This document shows positions 1-64,000 of a stretch of DNA of 64,000 nucleotides, piece by piece. A program made the position numbers and the translations under genes. The stretch comes from Haliclystus octoradiatus. Lineage: Eukaryota > Cnidaria > Staurozoa > Stauromedusae > Haliclystidae. The notes beneath the pieces were generated by a model. The model was not told where the DNA came from. It made no database searches and was given only the letters and a program-made list of their open reading frames with translations. The stretch spans positions 10,833,751-10,897,750 of the forward strand of contig OU744447.1 in the NCBI GenBank assembly GCA_916610825.1. The letters run 5' to 3'. Position 1 is the first letter of the stretch; the number at the start of each line of letters is the position of its first letter.

Positions 1-1117
1 GTCATCAGCGAACAATTTGATAGAGCATTGCTGCTCTAAACAGTCTACAATGTCATTGATGTAAACCAGAAAAAGCAATGGCCCTATTACCGACCCTTGT
101 GGAACACCACTCAATACTGAAAGGGGGGAGAAAATTGAATCTCTTATAAATACTTGCTGAAGACTATTTGATAAGAATGATTTAATCCATTGCAGTAATT
201 CATGAGATATACCATATACTTCAAGTTTTGAAATAAGTTTGGGATGTGAAACTTTGAAACACTGTCGAATGCCTTAGGAAAGTCAATGTATACTGCTTCA
301 ATTTTTAATCTGCTATTTATAGCATCACACCATTCAATTTTAGGCTGTACATTGGTGATAGCTGTAACATTCTATCAATGTTAATATCAATGGCGTAGAA
401 GTAGATTTTCTTGATAAAAATCCAAATTGTTCAGGTGTTAAAGGATTATTGTAATATACGTTATAACGTCCATAAAAATGATCGACTCCATTACTTTGCA
501 AGTAATGCATGTGAGGGAGATCGGCCTATATTTCTTTTTTGATGATGCTGCACCTTTTTGTAAGCTGTTGCAACTAAAGCAGTTTTCCATATGTCAGGAA
601 GTATTCCAGATAATAAAGATTTCTCGAAAAGTATTGAAAGTGGCAATGCAAGTTCTTTAGAGAGAGATTTTAAAAACAGGGCAGGAAATTTATCTGATGA
701 GTGTGATGTCTTGCTTTGTAATCGATTAAGTGCCATAAATATTTTATTGTAAGAGAATTCAATATAACTTAAACAATAATTTTCAGGGATTTTTTTGGGT
801 GAATGGTGGTAAGCTACCATTATCAATAGTGAACACGCTACTCGGCCATTTTGATAAGATTCCAATTTTGGGTTGACAAATCTGTAGAATCGTTTTAATG
901 ATACATCAGTAATTAACGACAATTCTTGTTCATTTCTATTTTCACGTACAGCTTTGTCATATTTCGTGCACATATCTTTATAGTGATCAAATAAGACCTT
1001 GGATGTTTTTCTTCTTTTATAAGTAGAGTGTTTAGCGCGGCGTAACAAATGGATATGTTTAGATTTGTTTCTATGAATTTTTGAGGTTGGAACGGTGCAA
1101 ATCCATCAAGTTGTAAC
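1..1117 (-). pseudogene. CR1/L2-like LINE reverse transcriptase relic (element X1), runs off left edge
   Basis: Minus-strand translation gives a decayed non-LTR reverse transcriptase. An N-terminal basic linker (about 1048-800) is followed by an RT start region with SSDKFPALFLKSL and LPDIWKTALV, then a YIDFPKAFDSVSHPKL palm motif, a GVPQGSVIGPLLFLVYINDI motif near position 130, and the catalytic FADD box at the extreme left edge (about 1-12). Frames shift several times, so this is a dead copy. The motif order is that of CR1/L2/Jockey-type LINEs; the exact clade is inference. The rest of the RT lies outside the window. It abuts an oppositely oriented LINE relic at about 1110. Confidence 0.8.
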
Positions 1118-2170
1118 TTAATCAACAATTACCTAAGTGGAAGAACACAATCTATCAGAGTTGAAAGTCAGACTTCCTCACCCTTCTCCTGCCCTCGGGG
1201 AGTCCCACAAGGATCGATAATATCACCACTACTATTTAATATCTACGTAGCAGACTTTTCATTTCTTCCAATAACCTCTTCCATCATACGATACGCAGAT
1301 GATACAACGCTATACTATTCCTCCAACCACAAAAACATTGCTGTCCAACACCTCAACAAAGACTTGGAAAAGGTGCACCAATGGTTCCAGCTGAATTGTC
1401 TAAAACTGAACCCCTCAAAAACTCAATGCCTACTAATCACTCACATTCGAGAACCCGACATTCACGTTACGAGCGCAAATCTTCTGAGTACTAATCAAAT
1501 ACATAACAAAGACATTACAATCGATGATGTAACCTTACCTTGGCTCAATATAATAAAGATACTCGGTGCTCACATTGACAGTAGATTAAACATGAGATGT
1601 CATCTTCGCAATTGCATCAGAAAAGCCAATCTCTCCCTATATCAAATCAAACAGGTTAAAAAATCCCTAAACCCACACCTTGCCAATACACTTTACAAGA
1701 CATACATCCGTCCTCACCTAGAACATTGTAGCCTACTTCTTCTTGGAATTAATCAAACGGATAAACTAAAATTAGAAAGAATTCAAGAAAAATCACTAAA
1801 ACACCTAACACCACCCAATACTGGAAAAGAATATCGTCTTCCATCTCTACACGTCAGAAGAATAGTAAAATTAACCAATATGATCCACAAAACACTCATA
1901 ACAGAAACTCCAAAACTTTTACACTCCCTCTTCAAGATATCCAACACTAAATATACGTCATCTTGCCGTCCAAACAAACTCATCCCACAAATTTGCAGAA
2001 CAACCCTGATGAAATGGTCGATTGTAGCAGTAGGTACTAGATTCTGGAACTTTATCCCGGAAGTAATACGTGGGGAAGCAATAAGAACATTCAAAGAGTC
2101 ACCTCTTGCGTATTTGACATCCCTGGAATGGAAAATAAACTATTGGTTTATGTCAATCAGCTGTCGATAG
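1108..2170 (+). pseudogene. LINE reverse transcriptase, C-terminal half (element Y1)
   Basis: An open plus-strand frame from about 1108 to the stop at 2170 encodes the second half of a non-LTR RT. It has NNYLSGRTQSI, GVPQGSIISPLLFNIY, the catalytic YADD box near 1290, a KVHQWFQLNCLKLNPSKTQ thumb-side motif, ILGAHID, and a C-terminal region with YIRPHLEHCSLLLLGI. No stop interrupts about 350 codons, so it is much younger than its neighbour X1. It is 5'-truncated, as expected of target-primed reverse transcription. A paralogous copy lies at 10273-10896. It differs in sequence from X1, so two LINE families meet head to head here. Confidence 0.85.
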
Positions 2171-2330
2171 TTAGATTATAATGTTATAAATATCAAAAAC
2201 ACTAGCATTCTCGTCATAAATATAATACAATTAGCATAATTATGGAACTTATCTCGCTGAAAAAACGAAAAAATAATAATCATAATCACTTATCACTTAT
2301 ATACATAATACTGTCTGTTTATATATCACA
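2171..2330. other. AT-rich spacer after LINE Y1
   Basis: This short A/T-rich stretch holds the probable 3' tail of the Y1 element. It is rich in A and AATAATAATC-like runs, and no coding signal is visible. Confidence 0.4.
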
Positions 2331-5321
2331 ATATTTCTATATTTCTATATTTCGATATTTCTGTGTCTGTCCGCGACTTATGTACGTCTTACTGGCGATA
2401 TAATACGGATAATCCGTTGTCGGGAAATTATGCAAACATTTGTGTCGAGATAACCGTGTACAGTAACAAATTTGTTGTATGAAAAGTATGGGTCTATGAC
2501 GTTGTTTTAAAATAATATACTTCATCAGATATTTTATTTGATATCCTTGCATTAAAAAATTCAGAGATTTTGAAAAATTTCATAGGTCGATAATCTAGCG
2601 GGCAGCCAAATCGAAGTCAAATTGAAATCCCCAGAACAAAAATATTTTGCTTTGAATTTAAAAGCTGCGTGTAAATTGTTTGAACAAGTGAAACTTGAAA
2701 CTGAATCAGTTTTATGATAATTAAAACAATACGAAATACTGAGTTACATTGAATTACCAATATAACTAGGCCAGACAAAATATGTTTTGAAATCAAAAAA
2801 ACGTAGACCTATTTCATGTAGTGTTGATATCAGCAATACATATAGCGCGGCACAAACGCTATGAAATTAAAGAGACTTTAGGTCTTAATTTAATTTATTA
2901 ATGAAACAAAATGCCGTTCATTACTTTTACCAAAATCGAGATACAAAACATTTCACTCTTAAAAAGGCTATTTTGATATATAACTTGTGAGAACACTGAG
3001 CAAACAATCTGTTTTGAAATGAATAATCTATCGCGGGGCATAAAAACAAATTAACTTCCAAGAATTTTCAAAATGACGTTGGCGTTCGATCAATTCGAAA
3101 AATATTCAAAGTTCGAATAGATTATCTGTCTACAGTTTAAAATTATAGAGTTTAGAATTAATCAAGGCATTGCACAAAAGTATTTCTATAATTTATTATT
3201 TAATATAAAAATATGAATCATTTGGTTCTGAGCAGGCAGCCATTTATTTTCAGATTTTGCTTCCATAATTAACGAAGGAATTATAGGTATCGATAAAAAT
3301 TAAAATTTCATTTTGTTGACTTGCTATACCAATAAGACACAGTATGTTACTACAGTTTCGAGAATAAAAATAGCGGTGTCTTGTTGTTATCGTTGATCAA
3401 CATTTAATAAAGTAAATTTCAGGTATATCAAATTTAACAAAGTTAAATTGAATTGAGCGTATGATTTGTGATAAATAATAATAATTATAATATTTTCAGC
3501 CATCAAAAATTTTGCTTTGAATTTAATTTAAATAGTTAATACAGTTTGGATGAGTGTAACAAACCTTGTGTTACAAAAATAAAAAGCGAAAAGGTTGCAT
3601 GAAATAATCGATCATAGCAAACAATATTTATTAAAATACAACTTACCATTTTCCAAATGAGATCCAAATAAAAACTATACGAGCGGCATAATCTCCGAAC
3701 AACATTTAAATACATAATAGCGGGTTCTCTGAGTTAATACACCAATCAATAATAAGTTAACAACCATATTTTATCGAAGGAGAATGTACGCCCGATAAGA
3801 ATAAAATAAAGATTGTCTTTTATTCGAAATAATTCTGACAAAAATGATCATTTCATATCGTGATCAAATGCATGGTAAAGTAGATTCATTTTCTACATAG
3901 TAAATTATCCTTTTCGTCAGACATCATAACATGAGCATTTAAATATTACCATCGGCTGTGGTATTATATATCTTTGAAGCTGCACTAAACATTTCAACTC
4001 TATAAACCATCGCGTACGTTTCAATAAATTCTGAATAAATATGCATATCACGAATCTGGCAAAATGAGTTGTTTTCGTTTTCCTATCAAAATAATTAATT
4101 TATTCATAATCATCTTTCCTTTCATTCGACATCTGTAATGTTATAAATAGCGCGTAGAAATATTGACGACAAGATGTAACATAATATCAATATCGAATTA
4201 GTATAGCGATTTATTATAGAATTTTATTTCCTTTTAAAAGAATGTTGATGCTATTATTCTGGAAAATTTGATAACAAGAACCCCTATCAGACCAATTTTT
4301 CAGATCTTTTTTTTACTTATAAAATTTTATTTTCAACGAACTCTTAGTATTTTGATAGACTGCCATGAAAATCACAGGCATACTTGCTGAGATTGCAAAG
4401 ATCAAAAATATAGGCTCATATAGTATCATATCATAATATTTTCAGATTATATATATAATTTGAAATTCAATACACGCGCGTGGGTCGGCCTTGTTCAATA
4501 ATACGTTGTCGAAGCAGTAGGTTTGTTGATAAGGTCAGTCAAAGCGCTTATGTCAGTAAGTAACGCAGTGGCTAATTGGTTAGTGCTCTGGTATAATAAT
4601 TTCAGGGTCGTCAGTTCAAATCCGCCGTTCGGAAACCTTTTATCAACGATTTTTCTTTTTTTTTAATATGAAGCAGTAAATCATTTTTAATTAACAAAAG
4701 ATATCGTTTGATCATGTTAATAACAGAAATCAGTGGACCATGTGTCTTGTTTAAGCTAAATTAATTTAATATTGAATCTATCGCATGCAATGCCACGAGT
4801 TTCACTGGCCACACTTTGACGGCGGCGTTATTTTGTGAACACCACATTAGTGTTGTATATATTGCAATAAAGATTTATGAATCCGAACCGAACGCGATCC
4901 GATCGTATCGGGTCAGATTCGGGTTAATATTTTAGATCTTCGGATCGGATCGGATTTGTAGTGATTTTTTATGGATAGTTTCAGATTTCGAAATTTGACT
5001 GAGTATTTGTAATTTATAATAATTAATGTGTTCTGGCCTCCTTTCAGCACATAAAATATTGTTTTTCTATGTAGATATAGCTACGTTAAATTATACATTT
5101 CAATCGACTCAATTGATGTGAAATAAATTAAACTTTTATTAAAGGAATGATTAAGATGTATTGATTAATGCTACATCGTTTCAATGCATATTGTCTCTCA
5201 TGTTCTCCTCCAGAGTTCATACTCCGTATTATACAGCGATAGAAAGCTTAGTCAATTGTTTAATTATAAGTGATCTGAAAGTTTTATCATAGAAGGTCCA
5301 TTATGGACTACACTCATAGCT
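2331..5321. repeat. ~3 kb tandem repeat unit, copy 1
   Basis: This segment starts at a TATTTCTA run and is repeated almost colinearly from 5322. The unit period is about 2,991 bp. Most 60-base lines of the two copies differ at only a few positions, with small indels near 3250, 3530, 4280 and 6520. No convincing open reading frame lies inside; the longest minus-strand ORF (2337-2552) survives only partly in copy 2. A tRNA-like sequence lies about 2.2 kb into the unit. The unit may be a non-autonomous element or a segmental duplication. Confidence 0.9.
4558..4637 (+). other. tRNA-like Pol III promoter sequence (tRNA pseudogene or SINE head), copy 1
   Basis: A box A-like TGGCTAATTGGTTAGTGC is followed about 32 bp later by a box B-like AGTTCAAATCC, with GGGTCGTC between them. 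This is the spacing and wording of a decayed tRNA. A run of T (a Pol III terminator) follows at 4653-4663. The anticodon arm does not fold cleanly, so I do not call it a functional tRNA. Confidence 0.6.
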
Positions 5322-8300
5322 ATATTTCTATATTTCTATATTTCGATATTTCTGTGTCTGTCCGCGACTTATGTACGTCTTACTGGCGATATAATACGGA
5401 TAATCCGTTGTCGGGAAATTATGCAAACATTTGTGTCGAGATAACCGTGTACAGTAACAAATTTGTTGTATGAAAAGTATGGGTCTATGGCGTTGTTTTA
5501 AAATAATATACTTCATCTGATATTTTATTTGATATCATTGCATTAAAAAATTCAGAGATTTTGAAAAATTTCATAGGTCGATAATCTAGCGGGCAGCCAA
5601 ATCGACTTCAAATTGAAATCTCCAGAACAAAAATATTTTGCTTTAAATTTAAAAGCTGCGTGTAAATTGTTTGAACAAGTGAAACTTGAAACTGAATCAG
5701 TTTTATGATAATTAAAGCAATACGAAATACTGAATTACATTGAATTACCAGTATAACTAGGCCAGACAAAATATGTTTTGAAATCAAAGAAACGTAGACA
5801 TATTTCATGTAGTGTTGATATCAGCAATACATATAGCGCGGCACAAACGCTATGAAATTAAAGAGACTTGAGGTCTTAATTTAATTTATTAATGAAACAA
5901 AATGCCGTTCATTACTTTTCTCAAAATCGAGATATAAAACATTTCACTTTTAAAAAGGCTATTTTGATACATAATTTGTGAGAACACTGAGCAAACAATC
6001 TGTTTTGAAATGAATAATCTATCGCGGGGCTTAAAAACAAATTAATTTGCAAGAATTTTCAAATTGGCGTTGGCGTTCGACTATTTCGAAAAATATTCAA
6101 AGTTCGAAGAGATTATCTGTCTACAGTCTAAAATCATAGAGTTTAGAATTAATCAAGGCATTGCACAAAAGTATTTTTATAATTTATTATTTAATATAAA
6201 AAAACGAATCATTTGGTTTTAAGCAGCAAGGCTTTTATTTTCAGATTTTGCTTCCATAATTAACGAAGGAATTATACTGGCATCGATTAATATTAAAATT
6301 TCATTTTGTTGACTTGCTATACGAATAAGACACAGTATGTTACTACAGTTTCGAGAATAAAAATAGCGATGTCTTGTTATTATCTTTGATCAACATTTAA
6401 TAAAGTTAATTTCAGGTATATCAAATTTAACAAAGTTAAATTGAATTGAGCGTATGATTTGTGATAAATAATAATAATTATAATATTTTCAGCGTTCAAA
6501 AATTTTGCTTTGAATTTAAAAGCACAAAAACATAATTCAAAAACATTTTTAAATAGTTAATACAGTTTGGATGAGTGTAACAAACCTTGTGTTACAAAAA
6601 TAAAAAGTGAAAAGGTTGCACGAAATAATCGATCATAGCAAACAATATTTATTAAAATAAAACTTACCATTTTCCAAATGAGATCCAAATAAAAACTATA
6701 CGAGCGGCATAATCTCCGAACAACATTTAAATACATAATAGCGGGTTCTCTGAGTTAATACACCAATCAATAGTAAGTTAACAACCATATTTTATCGAAG
6801 GAGAATGTACGCCCGATAAGAATAAAATAAAGATTGTCTTTTATTCGAAATAATTCTGACAAAAATGATCATTTCATATCGTAATCAAATGCATGGTAAA
6901 GTAGATTCATTTTCTACATAGTAAATTATCCTTTTCGTCAGACATCATAACATGAGCATTTAAATATTACCATCGGCTATGGTATTTTATATCTTTGAAG
7001 CTGCACTAAACATTTCCACTCTATAAACCATCGCGTCCGTTTCAATAAATTCTGAATAAATATGCATATCACGAATCTGGCAAAATGAGTTGTTTTCGTT
7101 TTTCTATCAAAATAATTAATTTATTCATAATCGTCTTTCCTTTCATTCGACATCTGTAATGTATTATAAATAGCGCGTAGAAATATTGACAACAAGATGT
7201 AACATAATATCAATATCGAATTAGTATAGCGATTTATTATAGAATTTTATTTCCTTTTAAAAGAATGTTGATGCTATTAGTCTGGAAAGTTTGATAACAA
7301 GAAGCACTATGAGTTCAACATTTCACATCTTTTGTTTACTTTTAAAATTTTATTTTCAACGAACTCTTAGTATTTTGATAGACTGCCATGAAAATCACAG
7401 GCCTACTTGCTGAGATTGCAAAGATCAAAAATATATAGGCTCATATACTATCATATCATAATATTATCAGATTATATATATAGTTTGAAATCAATACACG
7501 CGCTGTCGCCTTGTTCAGTAATACGTTGTCGAAGCAATAGGTTTGTTGATTAGTACAGTCAAGGCGCGTACAACAGTATGTAAGGATTTGGCTCATTGGT
7601 TAATGCTCTGGTATTACAAAATCAGGGTCGTAAGTTCAAATCTGCCATTCGGCAGTTTTTATCAACGATTTTTCTGATTTTTTTTTTAATATGAAGCAGT
7701 AAATCATTGTTAATTAACAAAAGATATCGCTTGATCATGTTAATAACAGAAATTAGTGGACCATGTGTTTTGTCGAAGCTAAATTAATTTAATGCTGAAT
7801 ATATTGCATGCAATGCCACGAGTTTGACCGGCCACACCTTGACGGCGTTATTTTGTGAACACCACATTAGTGTTGTATATATTGCAATAAAGATTTATGA
7901 ATTCGAACCGAACGCGATCCGATCGTGTCGGGTCAGATTCGGGTTAATATTTTAGGTCTTCGGATCTGATCGGATTTGAAGTGATTTTTTATGGATAGTT
8001 TCAGATTTCGAAATTTGACTGAGTATTTGTAATTTATAATAATTAATGTGTTCTGGCTTCCTTTCAACACATAAAATAAAGTTTTTCTATGTAGACAAAG
8101 CTACGTTAAATTATACATTTCAATCGACTCAATTGATGTGAAATAAATTAAATTTTTATTAAAGGAATGATTAAGATGTATTGATTAATGCTACATCGTT
8201 TCAATGCGTATTGTGTCTCATGTTCTCCTCCAGAGTTCATACTCCGTATTATACAGCGATAGAAAGCTTAGTCAATTGTTTAATTATAAGTGATCTGAAA

Positions 8301-8341
8301 GTTTTATCATAGAAGGTCCATTATGGACTACACTCATTGCT
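5322..8341. repeat. ~3 kb tandem repeat unit, copy 2
   Basis: Head-to-tail copy of 2331-5321. The junction lies in a TATTTCTA run at about 5320, and the copy ends with ACTCATTGCTAG, after which AT-rich DNA and the AAAAT microsatellite begin. Differences from copy 1 are scattered substitutions plus short indels, so the duplication is not brand new. Confidence 0.9.
7580..7655 (+). other. tRNA-like Pol III promoter sequence, copy 2
   Basis: Counterpart of 4558-4637 in the second tandem unit. It has a box A-like TGGCTCATTGGTTAATGC and a box B-like AGTTCAAATCTG, followed by a T run near 7680. Box B is slightly worse than in copy 1. Confidence 0.5.
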
Positions 8342-8396
8342 AGTTATAATTATAATGTTAATGATAAAAAAAAATAAAAAAATAAAAAAATAAAAA

Positions 8397-9226
8397 ATAA
8401 AATAAAATAAAATAAAATAAAATAAAATAAAATAAAATAAAATAAAATAAAATAAAATAAAATAAAATAAAATAAAATAAAATAAAATAAAATAAAATAA
8501 AATAAAATAAAATAAAATAAAATAAAATAAAATAAAATAAAATAAAATAAAATAAAATAAAATAAAATAAAATAAAATAAAATAAAATAAAATAAAATAA
8601 AATAAAATAAAATAAAATAAAATAAAATAAAATAAAATAAAATAAAATAAAATAAAATAAAATAAAATAAAATAAAATAAAATAAAATAAAATAAAATAA
8701 AATAAAATAAAATAAAATAAAATAAAATAAAATAAAATAAAATAAAATAAAATAAAATAAAATAAAATAAAATAAAATAAAATAAAATAAAATAAAATAA
8801 AATAAAATAAAATAAAATAAAATAAAATAAAATAAAATAAAATAAAATAAAATAAAATAAAATAAAATAAAATAAAATAAAATAAAATAAAATAAAATAA
8901 AATAAAATAAAATAAAATAAAATAAAATAAAATAAAATAAAATAAAATAAAATAAAATAAAATAAAATAAAATAAAATAAAATAAAATAAAATAAAATAA
9001 AATAAAATAAAATAAAATAAAATAAAATAAAATAAAATAAAATAAAATAAAATAAAATAAAATAAAATAAAATAAAATAAAATAAAATAAAATAAAATAA
9101 AATAAAATAAAATAAAATAAAATAAAATAAAATAAAATAAAATAAAATAAAATAAAATAAAATAAAATAAAATAAAATAAAATAAAATAAAATAAAATAA
9201 AATAAAATAAAATAAAATAAAATAAA
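8397..9226. repeat. (AAAAT)n microsatellite, about 830 bp
   Basis: A nearly perfect pentanucleotide array of about 166 units runs from an imperfect A-rich start (8365-8397) to an imperfect end at 9226. The lack of interruptions implies recent expansion or a collapsed or extended assembly of a longer array. It abuts the end of the 3 kb tandem units, so it may have grown from a retroelement tail. Confidence 0.98.
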
Positions 9227-9449
9227 AATAAAAATTATATTATATTATTAATACTATTATCCTTATCATTATTTCTATTAATTTACAATATTATAATTAA
9301 TATCTTACTTTTAAATTCGTATCAATGTATAAACGAGCATTTGCTCATTTTGGTTACGAATCGAAATAAAATTATACACAAACACACAAAGGTTTCAATG
9401 CAGAAATCAAGAATAGAAGATATCTTGTCCCAATATAGATTAACGTCAC

Positions 9450-10260
9450 CTTTTTTCATCATGACTTAAAGAAATCCAGTCAATGTTTTTTTGAATATTA
9501 CTAATTGAAGCATAGTCAGCTTTACTGAAATTCTTCATAACTTTTACTGCAGATGATTGACCTGATTTAAACATTGGAGAACATATGGTAAAGTCTATAG
9601 GGCATCATGATTGCATTTTGAGGTAAATGGTTCACAAATTTGTAAATCAAGAATAGTCTGTGGTACATTTGATAATAAAATTTCCAGACAGTTGTCAACT
9701 CGTGTTGGTTTTAAGACAGATTGAGTAAGAGCATTATCAATAATGCATTGAAGAAAATTTTCGGTGGCATCTTTGCCTGAATTTATACACATTGGCACTG
9801 ACCAATCGATTGATGGAAAATTAAAATCCCCAACAAAATAGCAATGATTGCGGCACGAGATCACGCAATAGGTTATAAAAGAATACAGCTCATTTGTCTG
9901 ATAAATATCACAAGCAGATGATGTGATATTTGATGATGTGATATGATGGAGGATGGTAAATCCTAACGAAGCGGTATGAGTGTTGAATGGGAAATTTTAT
10001 GTCAATTGAAATGCATTGAAGATTGTCAAATTCCGATGGTATAATTACTATTTGATTAAGCTTCAAGTGTGATTTGAGAAAAATTGCGACTCCACCAGCA
10101 GGTTTCTGTGACGAACGATCTTTGCGAATTTGACGGTATTCTGTTTTATTTGTAATGAGCTGAATTGGAACAATAGATCTAAGCCAAATTTCAGAAACAA
10201 AACTAATATCATAAATGGACGAGGTCAACAGAGCATCAAGATTTTCCAATCTGTTCATTA
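9450..10260 (-). pseudogene. CR1/L2-like LINE endonuclease domain relic (element X2)
   Basis: Minus-strand frames encode an APE-type endonuclease fragment. It begins with ISFVSEIWLRS and continues with YRQIRKDRS, GGVAIFLKSHL, VGDFNFPSIDW (near 9820) and CNHDA (near 9610). After a frameshift the linker toward the RT follows (SPMFKSGQSS, NFSKADYASI, NIDWISL; 9590-9455). The order is that of the EN domain and EN-RT linker of CR1/L2-like LINEs. At least one stop and one frameshift kill it, and the RT is absent. Confidence 0.8.
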
Positions 10261-10272
10261 ATGACCTGATAA

Positions 10273-10896
10273 TTTCGATACGCTGATGACACTACCCTCT
10301 ACCTTTCAACCAAAAATAAACACACTGCTATTCATAAAATAAATCAAGACCTAGAAAAAGTACATCAGTGGTTAAAAATAAACAGCCTACATTTAAATCC
10401 ATCAAAACCTCAATGTATTATTATCACCAACAAAACAGATCAAATTAACGACTACATTACAATTGACACAACCGAATTACCCTGGTTAGAAAATATCAAG
10501 ATACTTGGAGCCCACATCGACAGTAAAGTAACCATGAAAGAGCATCTCAAAAAATGCATCCGCAAGGCCAACATATGTCACTACCAAACAAAGCAAATCA
10601 AACGATCACTAAACCCACAACTTGCTACCGCACTATGCACATCATACATCCGTCCTCACCTTGAAAACTGCAGTCTATTACTACTCGGCATCAATCAAAG
10701 CGATAGTAATCATACTAGAAGATTAGTCAAGCTAGCCACAATAATCCACAAAACGCTCAAAACTGAAACCCATAACTTAATATTCACACCCTTCAAAATA
10801 TCTTTTACCCAATATACATCATCCGAACATCCAAAACCCCTTATCTCACCTCGATTTCATACAGCCTCACTAACATGGTATTATAAAACATTATAA
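10273..10896 (+). pseudogene. LINE reverse transcriptase C-terminal fragment (element Y2)
   Basis: It opens at the catalytic RYADDTTLY box and continues through KVHQWLKINSLHLNPSKPQ, ILGAHID, CIRKANICHYQ and SYIRPHLENCSLLLLGI to a stop at 10896. It is clearly the same family as 1108-2170. Compared with that copy it lacks about 30 codons after LLLGINQ and its C-terminus diverges early. It again adjoins a minus-strand fragment of the other LINE family, as at 1-2170. Confidence 0.85.
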
Positions 10897-11448
10897 AGAA
10901 ATTGTTGATAATCTCAAAGAAAAGAATAATGTGTCAAGAGAGAAAAACTGGAAGGCAAGGGGCCAAGGGACGCTTTAGACAAAACAGACAAGGCTTCACA
11001 AGAATATTTGAATTTCAATAGGAAACTAATAATGCATGAAAGTTGTCCAACCGTAATACAAGTTTGATGAGCAAGCTGATCTTGAAATGTTACTTGATCA
11101 ATTCCAAACAATTGTGCATCTGTAGAAGATAGTCAGAAAGCTCATGGACTAGAATCCAAAAACGCAACAATAAAATCTACTATTGATGGACTTCAGATAA
11201 AGGTAAACGAAAGTGATATTTCTCTTGCCCATGTACAAAACGAATTAACTTGTTCTACAAATGAAAGCATCATTGTCAATCGATTCTTCATTTAATGGAA
11301 GCCGTTTTGCAAGAATTGCAAAGTAACGTAGAAATTGAAATTTCTAAACAGAAAGCGAACGTTTCTAGATTGGAAAGAGAACTTGAACAGGCAAGGGGTC
11401 AATCTTCATCTCAACTGTTGTACAACAGTTTTCTGAGGGGTGACTGAT
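10893..11448 (+). pseudogene. Coiled-coil protein pseudogene fragment
   Basis: Plus-strand frames give E/K/Q-rich heptad-like protein broken by frameshifts and stops. Pieces include EIVDNLKEKNNVSREK at 10897-10944, DEQADLEMLLDQFQ near 11070-11110, LESKNATIKSTIDGLQIKV near 11150-11200, and MEAVLQELQSNVEIEISKQ then VSRLERELEQARGQ at 11296-11410. No introns are visible between the pieces, which fits a processed copy of a host coiled-coil gene. I do not recognise the parent. Confidence 0.45.
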
Positions 11449-11449
11449 G

Positions 11450-13050
11450 TCCTCAATGATCTTGTTGCTTATTCGTTCTTCCCGTTAAATGGAATTTGCA
11501 TGCCACTTCTCAATTTCAAACTTTACCTTTTCTATAACACTTGAGTTGTTTCGGTGATGCCGGGCTTGTTCTGCTTCAATTGGTCCCTGTCTAGAGCTTT
11601 CAACGTCATCCATGTATATCTGGTTTCTTACATGTCCGCTCCGATTGCAGCCTCCTAATTATTTGGCACTCCTTATGGTTAATCAGGTTTCCAAGGTAAC
11701 AGGGTCATCTGCCGTCATTGATTATAGTATTTTCTTTAGCAATCTTAATAAATTCACCCTCTTTTAAATTTCTTTATTGGTACAAACACAGCACTGAGTT
11801 GCGTTAACATAGTTTGTGAGTTCATGTATCAATAGTGATATATATTCTTTTTCTTCTATCAGTGTAACTAATGTCAACTTCCTTGATGCTCCTGACTTGT
11901 TGCTTGTATGTGCTGTCTCACCGACAAGTGTCCATCCCAAAGCAAACTCAATTCCAATTAGTGCTTTGCTGTTTTCTATATTATTAGTCAACCTTTTGAA
12001 TTCCCTATGTAAGTCTTATGTATCTCTTCCGATAATAACGTTTATTTCTCCACCATCTGCGTTTGAAAGTTCCTTTATTGTTTTTAATTGTTTATTGTTT
12101 TTAAATAATTGTTTGCAAGGTGCTGCTGCTGCTCCACATTGTTTCTGTATTGCATATGCTGTTATTCTTCCTTTTTCATTCATGGGTTCAAGACATCCAA
12201 CAACGCGCTCATATTTCTGAGTAAGGTCTCTATGTTGGGTTCCACCAACAACTTCATATTGAATGGTTGTATCCTCACCAGCGGTTCCTAACGATTCTAC
12301 AAAATCTTTTCTTATCAGGGTTGTATCAGCTCCACCGTCCATCAAACATCAATCAGCTCTAACTTGTGTTGTCCTGCCAGGATTTTTATACCCAGTATCT
12401 ATCCAAATCGTTAGGACAGCTGCTGTTGAGCTGTTGATGCATCTCATTACTGTGTAATTTGATGCTGTCCTAGACTGTATGCTACTAGCTATCGAACGAG
12501 GCCTCTTCATGTGTATTTGCAGGTCTGTAAAGTAAGCTGTGATGTTTTTTTTCACAGTGCTCACATGTTACGTCTGATTTGCATTGTTATTTTATGGGAC
12601 TCTTTCTGGGACATCCAAAGCAATTATCTTTTCTTTTGCAATAATCAGACCTATCTGCCATTTCCAACAATTGAAACTGTTTGCAGTCTTCTAATCCATG
12701 TTGTTCACTTTTACATAGTTGTCATTTATGATAATGTGTTCCTTGTAAGGCAATAGCTTTTTCTTCCTTTATATTACTTTGATTCTTTTCTTGATGAAAA
12801 GTGAGTTTTCTTTTCTGCTATTTTAATATTGATGATAACAGTCTTCTTTCCAAAAGTTCTAAAATATATTCAGCTGATAATTGTTCCTCCTTCGCATTCC
12901 TTTTTCTTGATATTCTATTTTCCTGTGTCAGTTGATCTCCAATTTGGTCTTCAACATCTGCACCTGTCTTTCTCTTTAAATATTTGACGAATTCCTCATC
13001 TTCAATGTGGTGTCCTTTCCCTAATTCCTTCACGTACATCATGTGGGTGC
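11450..13050 (-). mobile_element. BEL/Pao LTR retrotransposon relic (Gag-zinc knuckle-protease-RT scraps)
   Basis: Read on the minus strand in order: a Gag-like segment at 13042-12818; a cysteine-rich zinc-knuckle region at 12740-12540, including TCEHCEKKHHSLLY typical of Pao Gag; a protease with MDGGADTTLI at about 12345 and a downstream INVIIGRDT/ALIGIEFALGW stretch; then, beyond a deletion, an RT scrap with YMDD at 11605-11616 followed by EKWHANS. Internal stops occur after CPRKSPIK and before CLMDGG, and the protease active site reads DGG rather than the usual DSG/DTG. Integrase and LTRs were not found. The element is dead and internally deleted. Confidence 0.8.
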
Positions 13051-13164
13051 GAATAGTTTTTACGAATGTCTAGATTGCGTGTTGATCTTTATCTTTGAAT
13101 GGTTTTAATCGTCTAAAGTTTCCAAATTAATTCATCAGATATGTTCTTATCAGTATTAACTAAC

Positions 13165-13565
13165 TTCAATGGTTTGGTAAGTTGGGGGGTTGGTTGATTT
13201 TATGATTGGTTAGTTAGTTTGTAAATTGGTTGGTTGATAAGTTGTTGAGTTGGTGGGTTGGTATTTGATCGGTAGGTTTATGAGTTGCTAGCTTTAATCA
13301 GACCATTTTGGTTGGTAGCTTAGTTTGGTTTTTCGTTTATGAGTTAGCTTATTGATTGAGTGGTTGGTTGATTCCTTAGGTGGTTAACTGATAAGTTTTT
13401 TGATCTTTTGGATGGTGAGTTTCTAAGTTGATTTGGCAATGGATTGCTCAGCTGATAGGCAGGTTTGTGAAATATCAGGTTGGCTACCTGGTAGATTGTT
13501 GGGATGGTGATTTGGTTGGATGGTTGATATGTGTTCTAGTTGGTAAATTGAGTGGTTGGGGGGTG
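13165..13565. repeat. Degenerate GTTGGTT-type minisatellite
   Basis: About 400 bp are dominated by variants of GTTGGTTG, GGTTAGTTAG and GTTGAT on the plus strand, with no constant period. This is an old decayed simple repeat; the ORF across 13428-13736 is a by-product of it. Confidence 0.7.
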
Positions 13566-13897
13566 TTTAGGATAGGATCAATTTGGTCAAAGAGTAACTA
13601 CATTTTTGCCATTAAGCATAAATTAAGAAACGAATTTGCATTTTGGTTAACATGGCTGTGTGTACTTTTATTGAGAAAATTATTACAGAATAATCGTATA
13701 TACACTATACAGTATTTAGCTATTTTGTATTATTAGATATTATCTAATACCAAAAGATAGTGTTTGGAGCTAAATATACTAAAAGAAGTCAAAAATTACA
13801 AATTCATAATTGTTACCTTATTTGTCTGATGATTGCGTAAGCATGAAACTATAAGTAACAATTATGAGTGTGTAGTCTTTGGCCGTTTTTCTTATAT

Positions 13898-13903
13898 TTT
13901 ATT
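13898..13903 (-). terminator. Candidate polyadenylation signal of MYND gene A
   Basis: AATAAA on the minus strand, about 90 bp beyond the stop codon. Position and orientation fit, but AT-rich DNA makes chance matches common. Confidence 0.35.
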
Positions 13904-13991
13904 TATATTATATATTATCATGTCCAATATATGTTTACAACAATGAAATTTTGTATTTCAAACTAGAGATAGTAAAACATTTGCATTCATA

Positions 13992-16900
13992 TTATCTACT
14001 ATGGGCTCTTTGTACAGTTACAGCGGGTATTCTATGTGGCATAGAATATATCTTTCTATAAGTGATATTACTCGATGTATTATTCGTCGTATGAAATTCG
14101 TTTGAATTTGTTCGAGCTGCTCCAGAAATAGAGGTACAAGTCTTTTTGTGTTCATCCCAACTAGATATCTGCAAATTGTAATTGTAAACAATCCAATGTA
14201 GACATATGACTGGATTCAATCATATTTTGTAGGTGTGAAGATATTTGATACCACTCATTTCGTTCCTCACAACCAAAGTAGAAAGTCACAATATTAATAA
14301 GTGTTGGAATTGACAAGGTTTTATGAATATAGCTAACGATGATCGTAATTATGATGTTTATGGCTAGTTTTGATTCAATTACTGTCAATATTTCAAGAAA
14401 GTAATAATAATTTATACATTGAAAAAAATTCGTTACAAGCAATTTTTGAATCAATAATCAGTTTCATTGAACAGTATCAGTCGAGGGTGAAGCTTGCTAC
14501 AATATGTCAACTCTATTTCTACATTATACTGACCTGACATTGTCTATTACAAAACCACACGGTACGACACCTTTGACAAATCAGGTTTGTGTATTTTTGG
14601 CAACTGAAACATTTTCTTGTTTCTGTTCTACTCTTTGAGAAATTCGGAATTAACGTTTTACAATTGTTTGATGTTGTTGTAGCAGTACTACCACTGGTTC
14701 TATTTCGAGATGTTTGACATGGGTCCTTTTCTTGGGAAATTTTCTATGGAGAGAATTCCAAAACAGTGTAAACAGTGTAATCTGTGTTAAAAACCAGGAA
14801 ATTATTGAAATTGTTATACATCAGGTTATTTTACACATGCATTGTATTTAATTGGTGTTGTTACTGTCGTTGTTTTATTTGTCAATTCTAAATATTAGTT
14901 CATCATCATCGTCATCATCATCGCCTCCAACTTACACTGACCGCCCTTCAATTACATGTTGAATTTAGGCGATAATAATTAATTAGAATATACTAGATAG
15001 AGGTTTGATAGATCTTTGTTATTAAATTTATTTTTAAAAGTTTGTAACAACTTTAAATTATCCTAGAAATACTAATTGTTTATTTGAGCTAAGTTTTGGT
15101 CTAAAAAAAGTTCAAAATTTCAAAGGTGGGTGGGCTAGACGGAACCAGTAAAAGGCTGTTGATACCATTTTCGTTACAATCTGAAAGGGTGGATGTGCAA
15201 GCTTGACAGATGTCCTAGAGTTCACTAACAATTAGCAAACGAGAAATCCATATCGTAAACTAGGCTACCGAGTTAACGATATGGGTTTTGAGTTTGTTGT
15301 TAGAGAACGAATGGGTCTAAATTTCAAGAGCCCACGAACAAGAGTGATTTAAGCATTTTAATAATCATTTAACATAACCTTTGTCTGGAACATCAATTAT
15401 CTCTCATCAATTTCACTACAACAATGATTTGTTTTCTAATTTAAAGGATCATTGATTTTTCATCAAATACAGTTGGAATGAAATTGCTACGAATATCATT
15501 TCAAAATATGACGCGAAGATTTCTACATAATTGTTTTTCAACATGTTTGCAATATTAAAAATATAGTAAGAGTTACATCTGAATATACCAAGTCCCAAGT
15601 TGTTACTTTTTTGAATTCAAGTTGAATTTTCAATTACAGAGTATACATTTAATTTGATTTTATGAAGAAATATTCAATCTATCACAGCTTGTCGCCATTT
15701 TCAAAACACCTGTTCTAGCTTTTTGGTTAAAATCGTGCAGGTATAAGACCTATACCTGCACCCGTATAGTGGTTACCATGGAATCTCTTGGGTTTGCCTT
15801 GACATAACTGCTAAACACGTGGTACAAATCGACCCATCGTGACTGGAGTTTTTTTCAAGTGATTATTAATACTATTTAATTCAAAATGATCATGTTTCCA
15901 TCCTATGTAGAGCCTAGTACAACGGGTTTGAAATTTTATTCAGGGATATACATGATTAGTTTATAGCTCCAGTTCATACCTCCCTTTCAATATAACTAGG
16001 TACTTCTCCTTTTGATTGTTGATTATCTTGTTGAATTTCAGAGATGAGACAATATGATTTTCCTAAGCGTTCAGCCCCATGTGATGTGCTTTGGTAATAA
16101 TTCATATCACCTCTACGTCTTCTCAACCAATCTTTATAAGAAATGTTATCATTGAACTTCATTCGGTATGATCTACCGCTGGAGTATTGACATTGCTGTG
16201 TGTTATCACTGGAATATCCCTGAACATTGAAGAAAAGAATGCATATACCATCACTCCAATAGATCGTGCTGCTATTCTTATGAATAACAACCAATAAAAA
16301 CAATGTTTGAAATTATGGTTTCTATGGACAGGTGCTCCTCTGTTAATTGTTGTCAATAATATGATCTCAACTTCATTTGACGTCATGAGAAAATTCTAAT
16401 TGATGGTATCGTGCTAAGAATAACGTATTATGGCCTCTCATTACCATCATGACGTCTATTGTTCTAGTATGTTCATGTAACTAGAACAATCTGCTTTATG
16501 TAAATAATTAACTAACTATGCGTACTAGTTTAGAGTATATAAATAGGGCACATGTTGACTCTTGTCAATACCAGTTTAAGCGTTGAAGTGTCCGTCTGCA
16601 ACATCCAATCATAATCATATGCATCAAGTTGGTGGGCTACATCTCCTCTGGATGAATAATGATTCACTAATTCTAATATTCAGGTAAACAACCCTGTAAT
16701 CATGTATCCAGCATTTTAGGGTCGATTGGTTGACGCCTAGAGTCTATATAGGAGTCTCCAACCAATCTAGTATTAAAACTGCATTAATTGTAATTAAAAG
16801 TTTCAATCGCGACATACCTGCTTCAAACGAGAGCTGAAATCAATTTGAATTAAATGTAACACAATATTGTTATTAAAATAAAGATAAATATTGTGTGCAA

Positions 16901-18268
16901 TTCAATTCGACTGCAGTTCTAGTAATCTCCATTTTCAATCGTACTTCATAACTCAATAGGGTTAGGAATGGCTTCAATTGTGATTGTAAAATAAATAAAA
17001 CGGCTTTCAAAGTATTTCTTCAAAACATCAACACAACGATGAATAATTTTGCATATTTCCAAAACCAAAATGAAACCTTGAAAATGTAGGTTTCTAGCCT
17101 GTTTTGGTTTCCTAGGCTTTACTTAATTATAGTCTCCCAACAATTCGGTTCAATATAACTTGGGCTTTTTCTGCATGGCCGTTAAATTATCAAGTCAAGT
17201 TAGTAAGTTATTTAGATCATTTTTGTCTAATGCGGTAGCACGTTCAATCGTTCTTATTCGTGGTAATAGACATCGTCATCCGTGCTGTCCACAAACACGA
17301 TAGAAAGAGTTCTTCAATTTTTGCCAATAGTGGCTCAAATTTTGTCCATCAAACGAAGTTTGAGTATAAAAATTCTATATTGCCTATAACTACAGTCAGA
17401 TAATATATAAGCTGTGCATTGTATATAAAAAGTATTATAGACTTTAGACATGAGAATGAATGTTTTTTAAATTGAGACTTTACTGAAAATATATCTCATT
17501 AGATAAATTACGGAGTTGTTGCTATCAATTACAGAAGAGTAAGTTAAACAGGAAGCAATTTTTGAGCAACAAACATGCAAATGGCAATCGTGTGGTAACC
17601 CTATATTGTAGGCTTGATATGTTAGTCGGTTTCTATCCATGATGATCTCCATCCCCCCTCCCCCGATGAGTTTACATCACTAAATATAGGTAGGAAAAGG
17701 ATTATATTGCACCGTATTATACACTTACCGTTCCTTCCATATTACCAGATGCTTCTCTTGTTGATTTCCTATCGTTTTGTTGACTTTCGCAACAAGGAAC
17801 ATGTGAACTCGTTGAGCCTTCACTGCCATTTGATTTGCTCGGGTAACACGGTGCATCTTCCCGACATCTTCTCAACCAATCCGCATGAGTCACATACCCA
17901 TTGGAATTCATCTGGTATTCATTTTGTTTGTTACTGTTTACACCTTTCACTAATTGTTTTTCCTTTTTCTTCCATGGTTTTTTAAACAAATTGTGCTCTA
18001 TATTCTCATTACGTGGCTCTTGAATAGAGGATGTAACATTATTCTCAGTTGAATCATGGTGTAAAGTTCGTCTAAGGTAAGGAGAATATCGTTCTGTATC
18101 AAATGCCTTTTGCGTGAATGTAGTTGGATTAAACTGATTATCTGTAGCGATTACTGTTCCAGTAGAAGCCCCATTGGAATAACGTAAATTTGCTGCTGAT
18201 TGTCTCAACTTGGATAAAGATGATCTAACCCGTATCATTGCTGGAATATCATCTTCTATGGAAATCAT
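13992..18268 (-). CDS. MYND zinc-finger protein with two DWLR modules, paralogue A (4 exons, 388 aa)
   Basis: Exons (minus strand): 18268-17729, 16219-15980, 14743-14534 and 14168-13992. All introns are phase 0 with AG acceptors and GT donors. Residues 1-115 are basic and Ser/Asn-rich. A first module has DWLRRC at 130-135 and QQND at 163-166; a second has DWLRRRRGD at 210-218 and QQDN at 243-246, so the tryptophans are exactly 80 residues apart. The C-terminus is a complete MYND finger: Cys 305, 308, 316, 319, 325, 329, His337 and Cys341, with CQ ending exon 3 and WDEHKKTC starting exon 4. MYND fingers are zinc-binding protein-interaction domains, often in co-repressors and methyltransferases; this protein has no SET domain or ankyrin repeats. 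An in-frame TAA lies just upstream of the ATG. A possible polyadenylation signal lies at 13903-13898. Function is unknown. A second copy lies at 27289-34569. Confidence 0.78.
16440..16684 (+). promoter_or_regulatory. Conserved intronic hairpin followed by a TATA-type promoter candidate, antisense to MYND gene A
   Basis: Within intron 1 of gene A a perfect 11-bp inverted repeat (ATTGTTCTAGT at 16458-16468, its complement at 16480-16490) is followed by TTTATGTAAA and then TATATAAATAG at 16536-16546. About 75 bp on, an ATG (16619) opens a 21-codon frame that ends at a CAG/GTAAAC donor (16683/16684). The hairpin and the TATA-like stretch are also present in the same intron of gene B (32085-32160), more diverged. 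It could be an antisense transcript promoter or an enhancer. Confidence 0.35.
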
Positions 18269-20552
18269 TTTGAATGCAATTAATTATAAATAAGGCATGG
18301 ACTTCCACATATAATTCCAAGTTATATTGCCTTTTTCATCAAGCATAAAATGAGAAAAAATAATAACACAAAATAGTAATTATATGTGAAAATTATATTA
18401 TAAGAAAATTACACATAAATATGGTACTTGAAGAATGGTAAAAGGATTTCTAGAATGAAATAAGTTAGATTTAACAAAATATTGTTTAGTTTATCCGTAA
18501 AATATTTAACTATAAAACTGTATATATTATAATATTCCATCTACTGAGGCTATACGTAAGAGGATACCCTACGCGTCCCTGTATTTGCCTGTCAAATATT
18601 TTTTTATAATAAGAATTTGGTAAATTAAACAACAACAACAACATATATAACTATAAACCATAAAAACATGATTTGTTATTCAACTCACATGATATTAACG
18701 TATTTTTTTGAAAAAATGTTCTTTAAAGACAATTCAAAATATTCAAGTTAAAATTCATGAATGATTAGCAAAGTATAGAGGGCGTGATTCATGCACCCTT
18801 TTCAAAGTCATTATTATATTTGTGACGCAGTTAAATTAATTTTTGAAAAATAAATGAAGAACATTTTTTATAAACATAACTCATACTACAATATTCGAGA
18901 GTAGTGTCAGATAATGCAGAAATAATTAGCAATAAGTGATTTATATAGTACACTCTATTAGTATTTCCTTCATTTGATAATTTATTTCAATTCATGAAGA
19001 GGACTGAAGACATGTTAGTTTTCAATATGTAAAAATCTTTTTGTAATTTCAGAGCAGAAGAAAAATTTAAAAGTGCCGGAAATGTTCCTCCTATGGATTT
19101 TTCTGAAGTAATATCAATAAGGATTAAATCATTTTCTTTCCAATTAGATTTTAAAGTACCCCTGTCAATAAATTTCTGGCAGCATTGATGAAAGAATAAA
19201 AGTTCTAGATAAGATTAAATATTTAAAAGACCAAATAATCGTTCAAATATTCCCTACATTTTCATTATTAAACAGCTTACACGCTCTGTGATCTGTGATT
19301 CACAATTTTAGAATACATATAAATATAAATAAACTTACCGTATATCTGTCTTGTTTATCTCCTTATAATTTGCTGAAATTGCTAGTGATCAAGCTAACTT
19401 ACGAATAATCAAAATGGATGCATGGTTCTCGAAACAAACGTCAAGCAGGTATTAACAAATATAAATTCTAAGTCACATCGAATGATTCAATCCAGATAAC
19501 AACTGACATCAGTTTATAATTTACGATGTAGTACATGTAATTGAGAAACTTCCCATTGGACTGATCGGATACACAGTTATAATAAATGGGATCCTGAGGA
19601 GATGTAACTTACCTCGGTCACTATGCGCGGAAATACAGAACAAAATGCACCAACTCACTCCCAGCAAGGCAAAAACTATTTGGAAAAGAGGCAACCGAGA
19701 AACCGCTGAGAAAGAAGCCAAACAAATGTATCATATTTACTTGAAAAATATGTATCCTGTAGTTTATGTAATACCAATTTGGAAAGTATCATTTATAGTT
19801 GCAAAATATCACTAAATATATCATACATATGTATTTAAGAAAGATATGTAGCATTAATTTAAAGTGAAATTTTTATATTTATAGCATTTCAACTTCCTCG
19901 TTATCTAATTCTCAAGCAGATTTCTTCACAATAAAATGATCTGTTATTTATCATTATCATCGATTCATGCCATCAACATTCCATCAATTTCTTAAAAGCA
20001 TACGTTCCTTTCTCGTTTTTTTATGTAGCCAGTAAGGCCTCAGATTACGGAGATCAATTCTTAAAAAATTTAAAATTTGATACTTCCCCTAAACTGCTGA
20101 GTTCGTAATATTATGTATAGCTTCGTTTCATTTGTAATTTGAGTTTTGCGTGATTAGAGTTGTGGTTTTGCTTTTCCACGATTGAATTTTGTTGAGAAAG
20201 CATTGAAAATAGCAAAAATAAAACGAAATGCAAATGTGCAACGTCAAGATTGAACAGATCAAGATTCAAAGTTTTCCTCTGAGGCTAACATCTTGGCTAC
20301 CCTAAATTAATATATTACAGACTTGCGACTTGCTGGAAACTTCGCATAGTCTTCAACGTACTTTTCCCGATATTCTGATACAATTTTTTGATGTTTATCA
20401 GGTATATACATAGCAGAGCTCCGTGTCATCTAATGTCGAGAAGGCTTACATGTAGGAAAGTATTCATAAGTGACAAAACATTGTCAAAATATAATGAATT
20501 AAAATCCAAAATAGGTGATTATTACCTTTAAAATAGTTCTAATAATACTTAC
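18269..20552 (-). other. 5' intron / upstream region of MYND gene A
   Basis: This stretch probably holds an intron between a non-coding first exon (20553-~20715) and coding exon 1. A block at 19551-19740 is conserved with 36236-36430 in gene B. On the minus strand it reads GTAAATATGATACATTTGTTTGG, then a CAG acceptor-like site and CGGTTTCTCGGTTGCCTCT. In A it could be read as an exon coding for a hydrophobic segment (19705-19613, GTAAGT donor, phase 1), but the frame and donor are not kept in B, so a regulatory block is likelier. Confidence 0.35.
18540..18650 (+). mobile_element. LINE 3' tail remnant
   Basis: It contains CCCTGTATTTGCCTGTCAAAT followed by A/T-rich DNA and a (CAA)n-like tail. 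The same TATTTGCCTGTCA block occurs at 33895, 43225 and (minus) 62985, where it ends LINE relics. Confidence 0.6.
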
Positions 20553-20715
20553 GTGGTAGCCAGATGCAGCGAATGTACAGAGGAAATCATTGGATATACG
20601 TACACCATCATCGGAATCAAAATGGTATATTTTTGATATGTCAATAAAATAACAAAACCAATTTCAAACGATTCATACAGGCCTTCATATAATACGTCCA
20701 CTGATACTTTCAAGA
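20553..20715 (-). other. Candidate 5' untranslated exon of MYND gene A
   Basis: It ends at a strong donor (CCAC/GTAAGTATT on the minus strand), and the same exon end and donor (CCAT/GTGAGTATT) occur at 37172 in gene B. Its only upstream ATG frames are short (MKACMNR then stop in A, MNR then stop in B), which suggests a 5' UTR exon with a small upstream ORF. It starts just below a TATA-like element. A coding role in another frame cannot be excluded. Confidence 0.45.
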
Positions 20716-20729
20716 TTCTTATTTTGTTT

Positions 20730-20860
20730 TATTGTAAAACGAGGCAATATAAGGCTAGTGTAGAAGGCTAATACGTCATACAGAAGTACAGCTGATATTG
20801 GCTACCTGGTTGACATGAAAACGAGTTCAATTTACTTTGTAAATTACATTGCAACGAACG
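20730..20860 (-). promoter_or_regulatory. Conserved promoter of MYND gene A: CCAAT, E-box, CRE, TATA-like
   Basis: On the minus strand, in order: CCAAT (20801-20797), the E-box CAGCTG (20794-20789), CRE-like TGACGTA (20778-20772), then CTACACTAGCCTTATATTGCC ending about 30 bp above the presumed start of transcription. About 70 bp are almost identical to 37345-37412 in gene B, far better conserved than the surrounding introns. Confidence 0.6.
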
Positions 20861-21440
20861 CTGGATTGTTTCAAATATGCCACCTATCATCATTCATTTT
20901 TACTATATTGATTTTGTACTTACTGGGATCCAAATAAATCCTTTATGGAAGTCGACGTCCACTAACTGATATCTCGAGAATAAGGTACGGTTGACTATGG
21001 GTATCACCGGAAAAGATCCATGATATTTACTTCACCAGTGGATGCTAGGATATGAAACTAGCGGTTAATACCTAAATGGATGCCAACCATTTTGAAATCG
21101 TATAAAATCGTATAGTATATTGTAATATCTCATCAACAGTTTTCCGTCAAAGATATATTCATGATGTTTTTTGGAGCGTACGGTGAGAAAGCACTGTTCA
21201 AATACAGAACCTCATGCAAATACATGGACTATGCCGTTACCTTTCATTCTATCAATCTGTAATGTTTTCAACGCATCTACAGTAGTCACCGAGGATAATT
21301 CAACATATTATTATAAATTCAACATCGCCACGACGATTCAAGTCAAAAACTACAATATTCCATAATGGTAGGGTATTAATTGATTGTTTTATTGCGCACA
21401 ATGTACCCCCGTACAATGCAACATTACTGATTAAGAAATA
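20861..21440. other. Non-coding block shared with gene B upstream region
   Basis: It contains ACTTCACCAGTGGATGCT (about 21040) and GATGCCAACCATTTTGAAA (about 21080), both present at about 37645 and 37690, and a CACGACGATTCA/CATAATGGTAGG block (21325-21375) present twice in B (37945 and 38145). No convincing coding frame is conserved. Confidence 0.5.
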
Positions 21441-21599
21441 TGGTATGTATCAAATTTGGCATAAACATCAGGATGACATAAACACCAACAGATATGAATT
21501 ATAATTTTCAAGTATCGAGTGAATTTTTTTTAGAAAAGATAGGTGTTCATGAATATAACCAATTATACGTTTCCTATTAACATATGTAATTCAGAAGCA

Positions 21600-22500
21600 G
21601 AATGGATATAATATCTGAGACACTTTCCACTAATTCTTCATTAGACCTACAATTGCAGTTCATAATTTTTAACTAGATCAACCGTTGTAAGTTCGAATAA
21701 TTATGCAGTTGATAATGTTTACCTCTAAACTGCTAGGCTTGTTCCATCCTTCGTCCCATGATATGTTTACAACCCCCTTTCTTCCTCCATACGAACGCAA
21801 AAACTTATGAATGTTTATGATATTTCATTTCTAGTTTACAGCAAACTCAAAATAATTTCCCGTCTAGCTGCTGTCTGTCAATTTCGAAATTAGTTACAAA
21901 ATTCTATTCTAATATTGACAATCATAACAAATTGACAGATTAGCCTTGACAATCGAAGTTTATTTGTTTGAGAAAAGAAAAGAACACAGATTAGACGTTT
22001 AGTGGGTTATGCCAGCTTAAAATATACTTCCTAAATTGTTGACTGCAAACTGGAACCACATTAATATACATGACATGCAAATTTTGATTGTAGAACTTTA
22101 TTATAAAAATGAAAACAAAGCTATTGAATTGTATCCCAAAAGGTATGTTACAAAAGTATCATTTGTAATACTATGAGATACTATCCCCTGATTCTTTATG
22201 AGACTTACAATTGATATTTTTAATTGGACTTTCCTTTGATAGTTCAGATACTCGGTTAGTAATGTTTACATCCAATCGGCTAGCCTAATTTTATTCCTCG
22301 TCCCATGATATTTCTGTTTAGAATGTACAATAATCCCCCCTCCTTTCCCCTAATAAAAAACACAGAAGCTCAGATCAGATTGAAAAGATACTGTACAATA
22401 CCTTATATTGCTTTAATTGTAATTTATTTGCTTTTCAAATGTTTTTGATATGTCATTTTTAGCTTATCGCAATATGATCAAAATATTTTCCCGCCAGATG
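21600..22500. repeat. Local duplication upstream of MYND gene A
   Basis: Two similar stretches share GTTTAC..C.AA..GCTAG, CGTCCCATGATAT and a downstream TTGATATGTCATTTTTAGCTTA-like region (about 21715-21870 and 22255-22500). Gene B has a single counterpart near 38545-38800, so A gained a local copy. Confidence 0.45.
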
Positions 22501-22550
22501 ATTTTCAAATTAGCAACATAATTGCTTTTTAATTCTTTCAGAAATATGCA

Positions 22551-22571
22551 TCGATATATATATATATATAC
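22551..22571. repeat. (TA)n microsatellite
   Basis: Short TATATA tract; a second one lies at 24003-24031. Confidence 0.8.
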
Positions 22572-23997
22572 AACTATAGAAAGAGAAAGTTGGTCCTGAT
22601 TTTTGAAGTATACTTTTTGGAAAATTCGATTAATTTTTTGTGTTACTATTTATCCATAGTTTCAAATGTACTTCAATTGACTGCAAACTGAAACACATTA
22701 CGCCTTGAATGTAAAATTTGATTGCTTAGATTTCGATAAATAAATTGACAAAATTAAATGAGTTTAGTATAACATTTGAAAATAAAGTTGAATTATAATA
22801 TTGAGCACCAAACAACAATTTTCCATAAACATGACAAAATCCGGAATGAAAATTGAAAAAGATTTTAATATAACATGGAGCATACACATATGAATAAAGA
22901 ATCGATGACAAAATTGAAAGTTAATAAATGGAAGTGAGGCATAAAATACAAACAATTTATCTTCGATTCAAATAAAATATGAATGATCACTTTAATAATG
23001 ACATTAGATAAATAGTTAAAGAGTCTACAGTTTATAACTTTCTAATAAATATGATTGACTAAAATATCTTAAAATATATTTATATATACAAATGTTGCTA
23101 AAAATTCATTATTAAATATCAATCTTAACATATAGTTTGCTTTTTTTTTTTCAAGTTTCATTACTCGATATGTTATCATACATATCTTAGTATATACCTA
23201 AAAGTATTTACATTACTATATGATTCATAAATCATAACAAATATATGATATGAATGATATGATGATGTAGTTAATAAGGAATGTTATAATTATTAGATGT
23301 TAAATCTTATCGCAAAGAAGATAGATGACAAAGGCTTTATTTAAATAATTACCCGAGATTAAGAAGTATATAAAAAAACTTAACAGAATATCAAATCTAG
23401 AATCTGAGCATCATAGTGTTTTTATAAATTTTCATCTTCTCAAAAAATAGAATAGAACTTGTAGCTGTTACCTGCTTTTTTATCTCAAATATATAATCTT
23501 TATTTGTGAATGAAAATACCAACCGATTGACCCAATCCTATTCTTCACATATTATTACACTTGTTTATTTATCACAATAAAAACAACTTTTTATTTTGGT
23601 TCAGAGGAAATTTAGAAATTCCGGTAAATCATGAAATAATAAATTATTGTCTGATGAACGTGAAACGTCGTAACATTTGTTGTAACTTTGACAATACTGT
23701 CCTTCTTAACTTCTTTATTGTTATTTATCAATTAGATTTTGTGTCCAGTAACAATCCAACAATCACGTACACTTAATTACAAAGATAATTCTTAAATATC
23801 TGCAATCTTATTGGGTATATTTATGGTTAGTGTTCTGATAATGAAAATGTGATCAAATTTGCAATGATGAGCAACAACAACAAGAAAATTGTATATACTT
23901 AAATATAACATGTAACCATAATCCACGTACAGAAAAGTATGATAGAGTTCTCCATTGTGCAGTTAACAGAAATTGCCAAATTTCATCATATAATTCC

Positions 23998-24035
<38 letters not shown>

Positions 24036-24239
24036 ATACCATCTAACTTTACATGGAGACATCTCTGCTGGTAACCATTATTCCAATATATTAACAATTG
24101 CAAAAATATACCAGCTACAGTCGGAATATCATGAATGACTTGATTCACTCTTTGTAATAAATAGGTAAAGTTTTATCCTTGAAATTTGATCATAAGATGA
24201 CTCAAACTCGACAAAAATATCAAGAAGTTTCATGATGTG
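22572..24239. other. Intergenic, AT-rich, partly paralogous to 38860-40700
   Basis: No gene is seen. Scattered similarity to the region upstream of gene B continues (for example AATCTAGAATCTGAGC at about 23395 and 39915). The ORFs here are short and unconserved. Confidence 0.5.
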
Positions 24240-24370
24240 AAATAATATAATTCGAAGCGGCTGCTGTGTATTGGTGACCTGACAAATATGCGTCATGAAG
24301 GTTAACCAATTGCAATTCACCCTTGAGGATTTTAACCAATGGCAGGATAGCAGCTTTATTGTAATAGCCA
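24240..24370. promoter_or_regulatory. Distal conserved element A with paired CCAAT boxes and CRE-like site
   Basis: It contains AATAATATAATTCGAAGCGG, CTGCTGTGTATTGG, GCGTCAT (24290-24296), TTAACCAAT (CCAAT at 24306-24310) and TTTAACCAATGG (24336-24340), then AGCAGCTTT. The same order appears at 40705-40860 upstream of gene B. It lies about 3.5 kb above the presumed start of gene A, and could be an enhancer, an alternative promoter, or a promoter of an unseen plus-strand unit. Confidence 0.45.
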
Positions 24371-27240
24371 AATTAGGCCATGGATAATTTGTATTTGGGA
24401 CAATTCATTATAAGAACTCAAGCAATGAGAGACATACAGATTCAATAGTCGCTATGTACTGAAATAATATCTGAAAATAGCCAACCAAAAATATAGTCTA
24501 ATAAATTGATACGATGTAGAAATAGATTACATGATGCAAATGTGACGAGAATAGATACATTGAAACTGTTAAACATTGGTAAAAAGTATCGTCAATCTAT
24601 AAGTAATAAGTAGCAATATGCAATTATTCATGCATATTTTTCAAATATTAAAAATGAAGAAACAAATTCATTATGATGCATTCATTTTAGAAAACATTGT
24701 CATAAAATTGTTTACAGAATAAGATCTGTAAAGTATAAATGTTTCATTACATGTAGATTTTCAATACAAAATTCAATGCAATTATAATTTTTATTCTGAT
24801 GGTGGAATTAAAAAAGCGTTTAAAAAATTGTTTGATAAAATTACTGCAGTAGTTTCTGTTTTATTCCATAATCGTTTACAGAAAGCATTTGTTTCCATAG
24901 AATCCCTTTCTATCGACTATTGTTTTGGAATACAATCAATTTCTAACAGAGAGTTATGAATATCTTTTTTCTCTTCAAAGTTACATGCTTTGTTTACATC
25001 ATATGATCATAGCTTATAAGAATAATATAACTCCTGTTTCGTGCGTACAAACATGACAATATATAGATATGAGATACTGGTTTTGTACTACTATTATGCT
25101 ATTATGTAATTAGGTGGTGCTTATCCGCGGAGCATTCCCAAATGTTGTTATTTTTAAAAACTGCATAAATAGAAATATAGAATAGATTACAGGATCATTT
25201 GTTTGTGATTGTGTCCATAAATAGCAAATTTCTGCAGATTTCTCATCTTGTATTCTCTCATAATCTCATCTTCACATTTGACCTTTAACCTCTGACTTTT
25301 CAGCGTTTCAATAAAATGCTGATGACCGTAGTGAATCGATCACCCCAGGCTATAGATCGCCCAAGAGATTCCACATAGAAAATTACGGATTACGTAGCTA
25401 AGATTACCTCAAACAAATCGTTTGTTTACTGAGAACCCGTAGTTGTTAATATAGAATGTGAAATACATCATTATACTATCATCATTCAGTTTTGTTGAAT
25501 CACGCATCAGATAGCATTTTGATTACTTTCACTATATAATATGTCATAGAAAATGTGATTTCATCACATGATATTTGCCACGTGGCTGTTTGTGATTATA
25601 CCTCCACACTCTGACGAATCTGTGCATTAAACAATGATTGAGTCAATGTTTGTCCATTTTCCACTTTCAGAGTATTATTGTTTTCCCTGGGGTGTCAACT
25701 CCAATGACATATTAATATACGGTACCGGGTACAGCAATATATGAAGGAACGTAACACTTCGGTCTAATTTCCAAATTAGTAGGATGCTATGAGTATCAAG
25801 AGTGCAAATTAATTCCAAATAGAACGCCATTCTATTACCTTTTACTGTATATATGAAAAAATCAAAAAGGAAGTAACGTCTCTGAAGTGATACGAGCGGT
25901 TACTGCTAACATCACGTGTGCAGGACTGTACTGAATTATATATTTTTAATCCCGAATTGAACTCGAAATTGTATGCTTACCTTTAAATCATATCTCTGGA
26001 AAATCTTCGTAAAATTCTCAAAGAATATTACTTCGAATGACGATGTTCCAATTCCGCATTATCATGGCTCACCTTTTTTGAACTCTGTTTTCGTTGGCTA
26101 ATATTTTGTTCGATTATTCTATCATCCAATCAGTTTAAAAAATTGCATCAAATTAGCAAATAGCGACATTTCTCTAAGCCAATCAGAATTGAGTAATTAA
26201 TTGTATATTATATTATATCAAGTATATTATAATGGTGAATGTTTATTACTTCATTGGAGCTTAATTAATATAAAAAATATTCCTGAAAGTTTGCACATCC
26301 GATGAACCAATGTATCAGGATCTAGTTAACCCAGCAGCATAAAGCACGTTCACGGACATAAATTCTGGTTTATTTGGATGAACGTTTAGTTGTTTAATTT
26401 ATTTGTAAAGCAGCAATATTATTTTTGATTTATATACAAAATATACAAATAAGTGTTAAATTAATTATATATTTTAGATATTTCGATGCGTATTTATACA
26501 ATGTGTAGATTTAAAAATATATAAATTTTTGAAGAACCAATTTGAAGGTAACTGATTATAATCAGAGCCTTCTAATTATATCGTGTACAGGCAATGTTAA
26601 CCAAATCAGTGTCGATACACATGCATCCAAATGCGAAGTAGACATGAGTAGTGGTCGGGGTAATCGTCCATGGCAGGAAATTTGAAATTTCGAGGCGTCA
26701 TCAAATTCTAATAAATTATTTAGAATTTAAATCGGGGATATTTAAGTTGCACACAAAATAAATAAAATGTAAGCGTCTCTTCTGTGAGCTATCTGTAAAT
26801 TAAAGTTAATGAGGCGTTTGTAGTATTGTAATTCTAAATATGAATCCAAATAAAATATGATGTATTTAATCGGCATTGTACAACGCAGATCTTTTAATCG
26901 TAGACCAGATTTTGGATCCTTATACTTAAGAATAGGGCGCACAAAGGTTATGAACATCTGTTTCTGAAAGTTAAAATTGTGAGTGCGGAAACCACGATTA
27001 TCATCTTTGTTCTTATTCTAGCCTTTCTGACAATCGACGAGATGTGCGGATGTGAGTCTAACGACGACATCATTAATATCATTTTTTCAGAGACAGGTTC
27101 CAATTCAACATTATTAATATAATACGATTCATTCTGATTGTTATTTATGAGAGTGTGTGCTTGTGATGGTTATTTTACAAAGCAATAAGGATACGCACAG
27201 TTTGGGTATATAATGTATAGCGTACAATATACGCTATCTG
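24371..27240. other. Intergenic spacer between the two MYND loci
   Basis: About 2.9 kb without a supportable gene. I see no long repeat and no conserved counterpart in the window. Short minus-strand ORFs (for example 26742-26957) have no recognisable content. Confidence 0.5.
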
Positions 27241-27288
27241 TATGAACGTTTGTTTATAAAATTAGGGATCGTAGAATTTATGCTCGTT

Positions 27289-30200
27289 TTATCTACTATG
27301 GGGTCGTTGAACGTCTAAAATCCGTGTTCTATATGGCATATGATCTACCTTTCCATAATTGATGTGCGAGTATTTCATTCTATCATGATATTCGTTTGTA
27401 TTTGTTCGAGGTACAAAAATAGGTGGCGTACAGGTTTTCTTGTGTGTATCCCAAGCAGAAATCTGAAAAAGAATATGTCGTAATTGTAAACAAACCCACA
27501 AGGCCATGGACACGAAGAGTAACCAATGTCAAAAGATGTTAACACAGATTCAAATAGCTGTTAAAAGAGGAATATTGCAAGTTCTGAAAGCCAATTATTT
27601 TTCAGGCTACGCAAGCCATCATTCAGTCATGATGTACTGTATACATGCTTATACTCTCTAATATTTAATTTCTAAGAAGTGGTGGATAGTGGTGTATAAC
27701 TTAATTATCGTGTACTAGTGTATACAATAATACTTGCTTGTTATATAAGTTTGATAGCTGTTGGCTGGTCACGAATATGGGTAATAATTCGTCCAATCCG
27801 GCGTTAAGCCACTTTCCCTCATGAACCAAAAAACAAAACTGTTGGGTGATAGCAGAGTTATGTTATTATTTGCGTATGATAATTTTAAAACATTCTGGAT
27901 AAATTTGAAAATTGTTTGGTAAATAGATTTTGATTTTTTCCCTGTCGTTAGCGTTTCCGATGTTCCTGTTTGCCTTTTGTTGGTTTGGCTAACGGAGGTT
28001 CATCGGTCTTGGTGAATGAGCCTGTCTGCTGTGTTTCAGGGATGATCTGCATGGATATATCGCCATTAGCGATGTTTACCAAGGATATTTTCAGGTTCGT
28101 CATTCATGACAATATCTCTACGAAACTGGAGATAGAGAAAGCACATAACGTATATAGAATCATAACGTTAATAAATTAAACCGAACCGGATATCGGATAA
28201 TTATACGTATCACAAATATTAATTCGTAATTGGCACCTTTATCCCTATAAGTTTATAACCATAATAAGTTAATAACCTTATAATATGAAATGATCATTTA
28301 GCAAGTAGACAACTAGCCCAAGTTGGCTACCGTCGAAAAATCACCGAGGTCCTCCGAGGTTCCTAGCTCTAGTTTCCTAGCAACTTGAGCAAGGTACGCC
28401 CGTATCGGACCTCTCATTCGTTGACGATATTGCTATCTTAACAAATAGCATATCTGATGCACAACAGCTTCTTGATGAAGTTGAACGGGTTGGTAAAACG
28501 GTAGGCTTGACAATTAACACGACTAAGACAAAATTTATTGCTTTAGGCATAAAACAGGCACACCTTGCAACATCTAATCGTGACATAGAACGTGTAGATT
28601 CGTTCAAGTACCTAGGTTCTGTACTTCCATCTTCTTCAGATGATTTAACACAACGTAGAGGCCAGGCTTGGGCAGCCATTAGAGGTCTGAATAAATTCTG
28701 GGCGTCCGATGTCAACACTGACGTTAAGTTAAGACTGTTCAGACACACGATAGAACCTGTTCTATTATATGCATCTGAAACGTGGGTTCTATCAACCTCA
28801 TTATTGACCCGACTTGACTCTGCTTATGACGCCATGCTTCGGCATGCTTTAGGAGTACATTGGCCCAACTTACTGTCTACTGCTAAACTTAGAAAACTTT
28901 CCCCTTCTGCCTCTGCTATTGCTCACCAACGTCAGATGTCTTTTTTAGGTCACATCGAAAGATCAAGGACGTATGCCCCTCAACCGCTGCATGACATCCT
29001 TCATTGGCGACCAAAGGAGATGCTTCGTGGGGCTATGGTAGAGTAGTATCTTTTCATAATGTTTTGTATCGTGAATTGTGTTGTTTAAAAGTTTCTTTGT
29101 CAGCCATGTCTGACCGTGTTTTGTGGCGTTCTTTGTGTAGCAAATATGTAAGCCGTAAGAGGGACGGCCCATTCCTATAATGTGACTGTCTATACTAGCA
29201 AGGTAACTGAAGTATCTAAAAATATAGAAATGTTTGCCGTTTGTAACATAAACGTATTTTGTTTACAAACTTTATCTTACTAGCTACCTAATCTGCAATA
29301 AAGTAGCGAAGAAAAGATTGCGGGAAGATTGTTAAACAAGATTAAAATTGAACTTCATCTCATATTTTGTTGCTTGTTTTGTTATCTTGGGCACGGAATT
29401 TACAACACTCTCGTATAAAATTGATTAAAAAATATTTGCGAATCGCTTGTTTACTTTTTGAAATTTGCAAGGGACATTGCCAGAGTTCACTATGAGAAAA
29501 TAGTGAACGATTGAGCAACGAATCAGAATGCAGATCATCGAATAGTACCCTATAGTCGGTTTCGACTAAAATGAAATATATCCTTAAGAAGGTTCATAAA
29601 CACCATAACTCGTATTATGAAATGTCTTTATTGAGGATTATCATTAATATCTGTTCATAAACGCAAAATTCGTACTATGGAATGCCTGATGGAATTTCAA
29701 ATGAAGAATTAAGAAATTGATATTTGGTTTTGGTATAATATTATGTGTACCATAGCTGTGATCGAAATACATTGCATCAAGAGTTGTTCTTGATATATGG
29801 CATAAAATTTATAATAGTCGCCTTGTCAGATAATGTTGGTATTTATCTGATATCATTTTAAATTTCCAATACCCCTGTCAGGCATATTTGGCTTGTTGGG
29901 AGCTCATTATTGTTCACGTTGCCTATAGGTTTACATTGGTTTCAACCTATAACAATTTGCCAATGTATGGGTCAATTGACAATAGGCAAACGCGATCGAA
30001 AAACATATTTGATTGGCATGCATATGTAAAGGATATTGAAATAATGTTAAATCATAATTTAACAGTTTTCTTTTGATTTGATTGAATATTTCATGGTCGT
30101 AAGTTGTTTATTTTACTTCAAAATTTCGCTTAGAGAGGAAATGAGAGAATTAAATCATAAAAAATTGTCAGGGGGCATACCACCGGACCATCCTAGATGG

Positions 30201-33200
30201 GTGGGGCCACTTCGTGGCAGCCCCTATTTTGAGCCAATCTTGACCAATACGGTGTTCTAAAATACTTTTTCCGCCCCTTGGCCGCAGTGAACAATATCAG
30301 AACGTCAAAACTTTCAATCACGTTTATTAATCAATGATACCAACCTGACATTGTTTACCACAAAGCCACGCAGCTCGACACCTTTGACAAATGAAGTTTG
30401 TGTATTTTCCACAATTGAGGCATTTTCTTATTTCTCTTTCACCCAATGAGACGTTTGGAATACACGTTTCATGGTTAGTTGATATAGCAGCAGACGACAT
30501 CTCATTCGTTCTACTTTGAGCTTTTTGGCATTTCCCTGTGGCACTGCTTGATAATTCCTAGAATAGACGATGCATCATTGCATAATAATGCATTGGATCT
30601 CTACAGAGAATTTCTAAACGGTGTATAGAGCTTGTTGACATCGGGAATGTTGGTGTGGAATAAACAATGCATTTCGTTGTCACAGTCTTTTCAAAATATG
30701 CAACCATGGTTATCAAAATCTTCTTAAAAGCTTAAGGAATAATTTGGAACATATGAAAAAGCTCTATATATTATATTTAATCTATAGACTTCAATCCGAG
30801 GACTTCACAAGCTAAGACTATGTAGGAGCCTTCCCGAACCCTCTTGACATTCTAGAGCAAGGATAACCTACAACTATCTTTATATAATTAATTTGTAAAA
30901 TATCACATTTTCTGGAAATATATTCACAATCACTGTTGTTTAGTACAGAAATAAAGACAAATTTCATTCGTTCAACGCCCTCAAAGATAATTTGTAACCA
31001 GACGTTTATAATCAAATCCCTTACTTTTTCTTTTCTTTTAACTTTCTCAAAAAGCGTAGCATCATTCATTAGGCTATTTTTTCAACGAAACATTTTCCTG
31101 CTTCACCAGCCGTATTGAATATAAGGCAACAGGTCAACAGTATAAATAGATACATGATTATATACACGTTATATAGCGTATACCTCCCATTTGATATGAC
31201 CAGATGCGTCCTTTGTTGGTTGTTTATAATTTTGTTGAATTCCAATACTGAGACGATATGATTTTCCTATACCTTCACTGTCATATGATTTGTTTTGGTG
31301 ATAACTCGTATCACCTCTCCGTTTTCTCAACCAATATTTCTGAGAAATGTAGCCGTTGAACTTCATTTGAAATGATCTAATGTTGGATGGTTGACATTGT
31401 TGTCTTTTATCACTAAAAGATCCCTGAAAATACATTAAAAGACGAATGCAGGGGCACTGAATGATGAGTCCTGCTGTATTTTGCTAATATATCCCTGAAC
31501 AGGTTATTTTGTTTCGCTCCACCAGGAAATGATTTACAAAATATATGTGCAACCAAGCTCACAACCTGCACGGATGATCCGGGAAAGCTTTGGAGGCCTT
31601 ATAAATTGGTTCTGAAATGATGAAAGTTTAGCCACATTTTGTCTTCAGCAGAAAGCCAATGCATGAATATTTTGAAATAATATTAAAATAAAATTGCACA
31701 ACAGTAATAAAATCGTGGTGGTTTATATATTGTTCAGAGAATATGATGTGAGACAGATATTTATTGGTTATCGCCTTTATCGCTCAGCTACCCAAAGACT
31801 GATGCTATATGCCTACCAATTCTGATTAGGTGGTAGTATACCAAACCAGGGTTCACTTTTCTACTCGACTCTCGGCAGCCCTGAGAAAATGCATACTTTC
31901 GATATTATTAAGAGATAGTTCCAATACATCATACTCTATAACCCATTACTAAAACGAAGCAACTGCACAAATTATGGTCTCTATGGACAGGTGTGTATAT
32001 GTTAGAATATTTCAATGTAAAAGTGTCATATGACAGTCATCATGAAAATGTCTAAGGGACACTCAGCAAGATGGCATTGTTCTTATTGTTCTACGATGTT
32101 CATCTAACTAGAACATTCTGATTTATGTAAACAACTGTAAGCGTATAGTCATATATTTATACAGAAAACTTGTATTTCAAATGTACTGGTCTGTATATTG
32201 CAATATGAACGCGCTGGAAGGTTGATCTGCATGCAGTGACTAATCAGAATAGCTTTTGTTAAATTGATGAGTTACGAATGTACTGAATGAATATTGATTC
32301 CTCTTGCTTGATCCTGGGAGACAATCATATAGATTATACTTAATTTCCACAGAGCCATTCAGAGTAGTATACACCTAGGTCTAATCTAGAATTGCAGCCA
32401 CTTGTAAAATATGGAAATAATTATGTGGCTGTGCTCTAACACCCATCTATCATAATCGTATTATAATTATGTACAACAAAAATGGAAAAATACTAAAACT
32501 ACATTCTTGGTTTCCTCAGCTACCATCTCACCGCTGATTCACTGCAAGGGCATTAACTTTCGGATTGGGTAGACAAAACACGTGCTCTTAAAAAGGTTTT
32601 ACCCTGTATCACTCATTATCAGAGTTCAACGTGATTCAAACGTTGCCATATACATCAGTTTGCATTGAAATAAATTGTTAACTAGTTCAGTAATCAGTAT
32701 TCATATAGCTTCCCTCCTGCCTCCCTCCTTACGACAATAAAGCAAAACATGATTCAAAAATTGTTTATATGTTCTTGATATATCATCAGGTTTATTATCT
32801 CTTTAAATACGTAGATAAATAATTCTGAATAATTTCATAGTTTGAAATTAGAAAATAACAAATATTCCTTGCGGTCCCATTCGTTGACGCTTACGCCATT
32901 GTATCGTGATACATCTAAATGTACAAAAAATTAATTTTTTACAGAGTAATCCCCTGGTGGAATTCTCTACTTGAATCATAAGTAACATCCAAAAGCCTCT
33001 ATTTATTCAAAACAGTGCTTGCTGACGCGGACCTTTCCTCATTTTGCAAAGTATTTTAAACATAGCTTATCGATGACAATACCATCACTCTCTTACTGCT
33101 TGTAATATAAAGCTGTATTTTGTTTATAGTTAGGCCATATTTTAGTGAGAGTTTCACTCTCCTCTGTTCTTGCCTATCATTTATGACGAATTAAATGAAT

Positions 33201-34569
33201 GAATGAATGAATGAATGAATGAGTGAATGAATGAATGAATGAATGAATGAATGAATGAATGAATGAATGAATGAATGAATGAATGAATGAATGAATGAAT
33301 GAATGAATGAATGAATGAATGAATGAATGAATGAATGAATGAATGAATGAATGAATGAATGAATGAATGAATGAATGAATGAATGAATGAATGAATGAAT
33401 GAATGAATGAATGAATGAATGAATGAATGAATGAATGAATGAATGAATGAATGAATGAATGAATGAATGAATGAAAGAATGAAGGAATGAAAAATTTATA
33501 GAAGGATGATGATGATGATAATGGTAATGACAACAAGGATGATGTTGATGGTAGTCATATATAGTGACAAGATACACAAGCATTAAAAGACAGATACAAG
33601 AGCTAAAGGATTATATGGCATGGCATTGGCATGCAAGACATGTTTAGAAATATAATTCAGCTTCCTATTTTATTATTTTGGACCAGATTAGAGAAGTTGC
33701 AAATAATATAATATTGTACTGGCGAAAAATCGAATCCAGCTGTCCTGCACATCGTAGATATGTATAATATTGATGTATCACATTTATGAAAAAATATATA
33801 AATAGTATAATCTTTAATCATGTGAAGGTTAAATAAAATGTTAATAATTTTAATGGTTTTTCAAGGCTGTATATGTAAGTGTACAATGGAGTTGTTTTAG
33901 ACTCCCTTTATTTGCCTGTCAAAATTATCATTTTTATTTTGACAAAATAAATAAATAAATCAGACAAACCTCTGCCTCTGAGTTACTTAATATTACACAA
34001 TATAGAAAACCTGACATAAGTTCACATACCTTCCTTTCAATATGAATAGATGAATCTCTTGATGATTGTCTATCGTTTTGTTTACTTTCACGACAAAGAA
34101 TACTCTCTAAGCCTCCACTGCCATTTAATTGGATTGGATAATAACTAATATCGTCACCATATCCTCTTAACCAATCCGCATGAGACATATACCCATTGGA
34201 ATTTATTTTAGTTTGATGTTGTGTGTTGTTGTTTACACCTTGCACTAGATTTGTTGTTTGTTCGTTCCATGGTATAGGTTTTATTATCTGATTGTGCTCT
34301 ATGTTCTCATTATGTGGTGCTGAAATAGAGGATGAGATATTGTTCGCATTTGAATCATCTAGATGCGAAATTGGTCTAACGTAAGGAAAATATCGTTCTG
34401 TGTTAAATGCCCTTTGAGTAGATGTATTTGGATCAGCCTGATTATTTGTAGAAATAATCCCCATAGAAGTTGCATTTGCGAAACGTAAGTTAGCTGCTGA
34501 TTTTCTCAATCGTGATAAAGATAATCTAAGCCTTCTCTCTGATGAGATATTATCATCTACTGAAATCAT
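27289..34569 (-). CDS. MYND zinc-finger protein with two DWLR modules, paralogue B (4 exons, 388 aa)
   Basis: Exons (minus strand): 34569-34030, 31423-31184, 30557-30345 and 27462-27289. Phases are all 0 and lengths (540/240/213/174) nearly equal those of gene A. The N-terminus shares SAANLR near 24-29 and NENIEHN near 87-93. Module 1 has DWLRGYGDD (132-140); module 2 has YWLRKRRGD (210-218), where the leading Asp has become Tyr. The MYND ligands are Cys 306, 309, 317, 320, 326, 330, His338 and Cys342. A strong acceptor (TGCATTTCAG at 34635) lies 65 bp above the ATG, so a 5' UTR intron is likely. The exon 3 donor is GTTGGT, weaker than usual. Intron 3 carries an RTE relic and intron 1 a GAAT microsatellite and a LINE tail. 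The function is unrecognised. Confidence 0.78.
28388..29170 (+). pseudogene. RTE-like LINE reverse transcriptase 3' fragment
   Basis: An open frame from about 28388 to 29046 encodes QGTPVSDLSFVDDIAILTN (the catalytic box reads FVDD), GLTINTTKTKFIALG, FKYLGSVLPSS, LRLFRHTIEPVLLYASETW, DAMLRHALGVHWPN and HQRQMSFLGHIERS. A frameshifted tail continues to about 29170 (SAMSDRVLWRSL). Motif order and the ASETW and FLGHI signatures are those of RTE-type LINEs. It is 5'-truncated and sits antisense in intron 3 of MYND gene B. A short second copy lies at 58340-58550. Confidence 0.8.
29171..30344. other. Remainder of intron 3 of MYND gene B
   Basis: No gene is seen. A small duplicated motif (CATAAACACCATAACTCGTA and CATAAACGCAAAATTCGTA, 29595 and 29655) and a GGTGGGGCCACTTCGTGGC hairpin-like stretch (30200) are the only structure noticed. 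Confidence 0.4.
33194..33487. repeat. (GAAT)n microsatellite, about 290 bp
   Basis: About 73 tetranucleotide units with a single GAGT interruption near 33221 and decay at the right end. It lies in intron 1 of MYND gene B and is absent from gene A. Its minus-strand reading (SFIHSFIH...) is an artefact. Confidence 0.98.
33880..33960 (+). mobile_element. LINE 3' tail remnant with ATAA repeats
   Basis: CCCTTTATTTGCCTGTCAAAA, a loop, then TTTGACAAAATAAATAAATAAAT. The inverted TTTGCCTGTCA/TTTGACAAA pair followed by short tandem tails matches 43225-43290. Confidence 0.6.
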
Positions 34570-34639
34570 TGTTGAAGTGCCAAAAAGAAAGTTTCCAAAT
34601 ATAATTCTGAAGTATGCTGGCTAGTGTGTCAATTCTGAA

Positions 34640-37171
34640 ATGCAAGGAAAAAGCTACAGAAAATCATGGATATATGTGCAACTGTGTTTAAAGAATCCCA
34701 TAATTACAATTCAGAGAAGGATAGAGGAATCCATAGTATATGTGTTGTATATAAAGCCCTGATCAAATGAAGTCAATATTTGATGAAAATTTCGATTTAT
34801 TTTTATTTTTTTGTTCGATATTCTCTTTTTCGGTTTACTTCTTTGCTCTGTTTTTATTGCAAATATTCTATCCAAGAGTTTCCATCAATAGAACAATAGA
34901 GAAAATTATTTAAAAAAATGTTTTTTTAATTCAACATAAAATCCTACCAAGCACTATCTTTTTAATTGTCCACAAAAATTATGTCAGAATTTCCAATAAA
35001 GATATCGTTTGAAGATCATTATCCATTAGTTTATATTAATGTTTTGCAGTAGATATATATGGTATGATTTTGCAAACTAAATGATCCAATTCCAATATGG
35101 CGAAAAAAAATTTGAGAGTCAAAACATACAACTTGCAAATCATTTAAATTGCAATATAATTTTCAACTCCTGTCTAGTAAAATCTCAACGCTATATAAAG
35201 TAAAGATATAATATTTTTCTTAATATTTTTCTTGTAAATCAGAATTTGATATCTAAAATATATAAATTTGCCTACAAAATAAAATCAAATTAAAATCAAA
35301 ACTAAAGAGACTGCTTCCTTTAGAGGTGTGTCTAGACAGTAAACCAAGGCGAAGGAAAATATCCCCAACGTTTTATTTCCTCCAAGAAAACAATCATAAA
35401 TTATCCATTATAGTAAAGCAAGATTGAAATTAACACCCCGTTGTGATATCTTATAATAAAATGTCGTCTAAAACATTCAAGTTCAGTTACCTTAATGATT
35501 AGCAGAGTGGGAATGTGATTTAACGCAAGCTTTTCAAGGTCAATATTTGTGACGCAGTTGAATTAATTTTGAAAATTATTTAAATTCGAGAAGAATTTTC
35601 TTTTTCATAAACACTTCTCATATGTACTATTTCCAAATGTAGCATTATAAATATTTATCAATCAATGATATGTTAAATATATTCATATTTGATTCTATTT
35701 TGTTGTCTTTTCCAATTTACAGGACGGCATGCCAGATTTAAGGGCATGAAACTCCTTTTATAATTTCAGAGCAAAAGCAACAAAATGATTATGGAAAGTT
35801 CAATAAATATCCCACCTGTGATTCAGTTTCGGTAATATCAATAATGATTAAATAATTTTATGGTAAATTAGCTTTATAGATGTGCCTGTGTGACTCAACA
35901 CTCGTCTCCTGAAAATATTGATGAAAATTGAAATATGCTTGATAAAAAGGATTGATAAAACAACAAACATGGTTTAAAATGTTCACTACATTTCCATTCA
36001 AATCTAATTGAGCACCCTCTGATCTGTAATTCAATTAAAATAAGTTTATGAATATATGTAAAATTTTAATATATCATCCATATTTATTTCCTTATTAGCT
36101 ATATATCTAGTTTACTTACGTTACGTATAACCAAAATGTGCTGTAAATCCAACCAAAATAAATTGTACGTCACGCCGAAATGACTCAATCCAGAACACAA
36201 GTAAATTCAGTTAAAAATCTATGATGTAAATGTAATATTTCCAACGAGCTGATTGGTTACTCCAGGTACGATAAATGGGAACCTAAAATTAGAAGTAACA
36301 TATCGATAACTACACGATGAAATACAGGGGAAATGAGACAACTACCAGAAAGGCAGTGTGTATTTTGGAAAAGAGGCAACAGAGAAACCGCTGGCAAAGA
36401 TTCCAAACAAAAATGTATCATGTTTACTGGTAAAATATTTCTATCCTATACTAAATAATACCAACGTTGATAATATTAACTTGATGAGTTCGATAATTCC
36501 AATGCGTGATGATTAAAGAAAGACCACTCAAACGTATTTATTTATTTTAAGATAAGATAGTCGTATCATTCATTCATTAATTCAAATTCAGTGAATAATA
36601 TATATATATAATAAACCAATCTGCTAGTTGCCATTACTACCCATTTATGTTATCAAAATTCCACTCATATCAAGACTTCTTTCTCGTTAATTTTTTTCAC
36701 CTGGTCAATAAGCTCTATCGGTTACGGAAATCAATCTGTCAAAATATGACATTCGTTATACTTCACACAGACTGCATATTTTGCAAAATGTACGGTCTAG
36801 TTCCAATCGAAATCCAAGTTTTACGTGACTAGTAGTCAGTAGTTGTGGCTTTGCATTTCTACAATTGAAATTTGTTCACCACGCATTGGAAATAGCAAAT
36901 TATAACAAAATATGTAATATATCCAATGCTAGAGTCAACACATTGTAGCGCCCATAAAAAGGCAATCTAGCACTTTTCTCCAACCTTTTGAACACTTTCC
37001 TGCTTAACAGATCTTCGTAACAGAGCCCGGAGTCGTCTAGTGTTAAGAAACCTTTCTTTATGTGAACTATGTGTTTATAAATATGAAACATCATCAACAT
37101 TTATAACAACAGCTTTAACAGAAAACCAAAACAGTTGATTATTACTTGGAAAAAGTTCCAATAATACTCAC
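34640..37171 (-). other. 5' intron / upstream region of MYND gene B
   Basis: Probable intron between the untranslated exon at 37172-~37330 and coding exon 1. It includes a block at 36236-36430 conserved with 19551-19740, containing GATACATTT..TGTTTGG and CAGCGGTTTCTC on the minus strand. No open frame common to both copies was found. Confidence 0.35.
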
Positions 37172-37330
37172 ATGGCATTCAAATGCAGCGAAGGTACCAG
37201 GGAAATCATTAGATATGGCACCAAAATTTGATCAAAGTGGTAGGTGTTTGCTAGGTGCTTAATGTATGATAAAAAAATTAAGAGAAACTTAAACGATTCA
37301 TAATATGTCCACTGATGTTTACAAAATTCC
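37172..37330 (-). other. Candidate 5' untranslated exon of MYND gene B
   Basis: It ends at CCAT/GTGAGTATT, the counterpart of the gene A exon ending at 20553. The conserved 3' part reads AATGATTTCC..GTACCTTCGCTGCAT. Upstream ATG frames are short. Confidence 0.45.
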
Positions 37331-37339
37331 GGTATGATT

Positions 37340-37460
37340 TAATTATAAAACGAGGCAATATAAGGCTAGTGTAGAAGACTTATACGTCATACAGACATCC
37401 AGCTGTCATTGGCTACCTGATTGACATGGAAACGAGTTCAATTTAGTTTCTAAATTACAT
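37340..37460 (-). promoter_or_regulatory. Conserved promoter of MYND gene B: CCAAT, E-box, CRE, TATA-like
   Basis: Minus strand: CCAAT (37412-37408), CAGCTG (37405-37400), TGACGTA (37389-37383), then CTACACTAGCCTTATATTGCC. It is nearly base-for-base the element at 20730-20860. Confidence 0.6.
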
Positions 37461-37914
37461 TGCAACGAACGTTAGATTGTTTCAAATATCCCATCTATTA
37501 TCATTCATTGTTGGTAAATTAATCTGCTGCTCACTGTTATCGTAATAAATCACTATGAAATTCGATGTCCAGTAACTGATATCTCGAGATAAGGTACCGT
37601 TGACTACATGGGTGTCACAGAAAAATGATCCTTGAGATTTACTTCACCAGTGGATGCTGGGATGTTGACCTAGCGGTTGATACCTAATTTGATGCCAACC
37701 ATTTTGAAAACGCATTGGATCGTATATTATATAATCATGTTTCCGATTATGTTGTTCATATATATGTTGGTGACGCATTTGGATCTTATAAAAAAATAGG
37801 TACAGCTCAAACAGAACAATCTAGACGAGTAAGTAATAAGGATACAATTATTTTATCAATCTGTGATGTGCTACGAACTGCCATCAAGGTAATAGGAATT
37901 AATAGGAAAACTCA

Positions 37915-38245
37915 ATATATTAGTACGGGTTTACGATCAACACGACGATTCAGGTCAAAAACTATAATTTTCCATAATTGTAGGGTATTAGTTTAGTTGT
38001 TTAATTGCACACATTATACACCTATTTACAATGTGACATATCTTATTAAAGAAATGTATCAAAACTATAATGAATGGAACAATGCCTAGGCATCTACAAA
38101 GTTACAGAAGGTTCAACTTGTATTTAGGTATTCAACATCGACACGATGATTCAAGCAAAAACTACAATTTTCCATAATGGTAGGATATTAATTCGGTTGA
38201 TTAATTGCGCACATTATATACCTATTTACAATGCAACATAGCATA
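37915..38245. repeat. Tandem local duplication upstream of MYND gene B
   Basis: A ~120 bp stretch (ACACGACGATTCAGG, CCATAATTGTAGG, ATTGCACACATTATA, CCTATTTACAATG) recurs about 200 bp later (ACACGATGATTCAAG, CCATAATGGTAGG, ATTGCGCACATTATA, CCTATTTACAATG). Gene A has one copy at 21320-21420. Confidence 0.65.
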
Positions 38246-40704
38246 TTGAGAAATGTATCAAACCTATAAGGACGGTTAAACATAAACAGATACGAATTAT
38301 AACTTCCCAAGTAATTAATTAGTGTTATTTTCATTGAAAAGATATATGTTGATGAATGTAACAAAATATTTGCTTCACATGCATCCTCAGATATGTTCCA
38401 CATGTTTATGGGTTAGTGTAAGACCCTATATACATACGTAGTCGTTATTTAGACCTAGACATTTACAGTAAAGTAAAGTAAATTAGACCATACAGTTGGC
38501 AGGTTTTAACTAGACCTAGTTTTAGCAGTGCGATACTCGATAATTGACAATGTTTACCTCCAATCTGCTGGGCTTGTTCCATCTTTAATTGGTTCCATGA
38601 TATTTCGATAAGAATTAATGGCCCCTCCCCTCCCCCTTCCACAATAAGAACACAGAAATTGAGATTCAGATTAAAAAAGATTGTATGCATTACCTTATGT
38701 AGTTATTTAATTGTAGGCCTAATTTGTTTGTTTTTCAAAATGTTTCTGATGTGTCATTTTTAGCTTTTAAAAATATCAAAATATTTTCCTGTCTCAGATT
38801 GTCAATTTTCAAATTAGCCACAATATTGATTTTAATATCGAAATTATCATCAAAAATATTTCATCGTGTATAATATACAGCTTTGATTTTTGAAATGTAT
38901 ATGTTTCACAAAAGTATATACTATAGTTACATATTTTGTGTGACAATTTATTGTAAATGGAAAAAACATTACCCCCTTGAATGTCAAATAGGATTATAGA
39001 ATTTGCTTACTAATTTGAAAAAATAATCGAGTTTAGAATATAATTTGAAAATGAATTCAATTCCGCAGTTACTATCGATTGAAAAATGAAAAATATTACC
39101 CCTTGAATGTAAAATATGATTATGGAATTTGCTTATTGCTTTGAAAATAAATTTGAATACTATTATAAATGCTGGATATAATATTGAATATAGATATATA
39201 TAATATAGAACTGCAGCTCATTTCGGTATCATTGATTCAAATCATGCAACAATTTCCCACAACCACGACAAAATCAAATGAAAATTGAAGAAAATGTTGA
39301 TATAAAATGGAACATATATGAATATAAGAATCGAAAACAAAATTTAAATTTAATAAATGGCAATGCAAGATGAAAATAATACAAACAATTTATCTTTGGT
39401 TCATATAACATAGTATGAATAATGGATTTAACGTATAAAAACAAGAGTCTGAAGATGAAATACTTGATACTAAGAAACAAAGTAATTTTTAATAAATATA
39501 ATTGAATAAAGATCTTAGTGGATATATACAGATGTTGATAATAATTAATAGATAAATATTAATCCTAAAATTGAATTTGGAGTTTTTTTATCGATTGATA
39601 TTTGATTAATTCATAGTCTTGTCTGCAATATATGATCATACCTATATTAATATACTTCTGATACATAAACAACCATGAGGATGATGATGATGAAGATATT
39701 AATGCATAATATAATTGTTATAAAAAACACATAAATTATTTTAGTTATTATAATTCTGTTATCTTGTTAGTAAATAACATGTATACAAATATATCCATTA
39801 TCCACATGCATAACAACAGGACAACAACTATATCAAATTTGACTGGACATATTAATTTTCTGTTCCTTATATAATTAATTAGTATAAACCTAGAATCAAA
39901 TCAAGTCAAGTAACAAATCTAGAATCTGAGCCTCTCTGTGTTCTTATCGATTTCCCTCTTATCAAAAATATAATGGCACTAATAATTTAGCTAACCTGTG
40001 ACTGTAGATTGCCTTTCATCTCAAAATAATCTTTCTTTCAGATTGAAAATACCAACCAATTGACCTAATTTAACTTTTTACTTAGATTGTACTAATGTTT
40101 ATTTATGAAGCAATTTTTATTTTGTTGCAGAGAGCATTCTGAAATCATCTCGCGAAAAAAAATTCCTGATGATCGTGAAACTTGAAATAGCAAACTAAAT
40201 ACGGTGTCTCAATTTCATTAACGTTGTTATTATTATCCTTCTATATATTACTTTCATTTTCCAACAACAATGACATATACATATAATTAATTATAACTCA
40301 AAGTCCTATAACTGCAATCTTATAGGGTTTTAGCGGGAGATGCTGATAGTGAAAATGTTGTAAACTTCATATTGGATGAATTTTACAATCAACATAGTAT
40401 ACTTAAATATTACACGTAACCATATTTACGTACAGCAAAAGTACGATAAATTTCTCTGTTACAGGTAACAGGAATTGCAAGCAAATGCCTCTAATGCCAT
40501 GATTCCATCCATATATATAATAATGATAATGCCATGTGACATATTACTTCTCGAATAAACAAACAAATCGAACAAATCTCGTCTCTTAATTGATTAACCA
40601 TACAATTCCATTATAAAAATAAACGTACAAGAGCTTCATGTAGTCCATGGCCATTCGGAGAAAAGGTTCAAACTCGACAGAATGAATGAGAGTTTCTCTA
40701 TAAA
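38246..40704. other. Intergenic, AT-rich, partly paralogous to 21700-24200
   Basis: No gene is seen. It keeps patchy colinear similarity with the region upstream of gene A. Confidence 0.45.
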
Positions 40705-40860
40705 ATAATATAATTCAAAGCGGCTGCTGCGTATTTAGGGCTTGACAACAATCTATAATAGCAGTATGTAGAGTCAAATACTAAGTATGAGTGTTAACCA
40801 ATTGAATGTCATCCTTTTTGGCTTTAACCAATGAGAGAAGAGCAGCTATGACAAAATACA
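40705..40860. promoter_or_regulatory. Distal conserved element B with paired CCAAT boxes
   Basis: Counterpart of 24240-24370: AATAATATAATTCAAAGCGG, CTGCTGCGTATT, TTAACCAAT (CCAAT at 40798-40802), TTTAACCAATG (40828-40832) and AGCAGCT. The CRE-like GCGTCAT of copy A is not clearly retained; an insertion separates the two halves. Confidence 0.45.
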
Positions 40861-42129
40861 AATGAGAATGATAGTATGGGACAATCAAGCTATGGGAACT
40901 CGAGGCACAAGAGACGAATATTAACAATAGTTTTTACATAGTTTTAAACCAAATATAAAAATAACCAACCTTAGAATGTAATCTAGAGGTTAAAGGTTAA
41001 AGGAGCAATAATGACCAGCTGGCGCTACTCACACTTGGGATCACGTACATGTTTAGTTCGCCGCTCAATTCTTGCCCCTTTTTATATTGCAATGTTTAAA
41101 TAGATCAAGTGTCTCAAATATAAGGAGACTTGTCCAATAAATTAGTTCTCATACATACATTGAAGTTATATAAAAGTTATTAAGAAATGGTCAGCTTGTA
41201 AGTATGCTTGAAATGTATGCATATAAAGTTGAAATAAATATTGAAAATCAAGTGTGCAATAATTCATGCATAAAAAGCTGAAATTTATATTGAAAGTTAA
41301 CAAGCAAATTCATTGTAATCTATTGTTGTATTCAAAACTGACGTGGTCTTTTTAATCTTTTGAAAACCATGAGTAAACAAAACTATCTAGTATAAAAAAC
41401 ATCAATGAATTGTTGATGTACTCCATTCTATTAGCATATATACTACATGCAGTAGGTCTTAATCAAACTTTGCAATGCTTAATATAAAATGTTATTATAA
41501 CTTTTGTAAGCCTTTTGACATGATAATATGTAATTAAATTATTTGGGCATGTTGATCAACATTACTAGTGTCTTTCTTTTGTTTATTCTATAATCATTTT
41601 TCATAATCAATTTTCATCAATTTTCATAATATTAACGAGCTTGCTCAAGATAGGAATAAATGGAGGCAAATGGTATCTAATGAATGACGATTAACACGAT
41701 GCCAGAAAACCGTCCGTTTATTTAATAACACGTGATCATGATGATGATGATATAATCGTTTTCTTCAATATAATTCTTTTCTTTACACTATTGTTTGCAG
41801 AACACAATTCATTTCATGCAATAATTTTGATTATTTGCACACTTCAAAGATTCGTGCTTTGAAGCCTGTTTGTGGAATCGTCTCTTTAAAATGGATAATA
41901 GAAAATTGCAATCCATGGAGACCTGATGACGTCATGTCGCGGTATTCACTACGGCGTTTCGTGCTTTCAATCATGATAATATTCAGATAGGGGAATAAAT
42001 AATCCTTCATAATATGTGATTGGATGGTGCTCGTGCATTTACATCTAATTGCACATAGTGTCTATCTTTAGAATACGAAATCAGTAAAATGAAGGAGATT
42101 GATGAATCAAACAACGAGAAATGTAATGA
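40861..42129. other. Intergenic, nothing recognised
   Basis: AT-rich DNA without a supportable gene. Confidence 0.4.
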
Positions 42130-42292
42130 CAAATTGATCTCTAGAAAAGTGAAATTTGGCAGACCGATCTCTATAGAAAAACGATGATACAGCGGCCCTT
42201 CTCTAGAAAAGGATGTGTCACAATATCTAGAGATAGGCTGTACATATTTAAAATATTCTAGAGATCGACTTCTCTAGAGATAGACCGACTTG
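42130..42292. repeat. Cluster of TCTCTAGA motifs with inverted symmetry
   Basis: Three TCTCTAGAAA or TCTCTATAGAAA motifs (42139, 42169, 42201) are followed by three in the opposite orientation, TCTAGAGAT (42222, 42260, 42275), with GACCGATCTC on one side and GATAGACCGAC on the other. The layout resembles a short foldback element or a clustered protein-binding array. Confidence 0.5.
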
Positions 42293-42499
42293 TTTTGGTG
42301 TGCTAAAAATTATGAGTATCAATTAAAGTTCAATATCAAAATGCAGATATGTATTTTATTTACCACATTTCAAAAACCAGTCACATTTTTATTACCAGAA
42401 AATAGCCGTCATTCGTTTACCAGGATAGAGAAATTAAAAATTATAGCACCTTAATTTATCCAGTATTTACAGTATATGTATCTATATATTTGACTTTTG

Positions 42500-43290
42500 A
42501 CATTTGATGTTTTCAATAAAATACGGAAAGAAATATCATGGACTCGCATTTCGACAGGGGTTGTGGGAGCTGCGGGTTTCAGGACACCACCCACAACATT
42601 TGTTTCGAAAGCTCAATTTTAAATGGGAACCTATCATAAGGCCTATCATTGAATCAGACACTGCAGTATGGAATCCAAACTACATCAAGGATATAATAAC
42701 CATCGATAAAGTGCAGAAGAGATTTACTTAAACGACTCTGTAAACTAGTAAATACGTATAGCCTTCACAAATTACTCTGATCGTCTTACTGTCCTTCAAT
42801 TAGAGTCACTGGAACTACGTCGATTAAGAACGGATCTTACAATTACTTTCAAAATGATACATGGTTTTGTTGACGTCGATGTAAATAATATATTTTCAAT
42901 GAAACCTAAAACAAAATACACGTTAAGGACAGGTCATTGTCTAATGTTGGAATCAACCAAAGAAATAAATGTCACCATTGGTTCTGCCTTTTCTCATCGT
43001 GTTGTCAATGTATGGAACTAATTATCTGATAGCGTTGTGACAGCAAAACATCCTATCATTTTTAGCAATCGATTATCAAAGGTTGACTTATCGCAATATT
43101 GCAAAAAAATTTAATTTTGTGCAACTTTGAACAATATACTGTATCAATATATTTGATTATTCATTTTATTAATCATGCATAAAAAGCATTTGTAGGCTCT
43201 ATTTAAGTGCAAGTTGTAGTTCCCATTATTTGCCTGTCAATTTTTTTACACCATTTAATTTGACAAATATATTCTATTCTATTCTATTCT
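42500..43290 (+). pseudogene. CR1/L2-like LINE 3' end with hairpin and TTCTA tail
   Basis: A decayed C-terminal RT region reads SDTAVWNPNYIKDIITIDKVQKRFT, then after a frameshift LTVLQLESLELRRLRTDL, FSHRVVNVWN and the 3' UTR. The wording (VWNP, KVQ+RFT, LELRR+R.DL, VWN) is the hallmark of CR1/L2-like elements. It ends with TTATTTGCCTGTCA, a loop, TTTGACAAATA and an (ATTCT)n tail. That makes it the reference copy for the tail hairpin seen elsewhere in the window. Confidence 0.85.
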
Positions 43291-43379
43291 AACCTAATAT
43301 GATATCTATTATAGAAAAATTTAATTTTGATCAATTGGTTACTATGTTTTTATAAATTTTCTCCTGTCCTTTATGTTTG

Positions 43380-43602
43380 TGATGTGAGAAACAAAAAATG
43401 TAAGTTGTCAACGCTTGTCCGCCCGCTGTACATACACGTGGAATCCCTCTGCCAGTTACTGATGGTATGCTCCTCTACATCTAGTAAAGTAGAGCGAAGT
43501 TTTAGCAAATTGCGCAGGTTAAAGACATGGTTAAGAGGCACAATGACTGCATCCAGACTGAATGCCCTTAGAGTGTTTGCCATTCAAACAAAGTCGTATT
43601 AG
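43380..43602 (+). pseudogene. hAT transposase C-terminal dimerisation fragment (ZMYM1-like)
   Basis: The plus frame carries STSSKVERSFSKLRRLKTWL, RGTMTASRLNALRVFAIQ and a stop. This matches the hAT C-terminal dimerisation motif (x-AERSFS-LRR-KT-LRS-M---RL--L). Only the last ~60 residues are credible, so it is a fragment. Confidence 0.8.
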
Positions 43603-44385
43603 ACACTATTAACGTGATTGATATATGTAAATCTTTTATCTGTAATGATCAAAGACGTAGAGATTTTGGAAATTTCTAATGAACCATATTAACAATGCCG
43701 TAGGTTGTTTGTTGCATTAATAGATTCTCAATTTGAAAATAATGATAACAACTTTGCTTTAGTTCAATATTTCATTCATACCCTCCAAAGAAATCATACA
43801 CAAATCGGATAATAAATACAAAATATTAACACGAACAAATCACTTTGAGACCTTTAAAATGACTTATATTGGCACTATTCCTCAAATTTTTTCCAGAGGG
43901 CATGTCCCGGATCCCCTAGCTTAGCAGGGCTTCGCCCTGTAGACACCCTAACCTATAAAAACCCTCCACAACCCCTGCATTTCGATCGTTGCAATATTGA
44001 GCTCTCGTAAAAATATTATACAAATATTAAAATTAAACACTTCCTATGCAATAGGGTTCATATAAACACGACTGTTGCGTCATGAGGCACGATGAATGGT
44101 ACGAAAATCAAGAGCCACCGCGGCGAGTAATTTTCTGAAGCTGTTTGAGTACCTCATAGCAACCGTACACTTCAACATATAACACGACACTTCAAACCTC
44201 TTTTATCAAAATTTTAGGGAGCTATCCCTGAGGACTGAAGCCCCACATATGATTGTTTAGCTAGACCAAAAGTAGTCAAATAGTTTGGTAAATACTAGTT
44301 ATAAATGACGAACAATCAGTGCAGTTCTTAAAACAGATATAGATACTATTCCACAGTTAATACATTCTAAATACTCCATGGCATT
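43603..44385. other. Intergenic, possible remains of the hAT element
   Basis: It includes a GC-richer patch at 43898-43980 (GGATCCCCTAGC, GGGCTTCGCCCTG hairpin), which may belong to the transposon 3' end. No gene is seen. Confidence 0.35.
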
Positions 44386-44718
44386 TTATAGGTACGCCAT
44401 TCGGCAAATACCATTTTGCTTCATTAATTTCTGATTTATATCTTCTAGAGCAGAAGGATACCTCATAATATTTTGTTCTTTTGGTAATATTTCATTCATT
44501 TCAGCGTTAACGAACGATAAAAATTCTGTATCTTTAGGTACAGTTAACCTATTAATATGTTTATTTAACGCTGATTTATTAAATAGTTTATTATTTCTTG
44601 GTTTGTGTGTTTTTATTTTCATTTTATTTTTGATGGTTGTATTGAAACTGTATAATAATGATCTTTGCCGGGTTGATTTCAAGGTGCATCCTTTCGATGT
44701 TTGAGTGATCGTAGGCTT
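44386..44718 (-). CDS. Candidate terminal exon of an unrecognised gene
   Basis: A pyrimidine-rich acceptor (TTATTCTTCCAG on the minus strand, 44719-44721) opens 110 codons in phase 0 to a TAA at 44388-44386. The product is Lys/Asn-rich, with a basic first half (KNKMKIKTHKPRNN) and an acidic, helical-looking second half (KDTEFLSFVNAEMNEILPK, SALEDINQKLMKQ). The family is not recognised, and no upstream exon of matching phase was found. It could also be a 3' remnant of a transposon gene. Confidence 0.4.
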   Translation of the reverse strand, partial: KPTITQTSKGCTLKSTRQRSLLYSFNTTIKNKMKIKTHKPRNNKLFNKSALNKHINRLTVPKDTEFLSFVNAEMNEILPKEQNIMRYPSALEDINQKLMKQNGICRMAYL

Positions 44719-44992
44719 CTGGAAGAATAAGTTAAGATATGGTAATAATTAGTTTCAGACTGAGGCACGAGAGAAGGAGGCGTTTCACTACAGATTTAAT
44801 AGGATGGTTCAATTGAGAATAATCAAGACAGGAAATAGCAAAGAATGTTTGAAGAGATGTAACTGGATTTTGGGATGGGCCTCTAATGTCCCTTGAACTA
44901 ATAACCTATCACATCAAAGATCCAAACACGCTTATACAAATTGCGTCAAAGTTTGTTTCGCTCCTACGCTTTTCGAATCCATCCACAATGCC

Positions 44993-45136
44993 ATGTTTGT
45001 ATTCATATTTACTAAACGAGAAAATGTTGGGAGACACGAGTGAAGCGCTAAAAAATCACGAGCTCCGAGCGAGTGATTTTTAGCTTCCCGAGTGTCTCCC
45101 AACTTTTTCGAGTTTAGTAAATATGAATACAAACAT
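44993..45136. mobile_element. 144 bp foldback palindrome (MITE-like)
   Basis: ATGTTTGTATTCATATTTAC at the left end is matched by its reverse complement at the right end. The arms (about 68 bp) stay complementary almost to a short centre at about 45064 (CACGAGCTCCGAGCG). Inner arm motifs are TGTTGGGAGACACGAG and CTCGAGTGTCTCCCAAC-like. No target-site duplication was identified. Confidence 0.8.
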
Positions 45137-47234
45137 TTGCAAGCATGTGGTAACCCTTTTCTAAAATAAAACAAATGTCGGAATCCCATTCGACGGCGAA
45201 TTTTCAATTCATGAATTCACAAGTTAAATTTCAATTCCAATTCATCTTCAAACCAAGCAAAGAGAATCCCACAACAAGATAGATATTGTCGAATAAAGAA
45301 AGACATGTATAAGAACTTCTCTAATATAAGTGGTACAATAGTTCTTTAGCAAATTAATGCAGTAATTGTTATTTAAATTTTAGGTTTACCTTGAAACAGC
45401 GTAGCCTATAATCGTCTTTCATTCTGTGTTTTTATTTTGCATGTTACACGACCAATAACTCATTTACCACGCTTTTCAATAAATGTAAACATCTTGAGCT
45501 AAGTAACGTTTTGTAAATCGTTGGCATTATTTAGATAGTTATTGGATTGTTATCAAAAAGTTATAAATTCTGTATTTTATCACAGATCAAACTTTTTGAA
45601 GCTTGCGGTTTTTCTCGGTTTTCGGAGCCATGTTTTATACCCTAAGATTTCATGCACGCTCTTTCGACCAATCAGATCGCAGAAAACCTTCGTGATATTT
45701 TAGAATACCTCTTCTTACTTCAGTCAATGTTGAGTTTAACACAATGCTGAGGTCGTCCACTTCATTAGAATTTGGGTGAAATTATTTAACATGAATAACT
45801 TTAATATGGTTTTAAGTGAAGGGGTCAGATGATAGATAGGGCACACGGGATCCAGATCTACTGGGTTTGCAGTTTAAGTTCAAACCCCTGAGCGTCAATC
45901 ACCTCAGACTGGATATCACTTGAATACTATCGTGATGGAGAATATATTGATCTACAGAGAATTGCATATATAGAGATAAAGATAGCTGACATTAAATTTG
46001 TTGAATTTGATCTGCAGTGTTACATTTGAGAAAAGGGCTATACGGCCACGTACGTAGCGCAATTGAGTTCTATTTTCTGGACTATTTTGCATTAGTGGAT
46101 AACAGTGAAATTCTAAGAGCTTGGTAGTCATTTTATTCGTGGCATTGACAATTGCATTAAACTTTCTGTGCAGTTTTCAAGTGAAATGCACGTTACACAC
46201 GGTTTAGCCAGAACGTATAAGTGATACTAGTAAAACTTGTGCAGGAAAAAACAATGCAGTGGGATGTCGGATTATGTAAACCTATGGTGATCCCATCTAT
46301 TATCCATTCTGTAAGTAATTCGGTTATTGATTTGCAGCATTTTGTAGCATCAAATGCCTACAAATATAGTTTTCATTCAGTACTATTTACCTGCGGAGTG
46401 CAATATGAAGATTTTGGGCAAAGCCGCTTTTCCTGATCTAGAACGTTCTTCAGTACAAGGTCAGTGGTCATATCATCAAGACAAACATTTGACCTTTTGG
46501 CACGGAGCCTTGAGCATCCTGAAAATAACAATCGAAAAACCGAATCGTATAGCAATATTTTTCTAGGAGAGTGACATTTCTAGGTGATTTTTCTAGGAGA
46601 ACGACCCTAAAAGAAATGGCAGTAAATTTTCATTCAGACATAACAGTATGTTAGATTGGTCCCTATTGGTAGGTTTCTCACCCTGATTCGTAAAAATAAT
46701 TCATACACCATTACAATCGTGAAACAGTACTTGATGCTTTGACACACCAAAACCAATGTCGCTGTTTATCAATCCATCGAGTTCATTTAGCTCAATTATT
46801 ATTTTTCTTGCCATATCGAGCACTTGTCGCATAAATAACCCAGAGATTGAGGGTTGTTCATTTTTTTTATATTTGTTTTTATTTGTTTCCCTTATTCGAT
46901 TATTGATTAGAAATTGATTTTCAAATCTTTTTATGGAAATTAGGGATGGAAATGATAACAACAATGGCTTTGAAATTCAACATTTAATTTTATTCAAACA
47001 TTTTTCAAGATGTAGTATGAATCCAAATCCAAATCCACATACTGGTACAAATCGTATAATCGTTGATATGGCAGTACAAATGTGCATTTGTCCAGGATTC
47101 TATTTTTTCAATTACCTGTACCGCTCTTTCCGTCTTGAACATTGATATCTTCTTTCAAAACATGTCCACACTCACAAGATCTTTTTCCTTTCCTTTGCTA
47201 TTTCACAAATCAAGATAAAACTACCAAATTAGTA
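45137..47234. other. Intergenic or intronic, no recognised gene
   Basis: A minus ORF at 46701-46964 (ISGLFMRQVLDMARKIIIEL) looks protein-like in composition but has no recognisable family or clear splice sites. A small repeat, TTTTTCTAGGAGA, occurs at 46558 and 46589. Confidence 0.35.
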
Positions 47235-47528
47235 TTAGGCCCTGTTTACACGGAGGTGGATCATCTTTCCGGAAGGATCAACCTCCTAGTTGAATCATCC
47301 GGCTCTATTGTTATTTTGCGTTGTGTTTCCAAGGGGGCGACCGGACATGAAAACAGCTTTCAGATAGGAGGATCATCCTTCTCTCAAGGATGGTTGACCC
47401 TTCGACCCCAATGCAGCTCTACATTGTTTTCATGTCGTGTCGCCCATTTAAACACTAATGATTTTCTCTGTCGCTTAGGAGGATGTTCCTTTTAGAAGGA
47501 TGATCCACTCCTTATAAACAGGGCCTTA
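47235..47528. mobile_element. Tourist-like (PIF/Harbinger) MITE, 288 bp
   Basis: The terminal inverted repeats begin GGCCCTGTTTAC on the left (47238) and GGCCCTGTTTAT read inward from the right (47525). They continue for about 40 bp with GTGGATCATC in both. They are flanked by TTA on both sides (47235-47237 and 47526-47528), the 3-bp TWA target duplication of PIF/Harbinger elements. The 117-codon frame across it (47142-47495) is not a gene. Confidence 0.85.
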
Positions 47529-48064
47529 AGGTGATCGTAGACGGCCCAACACTCCCAGTGCAGTGCTATTATATGGATGTATAATGGGCGTGCAGAAATA
47601 TTACTCTATAAACAAATGCATGTGCTTATTTCTTCAAATAAATGGGATTGTGCTGCAAATAGGAATAACCGAACTTTTTTACATATCAAGCAAAATTTCC
47701 TACCCTTTAGGACATATTTATATAAATGTGCTTGACATTTTATATTTTATTTGCATCTGTTTGTTTCCTTAAAAAAGCAACTATATATTATTGGAATGTC
47801 CGTTCACATATTAAGCCAAATATCAATAGCTATGCGCCAATTGCTTTGTACATAATAACTACTAAAATCTAAATTTTCGCATCCACATAGATTTTTATGG
47901 ACGCACAATGGCATGAATGTGTAGCGTGAAGTCGTAGTGAACAGAAATGCGAAAGAAATACTATTTTTTTGCTTTTGTAATCATTCTATTCAAATTGTTC
48001 ATCTTGAGGGGAATTTGAAATTGTATCCGACAAGCTATCCGCACTCACGCTTGTTTAATCTTTA

Positions 48065-48316
48065 ATGGATGCATCTTTCTTGTGTTCAATTATTGGCCCG
48101 TTATTTACAAGCGTAATTATTTACTGCACAAAGCAGTCTCTACTAATTTACCACCAGTACAGAAAAATGTATCAACGAATTATTGAGGGGCGCTGCGACG
48201 GACCTGCTGGGGGTCAAACGGTTATTCTATTTAAACAAGGAGACAACATGACACTCAACGCTTATAATTTTGCAGGTGGTGTTATAGGAAGATATGACTC
48301 AAATGATAACAAATAA
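48065..48316 (+). CDS. Unrecognised ORF or exon, 83 aa
   Basis: It opens with a hydrophobic stretch (SFLCSIIGPLFTSVIIYC), then a polar part with GRCDGPAGGQTVILF and NAYNFAGGVIGRYD, ending in TAA. Composition is balanced for such AT-rich DNA, but no family is recognised. It lies 70 bp before another open frame on the same strand. Confidence 0.3.
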   Translation: MDASFLCSIIGPLFTSVIIYCTKQSLLIYHQYRKMYQRIIEGRCDGPAGGQTVILFKQGDNMTLNAYNFAGGVIGRYDSNDNK

Positions 48317-48387
48317 AAAGGATTGATCGGGGGATTGATAATACTATATAGGAGAAAGCAAATTCCCTTCCAACAACATCATTCAAA

Positions 48388-48840
48388 ATGTATATATGTG
48401 TTATGATAGAATATCTTCATTCCACGGTACAACTATTGACTGGAACTGTTATAGATATGAATACAGTAAAACCCGATAGTAATGTTTCCGGATTTAACGG
48501 TATTGTGTCAATAACAATAAGCCAGAAACGTCCGAGAATGAGTAATTTGCGGTCAAACCTTGCTAAATATTTACCGCTAACAACGGATTCTCCCAAAATC
48601 GGTAAAATAGTTTGTCTCCCTTGCGTACAGTTATTGCCAGATTCATCTGTATATGTTTACGTTCAGCTTGGCAATTTTTCAAACATATGCTACATTTTAT
48701 CAAAACGCTTTTACATGATTGATAATGTATCATTGAAACGTATTATGTGCATTTATGTTGCCGAAGTCACAAGTGATCTTAAATCTTTTATTAGCATAAT
48801 TAAATCATATGTACCAGGGACAGTTTACATATATATATAG
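48388..48840 (+). CDS. Unrecognised ORF or exon, 150 aa
   Basis: The longest undisturbed non-repeat ORF in this part of the window. It has alternating beta-like segments (GIVSITISQKR, KIVCLPCVQLLP, SVYVYVQLGN, RIMCIYVAEV) and no low complexity. An acceptor-like TGTTATAG lies inside at about 48453. The family is not recognised. It may belong with 48065-48316 and the exon at 49854-49999, since all lie on the plus strand; this is inference. Confidence 0.35.
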   Translation: MYICVMIEYLHSTVQLLTGTVIDMNTVKPDSNVSGFNGIVSITISQKRPRMSNLRSNLAKYLPLTTDSPKIGKIVCLPCVQLLPDSSVYVYVQLGNFSNICYILSKRFYMIDNVSLKRIMCIYVAEVTSDLKSFISIIKSYVPGTVYIYI

Positions 48841-49853
48841 CGATGAAGTCAAATATTTTCCCATGGTACGGTAATATAATTATCATTATCGTAGATCCTG
48901 GCTTTGATGTGAAGCTTCTATAAAATGCTCAACTGCAGGTATATCCACTGTTGAATATATCCTGCATGGTATAAACAGTTAATGAAATTATGGTTACAAA
49001 AAAGATATTTACTTGGATAGGTATCACCTATAGATAAATAATACTTTTTAAAATCTTGTGATCATTATTCTGTTACTGTATGGCTATATAGACTCTATAA
49101 TGATATATACAGTACCTGTCTAACTAAGATATAATTTATAACTTCTTAATTTCATTTATATTTATCTACGAGCGTATGTATCGTCGAGTTATCTTCCGTA
49201 CATCTTGTCCAACATATATATTATACATGTATATAAATCTGTTATTGTGAATATCTACTTATCTGTGCACATACAGCGCGTATAAACTTTGCAAAGCGTT
49301 TGTGTTCGATAGAAAAGAAAATGGCGTATGAATTCAATATTGACTTGCTTATATACTAAAAAACGTAAACGACCGCAGAACACAAACCTTTCGACTGCAT
49401 GCGACGCATATCTGATGATCCATGATAATTTTCTAGCTCTCCAGACACCAAACCTGTTTTTATCAATAGCAAATTGAAAGTTGTTCCTTGAAGAAGAATA
49501 CAAAGTACACTATATATATATATATTGCACGATGCTCTTTCTTTTTCGTTGAATTTCAACAAGTCTTACTTTTATGTGAATCGACTACAAATCATCGGTC
49601 ATAGGTTTAATCATCGTTTTAATACACCGATAAGGCCTCGATAATAACTTCAACCAATATATACGATCCAAACAGCGTATAGATCAAAGACATCAATGAT
49701 CAAAGACCTATTCATGAGAGAGACTGAGTTGTAAGTCTTGTAACCATGCATGACCTTTCCTTTATGTGCTACGCATGCGTAAATCTAATTACACTTTCTA
49801 ACTTCATTAAGTGCAGTTTGTTGTCTCTTGTATTCTATATACTCTCATTTCAG

Positions 49854-49999
49854 ACACAATCGATGAAGGACGTAAAGGACCAATTATATTCAAAGTATTT
49901 CCAAATTTAAATGGCTGTATCAACATTATCTCAATCTTAATTCGTTTTAATTTCCCGGTGAAAAACCGAATTAGTTCGTATCTTTCAGATTTTGAATAA
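49854..49999 (+). CDS. Candidate terminal exon of an unrecognised gene
   Basis: A textbook acceptor (TATACTCTCATTTCAG) is followed by 48 codons in one frame: DTIDEGRKGPIIFKVFPN, then NIISILIRFNFPVKN and SYLSDFE before TAA. The split first codon needs one base from the preceding exon. It is duplicated at 52224-52369 by the assembly. The family is not recognised. Confidence 0.4.
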
Positions 50000-50389
50000 C
50001 ACAATTTTCAATTCCACCCTGATGATTTATACACCATAATCATAGTGTAAAATTAAGAAGTACATTTTTTTGTATTGCCTCTCACAATTTCAACGTCTAT
50101 AATAAGAAATAATATGACACTTGTAGGATAGTTTCAAATCAAAATCAACTCTAGTAATTGCTTCAACACAAAATGTGCATCATTACAGGAGCCATGTTTG
50201 AGCCCTCTTGTATAACACAGATGTTTTGTTTTACAGTTTGTTATGTTATATGTCTAATAACTCTTCTTAATTGTCTCTTCATCTGGGTGAAGTCATTCTA
50301 AGCAGTGCTTATGTTGCATGCTGTTGTTTTTGCGTTTATTTGTAGTATACCAAAAGCACAAGGTGTATATAGCAATTATTATAAACAGA

Positions 50390-51240
50390 GGAAGCCTCAA
50401 GATAAAATCGAAGGGAGGAGGGAATAACAGACTTTGTTCGAGAGATGACAACTTTTGCTTTGTTCAAAATGACATCAAATTCCCAAATTTAAAAAAATGC
50501 CAGTTCCTAACATTTCTAAAGCCCATCGGCTGTTTTAGAGGAGATAATAATGTCATTCGTGTATAGCAATATGCGTTCAGCTTCTAGTCTGATAAGGTTG
50601 GGTCTGTGTTTTCGCATGGGAGAATCTTAGTTAGGATTTAAACAAAAGAGGATTTGAGACAGGAAAAGTCTCCGTAGTTTTCGAGTCATAAAATACCGAG
50701 GCTGACAGGTTAGAATATTAAGCAATTGGCGCGCAGTTTCCTATGAGCTATTGATATTTGGCGCACTCGAAGAAAACTCGAAGGCGAAAATCACTCGTCA
50801 ATTGCTTTGTATTATTACTAGCACAACTTTTAAAATCATCTACATGACTTTCTTGCTCATGAAGTGTTTCTGAAAATTCCTGATCAAATTGGAAATTCTC
50901 GCTCGTGATCTATCAAGTTCGAATCGTAAGATCGATTGCGTTTTCGAACCTAGTTTTGCTATGGTGATTTTGAATGATATTGAAAAGGTTTCTTCTACGT
51001 CGAGGGCAGATAGTTTTTGCAGAAGGAGCTCATGTGATAAAGAGTCAAAAACTATATTTGAATCCATAAAGCAATCATACATTTGTTTATTTTTACCTCA
51101 TATTTGCCAATTATTGTTTTGAGCGTAATAAAGTGGTCGGTTGTGCGTTTGCCTGGAACAGATCCTGCTTGATATTTAAAATCATTTTGGGTTCTTGTGC
51201 TTCCTCTATAATTTGCTGGATTTAAAAGGTCACCGCCTTT
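50390..51240 (-). pseudogene. Non-LTR reverse transcriptase relic
   Basis: Minus-strand pieces in RT order: NYRGSTRTQNDFKYQ, AGSVPGKRTTDHFITLKTII, CFMDSNIVFDSLSHELLLQKL (51075-51010), and a catalytic-box remnant LLYTNDIIISSKTADGL at about 50575-50525 (YADD changed to YTND). Stops and frameshifts are frequent. It repeats at 52750-53610 because of the duplicated segment. Confidence 0.7.
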
Positions 51241-51410
51241 GAAAAATGTCTTGTTTATAAAGGCTTGATTTGCCTTTGAAAGGTGGCTTGATTATAAAAG
51301 CTAGCCTCCAAAATTTTGGGTAATAACCTGTATCAAGTATTACATTAAATAGTTTAAAATAAATAGGTAAAAGAGATGACTTGCATTATATTGATTCGAT
51401 CACTGTGATT

Positions 51411-51432
51411 GATTGATTGATTGATTGATTGA
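51411..51432. repeat. (ATTG)n microsatellite
   Basis: Five GATT units; also at 53789-53817 in the duplicated segment. Confidence 0.9.
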
Positions 51433-52000
51433 GCCTGAATTCAGCCTTGACTTTATTTAAAACGTCAAATGAGAGTACTATCTAACGATGGTGGATGGAA
51501 TGGTCCAGAGAGAATTGCATCATGAGTAGCTGCGGTGCATCGCGGCGCATTGACAATCGAGACCTATCTGCCATGAAATTTTTGCTCTCAGAGAGGGCCA
51601 GTCCTCTAGAATTACTAATCTAATAAACCATGGATGAACCAAGCCTAATTTAAGAACAACCTATAGAATAAATAACCACTGAACATTTTATAATTCTTAT
51701 ATTCTTAACGGTCTGATGAACGCAAAGTAAACGCGTAAAAATCCGAGTAACGGAAAAGGCTTTTGCCTCATCTTTGTTTCTATTCTATATTATGCTCTGT
51801 CTTAACAAACATTGAGCACTCTCACATACACGATTTCACCTCATATTACATTATACTAATTCTTATATATAAAATTAATTTTGCAAGTTCCAATTGTTGC
51901 TGTTTTAACATGAATATATTATTTTCGTTATCTCTGCTTCAAATTTTGGATGCGAGATTTGATATGTATCAATATCGTTTGGCAGTTAGAAAATGAATTC

Positions 52001-52200
52001 NNNNNNNNNNNNNNNNNNNNNNNNNNNNNNNNNNNNNNNNNNNNNNNNNNNNNNNNNNNNNNNNNNNNNNNNNNNNNNNNNNNNNNNNNNNNNNNNNNNN
52101 NNNNNNNNNNNNNNNNNNNNNNNNNNNNNNNNNNNNNNNNNNNNNNNNNNNNNNNNNNNNNNNNNNNNNNNNNNNNNNNNNNNNNNNNNNNNNNNNNNNN
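52001..52200. other. Assembly gap, 200 N
   Basis: Exactly 200 undetermined bases. The flanking sequence repeats on both sides, so the gap probably has no real size. Open frames running through it are meaningless. Confidence 0.99.
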
Positions 52201-52202
52201 TT

Positions 52203-54386
52203 TTCTATATACTCTCATTTCAGACACAATCGATGAAGGACGTAAAGGACCAATTATATTCAAAGTATTTCCAAATTTAAATGGCTGTATCAACATTATC
52301 TCAATCTTAATTCGTTTTAATTTCCCGGTGAAAAACCGAATTAGTTCGTATCTTTCAGATTTTGAATAACACAATTTTCAATTCCACCCTGATGATTTAT
52401 ACACCATAATCATAGTGTAAAATTAAGAAGTACATTTTTTTTGTATTGCCTCTCACAATTTTCAACGTCTATAATAAGAGAAATAATATGACACCTTGTA
52501 GGATAGTTTCAAATCAAAATCACTCTTAGTAATTGCTATCAACACAAAATGTGCATCATTACAGGAGCCATGTTTGACGCCCTCTTGTATAACACAGATG
52601 TTTTGTTTTACAGTTTGTTATGTTATATGTCTAATAAACTCTTCTTAATTGTCTCTTCATCTGGGTGAAGTCATTCTAAGCAGTGCTTATGTTGCATGCT
52701 GTTGTTTTTGCGTTTATTTGTATGTATACCAAAAGCACAAGGTGTATATAGCAATTATTATAAACAGAGGAAGCCTCAAGATAAAATCGAAGGGAGGAGG
52801 GAATAACAGACTTTGTTCGAGAGATGACAACTTTTGCTTTGTTCAAAATGACATCAAATTCCCAATTTAAAAAAAATGCCAGTTCCTAACATTTCTAAAG
52901 CCCATCGGCTGTTTTAGAGGAGATAATAATGTCATTCGTGTATAGCAATATGCGTTCAGCTTCTAGTCTGATAAGGTTGGGGTCTGTGTTTTCGCATGGG
53001 AGAATCTTAGTTAGGATTTAAACAACAAGAGGATTTGAGACACGGCAAAGTCTCCGTAGTTTTCGAGTCATAAAATACCGAGGCTGACAGGTTTAGAATA
53101 TTAAGCCAATTGGCGCGCAGTTTCCTATGAGCTATTGATATTTGGCGCACTCGAAGAAACTCGAAGGCGAAAATCACTCGTCAATTGCTTTGTATTATTA
53201 CTAGCACAACTTTTAAAATCATCTACATGACTTTCTTGCTCATGAAGTGTTTCTGAAATTCCTGATCAAATTGGAAATTCTCGCTCGTGATCTATCAAGT
53301 TCGAATCGTAAGATCGATTGCGTTTTCGAACCTAGTTTTGCTATGGTGATTTCTGAATGATATTGAAAAGGTTTCTTCTACGTCGAGGGCAGATAGTTTT
53401 TGCAGAAGGAGCTCATGTGATAAAGAGTCCAAAACTAAATTTGAATCCATAAAGCAATCATACATTTGTTTATTTTTACCTCATATTTGCCAATTATTGT
53501 TTTGAGCGTAATAAAGTGGTCGGTTGTTGCGTTTGCCTGGAACAGATCCTGCTTGATATTTAAAATCATTTTGGGTTCTTGTGCTTCCTCTATAATTTGC
53601 TGGATTTAAAAAGGTCACGGCCTTTGAAAAATGTCTTGTTTATAAAGGCTTGATTTGCCTTTGAAAGGTGGCTTGATTATAAAAGCTAGCTCCAAAATTT
53701 GGGTAATAACCTGTATCAAGTATTACATTAAATAGTTTAAAATAAATAGGTAAAAGAGATGACTTGCATTAATATTGATTCGATCACTTGTGATTGATTG
53801 ATTGATTGATTGATTGAGCCTGAATTCAGCCTTGACTTTATTTAAAACGTCAAATGAGAGTACTATCTAACGATGGTGGATGGAATGGTCCAGAGGAGAA
53901 TTGCATCATGAGTAGCTGCGGTGCATCGCGGCGCATTGACAATCGAGACCTATCTGCCATGAAATTTTTGCTCTCAGAGAGGGCCAGTCCTCTAGAATTA
54001 CTAATCTAATAAACCATGGATGAACCAAGCCTAATTTAAGAACAACCTATAGAATAAATAACCACTGAACATTTTATAATTCTTATATTCTTAACGGTCT
54101 GATGAACGCAAAGTAAACGCGTAAAAATCCGAGTAACGGAAAAGGCTTTTGCCTCATCTTTGTTTCTATTCTATATTATGCTCTGTCTTAACAAACATTG
54201 AGCACTCTCACATACACGATTTCACCTCATATTACATTATACTAATTCTTATATATAAAATTAATTTTGCAAGTTCCAATTGTTGCTGTTTTAACATGAA
54301 TATATTATTTTCGTTATCTCTGCTTCAAATTTTGGATGCGAGATTTGATATGTATCAATATCGTTTGGCAGTTAGAAAATGAATTC
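52203..54386. repeat. Right-hand copy of the duplicated segment
   Basis: Same content and order as 49832-52000: terminal exon at 52224-52369, RT relic at 52750-53610, ATTG repeat, and the 77-codon frame at 54149-54382. Probably the same genomic DNA represented twice. Confidence 0.95.
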
Positions 54387-55650
54387 TACTATATAATATG
54401 TAGCTTTATTAGATAAATTTATAGGAAAATCATTAAATCAAGTAATTATTTCAAATACAAAAAAAGGAATAAGGCAATTTACAAAAATATACTATAGTAC
54501 ATTTGAAGCTTTTCAAGCTATTTATAAGAGACGGATTAAAATCTAAAGCTCAATAAATCTATAATATACTATAGTACCCGTCTTCAAGTCTTAAGAAGAT
54601 TGATTAGGCAATATAAATGCAGTATGAATTATATTCACATTAAATAATTAATAGTAGTATTCAAAGTATTGGCAAATATACAATGATCTGACAAAACCTG
54701 ATATGATTCAAAAGACGTATAGAAATATATTATATAATACAGTATACCAATAAAATTTGCCAAAAAATTGCAACATGAAAATAGTGTTAGGAGAAATCCA
54801 AACCCATGCAAATATGAAGTAAGTAATTTATAAATAATTTATACTGTTCTAGAACAGTTGACAACCTTCATTGGTTTCGTGATCGTGATCGTGATATTCA
54901 ATCCTAAAATTGTATAACCATGTAAAGATTGTTGTGATAGATTTGAACATTGTGATGCTATCTTGAAACATTTTAAGGACATTCAACCATGCGTTCTTAT
55001 AGTTGTAAAACAGCCTTTCAAAAGTCAACAGATGGTGCTGGAGATGGTGTAATGTTATCAATTCCCTTTCTTTCTAACAAGAAGCTTGCAAAATGTAAAA
55101 AATATGTTCACAATTCAGATTTGTAGCAGAAAACATAGATGTAGTATTTTGGCGAATAGTGCATGATACCTGCATATTGAGAAATGTTTGGATCTTTCGG
55201 AAAATATACATTGTTCTGCAAATCGATCCTTCATCATTTTATCGGGTATTCAGAGATCTGACCATTGTGACGATTGTGTGGCATAATCAACCCAGGCATT
55301 ATTGTCAGTCTGAATAAGGTCGAACAGGAATAAGCAATGACAATAAGGAGATGACAAGGGACTCCAAAACTGATCTTTCTGTTCCTCTGGTGACCAATTT
55401 TGACCTTTGTGCAAGTTCAACCCAGGTTGTATTGTTGACAATCATTGGTTTCGTGATCGTGATTTCATTCTTCAAGTCTTCTAACCATATAATGATGATT
55501 GTGAATGCGTTTTGTGGTTGTTGTTGTAAAAAACCTATTCAAAAGTTAATTATCAATTTTCTTTCCGTCTGGAAGCTTCTTGCAACAGTTTCTGCACAAC
55601 TAGACTAGAGCTTCTTGTAACTCTCTTACGAGAGACCGATTTTTAATTTT
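54387..55650. other. Intergenic spacer with a diverged local repeat
   Basis: Two stretches (54870-55095 and 55440-55590) share CATTGGTTTCGTGATCGTGAT, AACCAT..AA.GATTGT, GTTGTAAAA and GAAGCTTGC-type words in the same order, so one is an old duplicate of the other. No gene is seen. Confidence 0.5.
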
Positions 55651-55653
55651 ACA

Positions 55654-58600
55654 TCATAACAACGGTTTTGTTCCCACGGCAACAGCAGCCCCACTTCTTC
55701 CAACCATCATATCAGATACAAAAGACCATGAATCATCATCGGGATTATAAACTTCAATACTTGACAGAAAACGTTCACCATCATAACCACCAAGTGCGTA
55801 TAGTTTATTTCTCAACACGGCAACGTTCAATGCGCTACGTCTATAGTTCATTGGATTTACTAATGTCCATTCATCTAAAGTGGGGTCGTAACGTTCAGCG
55901 CTGTTTAATTGAGCAATACCATTGTAACCACCAACTGCGTAAATATAGCTGTGTAGATAAATATAATAAAAACAATTTCAATCAACAGTAATTAGAACTA
56001 AATGGAGCTGAATGGTTGAACAAACTATTTTGATAAATGTTCATAGCAGACAGCTAGAGTATCGACCATGCGAAAATCATTTATACTATAGTCTATAGGG
56101 TATCAGCTTCAATCTGATTCTCACTTATCACGAATTCATGAATGATAAAGAACTGCTGGAGAAACAATGTTGACCTTTGAGGTAAATCAAATTTGTCTAT
56201 TTTATTTTATTTGGAAACTGCTGTGATATGAACCGCGGGCAAAGGGGGTGGTAGCAGTTTGACCTCCTTAATCCTCAAATGAAGCCCAGCGGCTTCCGTT
56301 AGGGTATTCATTGCACTGTTTGTGGATTATGTAGGAGGCTGCTTCTGTAATGAAAATGGTATATTCCGTCTTTAACGATTCTCTGTTACACCATATAGAT
56401 GTTACACTACGGTTACCAACATTATTCATCTTGAAACTTCACATATCTTCTACATATGAGTTGCTATATTATTACAACTTACAGTAGAGTCAATAGAATA
56501 GAAAACAAGAAGGAATATGGAACTTATAACTTACAGAAAGTATAAGTATCATTATCCAGTAAACATGAAATGTCAAATCATGACTTCGTGAATCAAGTGT
56601 CAGTACGACACGAATACGTTGTTTGTTTCAAGGGCTATTACCTAGCCATTAATAACGTCATTTAGCTGTATACAATTATTAGCTCAGTTATTCATGGTCA
56701 AATATATACTTACTTTCCTATAGTAGCTACACCTGCACCACTTCTAGGTGTGTTAGTAGGTGCTACAAATCTCCATGAATTAGTTTCTGTTGAATAGCAT
56801 TCAACACTTTGTAATCTATTTTCACCATAATATCCACCAACTGCATACAGATTATTACCAATGACAGCGACACCAACACCTGTGAAAATAATAATAAAAT
56901 GCGGACAAGTATATAAAATAATAAAACTGACAGTTAAACAGAAAGGGGTCATAGGTGATCCGGTGATCAATGAAAAATTGACTTCATGAGAGGGGGCCTA
57001 TTGTACATTTTTGGAGAAGTGAATGTTTAGTATTTTTAATAACGGTTCACTATGAAATTAACATAGTAAATGCTGTATGTTGTTAATGTATGTTGAAAGT
57101 CAACTATTAATACCACAAACTAGCACAGAAAATGTTAGTGCTTGAAACAAGAGAACATTTTTGCACGAAACACTATTATACAGGATACCCACTTAGATGT
57201 GAAACTTTTTCTTATTTTAAGTACAAATTTCTTAAACTCTTGTTATTTTGACCTAAAAAATAATTCTCAAATAAAGAAAGTATGCCTACTCTTGACATGG
57301 ATTTTCTTGTGTTGATTATTATCACGATGGCCGCAATATAACACAGTGACAGTAACAAGGTTGCACTGTATATATGAAGATGTGTACATTTTTTCGGCTT
57401 GATAGAATGCGCTGTAGACCTGAGAGGCATTAAATGATTATTGGAGCATGTTTTAGATTTTAGTTCAGTGAAGTTGAAAATAATATTATTCTAAATTCTG
57501 TATGAATTGTGATAAAATATAAAGCGAATAATATCGTATAGTGTACAATGCACTGAAAAAGATGTGTTGTTCCTAAAGCGTACAACTTCACTTGGTTGAA
57601 ATTATTTCGGGGTTATTAAATAAGTGTTAACAAAAGCGGCAGGAGCACTTGGATTTGGCCATGGTTTTCATATTGACGATATGCGGAACAAGACTAGAAT
57701 AAAAATGGAAACATTTGCACTGCTACTGCAAACATTTCCTGAACAGTTCATGAACAGTTCTTTGATAAACAATCAATTGAAAATTCATAAACATGAAGTT
57801 ACATAAGTTTTCATGTAATTTTCATTAGAAAATCATGAACTATTCGCAAAATTGTTCATGAAATATTCAGGATCAAATTTAATGAAAACTGTATTACTTT
57901 ACATCATTTATTATACAGGGAAGTGGTTTCAATATGGTTGATCTATATTTGATTTATAAATTTTCAGAAGTAATCAAACCAATTTCCCAACCAATTTTTC
58001 AATCATGCAAGTTATATTATATTGTAAAAAATAATATCTAGTTGCAAACGAAAATGATTACAGCCAAAACATGATAAACGAAATATAACACAGGCATGGG
58101 TTAGTATTTTGTTACAAATTCCTCTTATATCGCTAAGCACCTTTTAGATGTTTTTTTTTATCAACCCCCGCAAAAAAAAGTTCAGGAGTTTGTGAACAGT
58201 TCATGAACAGTTCATGAACGTTAAATGGCTCCAATTTTCCTGAACTGTTCATGAACCCTAACAGGTGTTTTTTTTATCAAGATCCAAGGTACGCATTACA
58301 TTCGACTAAAAATTTAATAATAGATAAACGATAAATAACATGCAACATCAAATGTATTTTCTAGGTTGTGTCAAGGGATCAAAGTCGTATGCTCCACAAC
58401 CACTGCATAACATCCTTCACTGGCAAGCAAAGGAGAAAGTGAATTGTCTTATGTATAACTTCCCTTGTCAGTTATGTCTGACTGTGATTTGTGGCGCTAA
58501 TTTTTTAGCAAATATTTCAGGCAAAAGGGAGACGGCATATTCTTAAAATGTGACTTTCTATACTATAATATTATGAATAAAATGGTTAGCATGTTATAAC

Positions 58601-61600
58601 TCACCAATCCTTCTTGTCTTCATTGATTGGATATTAATCCATTCATCATTTTCAATATCATAATATTCAGCACTATCCAAATGAATCATACCATCGCTAC
58701 CACCGACAGCAAATATCTTTGTGCCAATAACACCTACACCAAGACGATTACGTGGAACACTTAGTTTAGCAACTTCACGCCATTGATTGGTGAATGGATC
58801 GTAACAATCAACACAATTTAAATCAACATTGCCATAAATAGAGTTATTGCGACCACCAATAACATAGAAGCTGCCACCTAAAATAAAAATAATGTCTATC
58901 ACAGCTCAAGAGGTTTGTGAACAGCCTATGAACTCAACAAATTATATACAATAGAGAAAAATTACAAGATATAAACAGGGTCTCAAATGATGAAACATCA
59001 GAATTCGAAACACAATTAAAGATTGACTTTGGAGTATTGGAAACAGCTGCTGCTTCCTTATATAATTAATTACAAAACACAGATTTCGGATTGATGATTG
59101 GAACTTTATTTACAAATTACATGTCATGATCATGTTCATCAAAATTCAAAAAGTGGGGTGGGGGCCTGGGATCCTAGATAGAATTGGGAACTGATCAAAT
59201 ATTCATGTTCCTGATTTTACAGCATCAAGCACCAACAAAAAATCACAGAACAAAAAAGTTGAGAATCTCTTAGAAGTTAATAGGTCCCAATATGCTGTGT
59301 GCAGAATTTATGCTTTCGGACTTGTTGACTTGTTCTGAGTCTCACTTATTTTTATGATGATTTTGATATGTTTGGTTAGGTGGCCAACCATCAAATTTCA
59401 GAAAATCAAAGTAAGCGAGACTTGGTGCCAGTCAATTGGACTATACAAGATAACTTGAACTTATCCAAATTACATTAACATACACAAGTGTGTGGTCCAA
59501 GTGAAATTTAAGGTAATCACTGTAAACAACAGTTCAACAAGCTGCACGTATAGCACTAGTTATTTTAAAAAGACTAATTCAAAACGAAAATCCTGTGTCT
59601 CCCTTTCAGTGCATGAAAATAGATTACGTTCAAATTTACATATTAATAGTTCAGGGATTTGCAGACACTAAAATAGCACATTCAAAAGATTAATAATGTC
59701 ATCAACTCATTCAAAGTTTAAAATATTGCAGTTCCAAATGAGATTGCCTAGTTTTTGAAATGTTATTCATAAGGGAAATGAAAGATAAACAAATTAATTC
59801 CATTGGATCAAAATTATTTTAAGTATATTTTCTTTATTAATATAATCTACAATTAGTTTAGTGTAGTGATATGTTTTAAGTTGTATAGGTATAGATTATA
59901 AAAATTTTGTATAAAAGTAAGTCCAATTTTGTAAAATTTCTTTTCCTCTTGAGAATGGTCACAGCGATGACCGAAACGTTGAGATAAAAGAAAATGAATC
60001 CGAAACTAATGTTGCCGTTGATTTTTGTAATCAAATTTACATAGCATTGAAAAATACATCAAGATAAAAAAGTATAATTACCTACAAATGCTGCACCAGA
60101 TCCGCTTTTTGCTTGACTCATATCAGCATATTCCGTCCATTCTTTAGTTTTAACATCAAAACACTCCAGTGTGGAAAGTGAATGTTTCAGATATCCACCA
60201 GCTGAGAGAATGACCAATGAATCAATCGGACAACGGACATCATGATTTATTAAGGAATTAAAATCCTTGCAAAAAAATACATGTACATCTCAGCTTTATT
60301 AACCTGTCACCGCATTGATCATAGAATAGCTTACTTTATTCCCTTAAACAATCTACTTGACTAGTGAGCCCTTGTTTACTGTCTGATAAAAGGTTCAGCC
60401 TTCCTGGAATCTTGAAACATCTCAGAAAATAAACAATTTTATTCTGAGTTTGCACTAGCCTTCCGGGATCTAGGATCCCAGGATCCGCATTTCTGTTTAT
60501 TAATTTCACGGCAACAGTGCCCCTGCAAAAATTTGTTGAATTTAAGAACTGTTCATGAACTCCCGAACTGTTCAAGAACTTTACAAACTTTCATAATCTG
60601 CTGACAAACATCTTATAAACAGTTCATGAACTATTTCATGAACGTTAAAAGCCCATCCTTTCATGGATACTTTTCATGGAAGTTGGGCTATTTAACATTT
60701 ATGGATTGTATTCACATGGGTGTATATCAAATTCAACAGATTTAGTAAATTGGCCTTGATTGTTAATTTGCAGCGAAATGCTGTAGTTATTTATCATGCA
60801 ATTCCCTGATAACCGCTCTATTCGTAAGAGCATAAAAATGTTACATGTTAATTCTCAGCCATACTTTTCTAGTTGGCCTTGAGGGGAAATACACACCAGA
60901 TCTGGAGACAATCATCCCTTTTAAAAAAGCAAAATCAAGTTGTTCTGCCATCTGAGCTACAATCAGCACAAGTTATAGCACAAATCACTCTGAGTTCATA
61001 AGATGATTATAATGCATAAAAGTGTCAATGGGTTACCTTGAACGCAAAAAGAATAGCTTTTCGTATTTCAGCAGAAATGTTAACTTTACCATTAAGCATT
61101 GATTGGACAAAAGATTTAGGAAGAAGATTCAATCTTATCACTTTGAATATGTTATCAGCATAGCAAATTCGTTGCAACTCATCATGGCAAATCCATTTGA
61201 CTGCAGCCATAAATATCTGGAATAAGGAAAACATAAGATAAATAATATAACTCAATGTTAAATTGGACAATTTAAGTGCTAATTTGAGCATAAAATTTAT
61301 GTATGCATAATACCCTAGCCACCCCACAGTTGACACATACGTGGGGAAATTGACGGAACAGGATACCGCAACCGCAAGCCTGATAACTACTTTTCAAGGG
61401 GTACGCCGTTCTCTTATTAATTTTATCAAAATTGAAGAACAGTAGCCTATAATGATTTTCTGCTGAATAAATGATTTATTTGCCATCCTATAAAAAGCAT
61501 TGCTTTGTTTCTTATAAAAACTTTAAAAATAAAGATGATAAATAATAAAACCAGACGAGTCTCAAAAAGCACTGTGGAGACTGGAGAGCCCCTGAACATA

Positions 61601-62859
61601 AATTAAATTGAAAATTTCCCACGCAGGCTTGCACATGCATGCCCTGATTCTCATAGAACAAAGGCTCCTGAACTGGGAATATTACCATTCAATTGCCGTT
61701 TCCCTGAATGACTACGCATAAATAAAATCAAGAATATGTCATTGGGCAGGCAATTTCACATTCAAGGTATCACAAAGCAGTCAGTCGATGGTAACAAAGT
61801 GTTGATTACAAAAACATGCCTATGGGGATGTTCCTATGAGCAGGTTTACCGGGCTGACATTTCCTGAAATCTCCAAGCTGGCATATGGAATTTTCAGTTC
61901 GTATTTTCCCTAGAGTGATCACCTGGCAATAAGGTTTGTTTATATTTTCACGTAGCAAATGCAGACCTCCCGCCGCCATTTTTGTTTTGGAATAAGAGTT
62001 TCTTGATTAGCATGCATAGCTTAGATAGCATTTCAGCCAGGTTTGCCAGTCAGGGACTGTCTTATGGGAAAAAAATCAGCTCGTCTTGCAAAGATCCCGG
62101 CTTAAGCAAGATATATCGGTTTGCAGAGCCGGCTCGTTTTCCATGACAGCTTTTAGTATTATCAGGATTTCGGCAAAGCAAGACAACCCGTTTAGCCAGG
62201 GTGATTTTTCTGATATGACACCCCTTACACTGACTGTCCCTGACTTACTATTTTCTTACCTCACTTTCTGATTTAACACACAAGCCATCACGTTTCAAAT
62301 AATCAATCAACTTATCAGCTGGAAGTTGTAAAAATTCTTCATGATCAACAACTCTTGTGAAATATCTATCACAATATTTGTTAGCTTCTTTACTCAATAT
62401 ATGGCATTCGTGTAATTCAGCAAAGCTACATATACCAAGACAGTTAGTAGCATCTAATTGTTTTGCAAGAAATTCACAACAAGCTGCTATGACAGGTGAA
62501 AGTTGCAAAATACAGGCAACAGGTAGTAAAGACTGTACATTTGTTTCATTAACAGATAAGCATGCTGTATAAGCAAATTTAATAACAGTGTTAACAGCAT
62601 CAGGGTCCATATCATTCAGTGTCACTTCAGAATCTAAAACTTCTTTTAAACCACTAGTAAACATTGCATGGAAATATGGTATTGCCGAAGCTAATACAAG
62701 TTTGTGAGCTGAAATACGCTTATTCTTAACATTAATAACAACATCGCATAGATAATTATGTTTCCAGAGCTCATTAATTGATTTAAATGATTCCAATACT
62801 TGATTTTCTGTAAAATCAAATGTAATATTTGATGCACAAACTGATGATACGACCGCCAT
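55654..62859 (-). CDS. KEAP1: KEAP1 (Kelch-like ECH-associated protein 1), 6 exons, 565 aa
   Basis: Exons (minus): 62859-62260, 61216-61037, 60265-60082, 58877-58605, 56879-56714 and 55948-55654. All have GT-AG splice sites and phases 0,0,1,1,2; the total is 1,698 nt. The start has a good context (CAAGATGG). BTB spans about 36-140 and BACK about 145-255; six Kelch blades follow from about 280, each with a GG pair. KEAP1 is the CUL3 substrate adaptor that targets NRF2/CNC factors. Identity rests on the Kelch domain: Tyr285, Ser314, Arg331, Asn333, Arg366, Arg434, Ser459, Tyr476, Gln481, Ser506, Tyr523 and Ser553 match the human NRF2-contact residues at a constant offset of 49. Oddly, the positions of sensor cysteines 151, 273, 288, 434 and 613 hold Asn107, Leu229, Lys244, Met385 and Leu564. 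The C-terminal tail after the last blade is very short. Confidence 0.93.
57739..57765. repeat. GTTCATGAAC palindrome array in KEAP1 intron 4 (a)
   Basis: TGAACAGTTCATGAACAGTTC; related words lie at 57827-57870. Confidence 0.6.
58190..58260. repeat. GTTCATGAAC palindrome array in KEAP1 intron 4 (b)
   Basis: Two overlapping AGTTCATGAAC units (58198 and 58209) put two AGTTCA half-sites 5 bp apart, the DR5 spacing of a retinoic acid response element. A further inverted GAACTGTTCATGAAC lies at 58242-58256. Confidence 0.6.
58335..58550 (+). pseudogene. RTE-like LINE fragment in KEAP1 intron 4
   Basis: QHQMYFLGCVKGSKSYAPQPL and HNILHWQAKEK match HQRQMSFLGHIERSRTYAPQ and HDILHWRPKEM of the copy at 28388-29170. 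It is a short, frameshifted 3' fragment next to exon 4. Confidence 0.75.
59930..60005 (+). other. Hairpin repeat with GACCGAAACGTTG motif in KEAP1 intron 3
   Basis: GGTCACAGCGATGACC folds into a short stem and is followed directly by GAAACGTTGAG. An outer TTTCTTTTC / GATAAAAGAAAA pairing is possible. The arrangement recalls a degenerate hammerhead core or the 3' end of a Penelope-like element; identity is uncertain. Confidence 0.3.
60540..60655. repeat. GTTCATGAAC palindrome array in KEAP1 intron 2
   Basis: GAACTGTTCATGAACTCC, GAACTGTTCAAGAAC, AAACAGTTCATGAACT and TTCATGAACGTTAAAAG. The last phrase parallels TTCATGAACGTTAAATG at 58211, so these arrays are copies of one dispersed repeat. Confidence 0.6.
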
Positions 62860-62935
62860 CTTGGCAGAAATAAAATCAGATGAGTTAACCTAGAATTGGG
62901 CGTGGAGGAATGGGGGTAGCAGAGACCGTCATGGT
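62860..62935 (-). promoter_or_regulatory. KEAP1 5' flank
   Basis: Short leader above the ATG. No TATA box or clear CCAAT box is seen before the LINE tail begins at about 62936, so the KEAP1 promoter is either very compact or overlaps the retroelement. Confidence 0.3.
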
Positions 62936-63750
62936 ATTTTGTATGTATGTATGTATGTATTTCATTTTGTCAACAATGGTGACAGGCAAATACAGGGAAA
63001 CTTGTGGTTCCCACTCATGTAAAGCCGTTAAAAAAAGTTAAGAAAGGTTATTAAGATAAAAGTTTTACAAACAAAATTACTACTCAAATATTTACAAGGC
63101 ATTTAGAACTATCTAGCTATTTTCGTCGGTTCCTCATCGGTGCCCAAAATGTTTTTTTTGTATTTAACTGCAATTTTTAAAAATGCTAATTGTCATTCCA
63201 GTTTGATTATACAGTCAATATGAACAGTGTCTAGTTCTTCGTATTCACACAAACGATATTGTATCGATAGTGTCTGTCTTAATTGTAGTTGTATGTTTAA
63301 TTATTTAATTTGTGAAGTAAAGGACAATTCACACGTACATCTATTTGTTGTCCAGAAAAACTAAAAGTCTTGATTATAAAAACTAATTCCGCTCGCAAGT
63401 ATGAAGAACGATGTCCACAGTAGGCCTACAGACTATTAATTTCCATTTCATTTACTTTAAATCAAAAGGTATCCATTCCTGCTGTTATGGCCTATTATGT
63501 TGGCAAACAGTGGCTCAATAACACCCTTTGATACATAAAATTGAATAATTAGCATTTACAAATTACGTACATCTTTGCAGTTTTATACGGTATCAAGACA
63601 CGCTTCTTGTAGAGAAAAACAATTTGAAATTATCTTCCAAGCACATTATCATCTCCTGATAGAATTGAATTCTTTGATGTTTTAGAATATCATCTACATG
63701 TGCATGATGCATGGTAAGGTTCGTTCTATTAATATGTAATGAATCAGCTG
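62936..63750 (-). pseudogene. LINE relic with 3' tail hairpin (minus strand)
   Basis: Read on the minus strand, its 3' end is TTCCCTGTATTTGCCTGTCAC, a loop, TTGACAAAATGAAATA and a (CATA)n tail at 62941-62960, the same hairpin as at 43225-43290. Upstream, heavily decayed frames give RLCEYEELDTVHIDC, which resembles the C-terminal cysteine/histidine motif of such LINEs. Coding content is weak; the tail is clear. Confidence 0.5.
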
Positions 63751-64000
63751 TTCGCAATTACTATATACACATAAAGAGCAACGGGTCCGGCTGAAAATTG
63801 AATGAGACAAGAGGAAGGAAAAATCTCTACGAACAATGGTGGATAAAAATGAAAGTAATCATACACATAAGTAATGTAGACACAACACAACTAGTGATCT
63901 TTATAATGTCATGTTGTGTTACATAGTATATTTGAACATTTCAAACATATCAACTTACAGTAAAAGAACGGAAATACTATATAAGGTACCAGACCATATA
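63751..64000. other. Right edge, nothing recognised
   Basis: AT-rich DNA without a supportable feature. Confidence 0.4.

Follow-up and report, generated by a model that had tools for sequence, protein, structure and literature searches.

Two neighbouring MYND-finger genes in the staurozoan Haliclystus octoradiatus, with a decaying third copy and candidate distant relatives

Two neighbouring genes in the genome of Haliclystus octoradiatus, here called A and B, each encode a protein of 388 residues (plus stop) with a C-terminal MYND finger, and they raise the question of what kind of family they belong to and what selection is keeping in two copies that have diverged so far. The window, that is, the whole stretch of 64,000 nucleotides that was analysed, corresponds to C2:10833751-10897750 of a 262-Mb genome, and all genome searches were made in this genome, the window's own. 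Gene A spans positions 34569-27289 of the window and gene B positions 18268-13992, both on the minus strand, with exons as follows.

34030..34569, minus strand: gene A exon 1, 540 nt; N-terminal module and repeat unit 1
31184..31423, minus strand: gene A exon 2, 240 nt; repeat unit 2, which duplicates the tail of exon 1
30345..30557, minus strand: gene A exon 3, 213 nt; linker and MYND ligands 1-6
27289..27462, minus strand: gene A exon 4, 174 nt; MYND ligands 7 and 8 (His, Cys), C-terminal tail and stop
17729..18268, minus strand: gene B exon 1, 540 nt; N-terminal module and repeat unit 1
15980..16219, minus strand: gene B exon 2, 240 nt; repeat unit 2
14534..14743, minus strand: gene B exon 3, 210 nt; linker and MYND ligands 1-6
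13992..14168, minus strand: gene B exon 4, 177 nt; MYND ligands 7 and 8, tail and stop

Two genes, a duplicated exon and a third copy

An earlier, sequence-only reading had proposed two genes for 388-residue proteins with these exons; they lie where it had placed them, and their sizes (540/240/213/174 nt in A and 540/240/210/177 nt in B) are exact. All six introns, as read from the sequence, are GT-AG and in phase 0, and the exons would be spliced as listed. The two proteins are 49% identical (blastp, 392 columns), with the same residue at 194 of 384 aligned codons (~50%), and the resemblance is not a matter of chance because the full-length similarity has an E value of 1e-120. At the level of sequence, A and B are supported as real paralogous genes. 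The description of them as a pair with matched exon architecture needs amending: sizes and phases do hold, but an internal exon duplication had been missed, and the pair is instead part of a local cluster of three, one member of which is decaying, with more distant relatives besides.

The duplication is found within each gene. The tail of exon 1, about 62 residues, is homologous to exon 2: in four A/B comparisons the local scores of 71-109 were each reached by 0 of 1000 shuffles, and against exon 3 four comparisons gave scores at chance level (89, 410, 209 and 618 of 1000 shuffles). Among the six repeat units of A, B and the third copy, C, first units are 45-57% identical to one another and second units 48-67%, with 28-40% identity between units of the first and the second kind, and the exon-2 units of all three genes group in one clade (ultrafast bootstrap 100 in IQ-TREE, 0.99 in FastTree). 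Exon 2 is thus a duplicate derived from the 3' part of exon 1, and it is older than the gene copies; the simplest reading of a single exon-2 clade in A, B and C is that it arose once, before the three split.

Copy C came from the search with protein B, which gave 15 matches in the genome at E up to 10: the eight exons of A and B, three exons of C, one MYND exon at C2:13924669 (E 7.5e-5) and three weak matches (E 0.04-0.9), one of them the gene called E below. C is on the plus strand and occupies C2:10815761-10818249, which puts it 18.0 to 15.5 kb to the left of the window; it is inverted relative to A and B, and C and B point towards each other. Homology of exon 1 is clear among all three, and exon 1 (501 nt) and exon 2 (234 nt) of C are intact. 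Its exon 3-like stretch carries two in-frame stops, the end of the finger is missing, and a search of 30 kb at E up to 1 gave nothing that matches exon 4; C is a decaying family member with a broken finger. On the other side, the 10 kb right of the window held no match.

What selection holds in A and B

The exons of A and B differ by 27.7% substitutions, contain no stop and are each a multiple of three in length; the six gaps between them are whole codons by construction, the alignment being protein-guided, and frame-breaking indels between the exons were not found. About 1.5 kb upstream of the two genes can still be aligned, at 64% identity, and gives a yardstick for this divergence.

35470..36911, minus strand: upstream flank of gene A, homologous with its counterpart in B (64% over 1572 columns)
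18736..20229, minus strand: upstream flank of gene B, homologous with its counterpart in A

A reading frame conserved over the whole of this flank was not found. Of its 1364 ungapped columns 25.8% differ, which is a lower bound because local alignment favours the better-kept parts, and 57 of 71 gap events are not divisible by three. When the entire observed divergence was placed on one gene in a neutral simulation, with base composition as chosen by the analyst, 0 of 2000 runs per gene remained stop-free and the mean was about 17 stops. The kept coding lengths had been taken as an argument for selection on protein, and as regards the frame that argument stands, but it was overstated for residues: selection keeps the frame, and most residues change at about the rate of the flank.

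Pairwise codon likelihood (ML; our own implementation, with F3x4 frequencies and several starts) gave an omega of 0.625 for A-B overall, with a profile range of roughly 0.46-0.86, differing from 1 (p = 0.005). Segment values were 0.28 for residues 1-60 and 0.30 for residues 304-344; 0.72, 0.70 and 0.65 for residues 61-118, 119-180 and 261-303; and 1.15 and 1.03 for residues 181-260 (exon 2) and 345-388. The two ends joined (1-60 and 304-344) have an omega of 0.28 (p = 7e-5) and the other 283 codons one of 0.83, indistinguishable from 1 (p = 0.37), these segment p values being optimistic because the segments were picked after the alignment was seen. Residues 1-60 are also low in A-C (0.39) and in B-C (0.37).

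Simpler estimators are less clear for the whole protein: for A-B, NG86 gives dN 0.32-0.33 and dS 0.42-0.45 (bootstrap omega 0.60-1.04), YN00 gives 0.334/0.433, and LWL85 gives dN 0.32 and dS 0.294, a ratio slightly above 1. Differences at the three codon positions number 118, 104 and 97 of 384, and the usual third-position excess is absent. Over the 37 codons of the finger the strength of constraint depends on the method, since the estimators disagree over so few codons (NG86 0.185/0.717, about 0.26; LWL85 0.207/0.31, about 0.67; YN00 0.295/0.215, above 1). A dN/dS near 1, which the sequence-only reading had named as counting against it, is what much of the protein has; the whole, by ML, does not. 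Selection on protein is therefore borne out in part, by the open frame, residues 1-60 and the finger, but not by the middle and tail, which make up the 283 codons near 1.

Two other explanations of this pattern have to be weighed here. A and B could be recently decaying paralogues, with frames that are open only because constraint was lost recently, and C, with exons 1 and 2 still intact beside its two stops and missing exon 4, would then be further along the same path; omega near 1 over most of A and B, and exon substitutions as frequent as those of the upstream flank, fit this account. We consider it unlikely, given that the neutral expectation is about 17 stops and many frame-breaking indels where A and B have none, and that the finger and N-terminus are constrained by ML. 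The fast middle might also be under diversifying selection, as in reproductive or host-conflict proteins, and not merely relaxed: the ML values for exon 2 and for residues 345-388 point in that direction, and for exon 2 both YN00 and LWL85 are also above 1. No ML segment is significantly above 1, however, and exon 2, the fastest part in A-B, has an omega of only 0.47 in A-C and 0.39 in B-C, so we allow diversifying selection quite a small chance.

Fingers, distant relatives and a possible adaptor

The finger itself is as it had been described, complete with eight ligands and split at the same intron in both genes: exon 3 carries six of the ligands and exon 4 the final two, and the intron falls directly after 'CQ' (CQ|) in A and in B. 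Pfam zf-MYND (PF01753) scores 26.8 bits in A and 31.5 bits in B, above the curated cut-off of 22.7. The expectation that nothing outside the finger belongs to a known family agrees with the HMM searches of both proteins, in which no other Pfam family passed its cut-off (matches below it were Corazonin in A, E 0.32, and Swc3 in B, E 0.017) and NCBIfam, a library made for prokaryotes, gave 0 matches. With A as query, 39 sequences of solved structures matched at E up to 1; every one with an E value below 0.3 is a MYND finger matched within residues 297-351, with ZMYND10 (2e-5) and then ETO (1.4e-4) in the lead, and three matches fall outside the finger (E 0.31-0.33).

Gene D, 3 Mb from the cluster, is the nearer of two candidate relatives. 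Its exons (C2:13922476-13923063, 13924564-13924755 and 13928924-13929037, the ends read by hand from the sequence) include a complete finger that a phase-0 intron interrupts at the same CQ| position, and its intron held no recognisable counterpart of exon 2. A genome search with D as query gave D's own exons, then B (6.2e-6), A (3.5e-4) and E (0.005), and further a DEAF-1-like finger (0.01) and two weaker places. Exon 1 of D bears a marginal resemblance to exon 1 of A, B and C (7.5 bits against their profile, equalled by 2 of the 962 shuffles reported from 1000 made). As a carrier of the A/B repeat D was rejected, its best domain of 2.4 bits not being significant beside 500 shuffles that scored up to 6.7.

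Gene E, a weaker candidate, lies on another chromosome (C6, about 14.78 Mb). Like A and B it has its finger at the very C-terminus and split at CQ|; unlike them it is long and Q-rich, with an open frame of 805 aa upstream, and the DWLRR in E was rejected as the shared A/B repeat, matching no better than shuffles (best domain 2.8 bits; 500 same-exon shuffles up to 4.8; not significant). A Tudor-like exon also lies upstream of the E finger and may or may not be part of the gene.

In a profile of the A/B finger, D (49.7 bits) and E (38.4 bits) lead after A and B among the 23 fingers scored, and ZMYND10 (24.8 bits) and the genomic finger L042 (23.8 bits) come next. The 23 are A, B, D, two PDB fingers and 18 of the 29 zf-MYND matches in the genome, E included; the other 11 (nine rows at 39.7 bits, one at 38.8 bits, and L041) were omitted from the scoring. 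The genome search under-detects split fingers, with A, B and D all absent from its 29 matches, of which 27 run 1-39 in one frame. The phase-0 split at CQ| is present in A, B, D and E and broken in C. Of 12 fingers compared, eight have the spacing C-x2-C-x7-C-x2-C-x5-C-x3-C-x7-H-x3-C, namely those of A, B, D and E, those of ZMYND10 and ETO, and the ETO-like and DEAF-1-like ones of this genome; the Gln and Trp positions are kept in all 12, including A and B.

This shared spacing, together with the structure matches, makes it necessary to consider a known MYND family (ZMYND10, DEAF-1 or ETO) that has diverged beyond recognition outside the finger. ZMYND10 is a dynein-arm assembly factor whose C-terminal MYND finger follows a long N-terminal region of its own type; it is the best solved-structure match of the A finger and of the E finger (5e-7 for E), but it matches A only at residues 302-345, and the solved ZMYND10 chains are themselves finger-sized (60-70 residues). 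The NHR4 finger of ETO/MTG8 (RUNX1T1, CBFA2T1) has the spacing and the Gln and Trp positions of A and B, and D has its best solved-structure matches in ETO2/ETO (5e-4; 5e-4 to 8e-4 for ETO/DEAF-1). The ETO family, however, has TAFH (NHR1) and NHR2, DEAF-1 has a SAND domain, and SMYD methyltransferases have a SET domain interrupted by MYND, and a Pfam screen at E up to 1, which can filter out weak matches, gave none of these domains in A or B. Moreover, this genome has separate fingers that we recognised by eye and take to be ETO-like (L007) and DEAF-1-like (L043), along with presumed EGLN- and SMYD-like fingers and KLHL. L007 lies elsewhere; both are unsplit, and L043 has identical spacing with Gln and Trp in place. 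L007 and L043 reach only 17.5 and 18.2 bits against the A/B profile, far below D and E. With the match confined to the finger, descent from a known family seems very doubtful.

A family of their own is the alternative that we would put forward tentatively, with rather less than even confidence. A, B, D and E may be an undescribed animal family of C-terminal MYND adaptors, characterised by the finger intron after CQ and, in A, B and C, by a new constrained N-terminal module, SLSxLRxSAANLR; duplication of an exon and of whole genes locally would be the means by which it radiates in this lineage, the linker being free to change and two docking ends held. The sequence-only reading had taken the family to be lineage-specific, which it may be; the one animal genome searched was the window's own. 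None of the titles and abstract openings looked at describes such a family, which may still be in print.

As proteins, A and B are basic (pI 9.4-9.5) and rich in S, N, R and Q, and a search for a hydrophobic segment found none (the highest 15-residue mean is 0.75 in A and 0.39 in B). Structure models of exon 1 and exon 2, built from 3-sequence alignments, have mean pLDDT of 43.7 and 44.6; with the composition they suggest that A and B are probably largely disordered, although such shallow alignments alone could give these values. The explanation that we prefer, and hold to be rather more probable than its opposite, is that A and B are protein-coding members of a small, fast-evolving family of C-terminal MYND proteins. 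A D-like ancestor would have gained exon 2 by duplication, and the gene would then have been copied locally at least twice. The product would be a basic, probably disordered chain with a short constrained N-terminal segment, two 'WLR' repeats and a MYND finger, which may dock proline-containing partner peptides through its Gln and Trp and so make the protein an adaptor, predicted to be nuclear with somewhat better than even confidence. Particular sequence would be needed only by the N-terminal segment and the finger, while the middle would mainly have to stay open and of similar length.

One report describes Gln529 and Trp533 of DEAF-1, conserved in ETO, as important for binding of a corepressor peptide (PMC3555993). 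The presence of both residues in all 12 fingers compared means that the pair does not single out a peptide-binding class, whose defining trait is the binding of PxLxP-like peptides, and the adaptor role proposed for A and B is thus an argument from the domain. Understanding of MYND proteins as such is unchanged by A and B, an ordinary case of gene duplication. The locus may nevertheless offer a case of the birth of an adaptor gene, with a duplicated exon, local copies and one copy losing its functional domain, and one in which the frame is kept open and selection holds a short segment at either end. If the shared CQ| intron is old, it would define an unrecognised MYND family and provide a simple marker for it in other animals.

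Intron 1 and the upstream block

The introns had been described as diverged beyond easy alignment, and for the most part they are, but intron 1 keeps two blocks between A and B, one of 51 bp (88% identical) and one of 25 bp (96% identical).

31969..31993, minus strand: 25-bp element, intron 1 of gene A
16310..16334, minus strand: 25-bp element, intron 1 of gene B

With as many as 2 mismatches allowed, the 25-bp element has three matches in the genome, one each in A, B and C. Within the upstream block of B, a plus-strand ORF of 102 aa (19507-19815) was tried as a conserved gene and rejected: it has no Pfam match, and only a 28-residue part of it matches in the counterpart in A (57%). Neighbouring frames match about equally, so conservation in the region of this ORF looks like that of DNA and not of protein.

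Conserved DNA in and upstream of the paired genes

The two minus-strand MYND-finger genes of the window, A and B, and their inverted third copy, C, share in intron 1 a 25-bp sequence that is better conserved than the DNA around it (all three copies in gene orientation).

window 31969-31993, copy in A
window 16310-16334, copy in B
G000:C2:10816946-10816970, copy in C, to the left of the window

At two or fewer mismatches, the three matches to this sequence in the genome are these same copies, and the reversed sequence, used as a control, matched nowhere in the genome at that threshold. The element may be regulatory, or may merely be a slow stretch. Both window genes are also preceded by a short stretch of well-kept DNA.

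window 19507-19815, upstream of B
window about 36330-36410, upstream of A

Since these two are alike in several frames simultaneously, the stretch is, as judged from the sequence, probably non-coding.

MYND fingers elsewhere in the genome

Gene E, a weaker candidate relative of A and B, encodes a Q-rich protein whose finger is interrupted by an intron at the same position as theirs; upstream lies a Tudor-like exon, possibly part of the gene, with Pfam matches under their cut-offs.

G000:C6:14782520-14787522, minus, gene E (L031), C-terminal MYND finger

At another locus (L035, G000:C7:11806200-11816199), a 1571-residue open frame carries a MYND finger followed by an apparent Ty3/Gypsy-type protease, reverse transcriptase and integrase, these three being judged by eye. 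In the profile search an identical score of 39.7 bits was shared by 10 of the genome's 29 zf-MYND matches; of those 10, one, L035, was inspected. No description of a MYND-bearing Ty3/Gypsy-type element was found in the listed titles and openings of abstracts.

Element remains, repeats and a Kelch-like gene

Four pieces of transposable element remains and two long simple repeats lie in the window.

1085-2170, reverse transcriptase fragment
28381-29046, reverse transcriptase fragment, in intron 3 of gene A
12016-12348 and 43315-43602, protease-like and hAT-like pieces
8364-9233, ATAAA repeat, about 870 bp
33194-33491, AATG repeat, about 298 bp, within intron 1 of gene A

Both reverse transcriptase fragments score above the Pfam cut-off, the other two pieces below theirs. 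The window's 200 N bases, near 52.0-52.2 kb, represent either an assembly gap or a masked stretch. There is also a Kelch-like (KLHL) gene, for whose BTB part the nearest solved structure is Kelch-like protein 3.

55654-62889, minus, KLHL gene
62248-62889, minus, its BTB and BACK exon
55654-55977, minus, its Kelch repeats
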